Positions 1 to 51,550 of a stretch of DNA of 51,550 nucleotides are shown piece after piece. The stretch is from positions 1 through 51,550 of IMG/VR virus record IMGVR_UViG_3300013132_003493; one strand, 5' to 3'. The notes under the pieces were generated by a model that ran no database searches, was not told where the DNA came from, and was given only the letters and a program-made list of their open reading frames with translations. Source of the stretch: a virus. The translations under genes and the position numbers were made by a program. Position 1 is the first letter of the stretch. Each line of letters starts with the position of its first letter.

Positions 1-2116
1 CATTAGCCAATACTTTATTGACAATAAGGTTCAGAATTGAAGGGTGGTCAACAATTATTTTCCATTTCAAAGTTCCACTACGTGAAGTACTCTTATATGT
101 ATACACCGGTTCTGGTCTACCCAGAAAAGATGTATTATTGAAATCCGCGGTTGTATCTTCGTTGAATGTCAGATCGTACGGTGGGAACCACATAATTCTA
201 CCTCCGTTAGGTCCCTTTTCACAGTCGGGTAGATCGGATACTCTAAATCCTGGACGGCTTCCTGTTCTCCACGCCAAATTCTCAATTGAGAACATGTATT
301 TGGTAACTTGACCATCAATTATATTAGTGGAATCTTTACCTGTTGTAGGTGCAATGTTCAAATTGAAAGTCGAATCCAAGATTGAATATGCGGACTTTCT
401 AATGTTACCTTCACTCTTTTGTAAGTCGTTGAAAGTGTAGTAAGGCGTGTCTTTAGTAAATGTTCTACAGTATTCGATACCAACATTTTCCTGTCCATCA
501 CTATACCTGATAACTTGTGAACCTTTGGTTATTTCTTTATAACCATCAAAGAAAACTTTAGATGTTTGGTCGATTGCATTTCCAACGTGAGCAAATCTAG
601 CACCAGTATTGGGAACCGAATCAACAAGTCTCTGAGTATTGTCGAGAATTGAACCAGGTCGGAACGTATATTGTATGGATTCTGTAGATTGAAATGGTCC
701 CGCAATAAGTGGAAAGTCTGGGTCTTCGATAGCGTAATCACCTCCTGGTTTTTGTCTTTTACCAGCGTTTGGAGCCCACTTAGGACTTACCCATGAAAAA
801 CCACCACTCAAATTACCATCATCTTCAAAAGCACGTCCCGCTAATCCAAATTGGAAATTTTGATCCGCACCCTCGAAGTCAATTGCTAAAATATCAGGAC
901 CATAAACAGGTGCTAAAACTTGTTGACCCAAAGAGTTTACAGGTATCTGACCTGGAGGTGATACTAAATAGGTTGGTTCCCTTTCAGGACTACCAACATA
1001 ATATGTTCCGTTACTAGCATTTCGAGCAAAACCACCCAAAATAGCATTACCTAAGGCTGAAATGATACCAGTACCACCTGTATTATATTGTGGTCTGTAT
1101 CTGTTTAAATCCAAGTTATAGGTTAGTTGAGCTCTTTGTCCAGCACCTGTAAAGTCCAAAAATAATTGTGATGGAGACTTAGGTCTCGGGCCTCGTAGTC
1201 CAAACAATCCCCCAACAATTCTACCCGCCAATCCTTGTTGTGAACGAACCAGTGATTGTGTAGAGTCAAAATCTCTTTGAATATTATCTTGATCAAAGTA
1301 ATCCCCTGGAATAGGTGAGAATGGTAGTGTGAAACCAGCAATTCTCTGAACAATATCTTGACCTTGTGACAATATGGTCCCACCCCCTGAGGTAATTCTC
1401 CAATCTCTATCAATAATAGGTCTTCTGCCCGCCAAAACTTGTGACAAGTTAACGGGATCCTGTAGAGCATTTAGGATATTTACTCTACCAATAGTTTCTG
1501 ATCTTACGTTCTGATCAACTCTTTGCTTAAAACTATATTTGGCTCTTTCTGCCGCGATTTGCATCATCCTCGAGTCATCAGACACTGGACCATTATCCCC
1601 AAAAGGATCCGCCTGTAAAAGGATGGCAAAAGGTGAGTATGATGATGGTTGGAAACTTGGTGGTTCCCAATAGGTCGCATTTCTTTGTACACGGATTATA
1701 TCACCAATGTCATAATATCTAATGAAACCTAAAGGTGGTGTATATTCATTTTTGATATATTGTGCCTTCTGAAATGTTGCAGAATAAATCTGAAGGGCTT
1801 GGGTATACGGAGGATATGCCCCGTATGGACCTTGATTGGATAAATTTTGTGCCGTATTTATCAATCCATCTATGGTTAGTACATAACCACCGTCTGGACC
1901 GAATTCATTTTTTACACCCAACTGATTGACAAATGGGTTCGCATCGATTAACACATCAGGAGAATCTAGAACATTGAAATCATTTTGCAGTAAACTTCCT
2001 GTAGCGGGTTGTGATGTGGGGACAAACACACCCGGTTTGGTGTAAGGCTTTAAATTTCTAAGAAGTAATTTATCTCTTAGAAATTTGGTTGCGGCAAATG
2101 ATAATGGACTTGGCAT
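1..2116 (-). CDS. Tail/baseplate protein, 3' end outside window
   Basis: An open frame begins at ATG 2116 (MPSPLSFAATKF) and runs without a stop through the left edge, giving 705 codons in the window. It directly follows the tape measure gene on the same strand, where T4-type phages place tail-tube cap and baseplate proteins. The sequence is rich in Gly, Pro, Gln and Tyr, with no membrane segment and no catalytic motif that I recognise. The last visible part carries a motif of the type GTLKWKIIVDHPSILNLIV, which I associate with large phage structural proteins but cannot assign to a named family. A TATTTATA motif lies 16 bases upstream of the start, suggesting its own late transcript. Frame and location are certain; the structural role is inferred from position. 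Confidence 0.7.
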   Translation of the reverse strand, partial: MPSPLSFAATKFLRDKLLLRNLKPYTKPGVFVPTSQPATGSLLQNDFNVLDSPDVLIDANPFVNQLGVKNEFGPDGGYVLTIDGLINTAQNLSNQGPYGAYPPYTQALQIYSATFQKAQYIKNEYTPPLGFIRYYDIGDIIRVQRNATYWEPPSFQPSSYSPFAILLQADPFGDNGPVSDDSRMMQIAAERAKYSFKQRVDQNVRSETIGRVNILNALQDPVNLSQVLAGRRPIIDRDWRITSGGGTILSQGQDIVQRIAGFTLPFSPIPGDYFDQDNIQRDFDSTQSLVRSQQGLAGRIVGGLFGLRGPRPKSPSQLFLDFTGAGQRAQLTYNLDLNRYRPQYNTGGTGIISALGNAILGGFARNASNGTYYVGSPEREPTYLVSPPGQIPVNSLGQQVLAPVYGPDILAIDFEGADQNFQFGLAGRAFEDDGNLSGGFSWVSPKWAPNAGKRQKPGGDYAIEDPDFPLIAGPFQSTESIQYTFRPGSILDNTQRLVDSVPNTGARFAHVGNAIDQTSKVFFDGYKEITKGSQVIRYSDGQENVGIEYCRTFTKDTPYYTFNDLQKSEGNIRKSAYSILDSTFNLNIAPTTGKDSTNIIDGQVTKYMFSIENLAWRTGSRPGFRVSDLPDCEKGPNGGRIMWFPPYDLTFNEDTTADFNNTSFLGRPEPVYTYKSTSRSGTLKWKIIVDHPSILNLIVNKVLAN

Positions 2117-2132
2117 TCTCTTATCTTATTTC

Positions 2133-2140
2133 TATAAATA
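2133..2140 (-). promoter_or_regulatory. Late-promoter-like motif TATTTATA
   Basis: On the minus strand this reads TATTTATA, 16 bases before the ATG at 2116. It is one instance of the recurring coding-strand motif of this genome. Confidence 0.55.
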
Positions 2141-2156
2141 GAATATATTTGTTTTT

Positions 2157-4007
2157 TTATTTAGTAGCGAAGTTCGGAAGTGCGGAATATTGAGGTTGGC
2201 TCATAGCATTTTGTAGGGCGTTCTGATTGAGTTTTTGGAAGGTAGGATTTTGGAATAAATCGTAGGCCATTTGGTCTGTGATTGTAAATGTCTGTGGTGT
2301 ACCCGCCGGAGTATTCAAAGTAACATTCACATTACCTTGGTATTTTATTTCTGAAAACTCCACTTTTGTGGCACTTGGCACAATTTTCACTTCGGGTTTA
2401 GTCAATTCACTATCTTCAAAAAAGAAATTTTTTGCCTTTTCACCAAGTACATTTAGCCCATCCATGGCCGCTTGAGCACCTTGCACAACTAAATTACCTG
2501 ATGATACATAATTTTTTGCAATCTCAGCATAAGGAACGTTTCCAAATATTTGAGCAACATTCACAGCACCTTCTTCCAAATCGGTTATAGCACCAGTAAT
2601 GACACTCGATAATTTAGAAAAACTTCCTTCACCACTTATAAGTTCGTTGAGACTACCTCCAAAATCTTCCAAGAACTTGTTTATGTTTTCTTGAGCACCC
2701 CTTTGGTTACCTAATGACTGATCCACACCAACTCTGATCCCTGAAATACCACCCCTAATAGCTTCTCTAACATCAGTAAATGCACGAGAGGCTGCGGTCG
2801 GTGCGGTGAAGGAAGCTAAGAATTGTTGTATTGTGGCATTCAATAGTTGTGATTCCGTAAGTTGTGCCGCAGCAAGTTCTTCAAGTGTTTTTGGTTGTTG
2901 AGATTCTTTTAGTGTTTCGATGTCCTTTGAGTCTATTTCAGATATCAATTTTTCATCTTTACCAATCTTGACTACAAATTCTCCTTTTTCCTTACTGAAT
3001 GTGGCTACGTTCGCAATAAATTGTTTTGAGTCTTCATCAATACCGGCAACTCTGAAATCTTTGGCAATCATGTTCAGTTTCTGTTGTCCGATCGACATTT
3101 TCACCAACTCATTGTAGGCAATTCCAGTTTCTTTTTCAATTTCCCTAAGGTCTCGTTTAGCATTTGGAAATACTTTGAACTCTTTTGTTGTTTCATCAAA
3201 GTAGGTAAATTGTTCAGTCATTTTACCTACTTGACGGTTCAACTCTTCAACATCTTCAGATGCCAAATACATAAGTCTGAACGGATCCGCTAAGTCACCA
3301 ACCGCAACTCCGAGTCTTTGGAATGTCGCAACAGCTTCTATGGCACTATCTGGATTGAAGACTCTCGCAGCGAAGTCGAATATTTGGTTCATATCTACAC
3401 GAAGTCCTGCAGCGGTTGCCGCCATTCTAGCTAAACCTATAGCACCATTTTGGAATCCAAATTCATTTAGTCGTGACAAGTTTTGTTGTACTAAATTGAA
3501 TACCGTTGTGGTGTTTACACCGACTCTTCGAGCCGCATCGACAGCCCCTTCTATATTATCACGAACAAAACCCGCAGAAATACCAGCATTTTCGAATGAA
3601 GCCACCATTTCTCCGACATTTTCCGCTGCGACTCCAACAGCTTTTGACGCAACAAATAAATCAGAAGTCTGTTCACCTAAAAGAATAATATTAGTTTGTA
3701 GTGCCTTGGTTACACCGAATTGTATATTTTGGACGTCAGCTAAACTACCTCCTAAACCAACTACTTTTGGTAACGCGATTGCGGTTTCTTCCCTAAGACC
3801 TTGGATCGCCATTTGGGTTTGACCCATAACTCCAGCTACCCTTGTACCGAACCTCGCAAAATCCTCGTCAAGAGTTCTCACCTCGTTTACCAAATTTCTG
3901 AACGAGTCCCTGACGGTTTTGTTGAAACTGTCAATAAGTTTTTGAGCATCCAATATTCCCCCGGTATTAGGGTTTGGTTGTGGTGGATTTGGTGGAGGAG
4001 TCTGCAT
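2157..4007 (-). CDS. Tail tape measure protein (probable)
   Basis: This 616-residue protein sets tail length in the expected model. It starts with a short Pro/Asn/Gln-rich stretch, then is mostly helical, with alternating Ala/Val-rich segments such as ALPKVVGLGGSLADVQ and GVAAENVGEMVASFENAG, and several Phe-rich amphipathic helices. It has no enzymatic motif. The assignment rests mainly on synteny: sheath, tube, chaperone with a frameshifted partner, then this gene, which is the canonical order in tailed phages. It is comparable in length to T4 gp29 (about 590 residues). ATG 4007 is preceded by a TATTTATA motif 17 bases upstream, inside a small hairpin. It could alternatively be another helical baseplate or tail protein, with the true tape measure elsewhere. 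Confidence 0.7.
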   Translation of the reverse strand: MQTPPPNPPQPNPNTGGILDAQKLIDSFNKTVRDSFRNLVNEVRTLDEDFARFGTRVAGVMGQTQMAIQGLREETAIALPKVVGLGGSLADVQNIQFGVTKALQTNIILLGEQTSDLFVASKAVGVAAENVGEMVASFENAGISAGFVRDNIEGAVDAARRVGVNTTTVFNLVQQNLSRLNEFGFQNGAIGLARMAATAAGLRVDMNQIFDFAARVFNPDSAIEAVATFQRLGVAVGDLADPFRLMYLASEDVEELNRQVGKMTEQFTYFDETTKEFKVFPNAKRDLREIEKETGIAYNELVKMSIGQQKLNMIAKDFRVAGIDEDSKQFIANVATFSKEKGEFVVKIGKDEKLISEIDSKDIETLKESQQPKTLEELAAAQLTESQLLNATIQQFLASFTAPTAASRAFTDVREAIRGGISGIRVGVDQSLGNQRGAQENINKFLEDFGGSLNELISGEGSFSKLSSVITGAITDLEEGAVNVAQIFGNVPYAEIAKNYVSSGNLVVQGAQAAMDGLNVLGEKAKNFFFEDSELTKPEVKIVPSATKVEFSEIKYQGNVNVTLNTPAGTPQTFTITDQMAYDLFQNPTFQKLNQNALQNAMSQPQYSALPNFATK

Positions 4008-4015
4008 AAATAAAA

Positions 4016-4037
4016 TATCCTACATATAAATAGGATA
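4016..4037 (-). other. AT-rich hairpin with embedded TATTTATA motif
   Basis: The arms TATCCTA (4016-4022) and TAGGATA (4031-4037) can form a 7-bp stem around an 8-base loop. On the minus strand the stem is followed by TTTTATTT, so it may be a weak terminator behind the chaperone frames. The promoter-like TATTTATA (4032 down to 4025) lies in the loop and arm, so terminator and promoter signals overlap here. Confidence 0.4.
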
Positions 4038-4038
4038 A

Positions 4039-4203
4039 TTAATCTTTTTGAAAACTTTGAACCACTTTATCTATCAAATACCTTCGTGAGTAGGTTGGGA
4101 TAGAGTTAAAGTCACTCCAAGTGAAGTTCAAATGTTTCGCCAATATGTAAAATTCGTCTAATAGGTAAGCCCTATACTCAGAAGAAAACCCGAAAAAACT
4201 CAA
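4039..4203 (-). CDS. Frameshifted C-terminal part of the tail assembly chaperone
   Basis: This short frame lies in the +1 frame relative to the preceding chaperone gene and overlaps its last codons. From the shift site it encodes about 50 residues (GFSSEYRAYLLDEF to the end VVQSFQKD). They include TWSDFNSIPTYSRRYLIDK, which resembles the Pro-x-x-x-Arg-Arg helical tail of second-frame chaperone segments in myoviruses. The frame is open upstream only as far as a TGA about ten codons before the shift site. It has no ATG, and the only plausible independent start is TTG 4203. The most likely reading is a fusion of about 294 residues made by slippage at GAG TTT TTT CGG: the P-site Phe tRNA moves from TTT to TTC while CGG waits in the A site. 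A -2 shift on the T6 run would give the same downstream frame. Independent TTG translation is the alternative. Confidence 0.7.
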   Translation of the reverse strand: MSFFGFSSEYRAYLLDEFYILAKHLNFTWSDFNSIPTYSRRYLIDKVVQSFQKD

Positions 4204-4924
4204 CCCCGAAGGTGATGTTCACATCTACCTTTTCTCCTGACGGGGCGGTTACACTTCTTGTTAGGTCCAAACGTGGTTCGTTCGCATCCAAGAAATTTCT
4301 GATGTATTTTGAATCCATAATCGGTAAAGACTCAACAAACTTGGAAATTACACTCATTTCTGAACTACCGTTCACAGATACAATTTGTTTCAATAATTTC
4401 CACGTCACCTTCGGAGCTACACGACCAACAGGATACGCTTCGGCTTGTTTGTTCATATCCATTTGTTCTTTGTATGTCAATGGTCGTAATTCTACTTGAG
4501 CACCTGTCTTGGGGAGTGTTGTAACAAAAGTCCCCTTTTCTGAGGGGTCGATTTCTCCTTTTTTGAAATCCAACTCATCCAACATAAGTGTTGTAGGGAA
4601 TTTCTTACCTGTTTGGGGGTCAATTACTTGGAGTTTGTATTCAGGACCGAACGCGGTATTTCTCAAGAAAATTAGAATAGCTTCAATATCCCCATTCAAC
4701 ATATCATCAGGGCGAAGGTCAGGTTCATATACCTTACTTCTAATCAAAGTCATAATCATATCTTCAGCGGATGAAGAAATAATTACATTTTCATCAGCTG
4801 CTGTCAGATAACCCACTTTGATCGATTTTTTCTTAGATGTATAAAATTTACCCTCCGAAGGTAACTTTACAATATCGTGGGGTAGGGAAAAATCTTGTTG
4901 TCCGTAAATTGTTGTATTGTCCAT
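4178..4924 (-). CDS. Tail assembly chaperone, T4 gp26/baseplate-like family
   Basis: This 248-residue protein starts at ATG 4924 (MDNTTIYGQQDF). A GTG four codons upstream lies in a poly-T tract and terminator arm and is unlikely to be used. The N-terminus (LPSEGKFYTSKKKSIKVGYL) and the C-terminal GVEFFRVFF match what I remember of the T4 gp26-type baseplate protein family (T4_baseplate). Position between tail tube and tape measure, plus the overlapping +1 frame at its 3' end, makes the general tail chaperone role (like lambda G/GT or P2 E/E') the better functional call. Such proteins coat the tape measure during tube assembly and are not in the virion. A strong terminator sits just upstream, presumably lowering expression relative to the tube gene. 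Confidence 0.65.
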   Translation of the reverse strand: MDNTTIYGQQDFSLPHDIVKLPSEGKFYTSKKKSIKVGYLTAADENVIISSSAEDMIMTLIRSKVYEPDLRPDDMLNGDIEAILIFLRNTAFGPEYKLQVIDPQTGKKFPTTLMLDELDFKKGEIDPSEKGTFVTTLPKTGAQVELRPLTYKEQMDMNKQAEAYPVGRVAPKVTWKLLKQIVSVNGSSEMSVISKFVESLPIMDSKYIRNFLDANEPRLDLTRSVTAPSGEKVDVNITFGVEFFRVFF

Positions 4925-4957
4925 AAAAAAAAACACAGGGAGTTAGTCCCTGTGTTT
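4925..4957 (-). terminator. Intrinsic terminator after the tail tube gene
   Basis: The arms AAACACAGGGA (4931-4941) and TCCCTGTGTTT (4947-4957) form an 11-bp stem with a 5-base loop. On the minus strand it is followed by nine T (4925-4933, partly in the stem). It lies between the tube stop (5005) and the chaperone ATG (4924), so it would end most tube transcripts and let only readthrough reach the chaperone. Confidence 0.85.
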
Positions 4958-5004
4958 AATTATACCATCACAAAATTATTTATCAATAAAAAAGTAAATA
5001 CTTT

Positions 5005-5493
5005 TTAGTACACCAAAATACAACGGTCCATTTGAAGTGTAGCATCAAGTGTTGCTAAAGTATCAGTACCGTAGTTTGCTTCAGACCAAGCGGTCTTTGT
5101 AATCATAGTTCCCTCGAGAATCCATTTTTCCACAACAACACCTGTTGGGTCTAACATCTCAAGGTCAACGTTTTTCTTGTAACCAGCTGCGTAACCCATA
5201 CGACCTGTTACTGACTCCGCGTGTAGACGTACCCACTCCATAAGAGCTTGAGTTGCTGAAGGTCCGATTGGGTCACGGAATTTTACGTTGATTGAATTCC
5301 ACTTAAATCTACCCGCCACAAATGTAGAGGTGTTTAAGAATGGAATTTCAACTGGGTTTATATCAATACTTGGACGACCTGTCGATTCAACAAACCATTC
5401 ATTAATCCCCAAAGTGGAATCAAAACGAAGGATGAATCGGTTCGTTCTTTTTGGTTCGTATGGAACCGGCATTTTCATTAATAAGTCTGCCAT
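5005..5493 (-). CDS. Tail tube protein (T4 gp19-like)
   Basis: This 162-residue protein matches the length and character of T4 gp19 (163 residues), which forms hexameric rings stacked into the inner tail tube. The N-terminus MADLLMKMPVPYEPKRTNRFILRF, the segment WNSINVKFRDPIGPSATQALMEWVRLHAES, and the C-terminal GYAAGYKKNVDLEMLDPTG with a final strand TLATLDATLQMDRCILVY fit the tube fold of the family (phage T4 gp19 / tail tube). It sits downstream of the sheath, separated by a HAD gene, and upstream of the chaperone, and is followed by a strong terminator, as expected of a highly expressed structural gene. ATG 5493 is preceded by a TATTTATA motif 37 bases upstream. Confidence 0.85.
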   Translation of the reverse strand: MADLLMKMPVPYEPKRTNRFILRFDSTLGINEWFVESTGRPSIDINPVEIPFLNTSTFVAGRFKWNSINVKFRDPIGPSATQALMEWVRLHAESVTGRMGYAAGYKKNVDLEMLDPTGVVVEKWILEGTMITKTAWSEANYGTDTLATLDATLQMDRCILVY

Positions 5494-5530
5494 GGTATAT
5501 TATCTTTTTTTTCTTTTTATTTGTTTTCTA

Positions 5531-5538
5531 TATAAATA
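5531..5538 (-). promoter_or_regulatory. Late-promoter-like motif TATTTATA
   Basis: Minus-strand TATTTATA lies 37 bases before the tube ATG at 5493, in a very AT-rich 98-base gap after the HAD gene. Confidence 0.5.
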
Positions 5539-5591
5539 CTCTCTATATAAAAATTTTTGTCTTTACTTAATTTTGTAAAAATTTATAGTCA

Positions 5592-6401
5592 TTAATACCT
5601 AGTCTTTATGCCTCCAGCAGTGGAATAAGTCTTAAGAACTGGTTCATCTTCAAAATGTTTCTTCATTACTTCTACATTTCTTATATCATCATCTGAAAAT
5701 CCTATTTGAGGTATAAATCTGTTCTTTACATCGTCCTTTAAGAATACATTTTGTCCTAGTTGTTTTGCTTGTTGCTTTACATAGGAAATGAATTCTTTCA
5801 TCGCCATAACTTTTAGTTCTTCAGGATTGGATGCCGAACCTTCACCATAGGTTACAGGATAGAACTTGATAAGGTCCATATATTCACGGATCATATCTTG
5901 TTTCCCTTTTTTTCCATTACCCACAAAGTCACGGAATTTTTTTAGATTCTTTATCAATAAATCTTTATTCAGACCCATATGGTCAGACACGATCATATTG
6001 TAAACCGCTTCTTTTAGTGTGTTTGGATTGTGTCCTCTTGCAGTAATAATTGAGAAGATAGATCCGTTATTTACCGCCTCAACAAAATCAGCCCAAGCCG
6101 GTCCGGGTTTTGCCCTCATACTGTCAATCAAAAACTGTTTGTCACCCTTTGTAGTGAAGTTTCTGAACGGATCGGATGCAAAACCAGTAATGGTCTTACC
6201 TTTGTAATTGAATGATTCCTTACCGATCTTCGTTCTATATTCCGCAAAATCTTCAGTAGACATACCGACTTCATTTCCGTCATCATCCTGAACGATAATC
6301 CTGGTCGGCATGAACATCAAATTGTCATCCCAATCAAAAGCATAGTACTTGAGAGTTGGCATCCCCAAATCATCAAATCCCTCTTCTAGTATTTTACTCA
6401 T
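5592..6401 (-). CDS. HAD-superfamily phosphatase-like protein inside the tail operon
   Basis: This 269-residue protein has the HAD motifs in order. Motif I is YYAFDWDDNLMFMPT (DxDD near residues 22-25), motif II is SIITARG (Thr), and the acidic motif is GFSDDDIRNVE. A Lys for motif III is plausible among the many lysines of the central insertion around DMIREYMDL but I cannot place it with certainty. Related proteins with FDWDDN cores occur in large phage genomes, with unknown substrate. Its place between sheath and tail tube is unusual because it is an enzyme in a structural transcription unit. It could act as a nucleotide or sugar phosphatase, or act on virion proteins; nothing in the sequence decides this. 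ATG 6401 follows a stem-loop behind the sheath gene. Confidence 0.75.
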   Translation of the reverse strand: MSKILEEGFDDLGMPTLKYYAFDWDDNLMFMPTRIIVQDDDGNEVGMSTEDFAEYRTKIGKESFNYKGKTITGFASDPFRNFTTKGDKQFLIDSMRAKPGPAWADFVEAVNNGSIFSIITARGHNPNTLKEAVYNMIVSDHMGLNKDLLIKNLKKFRDFVGNGKKGKQDMIREYMDLIKFYPVTYGEGSASNPEELKVMAMKEFISYVKQQAKQLGQNVFLKDDVKNRFIPQIGFSDDDIRNVEVMKKHFEDEPVLKTYSTAGGIKTRY

Positions 6402-6421
6402 AAATTATTTTAAAGGCTATA

Positions 6422-6450
6422 GGTGGGGATTTCTCCCCACCTTTTTTTTT
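6422..6450 (+). terminator. GC-rich stem-loop with T-tract on the plus strand
   Basis: GGTGGGGA (6422-6429) and TCCCCACC (6434-6441) form an 8-bp stem. Nine T follow on the plus strand (6442-6450), abutting the sheath stop codon. By the usual rule this terminates plus-strand (antisense) transcription, although both flanking genes are on the minus strand. On the minus strand the loop is GAAA and the stem may stop or stabilise the sheath mRNA, but no T-tract follows there. Confidence 0.6.
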
Positions 6451-9400
6451 AGATATTTTCGAAAGAAGCTCCAGTCGGAGTAATCAAGAATTCAATATCA
6501 ATGAATTCAAGAGCTTTCGTTGGTTTTAAGTAAATCTTACCCGACATGGTGTTTCTATCCAAGTCTTCTGGTGAGTTACTTACAGTGACACGGAAGTCAT
6601 AAAGACCACGGTCTCTTCTGATTGCGTCAAGGATAGGGTTGACTGAGTCAAGGAAATCCTGACGAACCTTAGCGTCATTTTGTTCAAACAACAATCTAAC
6701 CGCAACTGCCGAGATCAACTTACGTGCCTGTAGTAACAATCTTCTTACGTTGATTCTGTTAAGAGCAGTGTCAGCGATTTGAAGGGTCTTGTTACCCCAA
6801 ATTACAGTGCCTACGTCAGAGAAGGTAGCGATTGGGTTAATACGACCTTGGTAAAGAGTATCTCTTTGGTCTTGTGTTAGTTTGATACGTGCCTTGACAG
6901 CATTTACCAAACCTCTTGTGTAACCCGCAGTTGCGAACCAAGGGAATGAGATGTTATCTGTAAGAGCCAAGTTTCTACAAACCTCATTTGTTGGTGGGAT
7001 GTATATTTGGGTGTTGTTTACAGTATCTCTAACCAAGATCCATGGGTAGTAGGTTGCTGTATAGTTTGAATCAATTCCTGTTTGATCAAGTCTATCAACC
7101 GCTTGAGTTGGTGGAATAATGTTGTCCGTTTGGGTTGGTATATAAACATTACAATCAGGTGTGGTAACAATATAAATTGAATCAGCTCTTTGGAATGTAA
7201 CCATATCAATCGCTTGTTCAACCAAGTTACTGTTGTTTACGTAATCAATACCTGGTGTTGCGAATACGTTGATGTTTACCGCTTCAGGGTTATTGAATGT
7301 TGCGATACCTAACAAGTAAGCGTAGTAGTCCGAGTTAGAGAATTCTGCAAAACCTTCCTGTGTTGTGGTCTTAAACGCTCCCCATCCTGTTGCTAAAGGA
7401 TAACGAGTTGAGGGACACGCTCCTTTCTGCCATAAACTACCACCAATCATATATCGGTCGTCATTTGTTCTATTTTCTCTGTAGATGTCCCAACCATCAA
7501 AACCACCTTGTAACAAGAAAGAATATTTTCTAGCTTGGATAGTGTAGTAGGGGTTAGTAGGATTCTGAGGATCAGATTGGAAAGATGCGTCTCCACAATC
7601 AAATGCTGGTGTTCCTGCAGTAGGTCCAGTAGTAATGGTCACAACTGTCGCACCTGAGTCCATGTGGAAACCTTTAGTAACGTAATTCCAACGTAGAGCG
7701 TCAGTTTCAATACACAAGTTACTCGGAACTTGCTTTCCTTTGTATTGATAAAAATCAGGGTCATATCCAATTTGTGATGATATTCCCAAGAAAGTACGTC
7801 TTACGTTGTCCCCCGGAGAAATAATTGGGTTAGGTCCTGCGGGTACGTTGAAAGGTGGGTTACCAACAACTTCACCCGGAAAATCATACGATGTTTTATA
7901 AACAGGATATGGTGGAGTTGCGTTTCCGTACTCACGAATTACATAACCCTCGAATCCACAAGGAAGTGCGTCGATCGGAGCTGTCTCGTTCAATTCCAGC
8001 ATAATATACTTAGAATTCAACGCGTACTCCCCGTCCGCGGTACCCACTTGTACTCCAACATAGTTGTTGTTACCTGGATCCATACTACAGTTAGTGTACT
8101 TCTCTAAGTAAACTGGGTTAGCGTCAGTATCGAAGAAACTTCTAACACCAAGATCAAACGTACCATTGTTAAATGAAATGTTTTGAATTGAGATTTTTAT
8201 TTGTGTGTTTGCCGTGTTACCATCCGCAATTGAAATAACTTTGAAAAGTCTATCTACTGTGGTACCACGGAGTTCAGAAACAACCCATGGAGATTCAGGA
8301 CTTTGATATTTTTCAAGATAGTAAGCAATTGTATCAGTATTTGGTGAGTATCTCAGACCAGGTAAAGCTACAAAAGTAGAATTCAATCCACGGATGAGAC
8401 CTTTGTTGTAACCCAAGTTTAGCATGTTTTGGAATGTTTCCTCAACAAACAAAGGAACTTCATTTCTTGGTTTACCGAAATTAGTACCACCGAAAACTTT
8501 AGTAATATAATTTTGGTCGGAAGAGTTAAGGGACGTTGTGAACGCAAAGTCCGTACCGTCAGTGGTCATACCTGAAATGTTGAAAGTAGCGTATGGACTT
8601 GAGCTAATTCCTGAGTATATACCACTATTATCTATTATAACATCTGTCAAACCTGATACAGTGTATTGAGGACCATCGTTAGACCCACCATATAAAGAAA
8701 TTCCACGAGATCTCAGTGTAGCAACAACAAGGTTATTCCAATCTGCGAAAGCAGTACCAGAATAACTGTATATATTACCCGTTACAGTACCTGAATAACA
8801 ACCCGAACCTAAATCTTCAAAATTGTTTACAATACTATAGAAAGAATATCCTGAGTAGTTGTTACCAGTAGTTATGTCAAAATTAGAGTAATACCAAGCA
8901 TCATTATTTGGTGAGGTGTAGTCGGCAACACTTTGTGAAAGTCCAGACACACCGAAAACGTTAGTTTCTGCGGTATAAACGGGTGACAAGAAATTGTAAG
9001 CCGCATCAGTCACAGTACCAAAGTAAGAAATTGAAGAACCTGAACCAACTCCACCATTATCAATCAAGTCTAATAATTGGTTATTCAAGTCATTAGAAAT
9101 TGTTGTTTGTGAACCATTCAATTGAGTGTAAGGTTCTGTTAGGTTAGCGTTTATAATTGATGGAAACGCAGTTATGAATGAAACCGCAGTATCACCGGTA
9201 CATCCTGAGAAATCAACTGACCAAGAAATCGGTGCTCCATTAAAACCAATTGAAGATCCGTCTACGTTAGCAATTGTGGTAATAGACCAAGAAGGTCCTG
9301 CATCATAACCAGATAAACCCAATACTCTTGTTACGAATAGTTGGTTTGATTGTTGTAAATAAGATTTAGCGATATATGCCAACTCGTATTTTGGAATTTG

Positions 9401-9610
9401 TGTATTGACAAATTTCTCGGGTAAAGTACCTCCGAAAAATGCCTCGAATTCATCGTAGCTTGTGATGAAAATAGGTTCAAATGCTGGACCCGTGATTGTT
9501 TCACCAACCAATCCCAAAGTTGTTACACCAACACTCTGAGATACGAAACTTAAATCTCTCTCAGAAGTGTAAACACCCGGAGAAACAAATATTTTATTTG
9601 ATACTGCCAT
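6449..9610 (-). CDS. Tail sheath protein, enlarged
   Basis: This 1053-residue contractile sheath subunit is much longer than T4 gp18 (659 residues). The N-terminus (SPGVYTSERDLSFVSQSVG, then TSYDEFEAFFGG) and the C-terminus (INVRRLLLQARKLISAVAVR, then VSNSPEDLDRNTMSGKIYL and FIDIEFLITPTG) are typical sheath family ends, which interlock neighbouring subunits. The extra length lies mostly between residues about 110 and 420, in Ser/Gly/Tyr/Asn-rich beta-type sequence (for example SGTVTGNIYSYSG), and probably forms surface-exposed domains. It is the first large gene of the tail operon after the gp15-like gene. A TATTTATG motif is 34 bases upstream of ATG 9610. A GC-rich stem-loop abuts the stop codon. 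Confidence 0.93.
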   Translation of the reverse strand: MAVSNKIFVSPGVYTSERDLSFVSQSVGVTTLGLVGETITGPAFEPIFITSYDEFEAFFGGTLPEKFVNTQIPKYELAYIAKSYLQQSNQLFVTRVLGLSGYDAGPSWSITTIANVDGSSIGFNGAPISWSVDFSGCTGDTAVSFITAFPSIINANLTEPYTQLNGSQTTISNDLNNQLLDLIDNGGVGSGSSISYFGTVTDAAYNFLSPVYTAETNVFGVSGLSQSVADYTSPNNDAWYYSNFDITTGNNYSGYSFYSIVNNFEDLGSGCYSGTVTGNIYSYSGTAFADWNNLVVATLRSRGISLYGGSNDGPQYTVSGLTDVIIDNSGIYSGISSSPYATFNISGMTTDGTDFAFTTSLNSSDQNYITKVFGGTNFGKPRNEVPLFVEETFQNMLNLGYNKGLIRGLNSTFVALPGLRYSPNTDTIAYYLEKYQSPESPWVVSELRGTTVDRLFKVISIADGNTANTQIKISIQNISFNNGTFDLGVRSFFDTDANPVYLEKYTNCSMDPGNNNYVGVQVGTADGEYALNSKYIMLELNETAPIDALPCGFEGYVIREYGNATPPYPVYKTSYDFPGEVVGNPPFNVPAGPNPIISPGDNVRRTFLGISSQIGYDPDFYQYKGKQVPSNLCIETDALRWNYVTKGFHMDSGATVVTITTGPTAGTPAFDCGDASFQSDPQNPTNPYYTIQARKYSFLLQGGFDGWDIYRENRTNDDRYMIGGSLWQKGACPSTRYPLATGWGAFKTTTQEGFAEFSNSDYYAYLLGIATFNNPEAVNINVFATPGIDYVNNSNLVEQAIDMVTFQRADSIYIVTTPDCNVYIPTQTDNIIPPTQAVDRLDQTGIDSNYTATYYPWILVRDTVNNTQIYIPPTNEVCRNLALTDNISFPWFATAGYTRGLVNAVKARIKLTQDQRDTLYQGRINPIATFSDVGTVIWGNKTLQIADTALNRINVRRLLLQARKLISAVAVRLLFEQNDAKVRQDFLDSVNPILDAIRRDRGLYDFRVTVSNSPEDLDRNTMSGKIYLKPTKALEFIDIEFLITPTGASFENI

Positions 9611-9644
9611 TTTATTTTATGTTCAATAAAATTTATTTTTATTA

Positions 9645-9652
9645 CATAAATA
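9645..9652 (-). promoter_or_regulatory. Late-promoter-like motif TATTTATG
   Basis: Minus-strand TATTTATG lies 34 bases before the sheath ATG at 9610, in an AT-rich gap of 121 bases that also holds the plus-strand signals for the small gene at 9732. Confidence 0.5.
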
Positions 9653-9688
9653 TTCAGCAAAAAGACAAAAACTTTACTTTGTCTAATC

Positions 9689-9696
9689 TATTTATA
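9689..9696 (+). promoter_or_regulatory. Late-promoter-like motif TATTTATA
   Basis: Plus-strand TATTTATA lies 35 bases before ATG 9732. It points away from the sheath gene, so the gap 9611-9731 carries divergent copies of the motif. Confidence 0.45.
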
Positions 9697-9701
9697 AAAT
9701 G

Positions 9702-9725
9702 GGTAGATTTTATTCTACCTTTTTT
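9702..9725 (+). terminator. Leader hairpin with T-tract (possible attenuator)
   Basis: GGTAGA (9702-9707) pairs with TCTACC (9714-9719), followed by six T (9720-9725). It lies between the promoter-like motif at 9689-9696 and the start of the small gene at 9732, so a transcript from that motif would meet it at once. It may be an attenuator or simply a terminator protecting the sheath leader from plus-strand transcription. The stem is only 6 bp. Confidence 0.4.
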
Positions 9726-9731
9726 CTACCT

Positions 9732-9887
9732 ATGGATAAAACAATCAAGAACCTCAAAATTTCAATAGAAACTCATAAAGTCTTAAAAGATTATTGTGAT
9801 AAGAAAGGTATTAAGATGTATAGATTCTTAGAAAACCTTATTTTAGAAAATTGTAAAGAAAAAACTGACATTTACGGAGAATCATAG
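9732..9887 (+). CDS. Small ribbon-helix-helix (CopG/Arc-like) protein
   Basis: This 51-residue protein has the Arc/CopG pattern: a short strand KNLKISIE, helix THKVLKDYCDKKG, then helix IKMYRFLENLILENCKEK. Such proteins dimerise through the strand, which enters the DNA major groove, and usually act as repressors. ATG 9732 is chosen over an in-frame ATG at 9699 because the latter would read through the leader hairpin and because the RHH pattern begins right after 9732. It is the only plus-strand gene inside the minus-strand tail operon. It sits in the sheath upstream region and overlaps the 3' end of the gp15-like gene by 6 bases (tail to tail). A regulatory role on the sheath promoter region is an inference from position. 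Confidence 0.6.
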   Translation: MDKTIKNLKISIETHKVLKDYCDKKGIKMYRFLENLILENCKEKTDIYGES

Positions 9888-10925
9888 TAACTTGATTCCA
9901 TATTCTATTTTAGATTCTATGGAAGGATCTAAAGGCACTATATCGATTCTTAAGATATCGTTTGTGTTCACTTGAATAAAATTAACGTCAGTACCGTAGA
10001 AGTCCTCGTTGATGTAAATTTCAGATGATTCAATATTATCATTGGCAAGTAAAAAGAAATCACCAGTGTAATCAACTAAGATTGACCTTGAGGTAACACC
10101 TGAATTGAATAATATATTTTTTTGAATTTCATCAGGATTTTCTGGAAACTGATTTCTTCTCGATTTTTTTTGAGTTAGGTTCACTTCAAACGTATTGAAA
10201 ACTCGTGAGACTGCGGGAGCAACTTCGAACTCTTCTTCATCCAACAGGAAGGCTAACATAGTAAATTCGTAATTTTGAATATAAAATCTCCTACGACCTA
10301 CATCAACAACAGACTCATCACTAATGTTATTCAGAATAATTGGGATATAATGTCCATTTATTTTTCTATAGGCTTGTCGGGACGCAAATGTTTGGATTAC
10401 ATTCTTATTGAATTCATTTAGTTCACGCATTCTGTTACTCAAAAGTTTCACATTATATGTGATATCAACAGGGACAGGTTGTGGGATTTTATATATATCC
10501 AACCCTTTTACATTACCATTCCAAGTAGGAACTGCAGAATAAAAATATTCTTTTCGGTTTGGGATATTATAAATAATGGCCGGATTACTACCATATTTTA
10601 CATCAGGATTTCTAACAGTGGTGATAAACGGTAGTTGAGGATTACCATTCAAATCTTGGAAGTCCCATGTCTGAGTAAATTGGGACCAGTTTTGAGTCGT
10701 GATAATAATATCAACAGGCGGGACAATTTGACCTTCAACAATAGTTTGTAGATCCTCTTTTACAAAATCCAAAAAACCACGGTCTAAATCCGCATGTAAT
10801 AATGACTTCGGAAGATAAGTTCCATCTTCTGTAATATATTCTAATAATTGTTCCCTCCTTTGATATAATATTTTCTCAGGAGTAAGATTTATTGTTGGAA
10901 TAACTTTTTTTCTAGGTAGTGCCAT
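9882..10925 (-). CDS. Tail sheath stabiliser/completion protein, T4 gp15-like
   Basis: This 347-residue protein caps the tail and joins it to the neck in the T4 model. The central part resembles the T4 gp15 pattern that I recall: DITYNVKLLSNRMRELNEFN, then a Gln/Phe-rich helix, HYIPIILNNISDESVVDVG, and RRRFYIQNYEFTMLAFLLDE. These match gp15 segments ending in a positively charged turn followed by a strand and an acidic stretch. It is longer than gp15 (272 residues), with extra N-terminal sequence beginning MALPRKKVIPTINLTPEKIL. Its ATG overlaps the stop of the upstream neck-like gene by one base (TAATG), indicating translational coupling. It lies directly upstream of the sheath in the operon, where gp15 function is expected. 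Confidence 0.6.
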   Translation of the reverse strand: MALPRKKVIPTINLTPEKILYQRREQLLEYITEDGTYLPKSLLHADLDRGFLDFVKEDLQTIVEGQIVPPVDIIITTQNWSQFTQTWDFQDLNGNPQLPFITTVRNPDVKYGSNPAIIYNIPNRKEYFYSAVPTWNGNVKGLDIYKIPQPVPVDITYNVKLLSNRMRELNEFNKNVIQTFASRQAYRKINGHYIPIILNNISDESVVDVGRRRFYIQNYEFTMLAFLLDEEEFEVAPAVSRVFNTFEVNLTQKKSRRNQFPENPDEIQKNILFNSGVTSRSILVDYTGDFFLLANDNIESSEIYINEDFYGTDVNFIQVNTNDILRIDIVPLDPSIESKIEYGIKLL

Positions 10926-11440
10926 TATAATCCTCTAAATTCATTTTCACTAACAGGAGTCGCCGTGTATGAAAAATAAAAACCTTTATACCCACCGTAC
11001 GTGTGTTTATTATCCCAATCAGGAATACCCGCATCAACAATTGAGTAATAACGTACTTGATCCTCAGTTATCCAATACCCAATGTAGTCACCCAAATCAA
11101 TATTGACTTGTAAGTCCTCGAGTTCTTTCTTATAAACGCTAAATCGTAACAAACCGGGTTCATTCTGAATAATTTTGGAATTACCCAAAAATTGTTCGGT
11201 GGCTTCTTCAATTCGAAGGTAAACGTTTATTGAGACTGGTGCCAAAAACTGAATACCATCTTTCACAACTTCACCATAAACATCATCGTTAACGGTTTTG
11301 GTTCTATCCACTTTGTATAAAACAACTTGGAAATTCATATCTCCCTCCAACCATTCACGACCCATACCAATATCCAAGGCAAAGTCTTCACCCCCGAAGA
11401 ATTTACCCAATCTTGTAATAGGAACTTGTCTCTGTGCCAT
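10925..11440 (-). CDS. Neck-like protein (possible gp14 counterpart)
   Basis: This 171-residue protein (start MAQRQVPITRLGKFFGGED) is the first gene of the minus-strand tail operon and is coupled to the gp15-like gene. It is beta-rich with aromatic clusters (DYIGYWITEDQVRYYSIVDAG, GGYKGFYFSYTATPV). In T4-type genomes the neck gene 14 precedes 15, and the sequence looks like a short neck or head-tail connector protein, but I recognise no diagnostic motif. An in-frame ATG seven codons upstream (11461) exists. I prefer 11440 because the intervening bases form the TATTTAT promoter-like motif. The helicase gene diverges from it 42 bases away. Confidence 0.5.
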   Translation of the reverse strand: MAQRQVPITRLGKFFGGEDFALDIGMGREWLEGDMNFQVVLYKVDRTKTVNDDVYGEVVKDGIQFLAPVSINVYLRIEEATEQFLGNSKIIQNEPGLLRFSVYKKELEDLQVNIDLGDYIGYWITEDQVRYYSIVDAGIPDWDNKHTYGGYKGFYFSYTATPVSENEFRGL

Positions 11441-11447
11441 CTTACTT

Positions 11448-11455
11448 GATAAATA
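11448..11455 (-). promoter_or_regulatory. Late-promoter-like motif TATTTATC
   Basis: Minus-strand TATTTATC lies 7 bases before ATG 11440 in the divergent gap between the tail operon and the helicase gene. The short spacing would give an almost leaderless transcript. Confidence 0.45.
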
Positions 11456-11482
11456 TAACATAATTCATTATCTTTTTAGGTA

Positions 11483-13249
11483 TTGGAAGAACAAACTAAC
11501 ATATCATCAGTTGGGGTTTTAGAACGTAAAGCCTTGGAGTTATTGGAAAAATACGATGGTGCCAATAACTATATTTTGCGTTTAAAAACTAAAATGTTGG
11601 ACAATTCTAAATTTTATCCGACAAGATCCCAATCAGAATATATTATAAATTTCCATTCTAGAGTTCCGAAGGTTGCCAAAAAATGGGTTGATTTGGACCC
11701 GTATTTTGCCCAAAAATTTGCTGATGATAAATTGTTTACTACCATTCCTCAGCAAATTTACATTGAAAAACTTCTTGTTGAGAAGGACACTTCTTATCAC
11801 ATTTGGGGTAAGTTTTTTGAAAAAGATTTCGTCCATGATTTTTGGATACCAAAAGTTGCTTTAGTTAGGGACAATACTGTAAAGAATGTTGAGATTGATT
11901 ATTCAAAGTATTCTCATCGTCCTCCATTAGAGCATCAGAAGGAGGCTATTCAAAAACTATGTGAAAACAAAAAAATGATTTTGGCTGATGATATGGGATT
12001 GGGAAAGACCACATCTACCATTATCGCAGCATTGGAGACGGGATCAAAGAAAATTATGATTATTTGTCCAGCATCTCTAAAAATAAATTGGCAAAGAGAG
12101 ATTGAAAATTATACCGATCGATCAACATCTATTATTGAGGGTAAGAAATGGGAAGACTCCGATTTTGTCATAATAAACTACGACATCATTAAAAATTTCC
12201 ACAATGAAAAAAATAAAAAAGAGTCAGTTATTCTTAATTCTAAGTTTGATTTGGTCATTATCGACGAGGCCCATTACATTCAAAATAAACAAGCCCAAAG
12301 AACCAAACTCATAAACGACTTCGCGTCTAAAGTTGAACGACTTTGGTTATTGACTGGTACCCCCATCACAAGTCGTCCTATAAACTACTACAATCTTCTC
12401 AATTTAATTGACTCACCCGTTGCGGTGAATTGGATGGCGTATGTCAAGAGATATTGTAATGGATTTCAATTCCGAGCTGGTAAGAGAAAAGTGTGGAATG
12501 TCAGTGGAGCGTCAAACTTGGAAGAACTCCGAGATCGTACTAAACCACAAGTTCTTCGTCGTCTAAAGGAAAATGTACTTGACCTTCCCGATAAAATTAT
12601 CACACCAGTATACCTGAGACTTCGTTCTAAACAATATGAGGAACTAATGGGTGACTATTACGATTGGTACGATAAAAGTGGTGAGGCAGACTCTTTGACA
12701 CTTCAGTTTACCAAATTGACCCAAGTTCGTCAGTGTATCGCTCAAGAGAAAGTATCCTCAACCATTGAACTGTGTGAAAACATTATTGAACAAGACAAAA
12801 AGGTAATTGTCTTTACCAATTTTACCAAAACCCTCGAGATGATTTTGGAACATTTCGGAAAGAAGGCGGTTAGACTTGATGGATCGATGAACCAAAGAGA
12901 ACGACAAGAGGCTGTCGACAAATTTCAAAATGATGACTCGGTAAAAGTATTTGTGGGGAACATCAAAGCTGCCGGTACAGGTATTACCCTAACATCGGGT
13001 GAAGCGATAGTTATGAACGATTTATCGTTCCTTCCATCAGACCACTCACAAGCGGAGGACAGAGCATACCGCTACGGACAAAAAAATAATGTATTGGTTT
13101 ATTACCCCATTTTCGACAACACAATTGAAGGGATTATTTACGATATCCTACGTAAGAAAAAGGATATTTTTGAAACCGTGATGGGGGACAAAGAATCAAC
13201 GGGAGACTATGTTGAAGAAATTCTTAAGTCGATCAATAGTAGAAGATAA
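11483..13249 (+). CDS. SNF2-family DNA helicase/translocase
   Basis: This 588-residue superfamily 2 ATPase has the motifs in order: Q-like PPLEHQKEAIQKL, Walker A ILADDMGLGKTTSTI, Ia IICPASLKINWQRE, DEAH box LVIIDEAHYIQNKQ, motif III LLTGTPITSRP, motif IV VIVFTNFTKTLEMI, motif V AAGTGITLTSG, and motif VI SQAEDRAYRYGQKN. This is the SNF2/SMARCAL1-like layout, and the protein probably remodels forks or recombination intermediates, comparable in role (not in sequence) to T4 UvsW. The only in-frame start near the 5' end is TTG 11483, directly after an in-frame TAG. The first ATG is 37 codons later and would remove conserved-looking sequence. It is divergent from the tail operon and carries no TATTTATA motif, so it may be transcribed early. 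Confidence 0.9.
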   Translation: MEEQTNISSVGVLERKALELLEKYDGANNYILRLKTKMLDNSKFYPTRSQSEYIINFHSRVPKVAKKWVDLDPYFAQKFADDKLFTTIPQQIYIEKLLVEKDTSYHIWGKFFEKDFVHDFWIPKVALVRDNTVKNVEIDYSKYSHRPPLEHQKEAIQKLCENKKMILADDMGLGKTTSTIIAALETGSKKIMIICPASLKINWQREIENYTDRSTSIIEGKKWEDSDFVIINYDIIKNFHNEKNKKESVILNSKFDLVIIDEAHYIQNKQAQRTKLINDFASKVERLWLLTGTPITSRPINYYNLLNLIDSPVAVNWMAYVKRYCNGFQFRAGKRKVWNVSGASNLEELRDRTKPQVLRRLKENVLDLPDKIITPVYLRLRSKQYEELMGDYYDWYDKSGEADSLTLQFTKLTQVRQCIAQEKVSSTIELCENIIEQDKKVIVFTNFTKTLEMILEHFGKKAVRLDGSMNQRERQEAVDKFQNDDSVKVFVGNIKAAGTGITLTSGEAIVMNDLSFLPSDHSQAEDRAYRYGQKNNVLVYYPIFDNTIEGIIYDILRKKKDIFETVMGDKESTGDYVEEILKSINSRR

Positions 13250-13260
13250 TAAGTTGGGGG

Positions 13261-13268
13261 TATTTATA
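13261..13268 (+). promoter_or_regulatory. Late-promoter-like motif TATTTATA
   Basis: TATTTATA (preceded by G) lies 26 bases before ATG 13295 of the SOD fusion gene, just after the helicase stop. Confidence 0.5.
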
Positions 13269-13294
13269 ATTTATAAAACTATAGTACCCGAGAT

Positions 13295-14824
13295 ATGAGA
13301 AATCTTAAAAAGAAGATTCATGATATAGAACAGAACCTTCAAAACAAACAAACCATCAAAGAAGAATCCCTTCACGAAGCCAAAAAAATTAGAGCAGAAA
13401 AACTACCTTACGGATATTCAGCACTTCGTCAATTCATTGACCCTGAAACGATGAATATCCACTACAACAAACATTATAAAGGTTATATTAGCAAACTCAA
13501 CGATGCTCTAGAAGGAAAAGACTTGGGTGATATTTCACTCGAGGAAATTATCAGAACAATCGAAAGATATTCAAAGGTTGTGAGAGACAATGCTGGTGGA
13601 GCCTTCAACCACGCGATATTTTGGAAAATGTTGTCCCCCACCGAAATGGAACCAAAAGGTGAAATCCTAAAGAAAATTGATTCGAATTTCGGGTCATTAT
13701 CTGAATTCAAAAAGAAATTTGAGGATTACGCAAAGAAAAGATTCGGTTCAGGGTGGGTATGGCTTGTTCTTACCAAAAGAGGAACTCTGAAAATTATGAC
13801 AACGGCAAACCAAGACAATCCACTCATGGATGTTATCAAACAAGGTGGTTATCCACTTCTTGGTTTGGATTTATGGGAACACGCCTACTACCTCAAGTAC
13901 AGAAACAAAAGGGATGAATACATCAAAAACTTTTGGAAGGTAGTGAATTGGGATTTTGTGGATAGTGAATACCAAAGAATCACCAACAAAGGTATCAAAG
14001 AAAGTAGTACAGTAAAAAAAATATTATCAGAACAAAGAATTGCTAATCCTTGTTCAGAAAAAGATCGTGCGGTTATAAGAGAAATGTTCAATAACAATTC
14101 AGAGTTACTTGATTTGTATAGTGATGGTATAAAAAAGATTTTATCACAAGCGTTTCCCGACAAATACTATGGAGCAGGTGAATACCAAAAAGGAACCGCA
14201 CCTGGCATATACGATTTAGAAAAACCAGGTAGATCAATTATCAACTACCTCAACACAAATTACAGTACATTTTGTCCCCTACTCAAAGATTTGAATAGGG
14301 TGTTGGAAGTTTATAATAAAAAACCAATAGAATTTGAAGGTGTATCACCAGAAGAACAAATGTTCCAAATGAGAAGAATGCTCAAGTTCATTTCCGAACT
14401 AAAGGAAAGAATATTTGATCCAAACGCAAGAACATTCCAAACCATATTTCAAATACTAAACGCAACATCAAACAAAGGTTCCAAAACCGAAGACATAGTT
14501 GAGAAGAAATTCAAACAAAAATTTGGTCCCGAAAATATAAAAAAAATTGGTGCTTTGGGAAGCAAAGAGGATATGATGGGGGTTGATATGAAAATTACCA
14601 TTAATGGTAAAGAACATACTGCACAGGTCAAACCCTTTAATTCAATCCAAGAAATTGACGAGATGTTCAGAATTGAAGGTACAGCGAATGTAAAAAAATA
14701 TAAAACTGATTGGATGGTCTTTGTCAAAAGAGGAAGGGAGTTTGTAATCTTCGACAACCGAAATGCTCAGATAATAGACGGAACATATAATTTCCCAAAA
14801 GACTCTCTATTGTACCAATTCTAA
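13295..14824 (+). CDS. Superoxide dismutase (Mn/Fe type) fused to a nuclease-like C-terminal region
   Basis: This is a 509-residue fusion. Residues about 35-225 are a full Mn/Fe superoxide dismutase: LPYGYSALRQFIDPETMNIH, ligands His56, His106 (AFNHAIFW), Asp192 and His196 (LGLDLWEHAYYLKY), and FGSGWVWLV. All four metal ligands are present. Gln173 in TANQDNPLM and Gly in the AFNH region resemble Mn-type rather than Fe-type enzymes. Residues 226-390 are helical and unrecognised. Residues about 395-509 contain Glu403, GSKEDMMGVDMKI (Asp431) and HTAQVKPF (Gln444-x-Lys446), the spacing of a PD-(D/E)xK-type nuclease core with Gln for the acidic residue. A charged 30-residue N-terminal helix precedes the SOD. 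ATG 13295 follows a TATTTATA motif, so it may be a late or virion-associated protein. The SOD call is near certain; the nuclease call is tentative. Confidence 0.88.
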   Translation: MRNLKKKIHDIEQNLQNKQTIKEESLHEAKKIRAEKLPYGYSALRQFIDPETMNIHYNKHYKGYISKLNDALEGKDLGDISLEEIIRTIERYSKVVRDNAGGAFNHAIFWKMLSPTEMEPKGEILKKIDSNFGSLSEFKKKFEDYAKKRFGSGWVWLVLTKRGTLKIMTTANQDNPLMDVIKQGGYPLLGLDLWEHAYYLKYRNKRDEYIKNFWKVVNWDFVDSEYQRITNKGIKESSTVKKILSEQRIANPCSEKDRAVIREMFNNNSELLDLYSDGIKKILSQAFPDKYYGAGEYQKGTAPGIYDLEKPGRSIINYLNTNYSTFCPLLKDLNRVLEVYNKKPIEFEGVSPEEQMFQMRRMLKFISELKERIFDPNARTFQTIFQILNATSNKGSKTEDIVEKKFKQKFGPENIKKIGALGSKEDMMGVDMKITINGKEHTAQVKPFNSIQEIDEMFRIEGTANVKKYKTDWMVFVKRGREFVIFDNRNAQIIDGTYNFPKDSLLYQF

Positions 14825-14832
14825 TAATTAGA

Positions 14833-14840
14833 TATTTATT
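14833..14840 (+). promoter_or_regulatory. Late-promoter-like motif TATTTATT
   Basis: TATTTATT lies 16 bases before ATG 14857, in the 32-base gap after the SOD fusion gene. Confidence 0.5.
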
Positions 14841-14856
14841 AGAAAAAAGTAGTCTG

Positions 14857-15975
14857 ATGGCAGTTATACCAGAACCAGAAAGAACCAGGTTATATAATAG
14901 AATCCTGAATTTATTGGGGGCTCCTCTTAGAGCCGTAGAATTGGAATACGAAATGATGGATTCCCTTTTAGAATTATCAATTCAAGATTATGCCGAATAT
15001 GTTCAGGATTGGTTGATTGAATCTCAATGGACTACCCTTTACGGTTTGAACTTGGATACACAGTCTTTGGCAAATGCTTTGGTTAGAAGATCTTTGGATT
15101 GGGAAACACAATACACATACGCCTATTCAAAAATTGCTGGTTTACAAAATGCCGGTCCGTGGGTACTAAAAAGGGATTATATCAGTTTGGTACCTAATCA
15201 ACAAATTTATGAAATTCCGGCATGTAGGGAGATCAATCAACTATTATGGTATTCTCCAACTGAAATGAATAACATGATGTTTGATCCATGGTCTTTCGGT
15301 GCTCTTGGTGGTGCCGGAGGATTGGGAGGGCCAGGTGGATTTGCTCAATCAGGATATGGTGGTGGGGGATACTTCTTTTTTTCATCATATGATGTAATGT
15401 CTCGTCTACAAGATATAAACGTAAAAAGAAGACTAATCCAACCCGATTTACAATACCAAGTAACTGCACTTCCTGACGGAAAACACGCGATTTGGTTGTT
15501 CAATACACCGGGTGGAAGGTTTGATTTTGGAGATTCTGAACTTATGAGAGGTCAAGTTTGGTATTGGTATTATGAAGTATGTGAAGATGAAAGAGATCTT
15601 TGTCTACAAGACAATCCTGATATTGTAAGACTTCCATCGGACATTCCATTGGATACCATCAATTGGGACGATCTTAATGAACCAGCAAGAATTTGGGTTA
15701 GAAGATGGTTTACCGCATATTGTAAAGAAACTTTAGCACGTGTAAGAGGTAAATTTAGTGGTAATCTAAAAACACCTGATAGTGAGGTTCAAATGGACTA
15801 TCAATCTTTACAAACTGAGGCTAAAGATGAAAAGGTAACTCTTTTGACTGAATTACAAGGAAGGTTAGAAAGATTACGACCTGAAAATCAAATGAAAAAA
15901 GAGGCTGAAATTGCAACCAATTTGAATACTCAATTGAAATTCAGACCTATGACAATACCAATTACTGTAGTATAA
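14857..15975 (+). CDS. Neck/head completion protein (T4 gp13-like, tentative)
   Basis: This 372-residue protein has the N-terminal pattern RTRLYNRILNLLGAPLRAVELE, followed by MDSLLELSIQDYAEYVQDWLI. This resembles neck proteins of T4-type phages, which begin with a helix pair around a small acidic segment. A Gly-rich loop (GALGGAGGLGGPGGF, residues about 147-165) interrupts the middle. The C-terminal half contains INWDDLNEPARIWVRRWFTAYCKETLARVRGKFSGN and LLTELQGRLERLRPENQ, helical and typical of connector proteins. It is coupled to the next gene by a one-base overlap (TAATG). The gp13 assignment is by recalled pattern and by the nearby gp15-like gene, although that gene is on the other strand. 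It could be another connector. Confidence 0.5.
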   Translation: MAVIPEPERTRLYNRILNLLGAPLRAVELEYEMMDSLLELSIQDYAEYVQDWLIESQWTTLYGLNLDTQSLANALVRRSLDWETQYTYAYSKIAGLQNAGPWVLKRDYISLVPNQQIYEIPACREINQLLWYSPTEMNNMMFDPWSFGALGGAGGLGGPGGFAQSGYGGGGYFFFSSYDVMSRLQDINVKRRLIQPDLQYQVTALPDGKHAIWLFNTPGGRFDFGDSELMRGQVWYWYYEVCEDERDLCLQDNPDIVRLPSDIPLDTINWDDLNEPARIWVRRWFTAYCKETLARVRGKFSGNLKTPDSEVQMDYQSLQTEAKDEKVTLLTELQGRLERLRPENQMKKEAEIATNLNTQLKFRPMTIPITVV

Positions 15976-16310
15976 TGGCCATTATAAAAACACATCCCGT
16001 AGAAAAAATCATCAACGGAAACAAAGTAAGAACTTCTGAGTCTGCAATTGTTTCTGAAAAGAAATACACCACAAATGGAGAGTACTCTCTTGTTATACGA
16101 GACACACCTCACTGTGACGTGTATCTAAATTCTTCCACGACAGATAAGATCAAAATAAAGGCTATGACTGAGATTTTGATCAGACCCGATAAGGGTAGAA
16201 TTGACGAAGAATGGGATGAAATCCTATTAGATCGTGGTGCTTGTATCGAATTAGTGAACATCAATCAGGGATGGTATATCCTTTCCTCTGATGGTGTTAA
16301 ATTGTGGTAA
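15975..16310 (+). CDS. Unknown 111-residue protein coupled to the neck-like gene
   Basis: The protein starts MAIIKTHPVEKIINGNKVR and is predicted mostly beta: YSLVIRDTPHCDVYLNSST, KIKIKAMTEILIRPDKG, CIELVNINQGWYILSSDG. I do not recognise a family. The alternating strands and small size suggest a virion accessory protein or a small OB/SH3-like domain. It overlaps the upstream gene by one base, so the two are translationally coupled. Its last 20 codons are complementary to the final codons of the DNA polymerase gene. A weak terminator hairpin spans its stop codon. Confidence 0.6.
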   Translation: MAIIKTHPVEKIINGNKVRTSESAIVSEKKYTTNGEYSLVIRDTPHCDVYLNSSTTDKIKIKAMTEILIRPDKGRIDEEWDEILLDRGACIELVNINQGWYILSSDGVKLW

Positions 16311-19094
16311 TTCTTCCACTTTTTTTTCCCAACCTTCCTCAGCAATATCATACATGTAAGTAGGGTTCAAACCCCTTTTACCCCAATACACCAATTCTTG
16401 GTCTGATATTGTAAGTACATCACCCAAATCGTCTTGATCCCCAATACCCAAAGGTTGTCCGTTAATTAACTTGCATTGTTGAGTTGTGAAAATACCTCGG
16501 TCTTCGGGGTTAGCAACTATTAGGTTCTCTCTAACCTCGTTTTGAAATACGACCAACAATGGCTCAATTCTCTTGTTGAAGGTACTGATTGCTCTAGCAA
16601 CGTTATAATCACCAGTCAAATCAGGATTGTTTGAGAGTTGTTCTTGGTCAATCAAATAACAGTTTAGTTGAATGTAGGACTCGGTATCCTTCAATTCCTC
16701 ACCTGTTTTATCAAAATGACGTTTTCTTTGTAGATCACTATACTTTTTAGCAGGAACTTTCTGTACGTCTCCATGAGATGATTTTTCACCGTTATTGACA
16801 TACATAATCACATCTCCAAGGTTGACGGCCAAATTGTTTTGAATTGCTAATTCCATATGAGCTTGACGAGACATTAATGAACCAGCTTTAGTCTTTTGAG
16901 TACAACGAATTTTATACTCCTCCAAACTTTGTTTTACTTTAGCTCGTTGTGCAATTTTGATCAAAGGAATGTCCTTACGATAAATCTTATCCAAATATTC
17001 ATAGTAGTATTCGATAAATTCTTTACCTTGACCCTTTAGTAACATCTTGATCCCTTTATCCAAGAAGTCTTCAATATAACCAGGTAACTTTTTTGATTTG
17101 ATTGTGTTTCCCACCAACTTAATTTTTCCTGAATCTGTCATAAGAGCGTAGTTCTTACGAGCCAAGTTGATACATGAAGGCCAAACACCATCGTTATCGA
17201 GAGCCATCTCACCTCTCATGAAAATATCATTGTATTCAGCAATATCTGCGGCGGCACCTGTATATTCTTTACCTTCTTTTACTTTCCAGTTCAATCCACG
17301 ACCAATATACTTTCTATTTTCAACGTCTGATGGTGATGAAAAGTTTACACCATCCGTATCCATAACCAAAGGTTCATACCCTCGTTTCATGAAGAATGAA
17401 ATCATCTGACGAAGATATTGACGACCTGTACAGGTGATTTGCTCACCCATATACATGTCCCCCCAGTGATAAACTTGTGGAGCTGATAACGCACCAAACA
17501 TCGAGTTGATAAAGATTTTGATAGGTAATTGTTTTCGGTCGTAAGACTGTGATTTTTTTGGATCACTCTCTGAGTATTCTTCAGCAAGTTGTTTGTACAA
17601 AATACGAGTATCACGGAAGTACTTCAAAAGTCCTTTCATAGCACCAGTCACATCACATTCGGGGAATACATCATGTACCAATTGAATAGAAGGATAAAGA
17701 GATGAGAAGTCAAGTTTCAACACATTTGTGGAATACCCAACCTTGATCAAACGGGATAGTCCACCAACAAAATCTGTTTTAGATTGTTTAGCCGGGATAG
17801 CCAAATTGTATTTGTATGACCAAGCCAACATAATCATCTTCCACAAAGTAGCCGTACCCATTGTACTTACTCGTTCGTAAGTTGTGGGTACCAAAGAAGC
17901 GAGAAGGAAGGATCCTTGGTTGAATTCATCGTCAACCCTTAGGGTTTCATCCAAGTCATCGTCAAGATATTGTTCAACTAATTGGTCACCAGTAACTCTC
18001 TTATATACATCAGGAAATCTCTTATCGAGATCCACAAATTTGGGATCATTAGCCTTTTTATACTTACCATTTTTAGTATTTAACCAATAATCCTCCTTTT
18101 TGGTATACATAGGACCAATTTCATTGTGATCAATGTATACACGATCCTCATCTTCGATTTGAAGATATTGAGTAATGTACTTAAGACCAGCACTCTTGAT
18201 ATTTGAGTTGATGGCTTGAGCACGTCTAACTGAATGGAGAATATCAATGATGTTATATCCCCAAATCGAAACCTGTGGGTACTTTTCAACCTCGTTAGCA
18301 AGTTTCAACATTTGTTCCTTTTGGGTAATAGTTCTCTGAGAGTTGAGTGACTTACATACCTTTTTTACGTCCAATCCAAGTGCCTTACTTCTTTCAAAAA
18401 TCCAATACCAGTCGAAGTTGAATGAGTTATATCCACCAATAATTGATGGTTTTAGTTCGTTTATGGTATCGAAGAACTTGATAATGCCGAGACGTTCCTT
18501 CTCTTCGGTATCACACTCGATAACTTCGTGAAACCCCTTATTAGTTTTCATTCCGATCATGAAGATACGACCGTCCTTTGGTTCAAGTGAGGTCGTTTCC
18601 AAGTCAAATACAAAACGAGTTATATCGTTATATTCTTCATAACCTTTGAACAATCGTTTCTCTTTTTGAATCAAATATTGTTCTACAGGGGGTAACATAA
18701 GAAATAGTTCTCGAACTTTTTCACCCCAAGGGTCGATACCTCCATCACGGAAGAATTGAGTTAGTGCTCGATATCCCGCTAAAGACTTGACCATAAAGGA
18801 CAAACCTTTCTCCAAACGTTCGTTACCATGAGTTTCTAGCTTATCAATAACAATCTTATATTTGAACATAGCCTCCTTTTGGAGAGCCTTTGACCCCTGA
18901 TAAAAGTTTAGACCTCTCAGGTCTCCAACCCAAGCAAATGGAACAAAATGGTCTTTTACAATTGCCTTACCCTTACCAGGTATTTCATTAATTTTGTAAA
19001 TTGAATCTGATACATAATCAAATTCTATAGATACTATAAATTCCTCAGGGTCATTACCCTCCAAGAATGTGCGAATTTCTTCTGTTGATATCAT
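16251..19094 (-). CDS. Family-B DNA polymerase with 3'-5' exonuclease (T4 gp43-like)
   Basis: This 947-residue replicative polymerase has exonuclease motifs RFVFDLETTSLEP (Exo I, DxE), IIGGYNSFNFDWYWI (Exo II) and VEQYLDDDLDETL (Exo III region). Its polymerase motifs are LKLDFSSLYPSIQ (A), IKIFINSMFGALSAP (B) and PLVMDTDGVNFSSP (C). Motif C has DTDG instead of the usual DTDS. It is slightly longer than T4 gp43 (898 residues). I chose ATG 19094 (MISTEEIRTFLEG); an in-frame ATG at 19133 would add 13 residues of poor character. The last about 20 codons run antisense into the 3' end of the 111-residue gene. A TATTTATT motif lies at 19161-19168, 66 bases upstream. No other replisome genes are in the window. 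Confidence 0.95.
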   Translation of the reverse strand: MISTEEIRTFLEGNDPEEFIVSIEFDYVSDSIYKINEIPGKGKAIVKDHFVPFAWVGDLRGLNFYQGSKALQKEAMFKYKIVIDKLETHGNERLEKGLSFMVKSLAGYRALTQFFRDGGIDPWGEKVRELFLMLPPVEQYLIQKEKRLFKGYEEYNDITRFVFDLETTSLEPKDGRIFMIGMKTNKGFHEVIECDTEEKERLGIIKFFDTINELKPSIIGGYNSFNFDWYWIFERSKALGLDVKKVCKSLNSQRTITQKEQMLKLANEVEKYPQVSIWGYNIIDILHSVRRAQAINSNIKSAGLKYITQYLQIEDEDRVYIDHNEIGPMYTKKEDYWLNTKNGKYKKANDPKFVDLDKRFPDVYKRVTGDQLVEQYLDDDLDETLRVDDEFNQGSFLLASLVPTTYERVSTMGTATLWKMIMLAWSYKYNLAIPAKQSKTDFVGGLSRLIKVGYSTNVLKLDFSSLYPSIQLVHDVFPECDVTGAMKGLLKYFRDTRILYKQLAEEYSESDPKKSQSYDRKQLPIKIFINSMFGALSAPQVYHWGDMYMGEQITCTGRQYLRQMISFFMKRGYEPLVMDTDGVNFSSPSDVENRKYIGRGLNWKVKEGKEYTGAAADIAEYNDIFMRGEMALDNDGVWPSCINLARKNYALMTDSGKIKLVGNTIKSKKLPGYIEDFLDKGIKMLLKGQGKEFIEYYYEYLDKIYRKDIPLIKIAQRAKVKQSLEEYKIRCTQKTKAGSLMSRQAHMELAIQNNLAVNLGDVIMYVNNGEKSSHGDVQKVPAKKYSDLQRKRHFDKTGEELKDTESYIQLNCYLIDQEQLSNNPDLTGDYNVARAISTFNKRIEPLLVVFQNEVRENLIVANPEDRGIFTTQQCKLINGQPLGIGDQDDLGDVLTISDQELVYWGKRGLNPTYMYDIAEEGWEKKVEELPQFNTIRGKDIPSLIDVH
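16304..16327 (+). terminator. Weak terminator for the neck/111-residue transcript
   Basis: GTGG (16304-16307) pairs with CCAC (16316-16319) and is followed by eight T (16320-16327) on the plus strand. The TAA stop of the 111-residue gene sits in the loop, and the whole element lies within the antisense 3' coding end of the polymerase. The stem is only 4 bp, so the call depends on the T-tract. Confidence 0.35.
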
Positions 19095-19160
19095 AATGTA
19101 CGTTTTTACCGAGTGACACATTCTCTTCCACACAATGTGGAGTTTGTCTTCTCATTCAGT

Positions 19161-19168
19161 AATAAATA
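19161..19168 (-). promoter_or_regulatory. Late-promoter-like motif TATTTATT upstream of DNA polymerase
   Basis: Minus-strand TATTTATT in a TATA-rich stretch lies 66 bases before ATG 19094 and 27 bases before the alternative ATG 19133. It could give the polymerase gene its own transcript; the polymerase would not be expected to be late only. Confidence 0.35.
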
Positions 19169-19189
19169 TACATTGAAATCTATTGTCCG

Positions 19190-19591
19190 TCAACAACAGG
19201 GTGAGTCGGCGATAAAACTATCTTGGATATTGATGTACAACTCATCTCTGATAGGAACTATCAAGTTACCCTCGGGTGCCCCAAGCAACCCTGAATTATA
19301 TTTGATTAGGAATTGACCAAGATATCTTCCTGGAGTATTGGTATCCCTTTTGGTAAACCTGTAGAACACATAATATTCGGGAGAAGCATTTGGGTCCAAT
19401 CCCGTCAACTCCACAATATAGGCTGGTTTTGAAACTATCTTAGGAATACCCGTTTCAGAGTTGATCATCGTAAAAGTAATCACCGCATCGGCCAAAGATT
19501 CCATAAAAGACTGATATTCACTACGACCATCACGTACCACTTGCATTTTCAGCAAAGGTAAAGTCGCGTTCTTCATTATGTAAAAATCCAT
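19190..19591 (-). CDS. Unknown 133-residue protein, probably structural
   Basis: The protein begins MDFYIMKNATLPLLKMQVV. A second in-frame ATG five codons later (19576) is equally possible. It has a beta-rich central part (ADAVITFTMINSETGIPKIV) and YYVFYRFTKRDTNTPGRYLG, and ends IADSPCC. The pattern of a short N-terminal strand, 'ADAVITFTMIN...TG..KI', and 'GRYLGQFLIKYN' looks like a small tail or fibre-adapter beta-sandwich protein, but I cannot name a family. It has its own TATTTATA motif upstream and lies between the polymerase and the glycosyltransferase operon. It is probably a late gene. Confidence 0.6.
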   Translation of the reverse strand: MDFYIMKNATLPLLKMQVVRDGRSEYQSFMESLADAVITFTMINSETGIPKIVSKPAYIVELTGLDPNASPEYYVFYRFTKRDTNTPGRYLGQFLIKYNSGLLGAPEGNLIVPIRDELYINIQDSFIADSPCC

Positions 19592-19604
19592 AGATAGTTT
19601 TTAC

Positions 19605-19612
19605 TATAAATA
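19605..19612 (-). promoter_or_regulatory. Late-promoter-like motif TATTTATA
   Basis: Minus-strand GGTATTTATAG lies 13 bases before ATG 19591, in the 25-base gap after the HtrL-type glycosyltransferase gene. A small A-loop hairpin (ATAGT/ACTAT) follows it. Confidence 0.55.
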
Positions 19613-19616
19613 CCAT

Positions 19617-21293
19617 CTAAGATTCTTTTCTTAGTTTTCCGTCGTAAAATTCAAATCTATTATGTTCAGTGGGGGTCATCAATAACATACCTGGTGTAAT
19701 ATTCCATTTCACAGTTTCTTGATAAATGTAACTCATCCAAGTTTGCTCGAATGGGTGTGCCCATTTTTCAGTCAAAAACATTTTTTTATTACCATACTTC
19801 GTGATAATTTGTGGCCAATTACTATAGTAAATCTCACCATCAATAAATGGCACTCCTTTGTGACTTCGAATATTTTGAAATTTTGTTCGTGGGGCGTTAG
19901 GGTCTTGTCCTTGGACAGGTAGTGTAGATTTTTCGGGCCATTGTTTTTCTCGGAAAAATTGTGGGACATTGTACCATGACCATTGTGTTCCGTTGTCACC
20001 AAAAAACTCTGTGTAATTTAGTTTCAGGAAATCAAAATCCTGTTTTTTCACGATCTCCAAAGTCTTTTGATAAAGGTTTGGAACATATCTGTTGAATCCG
20101 TTTTTACAAGTTGTACCTTCTTCAGGGAAGAAGAACATATCATCCTCGAAAAATAAATAAAAATCAAACTCATTTTCATCCGCATGTTCAGCAATCCATT
20201 GTCGACCACCACAAATACCAAGATTATCCATCTTGATATGTTCAAAAACATATTTTTGACATAAGTCTTCATAGTCATTGGTTGTTTCCAAATCAGATGA
20301 ATTATTCAACAAATATTTTTTTGGTTTTTCAATGTAGTCTTTATCGTAATCGATCATCGAGGTAATCAAAGTCTCGAATTGTTTTGGACTGTTGAAGGTT
20401 ATTACGTATAGAGCGGTGTTTTGAATGTTCAGGTCTAAATTTACAGATTTGGTCAAACTTTTAGATTTCTTTACTAGTGTTTCGTTTTTCAGGTCTTCAA
20501 AGAACTTCCACATCAAACCGTTACCCTCTATTTCATAGTAATTTATCAAATCTGAATGTTTGTATACCATGATCGAGAATATTGATTCTTCAGTTCCCAT
20601 GAGTCCATTGAAAAGTGTGTTACTCAACAAATTGTAATAAATTCCATTGATATCACTTATAACTGATTTGGGACCTCCGAAAAATCCACCTCGTGCAACT
20701 ATATCCACTTTACCACCCACCAACTTATTTATTTCATTGGAGTTGAATCCATGTATTTCCGACGATGCTTCATATGGGAAACAAACAAAGGTAAATTTGT
20801 CAGAGTATTTCGATAACTTATGTAAAACCTTATCATGAGTAAAATAACCTGGATGGACAGTATTAGTAAGACCGGCATCAATCCAAAACATATAATCTGA
20901 TCTGAATTGATCCATAATATTTGCATCATTGAGTAAAAATACTTTAGACATTACAAGTGGATTGTACATCTCAAGTTTAGCCTGAGTTGATTCTCTCAAC
21001 CATCCTGCTTGAGATAACCAATTTTTGTCATTTCTGATTTCTTGAATTTTATCGAAGAATTCATTTTTGAACCATGTTTGTGACCTAACTATGAATTGTG
21101 TATTACTTCTATCTCTATGTTGAAATACGAATTTTTCTAACTCTTCTTCACCAAAAATTATCATGTTATTATCCACAGATAATAATTGTTGGAACTTCTC
21201 AAGATAATGATCGTAAGATCTTGACCATCCTTCAGATAATTCACCTCTTTTGATGTCCCATAATCCTGTTACTAAAGTAATGTTACTACTCAT
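19617..21293 (-). CDS. Two-domain glycosyltransferase: HtrL/YibB-like plus GT-A domain
   Basis: In this 558-residue protein, the N-terminal half (about 1-285) has the HtrL/YibB/WlaTC character. It starts ITLVTGLWDIKRGELSEGWSR, then RSQTWFKNEFFDKI, LNDANIMDQFRSDYMFWIDAG, and GGFFGGPKSVISDI. The C-terminal half (about 305-558) looks like a second GT-A glycosyltransferase: ALYVITFNSPKQFETLI, the acidic cluster FYLFFEDDMFFFPEEG as the probable nucleotide-sugar/metal site, and a conserved-looking PFEQTWMSYIYQE. It is the last gene of the minus-strand run that begins with two mucin-stalk genes, 5 bases after the methyltransferase. Substrates are unknown. The length is about twice a single-domain enzyme, consistent with a fusion. 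Confidence 0.75.
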   Translation of the reverse strand: MSSNITLVTGLWDIKRGELSEGWSRSYDHYLEKFQQLLSVDNNMIIFGEEELEKFVFQHRDRSNTQFIVRSQTWFKNEFFDKIQEIRNDKNWLSQAGWLRESTQAKLEMYNPLVMSKVFLLNDANIMDQFRSDYMFWIDAGLTNTVHPGYFTHDKVLHKLSKYSDKFTFVCFPYEASSEIHGFNSNEINKLVGGKVDIVARGGFFGGPKSVISDINGIYYNLLSNTLFNGLMGTEESIFSIMVYKHSDLINYYEIEGNGLMWKFFEDLKNETLVKKSKSLTKSVNLDLNIQNTALYVITFNSPKQFETLITSMIDYDKDYIEKPKKYLLNNSSDLETTNDYEDLCQKYVFEHIKMDNLGICGGRQWIAEHADENEFDFYLFFEDDMFFFPEEGTTCKNGFNRYVPNLYQKTLEIVKKQDFDFLKLNYTEFFGDNGTQWSWYNVPQFFREKQWPEKSTLPVQGQDPNAPRTKFQNIRSHKGVPFIDGEIYYSNWPQIITKYGNKKMFLTEKWAHPFEQTWMSYIYQETVKWNITPGMLLMTPTEHNRFEFYDGKLRKES

Positions 21294-21298
21294 TTCGC

Positions 21299-21985
21299 TT
21301 ATTTGATTTTACAAACCCAAGCAACATCCAAAAAATTCTGATTCATGTAGGGTTTCAAATTATTTTTACTGACGGATTCTTCGATGTCTGAATCTTGTAT
21401 TTCCATCCAGTTCCATTTTTTACCATTCATATATTGGTCAAAGTATTCTTGATTAGGTGAGTAATCATGACCCATTATAATATCACCTTGTTTGATAAGG
21501 TCAGAAATCATACGAAATTCATTCTTTTTACTACCACCATCACATAATATAATTACCCTATTATGTGAGGTAATAAGATTGAGGATTTCCAACTTATCTT
21601 CTGAGGAATTCCAATCAGAATAATTGTGGGAAAATAAGTTTTTTACTCTGATTTCAATTTGGTCCTTGGTTGTTTTTTGTATTAAAAAATTTGGTGAGTT
21701 CACATCATAAGTGATTAAACGAGTTTTTTCCAAACCATTATGGTCGAGGATGTCACGTAACATCAATGTCAATCCGCCATGGAAGGTGCCTATTTCTAAA
21801 ACCAAATCAGGTTTAATTTCATCAAACAATTTGTCAAATGCAAAAATGACATTCGGATTTTGTTCCATAGAAATTCCTTTATAACTACAATGGGTGACAA
21901 CGCCGTTTTCAAAATTTTTTGAAAAAAAGTCTCCTTCGATACAGTTAGATCCAGAACACATCAAGTTTTTTATTATATTTTCCAT
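21299..21985 (-). CDS. SAM-dependent methyltransferase, CmcI-like
   Basis: This 228-residue protein has a class I methyltransferase core: PDLVLEIGTFHGGLTLMLRD (motif I, ExGxxxG), RLITYDVNSPNF, NRVIILCDGGSKKNEF, and GDIIMGHDYSPNQEYFD. The CDGGS and GHDY signatures match cephalosporin-hydroxylase (CmcI)-type O-methyltransferases, including rhamnosyl O-methyltransferases, which often sit in polysaccharide clusters. Its context among glycosyltransferases supports glycan O-methylation. Its ATG overlaps the stop of the preceding glycosyltransferase by one base (21985). Confidence 0.75.
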   Translation of the reverse strand: MENIIKNLMCSGSNCIEGDFFSKNFENGVVTHCSYKGISMEQNPNVIFAFDKLFDEIKPDLVLEIGTFHGGLTLMLRDILDHNGLEKTRLITYDVNSPNFLIQKTTKDQIEIRVKNLFSHNYSDWNSSEDKLEILNLITSHNRVIILCDGGSKKNEFRMISDLIKQGDIIMGHDYSPNQEYFDQYMNGKKWNWMEIQDSDIEESVSKNNLKPYMNQNFLDVAWVCKIK

Positions 21986-22974
21986 TATTTCAATAAATTC
22001 AAATTTATTTTTTTAGATATAAATCTTAGGTTTGATTCCATTTTACAATTTCTATCAAACCATTCTTTAGCATTTTTAGATATAAAATTGAGGTATTCAC
22101 TATCGTTCTTAACTTTGTTCCAAGTGTATATAAGATTTTTTTTGAAATCCTCGTAAGACTGATAACTTGGGTACCCCATTGGATTATAGTCACAAGGATG
22201 GTAAAAACTTATGTAGTGGTAATTTGGTATGAGAGGATCCTCAAAATTAATTTGTAACGCAGGTCTTACAACAGGTACACCTATCCCAAAACATTCAATG
22301 TCTCGGTTACAAATTTCAGTTCCACCAGGTAAAGACAAAGCCGCTTTGTATTTCCTCATCTCTTTCAAATATTCAATATAGTCCAAATTTTGTCCATCTT
22401 GGTTTTTGTCAATTATTAAGATATCGGATTGATTTAAGTTATCTGTCATCAACTTTCTTGAATCCCACATCCACCCTCTGAAAAATAATTCATTATTTTT
22501 TTGAGGTAATTTGGAGATTTGATCCATTTCATCATAACAACAATCAAAATATGGATTATAAAAAAATGGTTGATAGACCTCTTTTATATTTTGAGGAAAT
22601 TCGTTGTCTTTATTATTCTGATTTACCAACTTAAAGTTGTAATAGTCGGCAAAATTAAAACCACCAGCATAGAAAAATTGTTTCATTTGTTTGGGTTTCC
22701 AACCCAAATGGGTCATAAAATGATACCTCCAATTATCGAATAGTGATAAAAGAATGTAATTCTCATTTTCGGGATTGATAATCGAAAAACTCATACAAGA
22801 CGACGTCGAACCATAACCGAAATTATCATAATCGTGATTTGAATCTAATTCAAAATCATGTTCGGGATATTGGGATTTTAATAGATCAATTAACTGCCTG
22901 AATAAAGCCGTTACATAAAATTCTCTACCACCCATCAACATGTGTCGGAGTTGATGTCGAATCACAAATTTCAT
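21985..22974 (-). CDS. Glycosyltransferase-like protein (exostosin/CAP10-type fold, tentative)
   Basis: This 329-residue protein opens MKFVIRHQLRHMLMGGREFY. Its C-terminal half has a nucleotide-sugar-binding look: KAALSLPGGTEICNRDIECF, then GIGVPVVRPALQINF and a final helix NAKEWFDRNC. The pattern 'alslpG..e.cnR.iE.fgiGvPvv' is common to GT-B-type enzymes that bind the donor through the C-terminal lobe. I cannot place it in one CAZy family. It is 2 bases from the GlcNAc-transferase gene upstream and overlaps the methyltransferase downstream, so it belongs to one operon. Confidence 0.6.
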   Translation of the reverse strand: MKFVIRHQLRHMLMGGREFYVTALFRQLIDLLKSQYPEHDFELDSNHDYDNFGYGSTSSCMSFSIINPENENYILLSLFDNWRYHFMTHLGWKPKQMKQFFYAGGFNFADYYNFKLVNQNNKDNEFPQNIKEVYQPFFYNPYFDCCYDEMDQISKLPQKNNELFFRGWMWDSRKLMTDNLNQSDILIIDKNQDGQNLDYIEYLKEMRKYKAALSLPGGTEICNRDIECFGIGVPVVRPALQINFEDPLIPNYHYISFYHPCDYNPMGYPSYQSYEDFKKNLIYTWNKVKNDSEYLNFISKNAKEWFDRNCKMESNLRFISKKINLNLLK

Positions 22975-22976
22975 AA

Positions 22977-24224
22977 CTACAAGTTTCCGGTTATTCTCTC
23001 ACACCACCCCTTAGATGTTGAATATGGCCAAACAACCCAATAAGTTGGTTTTGTGTCCGTTTGGAATTCTCTCCAAACTTTACCATAACCATCAGGATCA
23101 TTCATAATTCTTTGGATTTCTCCTTTGTCGGCATCTTTTCTGAACAAAGTTTCATCATTTGGCCCATGGAAGGCAACCACCCAAAATTCATAATCTTTTT
23201 CTGATACCGATGAATAATTGATATCAATACAATGTTTGAATACAGATGCAAAATTCTTCATCCATTCCTCTTCCGTCTCATACGGATATGGATTTGGTGG
23301 GTAGTGCTTGTCAAGTGTGTACTGTTGAACCGCTCTTTTACTAAACAATAGACCCGCATATTTTTCATAATCTCTAAGAGTACGAACAGGACCAAAACCC
23401 CAAGGACCATCGTGTCCTTCTTGTTCCAAACCATCCATTCCAAACAACTTGCGATTCAAAAGGTGTGATTGAGTATTTTTGTTGCCCCAAGTCTTATCAT
23501 CATCCCACTGTTTGGTTCTACCCTTTCTCGTGTATTCGTGCCAAATTAATACTTTATGTGGGTGAAATAAATCATAACCCCATGTGTATGCTCTCGCAGC
23601 TATTGAAATTTCCTCACCATGGAAATAGTATTCAGGATTGTGTTGTACTTCAGTTGAGAACTGACCCAATGTAAACGCGTAGTGGGCTGAATAGAATCTC
23701 GCAGAAACTGGTTCGGATAATTCTTTCCAACCAGGAATTGTTTCAGGTAAGAAAAATACGGCACCTTCGGGAATAAATCTGTCAAATGCCATCCTCCATG
23801 GTTCTTGAACTCTACCCTGTGGATCATTATCGGGATCAAAAGAAGAAACATAACCTGTAAGAAGAGGTTTTTTATAACCCTTCTTTTGAAGTTGTTTTAT
23901 CATCTTAATCATTTCATCGTCCCAATTTTGTGCGAACCTCATATGAGAATCTATTTGAAGTGTGTATTCTTCACCTTCATATAATTGTTGAACTAAGTTT
24001 CTAGCCCAACAAACACCGTTTGACTCTTGATATGGTACATTTAAAATTCTGAATCTACTGTCATTTTCGAATTCAGATAAGTCATCAAATTTATCGTCAG
24101 GATGGAATTGTCTTGCTATACCAATTCTCAAATTTTTGGGCCTTTTAGCATTTTCCAACATATTTTTGATTGTCAGAATAAGTTGGGGGTCACGATAAGA
24201 TGCTATCTGAATGAATATCTTCAT
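22977..24224 (-). CDS. GlcNAc-transferase-family glycosyltransferase (Skp1 GnT-like)
   Basis: This 415-residue GT-A enzyme begins MKIFIQIASYRDPQLILTIKN, a hallmark of the Glycosyltransferase (GlcNAc) family that includes the Dictyostelium Skp1 hydroxyproline GlcNAc-transferase. Further family features are GVCWARNLVQQLYEGEEYTL, the metal motif QIDSHMRFAQNWDD (DxH), YYFHGEEISIAARAYTWGYD and LIWHEYTRKGRTKQW. Members transfer GlcNAc-type sugars to proteins or glycans. It immediately follows, on the same strand, the gene for the Thr/Pro-rich stalk protein, with a probable terminator between them. That makes the stalk an attractive acceptor, though this is inference. Confidence 0.85.
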   Translation of the reverse strand: MKIFIQIASYRDPQLILTIKNMLENAKRPKNLRIGIARQFHPDDKFDDLSEFENDSRFRILNVPYQESNGVCWARNLVQQLYEGEEYTLQIDSHMRFAQNWDDEMIKMIKQLQKKGYKKPLLTGYVSSFDPDNDPQGRVQEPWRMAFDRFIPEGAVFFLPETIPGWKELSEPVSARFYSAHYAFTLGQFSTEVQHNPEYYFHGEEISIAARAYTWGYDLFHPHKVLIWHEYTRKGRTKQWDDDKTWGNKNTQSHLLNRKLFGMDGLEQEGHDGPWGFGPVRTLRDYEKYAGLLFSKRAVQQYTLDKHYPPNPYPYETEEEWMKNFASVFKHCIDINYSSVSEKDYEFWVVAFHGPNDETLFRKDADKGEIQRIMNDPDGYGKVWREFQTDTKPTYWVVWPYSTSKGWCERITGNL

Positions 24225-24245
24225 AAAACAGTTTTTTCTTAAAAT

Positions 24246-24274
24246 AAAAAACCCTCAAACAAAGTGGATGGTTT
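24246..24274 (-). terminator. Probable intrinsic terminator after the stalk/lectin gene
   Basis: On the minus strand AAACC...GGTTT arms (24270-24274 with 24249-24253) with two more pairs beyond a mismatch are followed by a run of T (24246-24251). It separates the stalk protein gene (stop 24293) from the GlcNAc-transferase gene (start 24224). Confidence 0.45.
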
Positions 24275-24292
24275 ATTACAAAATTATATTAT

Positions 24293-25765
24293 TTAAAAAC
24301 CATATTTTGATTTATCTGTATTAAATAAAGTTAATATGTCGCTGGTGGTCAACGCACGATTTCTGTAATATCTGAATTGTCCCCAACTCATAGGAAGGTA
24401 TGAACCATCTCCTTGTATTGATTGTCCAATTTGTAAGTTCGGTTGTCCAAAAAAACTATCTGAAGTTGCTTGTGTAATCACTGGCGTTGAATTACCATTC
24501 ACATAAACCGCACTTGTCCCTGCTTGGATAATCGTGGTAAACATTGCCCAAGTGTTTGCGGTGAATACGTTATTTCCACTTGGGGTATTAAAGTTTTGAG
24601 AGTTTCCATTGAATCCAAAAATTAAACCGTTGGTTCCTCCAACACTAAGTCTGAATCCATCAAAACCACCTGTTTGTGCTTGCTTATTCCAAATACCATC
24701 GTTACTAACATATCCTGAAGGTATTTTTGCCCAAATAACTACTGATACAGGAGTTGTTGTATTTGAAATGTTGATGGTTGCGTTCTGTGTAATATTTGCC
24801 AAACTATTTGTCCCCCCCATTACAATTATTCCACTGTTGGATGATGAGTAAGAATAGTCACCACTCAGAGTTGCGTTATTTCCTCGTCCCGATAAGTCGG
24901 TAATTAATGAACCCGAACCAGGATAAGATGATGGATTACTTATGTCGAAGTGAACAACGAGAGTCGATGGTGTAGTCGGAGTTGGAGTTCTTGTCGTTGT
25001 TGGTGTTGGAGTAGGTGTTCCTGTTCCAGTAGATGTTACAGTTGGAGTAGGCGTTGGTGTTTCTGAAGAAGTCTGAGTTGGGGTCTGACTTGCAGTGGGG
25101 GTTACAGTATTAGTTGGTGTGGGTGTTTGTGTTGGGGTTTCGGTGATAGTTGGAGTTGGCGTCTGAGTTGGTGTATCTGTCACCGTAGGTGTAGGCGTCT
25201 GAGTTGGTGTTTCAGTGATAGTTGGAGTTGGCGTCTGAGTTGGTGTATCTGTTACCGTTGGAGTTGGCGTCTGAGTTGGTGTATCTGTCACCGTAGGTGT
25301 AGGCGTCTGAGTTGGTGTATCTGTCACCGTAGGTGTAGGCGTCTGAGTTGGTGTATCTGTTACCGTTGGAGTTGGCGTCTGAGTTGGTGTATCTGTCACC
25401 GTAGGTGTAGGCGTCTGAGTTGGAGTATCTGTTACGGTAGGAGTTGGCGTCTGAGTTGGAGTTTCAGAGATTGTCGGTGTGGGAGTTTGGGTTGGAGTTA
25501 CAGTTGAAGTAGGTGTCAAAGTGGGTGTTACGGACGGTGTAGGACTTGGGTTTGGTGCAATAACATCAACAACAAAAGTTTGGTCAGTACCTGAAAAATA
25601 AATGAAGTATTTACCCTGAGGAGATCCATCAGGTGGAAAATAAGTAAATGGAATAGTTTCTGTTCCAAGATTTACTGTTATATCAGTCTCATCTTCCAAA
25701 AATAATACTTGACAGGTTCTACCTGAATAAAAAACACTTGATATTTGTACTCCGTAGTTGTTCAT
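24293..25765 (-). CDS. Fibre-like protein: mucin-like Thr/Pro stalk plus LamG/ConA-like lectin domain
   Basis: This 490-residue protein has three parts. Residues 1-70 form a small beta domain. Residues about 72-267 are an almost pure Thr/Pro/Ser/Gln/Val stalk. Residues about 270-490 have the ConA-like/LamG jelly-roll pattern: [80 protein letters not shown]-type ending [20 protein letters not shown]. Within the stalk, residues 90-221 are eleven exact-length 12-residue repeats of the type [12 protein letters not shown]. This is the layout of a host-glycan-binding tip on a rigid stalk. The stalk composition resembles O-glycosylated mucin segments, and glycosyltransferase genes follow directly. 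ATG 25765 is 14 bases after the stop of the larger stalk gene. Confidence 0.85.
25103..25498 (-). repeat. Eleven 36-base tandem repeats coding for the Thr/Pro stalk
   Basis: The block is 11 x 36 bases, each unit coding for TPTQTPTPT plus a three-residue variable end: ISE, six VTD, ITE, VTD, ITE, NTV in protein order. Several units differ by the same synonymous set (GTCACC versus GTTACC, GTAGGTGTAGG versus GTTGGAGTTGG in plus-strand reading), so units look duplicated in blocks. Unit number is likely to vary by slippage or recombination. Confidence 0.9.
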
Positions 25766-25779
25766 CTTAATTATATATC

Positions 25780-28680
25780 TTATAAATCACAATCACAATT
25801 TCCTAAACTAACAGTATTCGGAGCACAATCAGATGGACTTATAGTAACGTATTTGAAGTACCCGTATTTGATACAAAGTGAGGTGGTTGTATTAGGTGGT
25901 AATAGGGTAGTCTGCCAAACATTATCACAATCCAAATAAGTTATGGTATTACCATTTATACATGGCTCGAAACCCCCCCCGCCCTCAGATAACGTAAAAT
26001 TATACGTCTCACAACAATCGGCAGTAACGGATGGTGTTGGTGTATTTGGAGGCGTCGAACAAGGTGCTGGATACGTAGTTGAAGCCACAAAAACACAAGT
26101 GTCATAAGGTGGTTCAGGTGGTGTGAATGGAACCCAAGGCGCAAAATTAGTGTCAGGATATAACCCCGAATAATTCATCGTAGAACAAATAAAGTTCGCA
26201 TAAATGTCCAATATAACCCATTGAGTACCATCCCAATATATTTTAAAAACTCGACCATAGGTCGGTTGAGTGTATTCAAAATATGGTTTCGAATTTATGA
26301 GACCAAGAACTGGTAAATACAGTGGTGGAGCTTCAAACACTTGTACCACCAAACAAAGTGAGGGTAAATTACTTGATGTTGGTGTTGGTGTCTGTGTATT
26401 AGTAACGGTCGGTGTTGGTGTCTGTGTGTTAGTAACCGTTGGTGTTGGTGTTGGTGTATCACTAACACTTGGAGTAATTGTAGGAGTTTGAGTTTGAGTG
26501 GGTGTTTGACTTGGTGATGGTTCTGGTACAAATTCGTAAGTAAAATCATCAGTGTTAGGTATTTCACAGTTCAAACAATATGGATTCAATAAATCATATT
26601 CATTATACAATATCCTCGCATTGTGTTGAATTTCAGGTACTGACAAAGGTTTCGAATACATATGGAATGTTGAAATTCCCCCATCGAAAGTACCGGCAAA
26701 ATATTTCTCCAAAATAATATTTGTTGACAATCCACTCAGAGATGTACCACTCAATATATTATCAGGGAACAATTCAGGATCTTGAATGTATTCACCACAA
26801 AGGGTTTCAGGCATCGCCGAAAACACCAAATTTTCATGTAATCCTTGTGTTCCACCACCCCAAGAAATGTTGAAAGGAACGCCCACTTGTGTTTCTTTAT
26901 GACCGAACAAACCACGAGGAATTATCTCTTCAAAATTATCGAAGGTCTCAAAGTGACGACCATTAACATATAATTTTAGTTTTCCAACTCTATAAAATTC
27001 CTCAATCAACCATTGGTAATTTAGTTGGACAAACTCTTCTCTTTTTGCCCTGAGTTGGTCGTGAGTAAGTGGTGGTTGAATAAGTGAGACAGAATTGTTC
27101 GCGGTCGTCGCGGTGTATAAAGTCGTGGAGATGGTTCCTAAACCACCCCTATAATATAAATCACAGAAATCGAACCAACTATATCTCTCAAATACGGCAT
27201 CAATCAAAACCCAATGTTCTTGGTCTGTGTAATCAGTCCCCAAACAATCATCATAAATTCCACGAGATGAACAGTAATTATTTACCGAATACCCTGTAAC
27301 GGTTGTATTACCCAAAGTTTCGCAAGATCCTGTTGTTGTACAATCACCAGTAAAGGTCAGAGTTCTAACACAAATTTTTGGATTACGTGGATCACCACTA
27401 AATCTAATAGCCAACGCATTTGACATGGAGTCAAACAACGGATTGTGCTCAGGAACTGGCGGTGGAGGTGGTGGGAAACAACAATTACAATAGGTTATAT
27501 TGTGGATATCTGTTGATCCTGATGGTGGATATACCTTAACACAATTTGATTCTGCGTATTTCAAGTAATTTGGTTTGTCAACTCTCCAAGCAGGAAATGT
27601 TCCAACACCAACACTCGTGGTGATTGTAAACTGCATTTCTCCTGAGGTACCACTGTAATAAACAACATTACCTAAAACATATTCCAATTCTTGGTGATAA
27701 ACCAAAACTTCATCACCTGGTTCCCAAAGAAGATTTTTACCAACTGTGATTGTCGCACCTGTGGATCTGATATCAACGATAGATTGAGTTTCCGTAGTAT
27801 AACCTGGATTCAAACTTGTACACATACAACTTGATAACCCTGTTAGTGGTGTGGTTACTCTATGGTAAGAGGTATCTCCCGTATTTTCACCATTCGCCCA
27901 ATGCCAAAATTTATTTTCAGCTCGGGTTCCCATGTAAAAGAAAATACCGGCATTGTCAGGATAAAAATCATTGAGGGTTGTCTGTCCTGAAGGTGGTAAG
28001 TAAGCGTCTTCAAAACGAGGCTTCAAGGTCATTTCAACGGTCCACCCTTTTGGATACCTTGTTGGTAAAACTTCATAATCATATCCAAACAACTTATAAA
28101 AACCTTGATAAAATCCACCATACAGTTCGTGATATATACCAATAGGATCTGAATTGACGGACACTATAGAATAATTAATTCCCTCCGACAAACCTGAAAA
28201 TCTGTGATTTGGTTCCCAAGTATAACCCGTAACTTGGAACATTTTGAATCTACGGTCAAATTTAAGTCTATCGAACTTTTCATCATTAGGAAGAAGTCCC
28301 ATAGTGTATTGAATAGTCTCACCACTCAAACATCTTACTAAACCATTATCTGTTCCAGTCAAACCAATGTCACATATTGATTTTAATCTAAAACAAGACA
28401 GATCTTCCTCTAATATATTATAGTAATTTTGTGAGATCAGAATGTTGTCATCAACATATTCGTTATAATCAATTATAAAACCTTGATTTGATCCTGAAAA
28501 ATTTAAATCAATTTTGATTGGCATAACATTACCATCAGTATTTCCAATAAGATAAGGTGAAAATATAACTTCTTCATTATATTGTCTCTCATCTGAAGCC
28601 AAGGATAGGTCTGAAACTTCTTGTACGGGTTTCAAATACCACTTGTTATAAACGTATTGGTTGATGTTCTGATATGCCAT
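25780..28680 (-). CDS. Large fibre/appendage protein with LamG-like domain, Thr/Pro stalk and Cys-rich end
   Basis: This 966-residue protein starts [18 protein letters not shown], typical of virion appendage proteins. The central region has beta-sandwich features and a LamG-type ending ([20 protein letters not shown], then [14 protein letters not shown]). A second, shorter Thr/Pro stalk ([20 protein letters not shown] and on, about residues 720-770) follows. The last about 195 residues hold roughly 12 cysteines (DTCVF, APCSTP, DCCETY, PCING, NCDCDL), unusual for a phage protein. The middle also has Cys-rich patches ([16 protein letters not shown]). It heads the minus-strand run of stalk gene, stalk-lectin gene and glycosyltransferases. 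The start has a TATTTATG motif only 4 bases upstream, and a divergent gene starts at 28727. Confidence 0.75.
26375..26527 (-). repeat. Short Thr/Pro-coding repeat region
   Basis: This stretch codes for the Thr/Pro stalk of the 966-residue protein and repeats a unit of the type [10 protein letters not shown] two to three times. It is similar in DNA to the longer array at 25103-25498, so the two arrays could recombine. Confidence 0.7.
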
Positions 28681-28684
28681 ATGA

Positions 28685-28692
28685 CATAAATA
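28685..28692 (-). promoter_or_regulatory. Late-promoter-like motif TATTTATG
   Basis: Minus-strand GTATTTATG lies only 4 bases before ATG 28680. If it is a -10-type element the transcript would start at or near the ATG. Confidence 0.45.
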
Positions 28693-28704
28693 CTTTTGTT
28701 GCGG

Positions 28705-28712
28705 TATTTATA
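28705..28712 (+). promoter_or_regulatory. Late-promoter-like motif TATTTATA
   Basis: Plus-strand GGTATTTATA lies 14 bases before ATG 28727. With the copy at 28685-28692 it forms a divergent pair in the 46-base gap. Confidence 0.55.
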
Positions 28713-28726
28713 TGTAAAAAATCATT

Positions 28727-29554
28727 ATGATTACTTTTGGACGCGAATATTTTTCCAACAACACTTATTTCTTTTTGAAAAAGAAAGAGAATGAAATTGA
28801 TGTTTATTATTCTGTTAATGAAACAATTCATGAAGCAAGACAATTTGATGAAGTAATTTCATTACCATCAAAAAAAGAAAAATCTATCTTGTCGTTGGTT
28901 GAAAAAGTGATAAAGTCGAAAAGAAAATTCACAAAAAATGATTTGAAACAATTGATTGATAAAATCAATCCAAAAGAAGAAAAAAAAGAAGAAATCGATG
29001 AATTGATTGACTTTGACGGATCCTTATTGAGTTCAAAAATTCCAATTCATGACCCAAAAATGTCTCCAACAAAAACCATGGATCAAACCGTATTCTCAAC
29101 AAGACAAGCTGGTGATCCTGTGATGAGAGGTTACCGAGTTTATTATGGAGAAAGTGTAATGAGAGAAGAAGATTTGACGGGTGCTTTTGGTTATGACGTT
29201 GTTTCGGGGGACACCTACGAAAATTGTGTTGATAAGATGAAACAAATGGATGTAGAAAATCCTGAAGAGAGATGTCAAGCGTTTGGTAAATCACCGAAAT
29301 TAGACGAGAAAGGTCAAGAAAGATTGACTGAAAAAGAACTCAAAGAAGTACAACGTCAAAAAATGATTGGGATGTTGGAAGATTTGCTCGTAAAAAAATC
29401 TGAAGATACTGAAATCAGAAAAAGTAAGGATGTAAGAAAAATCGATGATTTACCTATTATGGTTAGAAAAAATCTAAGAAACTTATTGAATCTCATTAAA
29501 AAAAAAGGTATTAGTAAAAGTGATATTATAAAATTTATAAGAGATGAACAGTAA
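28727..29554 (+). CDS. Unknown 275-residue charged protein
   Basis: The protein starts MITFGREYFSNNTYFFLKKK. It is rich in Lys and Glu, with an acidic/basic linker (KEEKKEEIDELIDFDG), a central beta-like segment (MRGYRVYYGESVMREEDLTG, GYDVVSGDTYENCVDKM) and a helical C-terminus ending KSDIIKFIRDEQ. I do not recognise a family. It is the first of five tightly spaced plus-strand genes (28727-31297) that appear co-transcribed from a late-type motif, so a virion or assembly role is plausible. The next gene begins 11 bases before its stop. Confidence 0.6.
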   Translation: MITFGREYFSNNTYFFLKKKENEIDVYYSVNETIHEARQFDEVISLPSKKEKSILSLVEKVIKSKRKFTKNDLKQLIDKINPKEEKKEEIDELIDFDGSLLSSKIPIHDPKMSPTKTMDQTVFSTRQAGDPVMRGYRVYYGESVMREEDLTGAFGYDVVSGDTYENCVDKMKQMDVENPEERCQAFGKSPKLDEKGQERLTEKELKEVQRQKMIGMLEDLLVKKSEDTEIRKSKDVRKIDDLPIMVRKNLRNLLNLIKKKGISKSDIIKFIRDEQ

Positions 29555-30017
29555 TTTGTACGACAAAGTTTGGGATTTTCCACAAGAAATGCGTAATCAT
29601 ATGAAAGTGTGTTTTACAAAGGTAAAAAATGCGGATGCAAATACTGAAGGTTTCAACCGTAATAAAAGACTGCAAAAAGCAACCTCAATAGGTTATCCCG
29701 AGTTGAAGAGAATCAAAAATTTTTTTGACAATCACTCAGGAACAAACACTGACGCACCTTTTATATTGAATGGGGAAAATAAAATGAAAAGTTTTGTTGA
29801 CTCAATACTTTCAGGATCTAGACAATCACTTTCAGGTTCTGATAATATTAGAAATAATACGGGTATGATGAACACAAACGATATCAAACCACAAAGTGCT
29901 AATGTGGGTATGAATATCTCCAAAGACGGTAGTCATAAAAAATCTTTAGAAAAATATGACTTACAAGTCACCGAAAGCCTTAGAAGGATAACCGACCTAA
30001 TGACCAAAATATTATAA
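29544..30017 (+). CDS. Unknown 157-residue protein
   Basis: The protein starts MNSNLYDKVWDFPQEMRNHM. The first 80 residues look helical and contain KNADANTEGFNRNKRLQKA and YPELKRIKNFFDNH. A Ser/Gly/Asn-rich flexible part (SGSRQSLSGSDNIRN) follows, then a helical end. I recognise no family. It overlaps the previous gene by 11 bases and the next starts 1 base after its stop, so it is within an operon of small unknown proteins. Confidence 0.6.
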   Translation: MNSNLYDKVWDFPQEMRNHMKVCFTKVKNADANTEGFNRNKRLQKATSIGYPELKRIKNFFDNHSGTNTDAPFILNGENKMKSFVDSILSGSRQSLSGSDNIRNNTGMMNTNDIKPQSANVGMNISKDGSHKKSLEKYDLQVTESLRRITDLMTKIL

Positions 30018-30018
30018 A

Positions 30019-30315
30019 ATGGAACAATTACCTTTAGATTTTTCTCAACCAGCTAATAGACTTACGGCAATTGCCGATATTGAGAGGAAAAAAAACATTG
30101 TAAAAAATGACTACACCCAACAAGGTAGTCAATATTCATCTACTAATCCTGACGCTGTTGGGGATGGTGATGAATTAGGACGAGGAACCGGAACATTCTT
30201 GGATGTTTACAACCAAGCCGCTGGAACTTCAGTTGATGTGTTTGAAAGAAAGATGAATATTAAATTCAACGCATATCAACCCAACAAACCATACCGAGTA
30301 GAAGGAGAACAATAA
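30019..30315 (+). CDS. Unknown 98-residue protein
   Basis: The protein starts MEQLPLDFSQPANRLTAIADI. It is polar, with a disordered-looking Gln/Ser/Gly centre (TQQGSQYSSTNPDAVGDGDE) and a C-terminal part with FLDVYNQAAGTSVDVFERKM. I see no family match. The sequence preceding its stop (AGAAGGAG) serves as the Shine-Dalgarno site of the next gene, one of the few clear ones in the window. It overlaps the next start by one base (TAATG). Confidence 0.55.
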   Translation: MEQLPLDFSQPANRLTAIADIERKKNIVKNDYTQQGSQYSSTNPDAVGDGDELGRGTGTFLDVYNQAAGTSVDVFERKMNIKFNAYQPNKPYRVEGEQ

Positions 30316-30722
30316 TGAAATTACTTGAGTCACTTAAAATACTCATTGTTGAGGCAGCATCAATTGACGACATAAGAAGAGCAATTGATCAGAAACAAGT
30401 GTGCTCAATTTATTATGATGGTGATGAACCAGGTGGTAAAGGTCTAAGAGAAATAGAACCAGTCGCATTAGGTCGTTCAAAAGCTGGTAATATGGTTTTT
30501 AGAGCTTGGGATAACGCCGGAGCATCTCACACGGCGTATTTGAATGATCCACATAGTCCCAAACCAGGGTGGCGACTTTTCCGTGTGGATAAAACTACCA
30601 TGTTTAAACCACTTCGTCAAAACTTTACTAAACCAAGACCTGGTTATAATTTTACTGGTGATAAAGATATGGTAAACATAATCACCATAGCCAAATTTGA
30701 TACAACAGACACAACACAATGA
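30315..30722 (+). CDS. Free-standing WYL-like domain protein
   Basis: This 135-residue protein has the WYL pattern. An N-terminal helix SIDDIRRAIDQKQVCSIYYDG leads into REIEPVALGRSKAGNMVFRA, with the Arg-rich strand end WRLFRVDKTTMFKPL. This fits the SH3-like WYL fold, which senses ligands or nucleic acids in many regulators and defence proteins, usually fused to a helix-turn-helix. Here there is no DNA-binding partner and no helix-turn-helix. A strong Shine-Dalgarno sequence (AGAAGGAG) lies 8 bases upstream of ATG 30315. It overlaps the next gene by 4 bases (ATGA). Confidence 0.6.
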   Translation: MKLLESLKILIVEAASIDDIRRAIDQKQVCSIYYDGDEPGGKGLREIEPVALGRSKAGNMVFRAWDNAGASHTAYLNDPHSPKPGWRLFRVDKTTMFKPLRQNFTKPRPGYNFTGDKDMVNIITIAKFDTTDTTQ

Positions 30723-31297
30723 ATCAGGATTTAATGCAGAAATTAGTGGTTGCCAAAAAAATAATGGACAAACACGGAGAAACACCAAGGGGAAATAGTC
30801 GTTCAATACCATCAAGTATGATAGAATCTTACGATGCACCACCCGCAAAATACAATGTACCTCAAGAATTTTTAGCTGAACAACCTGTTCCAAGAGCCTC
30901 ATCACAACAACAACTACCAACTCAGGATAGAATTATGAATTCGAAATTACCTGATGAAATTAAAAGATTGATGATGGAACACCCTATCGAACAACCAAAA
31001 ATGATGGGTTCCGAAACAGTTCTCAGTGATGAATTAGTAGAAGCAGCATCAAGGTTGATGAAGACCGATGCCTCAGGTAAAATAGTTCAACAAGAACGTA
31101 GACAAACTATTACAGAATCCAAAAGTGATTTGAACTACAATGAATTAAAAAAACTTCTCAGAGAAACCATTGAAGAAGTTTTGAACGAGAAGGGTTTAGT
31201 TGTTGAATCAACACAAAAAACCAAGGAACAAATTTCTTTTCGTGTTGGTCAACATGTATTTGAAGGTGTTGTTACCAAGATCAAAAAAATGAAATAA
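30719..31297 (+). CDS. Unknown 192-residue protein, possible scaffold-like
   Basis: The protein starts MNQDLMQKLVVAKKIMDKHG. The middle is Pro/Gln-rich and disordered-looking (FLAEQPVPRASSQQQLPTQD). A C-terminal helix (NELKKLLRETIEEVLNEKG) is followed by a small beta end (ISFRVGQHVFEGVVTKIKKM). I do not recognise a family. It is the last of the five-gene run and overlaps the WYL gene by 4 bases. A helical core with a beta tail would fit an assembly or capsid-associated protein, but this is not shown. Confidence 0.55.
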   Translation: MNQDLMQKLVVAKKIMDKHGETPRGNSRSIPSSMIESYDAPPAKYNVPQEFLAEQPVPRASSQQQLPTQDRIMNSKLPDEIKRLMMEHPIEQPKMMGSETVLSDELVEAASRLMKTDASGKIVQQERRQTITESKSDLNYNELKKLLRETIEEVLNEKGLVVESTQKTKEQISFRVGQHVFEGVVTKIKKMK

Positions 31298-31304
31298 GGA
31301 CTTT

Positions 31305-31312
31305 TATTTATT
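31305..31312 (+). promoter_or_regulatory. Late-promoter-like motif TATTTATT
   Basis: TATTTATT lies 37 bases before ATG 31350, after the stop of the 192-residue gene. It is the only copy seen in the glycan cluster, so it may be fortuitous. Confidence 0.3.
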
Positions 31313-31349
31313 GTTTATAATTCCTATATTTTGGGAAAAAAACAATTCT

Positions 31350-32558
31350 ATGTCCAAAATTAATGTTTTAGTAATACCCTCTGACAAATCGGGTGTGGGT
31401 AAATATAGATCTATTGATCCACACGTAATTTTACAAAATCAATACCCTGACGACTTTCACGTTGATATTCTTTTCCAAGTTCCCATGAACGACATGAATT
31501 TTTGGAAAAAGTATCAAATTGTCCATTTTCACCGTACTTTGGGTGATTACGATAACACACCTAACTTGTTGGGAATACTTAAATCCATGGGAATTGTTAC
31601 TATTATGGATTTGGATGATTATTGGTTACCAGGTAAAGAACACCCAATTCACGATCTCATTGTAACCAATAAAATTCATGAAAAAATTGTAAACAACTTA
31701 CGTCACTCACAGTATGTGATGACAACAACATCAGTATTTGCCACAGAAATTTCTAAGTATAATAAAAACGTAGTTGTTTTTCCAAACGCAATAAACGCAA
31801 AAGAAACTCAGTTCAATGAACCAACATTACCAAGTGAGAAATTACGATTTGGGTGGTTGGGAGGTTCTTCTCATCTTCATGATCTTATGCTACTTGATGG
31901 TGTTTTTCCTAAAATGTATCAACACAAAGACCAATCGCAATTTTATCTTTGTGGTTTTGATACTCGAGGTACAGTAACCGAAATCAACAAACAAACGGGT
32001 GAACAAAAACAACGTCCAATCCGACCTGAAGAAACTGTCTGGAAAAAATACGAAGAAATTTTCACTAACAAGTACAAATTGATTAGTCCTGAATACAAAG
32101 TATTTTTGGATATGTTTTCTGAAGATGATGATTCCAAATTTTCTCATGAATTCTATCGTAGAGTATGGACTAGACCTGTTCAATCATACGCAAAGAATTA
32201 TTCTAAATTTGATGTTTCCTTGGCACCAATAAAAAACCATTTGTTTAACCGAGTAAAATCTCAACTCAAGGTAATTGAAGCTGGTTTCTACAAAAAGGCT
32301 ATTATAGCCTCAAACGTAGGTCCTTATACTATCGATTTGAAACATGCACTAAATCAAGGTGAGTTTGTTGATGGAAACGCTCTACTTGTGGACGAAGGAA
32401 GAAACAATAGTGATTGGTACAAATACATCAAAAAGTTAATTGATAATCCATCATGGGCAACTGATTTAGGAGAAAGACTATACGAAACTGTAAAAGACAA
32501 ATATGATTTGAATGTTGTCATTAAGGACCGTGCCGAATTTTATAAATCTATACTATGA
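31350..32558 (+). CDS. GT-B glycosyltransferase (group 1/GT4-like)
   Basis: This 402-residue protein starts at ATG 31350 (MSKINVLVIPSDKSGVGKYR); an upstream in-frame TTG is less likely. The GT-B layout is visible: an N-terminal lobe with VGKYRSIDPH and VHFHRTLGDY, DLDDYWLPGKEHP, a lobe junction VVFPNAINAKE followed by RFGWLGGSSHLHDL (donor loop), and a C-terminal RVKSQLKVIEAGFYKKAIIA with ENALLVDEG-type end. It is the first gene of a 14-kb plus-strand glycan cluster and overlaps the exonuclease gene by 4 bases. The acceptor is unknown. Confidence 0.8.
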   Translation: MSKINVLVIPSDKSGVGKYRSIDPHVILQNQYPDDFHVDILFQVPMNDMNFWKKYQIVHFHRTLGDYDNTPNLLGILKSMGIVTIMDLDDYWLPGKEHPIHDLIVTNKIHEKIVNNLRHSQYVMTTTSVFATEISKYNKNVVVFPNAINAKETQFNEPTLPSEKLRFGWLGGSSHLHDLMLLDGVFPKMYQHKDQSQFYLCGFDTRGTVTEINKQTGEQKQRPIRPEETVWKKYEEIFTNKYKLISPEYKVFLDMFSEDDDSKFSHEFYRRVWTRPVQSYAKNYSKFDVSLAPIKNHLFNRVKSQLKVIEAGFYKKAIIASNVGPYTIDLKHALNQGEFVDGNALLVDEGRNNSDWYKYIKKLIDNPSWATDLGERLYETVKDKYDLNVVIKDRAEFYKSIL

Positions 32559-33256
32559 TACCACAATCTATAAACAAAATCCTTTTTTTTGACATTGAGA
32601 CCGTTGGTATTACCAAGGATTACGATGAATTGTCTGAAAAATATCCTGCACTTCAAAAACAACTTCATAACTACTACGATTGGTTTCTAAAAAGATTTCC
32701 TGAAGATCAGGGTTTAGACGCTTCTCAGGTTTTTGTAAACCGAGCCGCTCTTGTACCTGAATTCTCTAGAATTGTTTGTGCTAGTTTTGCCTTTGTAACT
32801 CCTGACGGTAAAATTCATAAACAAACGTTTGCAGATAAAGATGAAATGAAATTATTGGAGGGAGTGAACGCACTTTTAGACAAAGTTTTCAAATTAGATT
32901 TTTGGTTGTGTGGACACAATATTAAAATGTTCGACATACCGGTATTACAAAAAAGAATGGTAATTAATGGTATCAAACCATCAGTATTATTACCCGGATA
33001 TGATACTAAACCATGGGAAATAAAGGCTATTGATACCATGGATATTTGGAAGATGGGAAATAATTTTGCTCTGTCATCTTTAGAACTCATGTGTGCGGCT
33101 ATGGGTGTACCATCACCAAAAGAAGGTGAGGTTACAGGAAACCGCGTTCATGAGGCGTATTACGACTACGATCAACTTGATCTAATCATCGAGTATTGTG
33201 AGAGAGATGTAGAAGTATTGATTAACTTGATAAAGAAATTCAAAGAACTCAAATAA
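32555..33256 (+). CDS. 3'-5' exonuclease related to the PolB exonuclease domain
   Basis: This 233-residue DEDD exonuclease shows KILFFDIETVGI (Exo I), WLCGHNIKMFDIPVLQKR (Exo II) and IIEYCERDVEVLINL (Exo III, YxxxD). It belongs to the predicted PolB-type exonuclease family (DNA_pol_B_exo2). It is separate from the exonuclease within the polymerase encoded at 16251-19094 and may act in repair or recombination, as a DexA-like nuclease. It overlaps both neighbours by 1-4 bases, so it is in an operon with a glycosyltransferase and dUTPase. Confidence 0.85.
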   Translation: MIPQSINKILFFDIETVGITKDYDELSEKYPALQKQLHNYYDWFLKRFPEDQGLDASQVFVNRAALVPEFSRIVCASFAFVTPDGKIHKQTFADKDEMKLLEGVNALLDKVFKLDFWLCGHNIKMFDIPVLQKRMVINGIKPSVLLPGYDTKPWEIKAIDTMDIWKMGNNFALSSLELMCAAMGVPSPKEGEVTGNRVHEAYYDYDQLDLIIEYCERDVEVLINLIKKFKELK

Positions 33257-33846
33257 TGTCTAAAAACGATTCATTCCCCGAAGATCTCGATAAGATACTC
33301 CAAAGACTTCAAAATCAACTTGATGAGTTAGATTCAGGTGTGATCGATGAAATTGATGGAATCGAGATAAAAAATTTAGAAGATGTATATAATCAAATCC
33401 AACCAAAATTAGATTTGAAATATCGAAAGGATCACTCGACGGCGGTTGATCCTTTCTATAACTACGATTCTGACTCAGGATTTGATTTATTTTCAGTTGA
33501 AGAAGTTCAATTTTTACCATTCGAGAGAAAATTGGTTTCAACAGGGTTGTTTTTCGATATTCCTGAGAATTATGAAATACAAGTCCGAACTAAAAGTGGA
33601 TTGGCAATAAATCAAGGTCTGATTGTTCTGAATAGTCCGGGAACTGTAGATCAGGGATATACGGGTGAAATAAAAGTTATTTTGATGAATATGAATAACT
33701 ATTCAATCACTATTGATCAGGGTCAAAAAATTGCACAAGCAGTCCTTTCACCTGTAGTGAGTGGTAAGTGGGTAAAATTAGTTGAACAAAATAAAATTAA
33801 TCAAAAAGATCGAGGAGACAATGGATTTGGGTCAACAGGAATATAA
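33256..33846 (+). CDS. dut: dUTP pyrophosphatase
   Basis: This 196-residue trimeric dUTPase hydrolyses dUTP to dUMP and PPi, keeping uracil out of phage DNA. All five family motifs are present: SDSGFDLFS (I), VRTKSGLAINQG (II), GTVDQGYTGEIKV (III), QGQKIAQAVL (IV) and RGDNGFGSTG (V). It has an extra N-terminal stretch of about 60 residues, acidic and helical (FPEDLDKILQRLQNQLDELD), not typical of the 150-residue core enzyme. Its ATG overlaps the previous stop by one base. The following HAD gene starts 26 bases before its stop, inside the motif V coding region. Confidence 0.93.
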   Translation: MSKNDSFPEDLDKILQRLQNQLDELDSGVIDEIDGIEIKNLEDVYNQIQPKLDLKYRKDHSTAVDPFYNYDSDSGFDLFSVEEVQFLPFERKLVSTGLFFDIPENYEIQVRTKSGLAINQGLIVLNSPGTVDQGYTGEIKVILMNMNNYSITIDQGQKIAQAVLSPVVSGKWVKLVEQNKINQKDRGDNGFGSTGI

Positions 33847-34231
33847 TGGAAATACTATCAGTCCAGTCTTACCTGATGGTATTAAAAACTACCTAATTGA
33901 TATTGATGGGACAATTACTGAAGATGTTCCAAATGAGGAACCGTGGAGAATGGAAACCTGTTTACCCTACCCAGGGTCGGTCGATACCATAAATGATTGG
34001 TACAATGAAGGTCACATAATTACTTTCTTTACTTCAAGAACTGAGGATCATCGTAAAGTGACTGAGGAATGGCTTCAAAATCATGGGTATTTTTACCACA
34101 ACTTATTGATGAACAAACCCAGAGGTGGAAACTACCATTGGATTGATAATCATATTGTCAGAGCCACACGATATGAGGGTAAGTGGAACAAAATGACTAA
34201 AAAAACTTTTGACATAGAAGTATTCGAATAA
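33821..34231 (+). CDS. Small HAD-superfamily phosphatase-like protein
   Basis: This 136-residue protein starts at ATG 33821, preceded by GAGGAG, one of the clearest Shine-Dalgarno sites in the window. An in-frame TTG further upstream is unlikely. It has HAD motif I NYLIDIDGTITED (DxDGT), motif II ITFFTSRTEDH and a C-terminal WIDNHIVRATRYEGKW. The cap is minimal, as in small phosphatases acting on sugar or nucleotide phosphates that accompany capsule clusters. A role in heptose phosphate metabolism (GmhB-like) is possible because heptose-type genes lie at 40957-42112, but the motifs do not match GmhB closely. It is coupled to the next glycosyltransferase by one base. Confidence 0.75.
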   Translation: MDLGQQEYNGNTISPVLPDGIKNYLIDIDGTITEDVPNEEPWRMETCLPYPGSVDTINDWYNEGHIITFFTSRTEDHRKVTEEWLQNHGYFYHNLLMNKPRGGNYHWIDNHIVRATRYEGKWNKMTKKTFDIEVFE

Positions 34232-35751
34232 TGATAACAATAATTTACTCAACCCATAAAGACGAAGTTTATAACAATAACTTCAAGAGTAACTTGCTCC
34301 GAAGTGTTGGATTAAAAGAGGTCCAAATTCTTCAATACCAAAACAACAACCAATATTCATTATCGGAAGTATATAACAAAGGTATTTCAGAATCTATTTT
34401 TGACATTGTTGTGTGTCTACACAATGATGTTAAAATGGAAACAAATTGGGGTAAAAAATTAGTAAAAGATTTCCAAGACAATCCCGAGTTTGGTATTATT
34501 GGTAAAGCAGGTACTAGCTACTTCCCTGAATCAGGAGTTTATTGGGAAAGACTCCCTCAAACTATGGTTGGTCAAGTATATCACCATCCGGAGGGTCAGA
34601 AAAAGTTTTTGAGTAAATATTCACCAAAATTACCATTTATTATTCCAGTCGTTTCTATTGATGGACTTTTTATGGCATTTGATAAAACAAAAATCAAACA
34701 TAAGTTCGATGAAACAATTGGTAGATTTCATTTTTACGATCACCCCTTTTGCGTATCAAATTTTTTAGATGGTGTTAAAATCGGAGTTACATCGTCTTTT
34801 GAAATTACTCACGAATCTGTTGGGAGACCCAACGAAGAATTTTTTAGGTCTAAGGAGATTTTTCTAAATAAATTCAAGAAACATCTCCCTTTGGACTTAA
34901 AACCTGAATTCGTATTTGTTGAACCTGTCAAGAGTAAGCCAAGTAAAAACACAGGTAAAGTTGCTGTAGTAATTCCTACAAAAGGAAAACTAAACCTACT
35001 TTTCAGTTGTTTAGACTCTTTTAAGTTACACACAAAAAATGTAAATTATGAGGTATTTGTTGCGGATACAGGATCAACTGATCAAGAGAAAGAAGAAATT
35101 AGAAAATACATCATCACTAATTCAGAACAAATTAAGATACATCTAATTGAATATGATTATTATAACTTTGCCAAGATCAACAATGATGTTGTAAAAAAAT
35201 ACATAACAAATGAGTTTGAATTCCTGATGTTTAGTAATAACGACATACAATTACTCAATAATGTTATGTATGGGATGTTACAAACATTTAGAACAAATCC
35301 AAAGACAGGAACCGTTGGAGCCAGACTTCACTTCGAGGATAATACCGTCCAACATGATGGTATCCTAACAGGATTTGCGAATGAGGGTAGAGACTTTGCC
35401 CTTACACATAAAAATTTTCGATCTTACTATAACTTTTCAATTACACAGACCAAGGTTGTAGGTAATACCGCGGGTTTGATGATGATAAGAAAAAATGTTT
35501 TTGAAAAAATTGGTGGTTTCAACGAAATATATAGAGTTTGTTTTGAAGACGTAGAATTAAATTTTCAATGTATAATTCATGGATTTGATAACATTTGTGA
35601 CGGGAGTTTAGTAGCATATCATTTTGAAAGTCAAACCCGAAAAAATAATGATGAGGAAATTTTAATAATGCAGCAAGATTTAGGACATACCTTGACAAAA
35701 TTTGTAAGTGATAACAAAGATAAACTAAAACATTGGATTTCAATCAAATAA
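34231..35751 (+). CDS. Two-domain GT-A (GT2-like) glycosyltransferase
   Basis: In this 506-residue protein, the N-terminal half (1-240) opens MITIIYSTHKDEVYNNNF and has CLHNDVKMETNWGKKLV, an HND variant of the DxD site. The C-terminal half (245-506) is a canonical GT2: VAVVIPTKGKLNLLFSCLDS, VFVADTGSTDQEKEE, FLMFSNNDIQLLNNVM, and GGFNEIYRVCFEDVELN (the ED acidic motif with a conserved aromatic). This second half resembles rhamnosyltransferase-type GT2 enzymes. Two active sites in one chain suggest addition of alternating sugars. It follows the HAD gene with a one-base overlap. Confidence 0.85.
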   Translation: MITIIYSTHKDEVYNNNFKSNLLRSVGLKEVQILQYQNNNQYSLSEVYNKGISESIFDIVVCLHNDVKMETNWGKKLVKDFQDNPEFGIIGKAGTSYFPESGVYWERLPQTMVGQVYHHPEGQKKFLSKYSPKLPFIIPVVSIDGLFMAFDKTKIKHKFDETIGRFHFYDHPFCVSNFLDGVKIGVTSSFEITHESVGRPNEEFFRSKEIFLNKFKKHLPLDLKPEFVFVEPVKSKPSKNTGKVAVVIPTKGKLNLLFSCLDSFKLHTKNVNYEVFVADTGSTDQEKEEIRKYIITNSEQIKIHLIEYDYYNFAKINNDVVKKYITNEFEFLMFSNNDIQLLNNVMYGMLQTFRTNPKTGTVGARLHFEDNTVQHDGILTGFANEGRDFALTHKNFRSYYNFSITQTKVVGNTAGLMMIRKNVFEKIGGFNEIYRVCFEDVELNFQCIIHGFDNICDGSLVAYHFESQTRKNNDEEILIMQQDLGHTLTKFVSDNKDKLKHWISIK

Positions 35752-35752
35752 A

Positions 35753-36403
35753 ATGAGTGAATTAATAAATGTAATTACCAGAACTTCAAACAGACCAAAG
35801 GCTTTTGATAGGAATTATAAATCAGTCAAAAGTCAAACGTACAAAAATATAAATCACATAGTAATTTACGATAATCCCCAAGATTATGAAAATTACGTTT
35901 CTAAATATTCAGATATAACTCTATTTGGAGTAGATAGAGAGGAACTGATCCAAAACTACAAAGGTCCAATTTTTACAAGTCGATTATTTTGGCCATCATA
36001 TCATAATTTGTATTTTAATCCAGTTTTAAAAACCATCGAAGATGGTTGGATAATTTTTTTGGATGATGATGATCTTTTTTTTGATGAAAATTCTGTACAA
36101 AAAATTGTGGATAATCTAAAAAATGAAGATACCCTATATATTTGGAAAATGTTGTCAGGTGGACATGCAATTATTCCAAGACAAATTACATTCAATATGA
36201 AAAAATTAGAACTTGGTAATATTGGTAGTAATTGTTTTACATTTCATTCCAAGTGGGCAAAGAAATACGAATGGGACGGATTCAAGTGTGGTGACTTTAG
36301 GTTTGTCGAGTCTTTAAGTAAGACCATTCCAAACCAAGAATGGATTGATCAGATTTTGGTTTTAGTACCATCGGCGGGTTTCGGTAAAAGAGTCGATAAC
36401 TAA
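35753..36403 (+). CDS. GT2-like glycosyltransferase
   Basis: This 216-residue, short GT-A domain shows INVITRTSNRPKAFDRNYKS, QTYKNINHIVIYDNPQDY, a strong acidic cluster WIIFLDDDDLFFDENS (the DxD metal site), and NCFTFHSKWAKKYEWDG. It is near the minimal size of the fold. The spacing to the upstream gene is 1 base and a 36-base AT-rich gap with a TTATAA palindrome follows. The sugar is unknown. Confidence 0.8.
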   Translation: MSELINVITRTSNRPKAFDRNYKSVKSQTYKNINHIVIYDNPQDYENYVSKYSDITLFGVDREELIQNYKGPIFTSRLFWPSYHNLYFNPVLKTIEDGWIIFLDDDDLFFDENSVQKIVDNLKNEDTLYIWKMLSGGHAIIPRQITFNMKKLELGNIGSNCFTFHSKWAKKYEWDGFKCGDFRFVESLSKTIPNQEWIDQILVLVPSAGFGKRVDN

Positions 36404-36439
36404 ATAATCTTATAATTATAGTTATAATCCCCTACCTAA

Positions 36440-38902
36440 ATGAAAAAACAAATTACCAACTTAAGTCGAATAACCGGTAAAAAACATATTATACAAAATG
36501 TTGGAAAAACATCTGCGGTAATAAATTATACAAAATGGGGAAGCGGTCTTTTAGTACGTAATCAACCAATCAATCCAGGACGGACAGTTACCGTACAATA
36601 CCAATCAGGTAGTTTTTACAGTGCTACCATGACTCAATTAAAAACTATTAGTATCACAGATCTTCCAGAACTACCGCAGTCAAGTGCCGTAACACCGCCC
36701 CCAATTGAGAGTCCACAAGTTATACATGTTCAGAAAGAAACAGAAACAAAAGATTTTACGAAAATACTAATTTCAACTGTAGATACAACTCGTTATGATA
36801 TATTGGAAAAATTTATATTATATTATCAAAAATTTGGTTTTGACATTTTAGTAATAGGGAATGATGAGAACAAAAAAAATTTGTCAGAATATTTGGGTTC
36901 TCAATATATAACAGTAAATAGTGAACCAATAGGATCCTACTTAAATTCTCAAATAGAATTCTTTCAAAAAAACCCCAAGTATTCCCATATTTTACTTTTG
37001 GAATCTGATATCTTTCTAGATGAAAATGTCATAACTCAAATTTTTGTACAAAAAAATAAGTATCAGATTTTAGCTTGGAATGATTTTGTTTTGATGAATG
37101 ATTATGGTGAAATTATTTATATGAAACCAAAGACAAATGGATTGCCAATATCTCAAGTAAGGTTAGTGTCGAGAGAAGTAATTTCTGAATTGAGAGGTCA
37201 ATTATGGGATACGTTTTTTGGTACCTCATCAAACATAAATTCTTGGGCTAGACTTCAAAGATTTAAATCGAGGAAGATTCTTTCATTTACAGAATCTGAT
37301 GGTTTGATTTTACAAATAGACCCCACACCAGATGTACACAACTACAAGAAATTGATAAAAGATGGTCAAGCAAATCATCCATCCGAAACTCAGAAGAAAA
37401 AAACCCAAAAAATTTGTAACAATATAGATTTTTCTTTTTTTGAAAAAAAATTATTGGACATCAAAAAAGACGTAGTATCAATTATCATAACAAATTTTAA
37501 CACATCTGAATTTTTAGAAAGTGCCATACAATCGTCACTAGGTCAAACCTATAGTGAAATAGAAATTATCATTTTAGATGATAATTCTACCGACGATAGT
37601 CATATTGTATTCGAAAAATATAAAAACCATCCAAAAATTCATATCTACTTGTACGACCAAAACATGGGTCCGTACTGGCTAAAAAATTCAATATTAGACA
37701 AGATATCAGGTGACTATGTCACCATATTGGATTCCGATGATATAGATTTACCAGAAAAAATAGAAAAACAATTAACTATATTGAAAGAAAATCCCAATAT
37801 AAGTTGTGTGACTTGTCAATATGAAAGGATTGGTCACAAAGTCTCACTTGGCTATCCATCGATGATGTGGAGAAAAACCGTTTTCGATAAAATTGGTTAT
37901 TACGATTCGGTAAAGATGGGGGCGGACTCGGAGTTCTATGAAAGATTTTTGAAAGTTTATGGAAAATCTGCAGTCCACCATATAACAGAAGTTTTACAAA
38001 AAGGGGTTAGAAGAGAAAATGGTTTGACAAGTATTATACCAGAAAGGTCAACGTTGAGGAATAAATACTTGAGTAATTTTTTCGATTGGCATAAAAAAAC
38101 TCGAAATCTATATTTAGAATTCCCATTAGAAATCAGACCATTTCGAGTCCCATCCGAAATGATGATTCATAACGAACAAAAACTATACGAAATTAAAAAA
38201 CTGCCAAACGAAAACGATAAGTTACCTGTAATAATGTGTGTTTGGAAAAGAATTGATGGTTTTGAAAAAATTATACAACAACTCAATAATCAAACCTACA
38301 AAAATTTCAAATTATTTGTATGGAATAACAATTTTGAATTGAAAGATGGTTTTGATAAACTATTACAAACTCATGCAGATTTTGATTATGAAATTCACCA
38401 CTCTGAAAAAAACATTGGGGGTTTCGGACGATTCTATTATGGCCAAAAAGTTAGACGGAGACCAGGATTAATGGATTATTGTGTTTTTATCGATGACGAT
38501 CAAACTTTCGGTAACGAAATTTTGGAGGTGTTTTACAGAGAAAAAGAACCCAAAACCATTAAGTCACGCTATGGTTGGAAATTCAACGGTTTGAACTATA
38601 ATGTGAACCGAGTTCAAAGAAAACCAGGTGAAGAAATCCACTACGCAGGTACGGGTGGTATGATAATGGACATGTCAATTTTGGAGGATCCTAACTTATA
38701 TAAATGTAAGGAGGATTATTGGTTTGTGGAGGATTTATGGTTATCATTTTTTGCCAATAAAATTCACGGATATAAAGTATCAAAAAGTTCCGCAATCATT
38801 AAAAATGGAGATGATCAACACTCTTTATACAAACGAGTCAAAGATTTGAAAACACCAATGTTAAAATACTTGGTAAAAGAAGAAAATTGGAATATATTAT
38901 AA
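36440..38902 (+). CDS. Multidomain glycosyltransferase with three GT-A-like units
   Basis: This 820-residue protein has a short beta domain at residues about 1-65 (SAVINYTKWGSGLLVRNQPI) and a Pro-rich linker. The first GT-A-like unit has TKILISTVDTTRYDILEKFI and ILLLESDIFLDENVI. The second, a canonical GT2 (about 345-600), has VVSIIITNFNTSEFLESAIQ, IIILDDNSTDDSHIV and YVTILDSDDIDLPEK. The third (about 610-820) has LPVIMCVWKRIDGFEKIIQQ, NNQTYKNFKLFVWNNN and MDYCVFIDDDQTFGNEI. Three nucleotide-sugar sites in one chain are unusual and point to stepwise assembly of an oligosaccharide on one scaffold. No membrane segment is visible. It lies in the middle of the glycan cluster, between two single-domain GT2 genes. 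Confidence 0.82.
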   Translation: MKKQITNLSRITGKKHIIQNVGKTSAVINYTKWGSGLLVRNQPINPGRTVTVQYQSGSFYSATMTQLKTISITDLPELPQSSAVTPPPIESPQVIHVQKETETKDFTKILISTVDTTRYDILEKFILYYQKFGFDILVIGNDENKKNLSEYLGSQYITVNSEPIGSYLNSQIEFFQKNPKYSHILLLESDIFLDENVITQIFVQKNKYQILAWNDFVLMNDYGEIIYMKPKTNGLPISQVRLVSREVISELRGQLWDTFFGTSSNINSWARLQRFKSRKILSFTESDGLILQIDPTPDVHNYKKLIKDGQANHPSETQKKKTQKICNNIDFSFFEKKLLDIKKDVVSIIITNFNTSEFLESAIQSSLGQTYSEIEIIILDDNSTDDSHIVFEKYKNHPKIHIYLYDQNMGPYWLKNSILDKISGDYVTILDSDDIDLPEKIEKQLTILKENPNISCVTCQYERIGHKVSLGYPSMMWRKTVFDKIGYYDSVKMGADSEFYERFLKVYGKSAVHHITEVLQKGVRRENGLTSIIPERSTLRNKYLSNFFDWHKKTRNLYLEFPLEIRPFRVPSEMMIHNEQKLYEIKKLPNENDKLPVIMCVWKRIDGFEKIIQQLNNQTYKNFKLFVWNNNFELKDGFDKLLQTHADFDYEIHHSEKNIGGFGRFYYGQKVRRRPGLMDYCVFIDDDQTFGNEILEVFYREKEPKTIKSRYGWKFNGLNYNVNRVQRKPGEEIHYAGTGGMIMDMSILEDPNLYKCKEDYWFVEDLWLSFFANKIHGYKVSKSSAIIKNGDDQHSLYKRVKDLKTPMLKYLVKEENWNIL

Positions 38903-38926
38903 AACAAACAATCACGATAAAATTTT

Positions 38927-39580
38927 ATGAGCGAAATTTCTATAGTTTTTTTGAATTGGAAAAGAAGAGAGAATCTATCTTCTATATTAACCAAAACACT
39001 ATCTCAAACTATACAACCTGACATGTATTTGGTTGATAACGCCTCAAACGATAGTAGATACAAAATTACAGTAACAGATCCAATCAATTACATCTCGTCG
39101 GATAATTCTTTACAATGTTGGGCTCGTTGGGAATTAATTAAGGATGTTCACACCGATTATTTTTGTGTGATTGACGATGACATCATTTTTTCCGATCACA
39201 AAGTTTTAGAGATTTGTAAAACTTTCATGGACAAAAACCCAAGTGTCGATGCGGTGGGATATGCTGGGGTAATCAATGACCAACAAAGTCAATATTGGTA
39301 TTGTACCCATATTCAAAATCCCGAAGATAGAAACATCTCAGTGGATGTAATTAAAGGACGTTTTATGTTTATACGCACATCAAGTTTAGAAGGACTTGAT
39401 ATGACACCAGATTTTACTTGTGATGACATAAAAATTAGTTCACATCTTAAGAAAAAAATTGTATTGTCCGATTTATCAAATAAATTCATCAATATGAAAG
39501 AAGGTGATGAAGCACTTCATGTTCAAGTTTCACAACGTGAAAAAAGAGAAATCGCAATGAGAAAATACTTTCCACTATGA
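38927..39580 (+). CDS. GT2-like glycosyltransferase
   Basis: This 217-residue protein begins MSEISIVFLNWKRRENLSSI. It has DMYLVDNASNDSRYKIT, NSLQCWARWELIKDV and YFCVIDDDIIFSDHKVLEI (metal site DDD), then GRFMFIRTSSLEG and a final helix. It is a single GT-A domain. Its stop overlaps the start of the next gene, the dehydrogenase-like protein, by 4 bases (ATGA), so the two are coupled. Confidence 0.8.
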   Translation: MSEISIVFLNWKRRENLSSILTKTLSQTIQPDMYLVDNASNDSRYKITVTDPINYISSDNSLQCWARWELIKDVHTDYFCVIDDDIIFSDHKVLEICKTFMDKNPSVDAVGYAGVINDQQSQYWYCTHIQNPEDRNISVDVIKGRFMFIRTSSLEGLDMTPDFTCDDIKISSHLKKKIVLSDLSNKFINMKEGDEALHVQVSQREKREIAMRKYFPL

Positions 39581-40557
39581 GTAGAATAGGAGTAATAAAT
39601 AAAAGTGGTAAAAAAACGTTTATCGAATTAACATCTCAAGATTTTGAATCAAATACTGATGAAATAGTAACAATACAAAATTCTGAAATTGTATTTTTTT
39701 TTGATGAGGTTACACTGTTACCCAACAATACTTTCGACACAAAAAATCTAAACAACACTTTGGAATCTTGGGGATATTGTTTTGAAAATGAAATAAGTGT
39801 GCATGGTAAAATTTTTGTTATTTGCTCTAATATAAATCCAAATGAATTTCAAAGGATTAATGAAATTCTAAATCCGATGAATATTGAAGTCGTTTACTCA
39901 CCCCCCACATCAGAGGTGAATACCGGAAAAATTATTCTTGGAACTCTTAATCATTTAGTTGTTTCTAAAATTCAAAGTTTGTTGGTGGACATCGGGTTCA
40001 AAAATTTATCTATTACAAACATGTCTCCTTCCTCGGCTGAACTTGTAAATCTATTGGAAAACAACTTAAATTACCTCAAATACACTTACACAAAAATGAT
40101 CGATGAGGTCATGGAAGCAAAAGGGGATGGTGGTATTATAGAAAATTTTTTAAAATTAAACTATCCTTCAGAAACTTTAGAAATGAAGTTGAAGAATGAT
40201 GTTTTACAATCTTTTATTGAGAAGAAAAAAACACCTATAAATTTTGGTGGTGATATCAATTATAATTTGGATAATCACAACATATTTGTACTGAATTATA
40301 TTTTGGACACACAGAAAGATTTATCGGTTCCACTATTGGTTGGGGGTATAACATATGAAAACTCTGAGATTGTTGATAGTAGAAAATTGTTCGTTGTATT
40401 GGAACTTATCAAAAGGGGGTACACAATTTACGTTTTCGAAAGTGATACTTTCTTGAAAAATAAAAAGATTATAAATGAGTTGTCACACGATTTTGGTGAT
40501 AAAGTTAGATTTTACAAAAAAGGAAGTGAAGTTGATGGTGAGAAGGTAAATTTATAA
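39577..40557 (+). CDS. Degenerate nucleotide-sugar dehydrogenase (UDP-glucose dehydrogenase family remnant)
   Basis: This 326-residue protein still follows the family order. A middle region has EIVFFFDEVTLLPNNTFDTK and KIFVICSNINPNEFQRINEI (where the enzyme has its 'TPxxxxDxS' and 'SxVxPG' parts), then VYSPPTSEVNTGKIILGTL. The central helix SSAELVNLLENNLNYLKYTY corresponds to the 'AExxKlxxN' helix, followed by TPINFGGDINYNL and the C-terminal LLVGGITYENSEIVDSRKLF ('GlxYKxxxxDxRxS'). It lacks the N-terminal GxGxxG NAD-binding start, and the catalytic Cys of 'GfGGxCxxKD' is replaced (FGGDINYNLD). It is therefore probably catalytically dead or repurposed. The frame is intact with no internal stop, so it is maintained as a protein. 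Confidence 0.6.
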   Translation: MSRIGVINKSGKKTFIELTSQDFESNTDEIVTIQNSEIVFFFDEVTLLPNNTFDTKNLNNTLESWGYCFENEISVHGKIFVICSNINPNEFQRINEILNPMNIEVVYSPPTSEVNTGKIILGTLNHLVVSKIQSLLVDIGFKNLSITNMSPSSAELVNLLENNLNYLKYTYTKMIDEVMEAKGDGGIIENFLKLNYPSETLEMKLKNDVLQSFIEKKKTPINFGGDINYNLDNHNIFVLNYILDTQKDLSVPLLVGGITYENSEIVDSRKLFVVLELIKRGYTIYVFESDTFLKNKKIINELSHDFGDKVRFYKKGSEVDGEKVNL

Positions 40558-40594
40558 TCTATACTTTTACTTATTGAATAATATCTTATAAAAA

Positions 40595-40984
40595 ATGGAA
40601 AAACCAATTGTTTTTAACGCCAAGGAATGTCCCAGTTGTAATATTCCAAAAGGATGGGGACACGAAATTATTTTTGAAAACAACGAGCACTATTGCGGTA
40701 AATTGTTAGTTTTCAAGAAAGGATGTAAATTCTCAATGCACTACCATATGATCAAAGATGAAACTTGGTATGTACAAGAAGGTGAATTTATTTACCGATG
40801 GATAAATACTGAAACCGCTGAGGTTGTTCAAGAAGTCTTGACACCTGGTGATTCAGTTAGACAATACCCAGGGCAACCCCATCAATTGGAAGCATTGACT
40901 GACGGAGTGGTGTTTGAGGTATCAACAGAACATTTTGATAGCGATTCATATCGAATATGGAAGGGAGACACACTTCAGAATTGA
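40595..40984 (+). CDS. Cupin-fold protein, sugar-isomerase-like
   Basis: This 129-residue single cupin has the metal-binding pattern FSMHYHMIKDETWYVQEGEF (HxHxxxxE) and VRQYPGQPHQLEALTDG for the second motif (PxxxHxxxA). The overall look is that of the cupin half of mannose-6-phosphate isomerase/GDP-mannose pyrophosphorylase. It has CPSCNIPKGWGHEI near the N-terminus with a Cys-x-x-Cys pair. A role in sugar nucleotide metabolism fits its place before the heptose-type genes. It overlaps the next gene, by 4 bases if that gene uses its TTG start or 28 if it uses ATG. Confidence 0.75.
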   Translation: MEKPIVFNAKECPSCNIPKGWGHEIIFENNEHYCGKLLVFKKGCKFSMHYHMIKDETWYVQEGEFIYRWINTETAEVVQEVLTPGDSVRQYPGQPHQLEALTDGVVFEVSTEHFDSDSYRIWKGDTLQN

Positions 40985-41382
40985 GAGTTTGGGTAAATGG
41001 TACCTTCGATGTTCTCCACAGAGGTCACATTGAACTATTGAAGTTCGCATCAAAGTTTGGAACCCTTAGAGTAGGTATTGATTACGATGAGAGGGTACAA
41101 GAATTGAAGGGTCCAAGTCGCCCTGTAAATCTATGGACTGACAGAAAGTTTATGATGGAAAGCATCACTTATGTGAACAGTGTTGTAGGATTTGGATCCG
41201 ATGAAGAACTTGAAGATCAAATAAGGGAATGGAAACCCAAATACATGATTGTAGGTAGTGATTATAAAGAAAAAAAAGTTATTGGATCACATTTGGTCGA
41301 ACAAGTATTATTTTTTGATAAAATTGATGGATTTTCCACAACCAAAATTTTAGAGTATGACAAGAATATTAGTAATTGGTGA
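40957..41382 (+). CDS. Cytidylyltransferase-like nucleotidyltransferase (HldE C-domain/RfaE2 type)
   Basis: The protein has up to 141 residues, with the nucleotidyltransferase signature NGTFDVLHRGHIELLKFA (GxFDxxHxGH) and a second motif in IDGFSTTKILEY (ISTTxI-like). Also present are GPSRPVNLWTDRKFMMES and YMIVGSDYKEKKVIGSH. This is the pattern of the C-terminal adenylyltransferase domain of HldE, which makes ADP-heptose, and of glycerol-3-phosphate cytidylyltransferase. The start is uncertain: ATG 40957 or TTG 40981, the latter giving a TTGA overlap with the cupin stop. The kinase gene follows with a 26-base overlap, so the two halves of HldE appear as separate genes in swapped order. Confidence 0.85.
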   Translation: MEGRHTSELRVWVNGTFDVLHRGHIELLKFASKFGTLRVGIDYDERVQELKGPSRPVNLWTDRKFMMESITYVNSVVGFGSDEELEDQIREWKPKYMIVGSDYKEKKVIGSHLVEQVLFFDKIDGFSTTKILEYDKNISNW

Positions 41383-42112
41383 ATTGGGACAAGACATTTT
41401 TGTTTATGGAAATGTTACAAGAATTTGTCCCGAGGCTCCCGTACCTGTTTTCAACCCAACACATCAAACCACGAATTCTGGTATGGGTGGTAATGTTGTT
41501 GAAAACCTTAAAAGTTTGAAACCAAATATCGATGTCGTCCATTGGTATCAAACAGAAAAGATCACCAAGACAAGAATGGTTGAATCAAAAAGTAACCAAA
41601 TGTTGTTGAGGATCGATGAAGGTGAGAATGTGAATATACATCCATTAGTATTTTTATCACCAAAGAAAAACGAAACAATTAGTGAATCTGACGCGGTTAT
41701 CATCAGTGATTACGACAAAGGGTTTATTAAGAAGGAATTGATAAAAAGAATTTCGGAACTTCACAAATTAGTAATATTAGACACCAAAAAGAAATTAGAT
41801 GAGGAAACAATCAAATACGTAAAGTTTATCAAACTCAACGAAAGTGAATTTTTGAACAATATAAAGTTGGTTCATGAAAATCCAGAAAAATTTATCATAA
41901 CTTTAGGTTCTAAAGGTTGTCAATACAACGGTGAAATATACCCTTCCAACAATCCAAAAGAAACCATAGATGTAAGTGGTGCTGGTGATACATTCGTGGC
42001 ATCATTTACCTTAAAATACTTAGAAACAAAAGATGTACCTACATCATTGATGTACGCCAATGAAATGGCTGCGATAGTTGTTAGTCAACGAGGAGTAACA
42101 ACCCCTAAATAA
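41357..42112 (+). CDS. PfkB-family sugar kinase (HldE N-domain/RfaE1 type)
   Basis: This 251-residue kinase starts MTRILVIGELGQDIFVYGNV. It has RICPEAPVPVFNP, the signature of D-glycero-beta-D-manno-heptose-7-phosphate 1-kinases, GMGGNVVENLKSL, and the PfkB catalytic loop VSGAGDTFVASFTLKYL with the catalytic Asp (GAGD). It is shorter than the HldE kinase domain (about 310 residues). Losses appear in the middle, between the substrate loop (LLRIDEGENV) and SDAVIISDYDKGF. Together with the preceding nucleotidyltransferase it suggests a heptose-1,7-bisphosphate route to a nucleotide-activated heptose, but no GmhA isomerase is in the window. Confidence 0.85.
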   Translation: MTRILVIGELGQDIFVYGNVTRICPEAPVPVFNPTHQTTNSGMGGNVVENLKSLKPNIDVVHWYQTEKITKTRMVESKSNQMLLRIDEGENVNIHPLVFLSPKKNETISESDAVIISDYDKGFIKKELIKRISELHKLVILDTKKKLDEETIKYVKFIKLNESEFLNNIKLVHENPEKFIITLGSKGCQYNGEIYPSNNPKETIDVSGAGDTFVASFTLKYLETKDVPTSLMYANEMAAIVVSQRGVTTPK

Positions 42113-42125
42113 TAAATCAAAATAA

Positions 42126-42857
42126 ATGGCTAAAAGAGCACCAAGAATTTCAGGACAAACTGAGGATTTTACTCAGAAAAACTTAACCAAAAAAAATATC
42201 ATAAATCAAATAATCCCGAAAAAAACAAGGGAAAAATTTTTGAGTGACTCACAAAAAAAATATTATAACTTACTTTGTGATAAAGAAATAACCATATGTT
42301 CAGGACCCGCCGGTGTTGGTAAATCTTATATTGCGATGAAAGCGGCGGTAGATTTATTAGTTGATCCAACCACACCATATGAAAAAATTATTATTGTCAG
42401 ACCTGCAGTTGAGGCTGAAGAAAAATTAGGAGCGTTACCAGGTAATGTGGAAGAAAAATTGGATCCATACATTTTTCCATCATATTATTTATTGAATAAG
42501 ATTATTGGTAAACAAAATAGAGAAAAACTTAAAGACATTGAGGCTATTGAAGTTTTCGCTTTGGCGTACATGAGAGGAATGAATATTGATAATTCAATCT
42601 TGATATTTGAAGAGGCACAAAATGCCTCACCAAAACAAATGAAACTGTTACTGACGAGAATAGGATTTAATAGTAAATTTTTCATATCCGGTGACTTAGA
42701 ACAAACTGATAGATATAAAGACAAAACTCACTCAGGATTGTGGGATGCAATTGAAAAGTTTACAAATGTTGATAAAATTGGTATCTTTTCGTTCAAAGAT
42801 GGAGACATAGTTAGAAATCCACTTATAAGTCAAATATTAGAAAAATACGACGAATGA
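42126..42857 (+). CDS. phoH: PhoH-family ATPase
   Basis: This 243-residue P-loop protein has Walker A CSGPAGVGKSYIAMKAA, IIIVRPAVEAEEKLGALPGN, the Walker B region NSILIFEEAQNASPKQMKLL and FISGDLEQTDR. This is the typical PhoH-like ATPase, common in phages of many hosts and of uncertain function (RNA helicase activity has been suggested for relatives). It lacks other fused domains and begins with a basic N-terminal segment (MAKRAPRISGQTEDFTQKNL). The next gene overlaps its stop by 4 bases (ATGA). Confidence 0.92.
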   Translation: MAKRAPRISGQTEDFTQKNLTKKNIINQIIPKKTREKFLSDSQKKYYNLLCDKEITICSGPAGVGKSYIAMKAAVDLLVDPTTPYEKIIIVRPAVEAEEKLGALPGNVEEKLDPYIFPSYYLLNKIIGKQNREKLKDIEAIEVFALAYMRGMNIDNSILIFEEAQNASPKQMKLLLTRIGFNSKFFISGDLEQTDRYKDKTHSGLWDAIEKFTNVDKIGIFSFKDGDIVRNPLISQILEKYDE

Positions 42858-43465
42858 TAAGATTAGCAATTGAGATTGATGGTGTACTTAGAGATACCTA
42901 CTCAAAAATAGAACAGATATATCAAAAATATTTTATCGATGAGTTGGAGTTGGTAGATGAAGATTTTCAATATGAAATCATCAAACCTTACAACACACCA
43001 AACTATGAAAATCATTTCATTTTCAAGACGGATGAAGAGTTTGTGTCGTTTATATATGAAGAATTTGCGATGCAGATATTCGGACACGCACCATCGAGTA
43101 CAATGTCTACATTTTATGATTTGAAAGACCTCCAAATAAGTTTCGAAGAGGATATTGAAATAGTGTTAATTAGTGAGCAGATTGGCAAAACAAAACCAGC
43201 AACATTATTTTTTGTTTCCAAATTTGGTTGTGATGTTGACAAAATTGTTTTTTTCAACAAAAAAAATATGAACCGCATATGGGAAGAATTTGACATTTTA
43301 GTTGCGGCATCCCCCAAGTTGTTGGATAATTGTGAAAACAAACCTACAATAAAATATGAAACAACATATAATTCTAATATCAACTTAGAAAATACTATAA
43401 CTAATTTGAAAGAATTAGAATCAACACTAAAAAAAATTATAACAAATGCTCCAAGTATTCGGTGA
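42854..43465 (+). CDS. HAD-like protein with altered nucleophile motif
   Basis: This 203-residue protein starts MIRLAIEIDGVLRDTYSKIE. The motif would be DxDGVLRD in a normal HAD phosphatase, but the first Asp, the nucleophile, is Glu here (EIDGV). The rest of the HAD-like fold appears to remain: EIVLISEQIGKTKPATLFFV (motif II/III region with Ser and Lys) and FDILVAASPKLLDNC in place of the motif IV GD/DD, so the acidic metal site also looks lost. It is therefore probably an inactive relative or one with changed chemistry. It overlaps phoH by 4 bases and the next gene by 20 bases. Confidence 0.6.
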   Translation: MIRLAIEIDGVLRDTYSKIEQIYQKYFIDELELVDEDFQYEIIKPYNTPNYENHFIFKTDEEFVSFIYEEFAMQIFGHAPSSTMSTFYDLKDLQISFEEDIEIVLISEQIGKTKPATLFFVSKFGCDVDKIVFFNKKNMNRIWEEFDILVAASPKLLDNCENKPTIKYETTYNSNINLENTITNLKELESTLKKIITNAPSIR

Positions 43466-43718
43466 AAATTATTATTTAGATTTGGAAAAACTTGATAGTT
43501 TTATCAATCTTCCAAATCAAGAAACAAGTGGTTCTACAGATACCCAACACATTTCCATTTTGAAATACGAAATGGTTAAATTAATGACCGAAGTTGTTCT
43601 TAGTGACCAAGATGAGGTTGATGAAAAATTGGGAGATCGTGGGGCGGAAAAACTCACAATTCCTTACCGATTGGCTTGGAACACAATGCTATTTTATAAA
43701 TTCATACAAAAAATCTAA
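43446..43718 (+). CDS. Unknown 90-residue protein
   Basis: The protein starts MLQVFGENYYLDLEKLDSFI. A helical middle (ILKYEMVKLMTEVVLSDQDE) and an end with RLAWNTMLFYKFIQKI can be seen. No family is recognised. It begins 20 bases before the end of the HAD-like gene and ends 2 bases before the next glycosyltransferase gene, so it is expressed with them. A small helical partner protein is possible. Confidence 0.55.
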   Translation: MLQVFGENYYLDLEKLDSFINLPNQETSGSTDTQHISILKYEMVKLMTEVVLSDQDEVDEKLGDRGAEKLTIPYRLAWNTMLFYKFIQKI

Positions 43719-43720
43719 AA

Positions 43721-44773
43721 ATGGAAACAGAACTTTTTGAAAAAATCAAAAAATCTATTCAAAACATAGAAGAGAAAAAAAACAAACTTTATTTTTTTGT
43801 ACAAGATACAAAAGGAAACGCCAAGGCATCTATTGCTTATATCTATGATATGGCCAAAACGTTACACGATGAAGGTTTTACCGTGGTAATGTTACATGAA
43901 AAAAGTGATTTTGTGCCGGTATCTGTGTGGTTGGGAGACTCACACTCTGAACTTAAACATCAATCAATAGAAGATACAAACTTAGAAATTGCGCCTGAAG
44001 ACATTATGATTATACCCGAAATATTTGGATTTATCATGGAGCAGATTAAGAATCTTCCGTGTGGGAAGATCGTAATTGCTCAGGCTTATGATCATGTTTT
44101 GGAAACGTTGACTCCTGGTATGAGTTGGACTCAATTAGGTTTTTACAAATGTATCACAACAAGTGAATCACAGAGAGAACAAATCGAAAAAATTATGAAG
44201 AAAGTTTCATATGCGATAATCCCACCTGTGATCTCAGAAAAATTTGAGAAACAAAAGTTTCCTGCTAAACCTATCATTGCGGTTCATACTCGTGAGCAGA
44301 GAGATGGTATCAATCTAATCAAACAATTTTATCTAAAGTACCCACAATACAGATTTTTTACATTCCGTGACCTTAGAGGTCTCACACAGGACGAATTTGC
44401 TAAAGGACTTCAAGATGCGTTCCTTGGAGTGTGGATTGATCCAACTTCAGGTTTTGGAACCTTTCCGTTGGAGTGTATGAAATCAGGAGTTTTAGTTTTG
44501 GGTACTAAACCAAACTTGAAACCTGATTGGATGACAGATACAAATGGTGTATGGTTAGACAATCCAAACATGATGGTGGATGTTATTGCCGACATTATAC
44601 AAACTTGGTTAGAAGACAACCTTGTTGGTGACATCTATACTGAATCAGAAAAAACTGTCGAAAAATATACAAATAGAAAACAATTCGAAAATCAAGTTAT
44701 AGAATTGTTCACAGATTTTTCTAATAAACGTAAAGAAGCTTTCGAAGCTCAATTGACAAAAGAAACTGTATAA
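43721..44773 (+). CDS. GT-B-like glycosyltransferase
   Basis: This 350-residue protein opens with a charged helix and LYFFVQDTKGNAKASIAYIY, then AKTLHDEGFTVVMLHE. The second lobe has KPIIAVHTREQRDGINLI, a donor-site region DAFLGVWIDPTSGFGTFPLE and MKSGVLVLGTKPN, where the family has 'P...EGFGlp.lEamacG.PVi'. This is a GT-B glycosyltransferase (GT4-like) with a reduced N-terminal lobe. It lies 3 bases from the next GT2 gene and belongs to the glycan cluster. Confidence 0.75.
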   Translation: METELFEKIKKSIQNIEEKKNKLYFFVQDTKGNAKASIAYIYDMAKTLHDEGFTVVMLHEKSDFVPVSVWLGDSHSELKHQSIEDTNLEIAPEDIMIIPEIFGFIMEQIKNLPCGKIVIAQAYDHVLETLTPGMSWTQLGFYKCITTSESQREQIEKIMKKVSYAIIPPVISEKFEKQKFPAKPIIAVHTREQRDGINLIKQFYLKYPQYRFFTFRDLRGLTQDEFAKGLQDAFLGVWIDPTSGFGTFPLECMKSGVLVLGTKPNLKPDWMTDTNGVWLDNPNMMVDVIADIIQTWLEDNLVGDIYTESEKTVEKYTNRKQFENQVIELFTDFSNKRKEAFEAQLTKETV

Positions 44774-44776
44774 TTT

Positions 44777-45583
44777 ATGGAAAATGTTTTAGACCTATCA
44801 GTAATTTTACCTATCAAATCTGCCGTAACAAAAGATTTTGATATCTATTTTGAAAGATGTATTCTTTCATTACAATCACAAAAAGTACCATTCAATGACG
44901 TTATAATTGTTCATACAATCGAAGAACAATTAGTAAGTAAATTAAATTCATACGACTTTGGAGACCTAAATGTTGTTTTGTTACCATACGAGGGTGAGGC
45001 AAATTACCAAAGTCAAATAAACTATGGTGTAAAAAACACAACGAGCAAGTGGGTATCTTTCTTTGAAATTGATGATGAATATGCGAATATTTGGTTTTCA
45101 AATGTCCAAAAATATATGGGATTTTATCCTGATGTAGACGCATTTTTACCCATAGTCGTTGATGTTGATGAAAAAGGAACTTTCGCAGGATTTACAAATG
45201 AAGCTTCTTTTGCCGCTAATATTGCACATGAAATTGGATATTTGACTAATGAAACTTTGCTGAATTACCAAAATTTCCAAACTGCGGGAATAGTAATCAA
45301 TCGTGAAAAGTTCATTGAGGCCGGAGGTTTCAAACCTTCAATCAAGTTAACTTTTGTATATGAAATGTTATTGAGAATTACACACAATTCGATGAGAATT
45401 ATGACAATACCAAAATTAGGTTACAAACACATGGCACTTAGGGAAGGATCTATTTTTTGGAACTACAAACATGGTTCTGATCGATTGACTGAAAATGAGG
45501 TAAGATTTTGGATTTCTTCAGCCAAACAAGAGTATTTCTTCAATGATGATAGAAACATAAAGTATGAGTTAGAAAATGCTTAA
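44777..45583 (+). CDS. GT2-like glycosyltransferase
   Basis: This 268-residue GT-A domain begins LDLSVILPIKSAVTKDFDIY. It has CILSLQSQKVPFNDVIIVHT, NYQSQINYGVKNTTSKWVSF, the acidic site FFEIDDEYANIWFSN, and TAGIVINREKFIEAGGFKPS, which are the classical blocks of GT2 enzymes. It is the last glycosyltransferase of the plus-strand cluster. Its stop overlaps the start of the sigma-like gene by one base (TAATG), coupling glycan genes to a transcription factor gene. Confidence 0.8.
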   Translation: MENVLDLSVILPIKSAVTKDFDIYFERCILSLQSQKVPFNDVIIVHTIEEQLVSKLNSYDFGDLNVVLLPYEGEANYQSQINYGVKNTTSKWVSFFEIDDEYANIWFSNVQKYMGFYPDVDAFLPIVVDVDEKGTFAGFTNEASFAANIAHEIGYLTNETLLNYQNFQTAGIVINREKFIEAGGFKPSIKLTFVYEMLLRITHNSMRIMTIPKLGYKHMALREGSIFWNYKHGSDRLTENEVRFWISSAKQEYFFNDDRNIKYELENA

Positions 45584-46317
45584 TGATTTCTGCGACAACA
45601 TCAACCACTACTGTCAAAAGGGGTAGAAAACCAACACAAACAAATTATTTTGATGTTGCCGAAGAGAATGCCGTGAGGATGTACCTAACTGCTGGAACTT
45701 TTGAGGAGAAAAATAAAATATATAATGAATTTCTTAGAGGTCCATTAGACAAAATGATTTCCTCAATCATTCGTAGATATAAATTATATCGTAAAGATAT
45801 GGATTTTACGGATATCCACACGGATACACATTCTTTCCTGATGACAAAAGTTGACAAGTTTAAACCAGACAAGAATAAAAAAGCGTATTCTTATTTTGGC
45901 ACAATTTGTAAGAACTATTTGATGGGTCAAATAATAAAAGACCAAAAAGAAACAAATAGAAAAATTTCTTATGAAGATATTTCATCTCAATTAGAGACAA
46001 GGCCAGATATGATTTACTATTTAGAGTACGAAAAAACCGATGCTGACGCTGTGATTCAGAATTTTTTAAAAGAACTCAGAACTACTTTAGATGACAATAG
46101 TCTCAACAGTAATGAACGTAAGCTTGGTATTGCATTGTTGGAATTGTTTGAAAATTACAAAACTATTTTTATGGGTACTGATAACAATAAATTTAATAAA
46201 AATATTATTTTGTTATCAATTCGAGAAATGACAAATTTATCGACTAAAGAAATTAGAAGTGCCATGAAAAAATATAAAAAACTATATCATGTCGTTGTGA
46301 ATGATATGTTAGATTGA
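45583..46317 (+). CDS. Late-type sigma factor, T4 gp55-like
   Basis: This 244-residue protein resembles the sigma-70 region 2 part of T4 gp55, which directs host RNA polymerase to late promoters. FTDIHTDTHSFLMTKVDKF, DKNKKAYSYFGTICKNYLMG and QIIKDQKETNRKISYED align by eye with the gp55 pattern of an 'F(D/N)..K..nP.aY....c.Naf.qrIkkekke' helix. A basic N-terminus (VKRGRKPTQTN) and a C-terminal helical region with REMTNLSTKEIRSAMKKY, which looks like a helix-turn-helix (region 4-like), are additional. It is longer than gp55 (185 residues). Its likely target is the TATTTATA motif described here, by inference. It immediately precedes virion genes. Confidence 0.7.
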   Translation: MISATTSTTTVKRGRKPTQTNYFDVAEENAVRMYLTAGTFEEKNKIYNEFLRGPLDKMISSIIRRYKLYRKDMDFTDIHTDTHSFLMTKVDKFKPDKNKKAYSYFGTICKNYLMGQIIKDQKETNRKISYEDISSQLETRPDMIYYLEYEKTDADAVIQNFLKELRTTLDDNSLNSNERKLGIALLELFENYKTIFMGTDNNKFNKNIILLSIREMTNLSTKEIRSAMKKYKKLYHVVVNDMLD

Positions 46318-46334
46318 AAATTTCATTTAATTCG

Positions 46335-46342
46335 TATTTATA
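46335..46342 (+). promoter_or_regulatory. Late-promoter-like motif TATTTATA
   Basis: CGTATTTATA lies only 4 bases before ATG 46347. If used as a -10-type element the transcript would be leaderless. Confidence 0.5.
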
Positions 46343-46346
46343 GTAT

Positions 46347-46718
46347 ATGTCACGTCCGAAGAAAAAAGAGATAAATCTAAGTAAAGATTCTATCCTCGCA
46401 TTGTTACAAGAGGTTTACAACGAACTTGTGGAGCAAAGATCTACTGCATTGAGAGTACAAAATAAAATGTTAGCACTACTCAAAGATCCACAAGATATGA
46501 GAGAAATTGGACCGGTTCTTGAAAAACAACAAAAAATTATAAATGATGTTGTCGAAAAAAAATTAACATTAGCCAAATTACAATCATCAATATGGGAGAA
46601 ATCCCAAGTTCAAGAGGACAACATGATGTTGACAGATATCGATGATGAAATGTTACAATCACTAATTCAAAAAGATGTAGAAAATATTGAGTCGGATAAA
46701 TCATATAGAATGAAATAA
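46347..46718 (+). CDS. Small coiled-coil protein, unknown
   Basis: This 123-residue protein starts MSRPKKKEINLSKDSILALL. The centre is long and helical, with heptad-like spacing (EVYNELVEQRSTALRVQNKM, VLEKQQKIINDVVEKKLTLA), and the end is acidic (QKDVENIESDKSYRMK). Basic start, coiled-coil middle and acidic end are compatible with a small terminase subunit or an assembly protein, but no motif confirms either. It sits at the front of the virion block after the sigma-like gene, 3 bases from the next gene. Confidence 0.55.
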   Translation: MSRPKKKEINLSKDSILALLQEVYNELVEQRSTALRVQNKMLALLKDPQDMREIGPVLEKQQKIINDVVEKKLTLAKLQSSIWEKSQVQEDNMMLTDIDDEMLQSLIQKDVENIESDKSYRMK

Positions 46719-46721
46719 ACG

Positions 46722-48692
46722 ATGGCAATCGATCTAAATGACGATTTCAATTTTCTTAAAAATAGGATCAAGGCAATTGACACCTATAATGAAATTAGTA
46801 GGAGCACTACAGATTTAACAAACCAACAACAATCAAACTTGGAGGTAAATTCGGATCTTACACTATCTCCTTTATCACAACTTAGCGAACAAAGAAAAAG
46901 ATATCAAAGACAGGTTCAGACCCAACTTGGAAAACTGTTAGAAATCGATAACTTGATACCTGAAAATCGTTTTACAGGTAAGACTTCAAACAGTGTAAAT
47001 TCCTTTATCAAAGATAGTTTTTCAGAAGCCCTTGATGAAATTAAAAGTAGAGTTCCACAAATTGTCATTGATGAAATGATAAAACAGTTGGGTTGCTCTC
47101 AAGAACAAACATATGATGCGGTAATCACTAATCCTAATACAACTCTTCAGGGGATATACGTACCAGTTGAGTCTATAGATCTAATGGGATTTTTGAAAGA
47201 AAGTACAGGAAGTACAATCGGAAAATTATTCTATGAAAAAGATGATATAACGATTCAAAACAAACCATTTTCGATGAACCGCGAATTGTATCGTAGAATT
47301 CAGAAAAAAGATGAGTCGTATAATGATGATTATGGGGTAAATTATCAAGGGGCGTCATTACAAAATTTGTTCAACATAACGTTTGTAAACCAAGATGATC
47401 AAGGAAATCAAGGTAACTTTTTCAAAGTGAATTTGATAAACCGTAGTGACAACAAAAATCTTATTGGTCAATTTATAACGGACTACTTTAACTCTATACA
47501 ACTTGTTGATACTAAAAATATACAATTACAATTATTTGATTTTCTTTTTGGTTTAGTATCAGTAAACCTCAAATTGGGTGTTGGTGAAGTTAGCGATAAA
47601 GCATATTTTCAAAGAATCCTACAACGAATCATGGGATTGTGCTTTGACTCTACCGAGGAAATTAATGTAAGTGGCATTGCTAAAGTCGCACCTTTAGATG
47701 GTGTCGACCAAACTTTTTTTGAACTTACTGACGTAGATCTCAGAATTATCGAATCTGAAATTTCCAACATAAAACTTGGTGTTTTTGAGTACATCGATTG
47801 TACGAATATAAAACAACCTTTGAACAGTAATGAAGTTTTAGACAATCTACTGAGACTTTTGGATGTGAACGACAACGATAATGCTGCAAATACTGTCATT
47901 CTCAATGAAACCTTAGAAACAATCAAGGATAAAACAATAGGTCCCAAATTTGCTTTAGGATTGTCGATAGATCAAGACGCTATTGATAAATTCCCGCAGG
48001 CACTCTACGCAGCGGTTTTATCACCCAAAGTACTTTTACCATTCATGATTATGGTAAAAGCATTGGAAGCATTGAAAAACAATACTCAGACGAGTATTAC
48101 TCAAGAAGTTTACGATTTGGAAAGTTTTATGAAATCATTCCCAAATTTCAATATTCAAGTAGCTTCTAAAATAGCAGCAACGTTTGTTGAAATACTACGA
48201 GAAATTATTATTCGTGATATCAAAAAACTCACAAGAAATATTGCTCGTAATTTAAGAAAAGAACTTAATAAAAAAAGATTGTTACAGACAAAATCACTTT
48301 TAGCACTATCAATTTTGCTAACTCAAATTATTCCTGACGCCAGAAAATGTAAAAGTGTGATTGATTCAATTATTGAAATAGTTGAATTGGCTTTGAGAGG
48401 TGGTAGATACGATATACCTGAAGTGGCGTTATTGTTTGCCGATTTACGTTCAGGTTTTAGTGATACACGAGCAATGTTAGAAACTATCGAGCAGATGCAA
48501 ACATATGGTATCCCAACTGGACCAATGCCAGATGGAAGTACAAACCTGTGGTTGTTGTCAGTTAAAGCACAAATAGAGGGAACTGAAAGAGAAAGAACAA
48601 AAAACAGTAAAACACAACAAGTAATCCCACCATTGACGATTTCACCGGCTGGTATTACTTTTCCTAGAAAAGCCTCAGGTATACCATCATGA
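46722..48692 (+). CDS. Large virion-type protein, unknown (baseplate-associated by position)
   Basis: This 656-residue protein starts MAIDLNDDFNFLKNRIKAID. It is largely helical at the two ends. It has QQQSNLEVNSDLTLSPLSQL near the N-terminus and a beta-rich part around residues 160-290. A strongly helical basic region around residues 500-545 (IIRDIKKLTRNIARNLRKEL) is followed by a hydrophobic helix LLQTKSLLALSILLTQIIP. No catalytic motif or membrane anchor is clear. It precedes the OB-fold hub protein and a fibre-like gene, so a baseplate or tail role is likely. It overlaps the next gene by 4 bases (ATGA). Confidence 0.6.
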   Translation: MAIDLNDDFNFLKNRIKAIDTYNEISRSTTDLTNQQQSNLEVNSDLTLSPLSQLSEQRKRYQRQVQTQLGKLLEIDNLIPENRFTGKTSNSVNSFIKDSFSEALDEIKSRVPQIVIDEMIKQLGCSQEQTYDAVITNPNTTLQGIYVPVESIDLMGFLKESTGSTIGKLFYEKDDITIQNKPFSMNRELYRRIQKKDESYNDDYGVNYQGASLQNLFNITFVNQDDQGNQGNFFKVNLINRSDNKNLIGQFITDYFNSIQLVDTKNIQLQLFDFLFGLVSVNLKLGVGEVSDKAYFQRILQRIMGLCFDSTEEINVSGIAKVAPLDGVDQTFFELTDVDLRIIESEISNIKLGVFEYIDCTNIKQPLNSNEVLDNLLRLLDVNDNDNAANTVILNETLETIKDKTIGPKFALGLSIDQDAIDKFPQALYAAVLSPKVLLPFMIMVKALEALKNNTQTSITQEVYDLESFMKSFPNFNIQVASKIAATFVEILREIIIRDIKKLTRNIARNLRKELNKKRLLQTKSLLALSILLTQIIPDARKCKSVIDSIIEIVELALRGGRYDIPEVALLFADLRSGFSDTRAMLETIEQMQTYGIPTGPMPDGSTNLWLLSVKAQIEGTERERTKNSKTQQVIPPLTISPAGITFPRKASGIPS

Positions 48693-48910
48693 TAGAAAAT
48701 AATAATATTTCAATAGAAAAATTTCAGGAAATAATTTCTGATTTAGAAAACTGTAGTAATAAAGAACTTACTCAGGCAATGGACTTTTTGAATTTAGATT
48801 TCAACGAAACAAAAAGTATAATTATAGAATTGACTAATCATTTAGATAATGTCGAGAATCTATACAATAACATCCTAAGAGAATACCAACAAAGAAACAA
48901 TGGAATCTGA
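48689..48910 (+). CDS. Unknown 73-residue acidic protein
   Basis: The protein starts MIENNNISIEKFQEIISDLE and is acidic and helical throughout (NKELTQAMDFLNLDFNETKS, IIIELTNHLDNVENLYNNIL). It is coupled to both neighbours: a 4-base overlap upstream, and an 11-base overlap with the hub protein. No family is recognised. A small helical chaperone for the next gene product is possible but not shown. Confidence 0.55.
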   Translation: MIENNNISIEKFQEIISDLENCSNKELTQAMDFLNLDFNETKSIIIELTNHLDNVENLYNNILREYQQRNNGI

Positions 48911-50411
48911 AAACCCACTGATAAAAAAAATTATTTATCCTGCGGAAGTCGTAGACAACCAAGATCCTATGATGCTTGGTCGTATTCGTGCTTATCCGTT
49001 GGATAGAAATGTCAGGGCGGCTTTAGAGGGTTTCAATTATGATCCTGTAAAAGATAAATGGGGACCAAAAGACCCGTTCGTTCAATTACCATTACTTCCG
49101 ATGTTTATTGCACAGGTACCTGAGGTAAAGGAGAGGGTAAATCTTATTTATCAAAATAGTTTATATCCATATCAGGATGTCTATTACGTTCAGGGGGCAT
49201 TTTCCTCACCTATGAGTTTACCCTTTGAAAACGTACAAGCAGCCAACAAATACACTTCATTAGGTGATCGAGTAATTAGTTCTTTAGCACTGAAGAACCA
49301 AGATGGTACTTATAAAAATTTAAAATCTTTTGGTATATTTCCTGAACCAGGTGATAATGCTCTTTTGGGGCGTGGTGCCGCTGATGTTATAGTAAAACAA
49401 AATACAGTACTTTTACGAGCATCCAAAACTAATACTTTGGACGTAAAAAAATTTCCTATAGCAAATTCAAGAAGGGCTTTTATTCAAATTTCAGGGTTTG
49501 ATTCACAAATATCTAATACGGGAAAAAAAACACTACTAAAAACATCTTCAGTAAACGTCCCGACAAAAAAACTTATTGAATGGGATATACAAAATATTGA
49601 AAACACACAAAATAGTTTTACCGGTCAAATACGTTTGTTTTCTTTGAAACCGTTAAACCAAACTTTGACAGATAATATCAAGTATGATTCAGATTTAGAA
49701 TCAGTCAAATTTTTAGAGTACTATGAATCATTTCAGGCTCTTTCTTTTGAACAAACGGTAAACAAAATCAATGGGTTCATTCAAGGGGTAAATCAAGGAA
49801 AAATATCTAACGGACCTGAAGTTGTCGACCAATTCCCGTTTGCCTATAGACCAAGTGCATTTATTAGAAACATATTGGACAACTCAGGGGGGTCTATTCA
49901 AAATACCCAAATATCCACAATTTCTTACTCGAATTCTCTACGATTTGCCAATTCAATAACTTTGAGTCCTGGATTGGGCCCAACAAGTTATAAATTCGCC
50001 TTGGTAAGAACTAAAAATGAGATTGGTCGACCGATCAAAGTAGAGTTAGAAGATATAATCACAAAAGATGTAACTCCACAAACATCAACTTTCCTTGGTA
50101 TGGGTGCAGATACTGTATATCTTTTATCACACAAGTCAAATAAAAAAGTCAACTTTGAAAACAGTATTTACGGGTTTACTCAACAACAGATACAAGAGAA
50201 CATTCTACCGTTTACATCCTCAACTGTTAGAGGTGAAGAACTGATTGAATTACTGAACTTGATTGTTAGATTCTTAATCTCTCACGTTCATCCACTACCA
50301 GGTGTACCGCCAGTTCCTGTAGCAACAGATGGAACACAATCAAATCAAATACTATTTGAACTCCAAAACGCTGCAAATAAAATCCTGAATCCAAATATTC
50401 GAATTAATTGA
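48900..50411 (+). CDS. Baseplate hub/spike protein with OB-fold (gp5-type N-terminus)
   Basis: This 503-residue protein has an N-terminal segment IIYPAEVVDNQDPMMLGRIR followed by AYPLDRNV, the gp5/VgrG-type OB-fold opening, where 'D..dp..lGRvrv' is usual. Later EPGDNALLGRGAADVIVKQN and VLLRASKTN fit the second part of the OB-fold. There is no sign of the lysozyme domain or of the long C-terminal triple-helical repeat of T4 gp5, so cell-wall degradation must be done elsewhere. The C-terminal part contains ISHVHPLPGVPPVPVATDG, a metal-like His-Pro loop typical of tail spikes. It lies 23 bases from the following fibre-like gene. Confidence 0.75.
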   Translation: MESENPLIKKIIYPAEVVDNQDPMMLGRIRAYPLDRNVRAALEGFNYDPVKDKWGPKDPFVQLPLLPMFIAQVPEVKERVNLIYQNSLYPYQDVYYVQGAFSSPMSLPFENVQAANKYTSLGDRVISSLALKNQDGTYKNLKSFGIFPEPGDNALLGRGAADVIVKQNTVLLRASKTNTLDVKKFPIANSRRAFIQISGFDSQISNTGKKTLLKTSSVNVPTKKLIEWDIQNIENTQNSFTGQIRLFSLKPLNQTLTDNIKYDSDLESVKFLEYYESFQALSFEQTVNKINGFIQGVNQGKISNGPEVVDQFPFAYRPSAFIRNILDNSGGSIQNTQISTISYSNSLRFANSITLSPGLGPTSYKFALVRTKNEIGRPIKVELEDIITKDVTPQTSTFLGMGADTVYLLSHKSNKKVNFENSIYGFTQQQIQENILPFTSSTVRGEELIELLNLIVRFLISHVHPLPGVPPVPVATDGTQSNQILFELQNAANKILNPNIRIN

Positions 50412-50419
50412 TATTTATT
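50412..50419 (+). promoter_or_regulatory. Late-promoter-like motif TATTTATT
   Basis: TATTTATT lies 14 bases before ATG 50434, between the hub protein gene and the next structural gene. Confidence 0.5.
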
Positions 50420-50433
50420 ATAAAAATCTATAA

Positions 50434-51550
50434 ATGTCAATTTTAAGGTCATACTACAATAGGAACAACACCATTCAATTCGATAGTTTTGTAAACACAG
50501 GAAGAAACCCCGTTACTCAACTGTTTTTTGGTGATGGACTTAATCTAAATGTTCCATACGGGTACACTCGTTTCATTTTTGATTTGGACTTAGAACTCCT
50601 AAGACAAAAATTGGAAACAGGTGAAATTGCCACAGGTTGTACCTCTGCAATGACTCATACTCTTGTAATGACAAACACAGGTTCTTTTGATGAAGAACTC
50701 TTAAATGACACTATGAGTGATGGATCGAGAAGAGCAACGTCATTTGATCTTATATTGTTTAGAATACCACTTTTTTCGGGTAGTTCAGGTGATACTCAAA
50801 CTTGGGATGAGGGTGTTGGATATGATTACGTTGAGGATTCCGCAATAGCACAGTTCTCAAATAACAAACCTTATAGTACTCGCCCTTCTAACTGGTTCCA
50901 AACCACTACCATAACGGATTGGTCTGAACCTGGTATCTATAGTAATAGAAACCTCAGTGATATCGATGGTTTGAATTATTCAGGATTGACAATTGTTGAT
51001 CGACAACATTTCGAATTTGGTAACGAAGATATCCACTTTGATATGACCGATGAAATAAATGGAATATTATTCAGTGGAGTTACTGGTGTTACTGGTTGGG
51101 GTATTGCTTATGTCCCTGAGATTGAGAATATTACAGGTCTTACTGAAACATATTCTGTTGGATTTTTTACCCGCCACACTCAAACTTTTTATCAGCCGTT
51201 TTTACAAACAACATATGACGATATTATCGAAGATGATAGAAATACCTTTGTTGTAAACAAACAAAACAAATTATATTTGTACGCATTTGCAAATGGGGAT
51301 TACATTAACTTAGATTATCCACCAAGTGTTGACATTTTAGACCCAAATGGAGACCCAATTGCTGGTTTTACGGGACTTACTACCTGTCTGAGGACAAAAG
51401 GGGTGTACGAGGTTGTAATACCCCCTATAACGGGATATTCTACCCCATGTCAGTTCACAGATGTTTGGTATAATATCGTAAAAGATGGTAATACTCTTCC
51501 AATTGTAGAAAACAATTTTATTTTACAAGCTTCATCAGCCTACTTTACTA
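50434..51550 (+). CDS. Fibre/tail structural protein, 3' end outside window
   Basis: ATG 50434 (MSILRSYYNRNNTIQFDSFV) opens a frame that has no stop before the right edge, giving at least 372 residues. The sequence is beta-rich and low in charge, with many Thr, Ser, Gly and Tyr. Segments include LFFGDGLNLNVPYGYTRFIF, QTFYQPFLQTTYDDIIEDD and YLYAFANGDYINLDYPP. Such composition is usual in tail fibre or baseplate wedge proteins, but no family is recognised. It is preceded by a TATTTATT motif 14 bases upstream. The assignment is by context after the hub protein. Confidence 0.6.
   Translation, partial: MSILRSYYNRNNTIQFDSFVNTGRNPVTQLFFGDGLNLNVPYGYTRFIFDLDLELLRQKLETGEIATGCTSAMTHTLVMTNTGSFDEELLNDTMSDGSRRATSFDLILFRIPLFSGSSGDTQTWDEGVGYDYVEDSAIAQFSNNKPYSTRPSNWFQTTTITDWSEPGIYSNRNLSDIDGLNYSGLTIVDRQHFEFGNEDIHFDMTDEINGILFSGVTGVTGWGIAYVPEIENITGLTETYSVGFFTRHTQTFYQPFLQTTYDDIIEDDRNTFVVNKQNKLYLYAFANGDYINLDYPPSVDILDPNGDPIAGFTGLTTCLRTKGVYEVVIPPITGYSTPCQFTDVWYNIVKDGNTLPIVENNFILQASSAYFT

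What the first reader, a model, noticed from the sequence alone, without database searches (positions are those of the whole stretch)
13295..14824. Mn/Fe superoxide dismutase fused to a nuclease-like domain in a phage
One intact frame joins a complete SOD (His56, His106, Asp192, His196; Mn-type Gln173) to about 280 further residues. The end of these has a D...QxK arrangement (Asp431, Gln444, Lys446) like a PD-(D/E)xK nuclease. SODs are rare in phages and I know of no such fusion. A virion-borne or late-expressed SOD could protect against host oxidative defence, or the SOD may supply Mn to the nuclease part. Alternatively, the C-terminus is a virion-docking domain.
Basis: partly seen in the sequence, partly recalled or inferred. 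Interest (0 to 1): 0.82.

Follow-up and report, generated by a model that had tools for sequence, protein, structure and literature searches.

The report
Phage capsid cargo: antioxidant enzyme plus nuclease
A widespread family of uncultured freshwater phages makes one long protein that joins an antioxidant enzyme (superoxide dismutase) to a DNA-cutting-type enzyme, and its conserved cut sites suggest it is loaded into the virus head, sliced apart there and injected into the bacterium at the start of infection.

Summary
One intact frame (13295-14824, 509 aa) joins a complete Mn/Fe superoxide dismutase to an unknown middle domain and a PD-(D/E)xK-type nuclease core. It is not a sequencing error: 117 distinct full-length fusions were compared, with all SOD ligands and the nuclease residues E399, D431, Q444 and K446 invariant. 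It lies between invariant [LIV]-x-E motifs (E28; E236 and E246), the cleavage signal of the T4 prohead protease gp21. The same phages encode a gp21-type protease and a gp23-type capsid protein with the same motif at its N-terminus. The gene has a late-promoter-like box (115 of 115 fusions). Two lineages lost just the SOD and kept the cut site(s). One sub-lineage also lost the N-terminal signal, and there most members have a Bacteroidota-type host promoter instead of the late box. Best reading: a T4-internal-protein-like precursor, packaged in the head via residues 1-28, cut into free SOD and free nuclease, and injected into a Bacteroidota host. Packaging, cleavage and enzyme activity are inferred, not measured. 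SOD genes in freshwater phages were already reported; I found no account of this precursor.

The parts
13261..13268 (+). TATTTATA late-promoter-like box, 27-34 bases before the start codon
   Evidence: Core TATTTAT lies within 60 bases upstream of 115/115 distinct fusions; in this window it also precedes tail sheath, tail tube and neck-like genes but not the helicase or the glycosyltransferase checked (31311-32558; its start is unsure)
13295..14824 (+). SOD-nuclease precursor gene, 509 aa
13295..13378 (+). Residues 1-28: predicted capsid-targeting propeptide (amphipathic helix ending in SLHE)
   Evidence: Predicted helix 2-26, pLDDT <50 at 19-29; [LIV]xE28 in 88/88; missing in the clade that switched promoter
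13376..13381 (+). Predicted cleavage site 1, E28|A29
   Evidence: E28 88/88, P3 L50/I20/V18
13397..13978 (+). Mn/Fe SOD domain (residues 35-228); ligands H56, H106, D192, H196
   Evidence: Pfam PF00081/PF02777; invariant ligands 117/117
14000..14005 (+). Predicted cleavage site 2a, E236|S237
   Evidence: E236 88/88, P3 L/I/V 99%, P1' mostly S/T
14030..14035 (+). Predicted cleavage site 2b, E246|Q247 (ILSE|Q; G/S/A/T in most relatives)
   Evidence: E246 87/88, P3 L55/I31
14051..14452 (+). Middle domain, residues 253-386, helical, no known family; C253 and NTNY (320-323) conserved
14456..14821 (+). PD-(D/E)xK nuclease-like domain, residues 388-509; E399, D426, D431, Q444, K446
   Evidence: Invariant 139/139; Foldseek to I-Ssp6803I and Hjc
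11483..13249 (+). Upstream neighbour: DNA helicase
   Evidence: phrog_62 1.6e-115; next to the family gene in 92/92 testable loci
14857..15975 (+). Downstream neighbour: head-tail adaptor/neck-like protein, own late box
   Evidence: phrog_211 4.7e-10; adjacent in 121/124 testable loci

Best explanation
The gene encodes a late-made internal head protein precursor of a T4-related, often jumbo-sized phage of Bacteroidota. Residues 1-28 act as a capsid-targeting sequence. Inside the prohead the phage's gp21-type protease cuts after E28 and after E236/E246, which frees an active Mn/Fe superoxide dismutase (about residues 29-236) and a middle-plus-PD-(D/E)xK nuclease (about 247-509). Both stay in the mature head and enter the host with the DNA. 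The SOD removes superoxide at the onset of infection (or protects the packaged genome), and the nuclease acts on DNA early in the cell (host DNA or a defence element). Shown by sequence: domains, invariant residues, sites, box, gene-content links, two losses of the SOD, promoter change. Inferred: packaging, cleavage, ejection, enzyme activity and biological purpose.
For: Of all columns with at least 95% Glu in 88 fusions, only 28, 236 and 246 (plus E195 in the SOD active site) have L/I/V at P3, and these three lie in the linkers flanking the SOD; the P2 columns and most nearby linker columns are highly variable. gp21 is known to cut after L/I-x-E and to remove capsid-targeting propeptides from internal proteins that are then ejected (PMC9026906). 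Nine of ten long contigs carry gp21-type PF03420 (E 1e-22 to 1e-26) and gp23 PF07068, and the gp23 N-termini carry INE|A. N-terminal LxE[AGSTQ] is enriched in the 322-kb relative (41 against 22.9 +/- 4.5 shuffled; internal control z 1.1). Late box 115/115, shared with sheath, tube, gp21 and scaffold-like genes. SOD lost cleanly in L225/L134 while both sites stay; a separate clade of 20 also lacks it. The CTS-less clade has a TTG-N-TAnnTTTG promoter in 6/8 against 0/128 others.
Against: No proteomics or cleavage data. The window is a fragment without its own gp21 or gp23 (inferred from relatives). Site 1 often has Met at P1' and Val at P3 in 18/88, looser than L/I-x-E. Late-box genes as a class are not significantly enriched for N-terminal LxE (p 0.1-0.5). 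The promoter switch is one clade, so probably one event. Nuclease fold matches are weak in E-value (best 0.02), with no sequence-level family hit. A packaged nuclease would have to spare the phage's own DNA; how is unknown.
Confidence: 0.7

Rival explanations
1. A bifunctional enzyme that stays in one piece in the infected cell: SOD and nuclease work as one chain (for example the SOD dimer brings two nuclease domains together), and the Glu positions are conserved for structural reasons.
For: Single frame kept in 117 distinct members; SOD dimer-interface Glu195 and His196 invariant.
Against: The SOD was lost twice without damage to the nuclease. E28, E236 and E246 lie in variable linkers but always with L/I/V at P3. 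The N-terminal segment was lost together with the late box.
Confidence: 0.13
2. An ordinary auxiliary metabolic gene: the SOD is made in the infected cell to protect the host from oxidative stress or protist grazing, as proposed for freshwater phages.
For: Kavagutti et al. list SOD among ROS-defence genes of freshwater phages (PMC6802176).
Against: Late-type promoter rather than early; a fused nuclease and protease motifs are not explained.
Confidence: 0.1
3. Packaged and cut as proposed, but the C-terminal part is a PD-(D/E)xK fold used for DNA binding or head structure without cutting.
For: The fold matches are weak in E-value and there is no sequence-level family match; the precursor would share a capsid with the phage's own DNA.
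Against: E399, D431, Q444 and K446 are invariant in 139/139, including SOD-less and CTS-less members.
Confidence: 0.15

Closest known systems
T4 internal head proteins (IPI-IPIII, Alt) with capsid-targeting sequences cut by gp21
   Same: N-terminal propeptide ending in an L/I-x-E-type site, late expression, gp21-type protease and gp23 capsid in the same phages, presumed ejection with DNA
   Different: Cargo is an SOD plus a nuclease-like domain in one precursor with sites on both sides of the SOD; propeptide 28 aa against 10-19; no direct proof of packaging
Chlorovirus PBCV-1 Cu/Zn SOD (a245r), late and packaged in the virion
   Same: Virus-encoded SOD, late gene, proposed to lower superoxide at infection (PMC7019647)
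   Different: Unrelated Cu/Zn fold, algal virus, stand-alone, no nuclease or protease release
Stand-alone phage Mn/Fe SODs (PA5oct-like Pseudomonas phages, Vibrio phage 2.275.O)
   Same: Mn/Fe SOD in large phages
   Different: About 27-31% identical to this SOD; the match does not reach the middle or nuclease part (residues 29-245 at most)
A0A6J5L953 'superoxide dismutase', uncultured Caudovirales phage (501 aa)
   Same: Same architecture by predicted structure and about 47% identity: a family member already in UniProt
   Different: Annotated only as SOD
PD-(D/E)xK nucleases I-Ssp6803I and archaeal Hjc resolvases
   Same: Fold of the C-terminal core and E...D...QxK layout
   Different: No significant sequence similarity; substrate unknown

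Membership tests
Mn/Fe superoxide dismutase (SodFM) | Both Pfam domains and the four metal ligands H, H, D, H | tested here: met
   PF00081 1.4e-20, PF02777 3.3e-41; ligands 117/117
Mn/Fe superoxide dismutase (SodFM) | Superoxide dismutation activity | not testable with these tools
   needs an enzyme assay
PD-(D/E)xK nuclease superfamily | E in helix 1, then D and (D/E/Q)xK on adjacent strands | tested here: met
   E399 in helix 379-410, D431 beside strand 432-436, Q444/K446 in strand 439-447; invariant 139/139
PD-(D/E)xK nuclease superfamily | Recognisable fold | tested here: met
   I-Ssp6803I prob 0.91-1.00 (best E 0.02), Hjc prob up to 0.80; E-values weak
PD-(D/E)xK nuclease superfamily | Sequence match to a curated family | tested here: not met
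   No Pfam, PHROG or PDB sequence hit with support; not a feature that every member of this very diverse superfamily shows
T4-type internal head protein | N-terminal propeptide ending at an L/I-x-E prohead-protease site | tested here: met
   [LIV]xE28 88/88, with V at P3 in 18
T4-type internal head protein | gp21-type protease and gp23 capsid in the same phage | tested here: met
   9/10 long relatives; the window itself is a fragment and these genes were not found in it
T4-type internal head protein | Late promoter | tested here: met
   TATTTAT 115/115; the box is deduced, the sigma factor was not identified
T4-type internal head protein | Present and cut in the virion, ejected into the host | not testable with these tools
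   needs virion mass spectrometry

The most novel reading that the evidence does not exclude
Phages deliver an antioxidant enzyme and a nuclease from one capsid-packaged precursor that the head protease cuts apart, with the SOD as a removable cassette; and a descendant lineage replaced virion delivery by early expression of the same nuclease from a host-type promoter, which suggests that the protein is needed at the very start of infection.
Probability: 0.5. Interest if true: 0.88.

Novelty: new variant of a known kind. Interest (0 to 1): 0.76.

Why it matters
If right, bacteriophages inject a superoxide dismutase, which would point to superoxide as an early threat to infection (a bacterial oxidative response) and gives a directly testable case. 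It also suggests that the T4 internal-protein route is a general cargo system in large uncultured phages, with cargo readable from LxE sites. The paired loss of the targeting signal and change from late to host-type promoter is a natural experiment on how phages choose between virion delivery and early expression.

Tried and rejected
Sequencing-error fusion: rejected, 117 distinct full-length members. Known family for the middle or C-terminal part: none in Pfam, PHROGs or PDB sequences; weak DNA polymerase X and TIR hits are chance. Fusion in annotated isolate phages: none; only stand-alone SODs, some apparently bacterial contamination in draft records. Middle-nuclease part in bacterial genomes: none found. 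Expected link between late box and N-terminal LxE across all genes of the 322-kb relative: not significant, so the genome-wide support rests on the shuffle test. A second SOD gene in SOD-less phages: none on contigs of up to 318 kb. Literature searches for a phage SOD fusion or packaged phage SOD found none; the library lacks most subscription papers.

Full report
1. The observation. Window 13295-14824 (+) is one open frame of 509 aa. Residues 35-224 match both Pfam domains of Mn/Fe SOD, closest in the PDB to Staphylococcus SOD. The rest has no Pfam or PHROG family.

2. It is a conserved family. A scan of IMG/VR with the protein found 307 loci encoding relatives. The 80 best align over most or all of the query, and those not cut off by a contig end are single-frame fusions down to about 47% identity. 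After further scans, 139 distinct proteins with the middle-nuclease part were compared: 118 with SOD (in one, L114, the SOD lies upstream but not in the same open frame) and 21 without. All SOD ligands and second-sphere residues are invariant in 117/117 fusions, and E399, D426, D431, Q444 and K446 in 139/139, including SOD-less members. No relative of the middle-nuclease part was found in bacterial genomes or in 50,697 phage records. UniProt, through BFVD, holds one member as 'superoxide dismutase' (A0A6J5L953) and a 1113-aa marine phage protein whose structure shares the middle-nuclease part.

3. The C-terminus. AlphaFold models are good (pLDDT 84 and 86). E399 sits in a long helix, D431 at the start of one strand and Q444-x-K446 in the next. 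Foldseek against the PDB puts I-Ssp6803I, a PD-(D/E)xK homing endonuclease, first (prob 1.00, E 0.02), with archaeal Hjc resolvases below. With the invariance this supports a nuclease core; E-values alone would not. Activity is untested.

4. The anatomy that changes the reading. Among columns with at least 95% Glu in 88 fusions, only E28, E236 and E246, besides the SOD active-site E195, have L/I/V two residues before. They lie in the segments before and after the SOD, where the P2 column and most neighbours vary widely: E28 88/88 with P3 L/I/V; E246 87/88 with P3 L/I in 86 and P1' G, Q, S, A or T in all but one. T4 gp21 cuts after L/I-x-E, and it removes 10-19-residue capsid-targeting propeptides from internal proteins that are later ejected (PMC9026906). 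Nine of ten long contigs of relatives (99-322 kb) carry a gp21-type protease and a gp23-type capsid protein whose N-terminal region holds the same motif, INE|A. In the 322-kb relative, N-terminal LxE[AGSTQ] is enriched over composition-preserving shuffles (41 against 22.9 +/- 4.5), with no such excess in an internal control stretch. A test linking this to the late box gene by gene was not significant.

5. Expression. TATTTAT lies within 60 bases upstream of 115/115 fusions, resembling the T4-type late promoter TATAAATA (PMC1524935). In the window it also precedes tail sheath, tail tube and the neck-like gene, not the helicase. In the 322-kb relative it precedes sheath, tube, protease and scaffold-like genes. 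Gene order helicase - this gene - neck-like protein is kept in 92/92 and 121/124 testable loci.

6. A natural experiment. On the tree of the middle-nuclease part, the SOD-bearing state is spread over all deep branches and the SOD is lost twice (quick method, midpoint root, so direction is likely, not proven). In L225/L134 the remaining protein is nearly identical to fusions such as L235 and just the SOD is gone, with both sites left (SINE|MKKI...IISE|GKSERC). In the other SOD-less clade, members with a long N-terminus keep one site behind an N-terminal helix (TLILSE|SKAEKC), and the late box stands before 12 of the 13 long-N-terminus SOD-less proteins. A subclade of eight has lost the N-terminal segment; six of eight carry a TTG-N17..25-TAnnTTTG promoter against 0/128 others, the Bacteroidota sigma-A type (PMC9723704). 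So loss of the packaging signal goes with a change from late to host-type transcription, as expected if the protein is needed at the start of infection. It is one clade, so one event. SOD-less contigs of up to 318 kb hold no other SOD.

7. Host and origin. The nearest cellular SODs are nearly all from Bacteroidota. Thirty-three phage SODs form one clade against 55 bacterial ones (SH-aLRT 100), so one acquisition followed by vertical descent is likely. Promoter type agrees with a Bacteroidota host. This is inference.

8. Mechanism and novelty. The best reading is a T4-internal-protein-like precursor whose cargo is an SOD and a nuclease, separated by the head protease. The nearest functional parallel is the virion-packaged Cu/Zn SOD of chlorovirus PBCV-1 (PMC7019647). 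Freshwater phage SODs were earlier read as host-protecting genes (PMC6802176). I found no description of this precursor in the open-access library. Known kind: T4-type internal proteins. New: the cargo, the double-site layout, the removable SOD cassette and the packaging-to-early-expression switch. Packaging, cutting and activities remain to be measured.

Noticed in passing
L181-L197 (322-kb relative), e.g. record positions 318599-319021, 300411-300788, 84363-85742, 39984-41579: Many unrelated proteins begin with short helical segments ending in [LI]xE (e.g. MKKVVRLSESDLTSLVKKIINE|APF, MKITSVLSNLITE|QSRF), which suggests a large set of head-packaged proteins in these phages.
   Followed up: partly
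L216, L217, L232, L243, L269, L275, upstream of the gene: A clade that lost the N-terminal segment carries a Bacteroidota-type -33/-7 promoter; in most of them the TATTTAT box is gone (L232 and L243 have one off position).
   Followed up: yes
BFVD A0A8D9CCA0 (1113 aa, uncultured marine phage): The middle-nuclease part (TMq 0.77, 22% identity) occurs inside a much longer protein, so other partners may exist.
   Followed up: no
window 6449-9610 (-): Very long tail sheath (1053 aa; the 1664-aa late-box gene at 146708-151702 of the 322-kb relative may be its counterpart, not checked) with the sheath domains only at the C-terminal end.
   Followed up: no
window 19617-24224 (-) and 31311-42112 (+): Several sugar-related genes: HtrL_YibB, GlcNAc glycosyltransferase, rhamnosyl O-methyltransferase-like, GtrB-like, UDP-glucose dehydrogenase-like; perhaps glycan or DNA decoration.
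   Followed up: no
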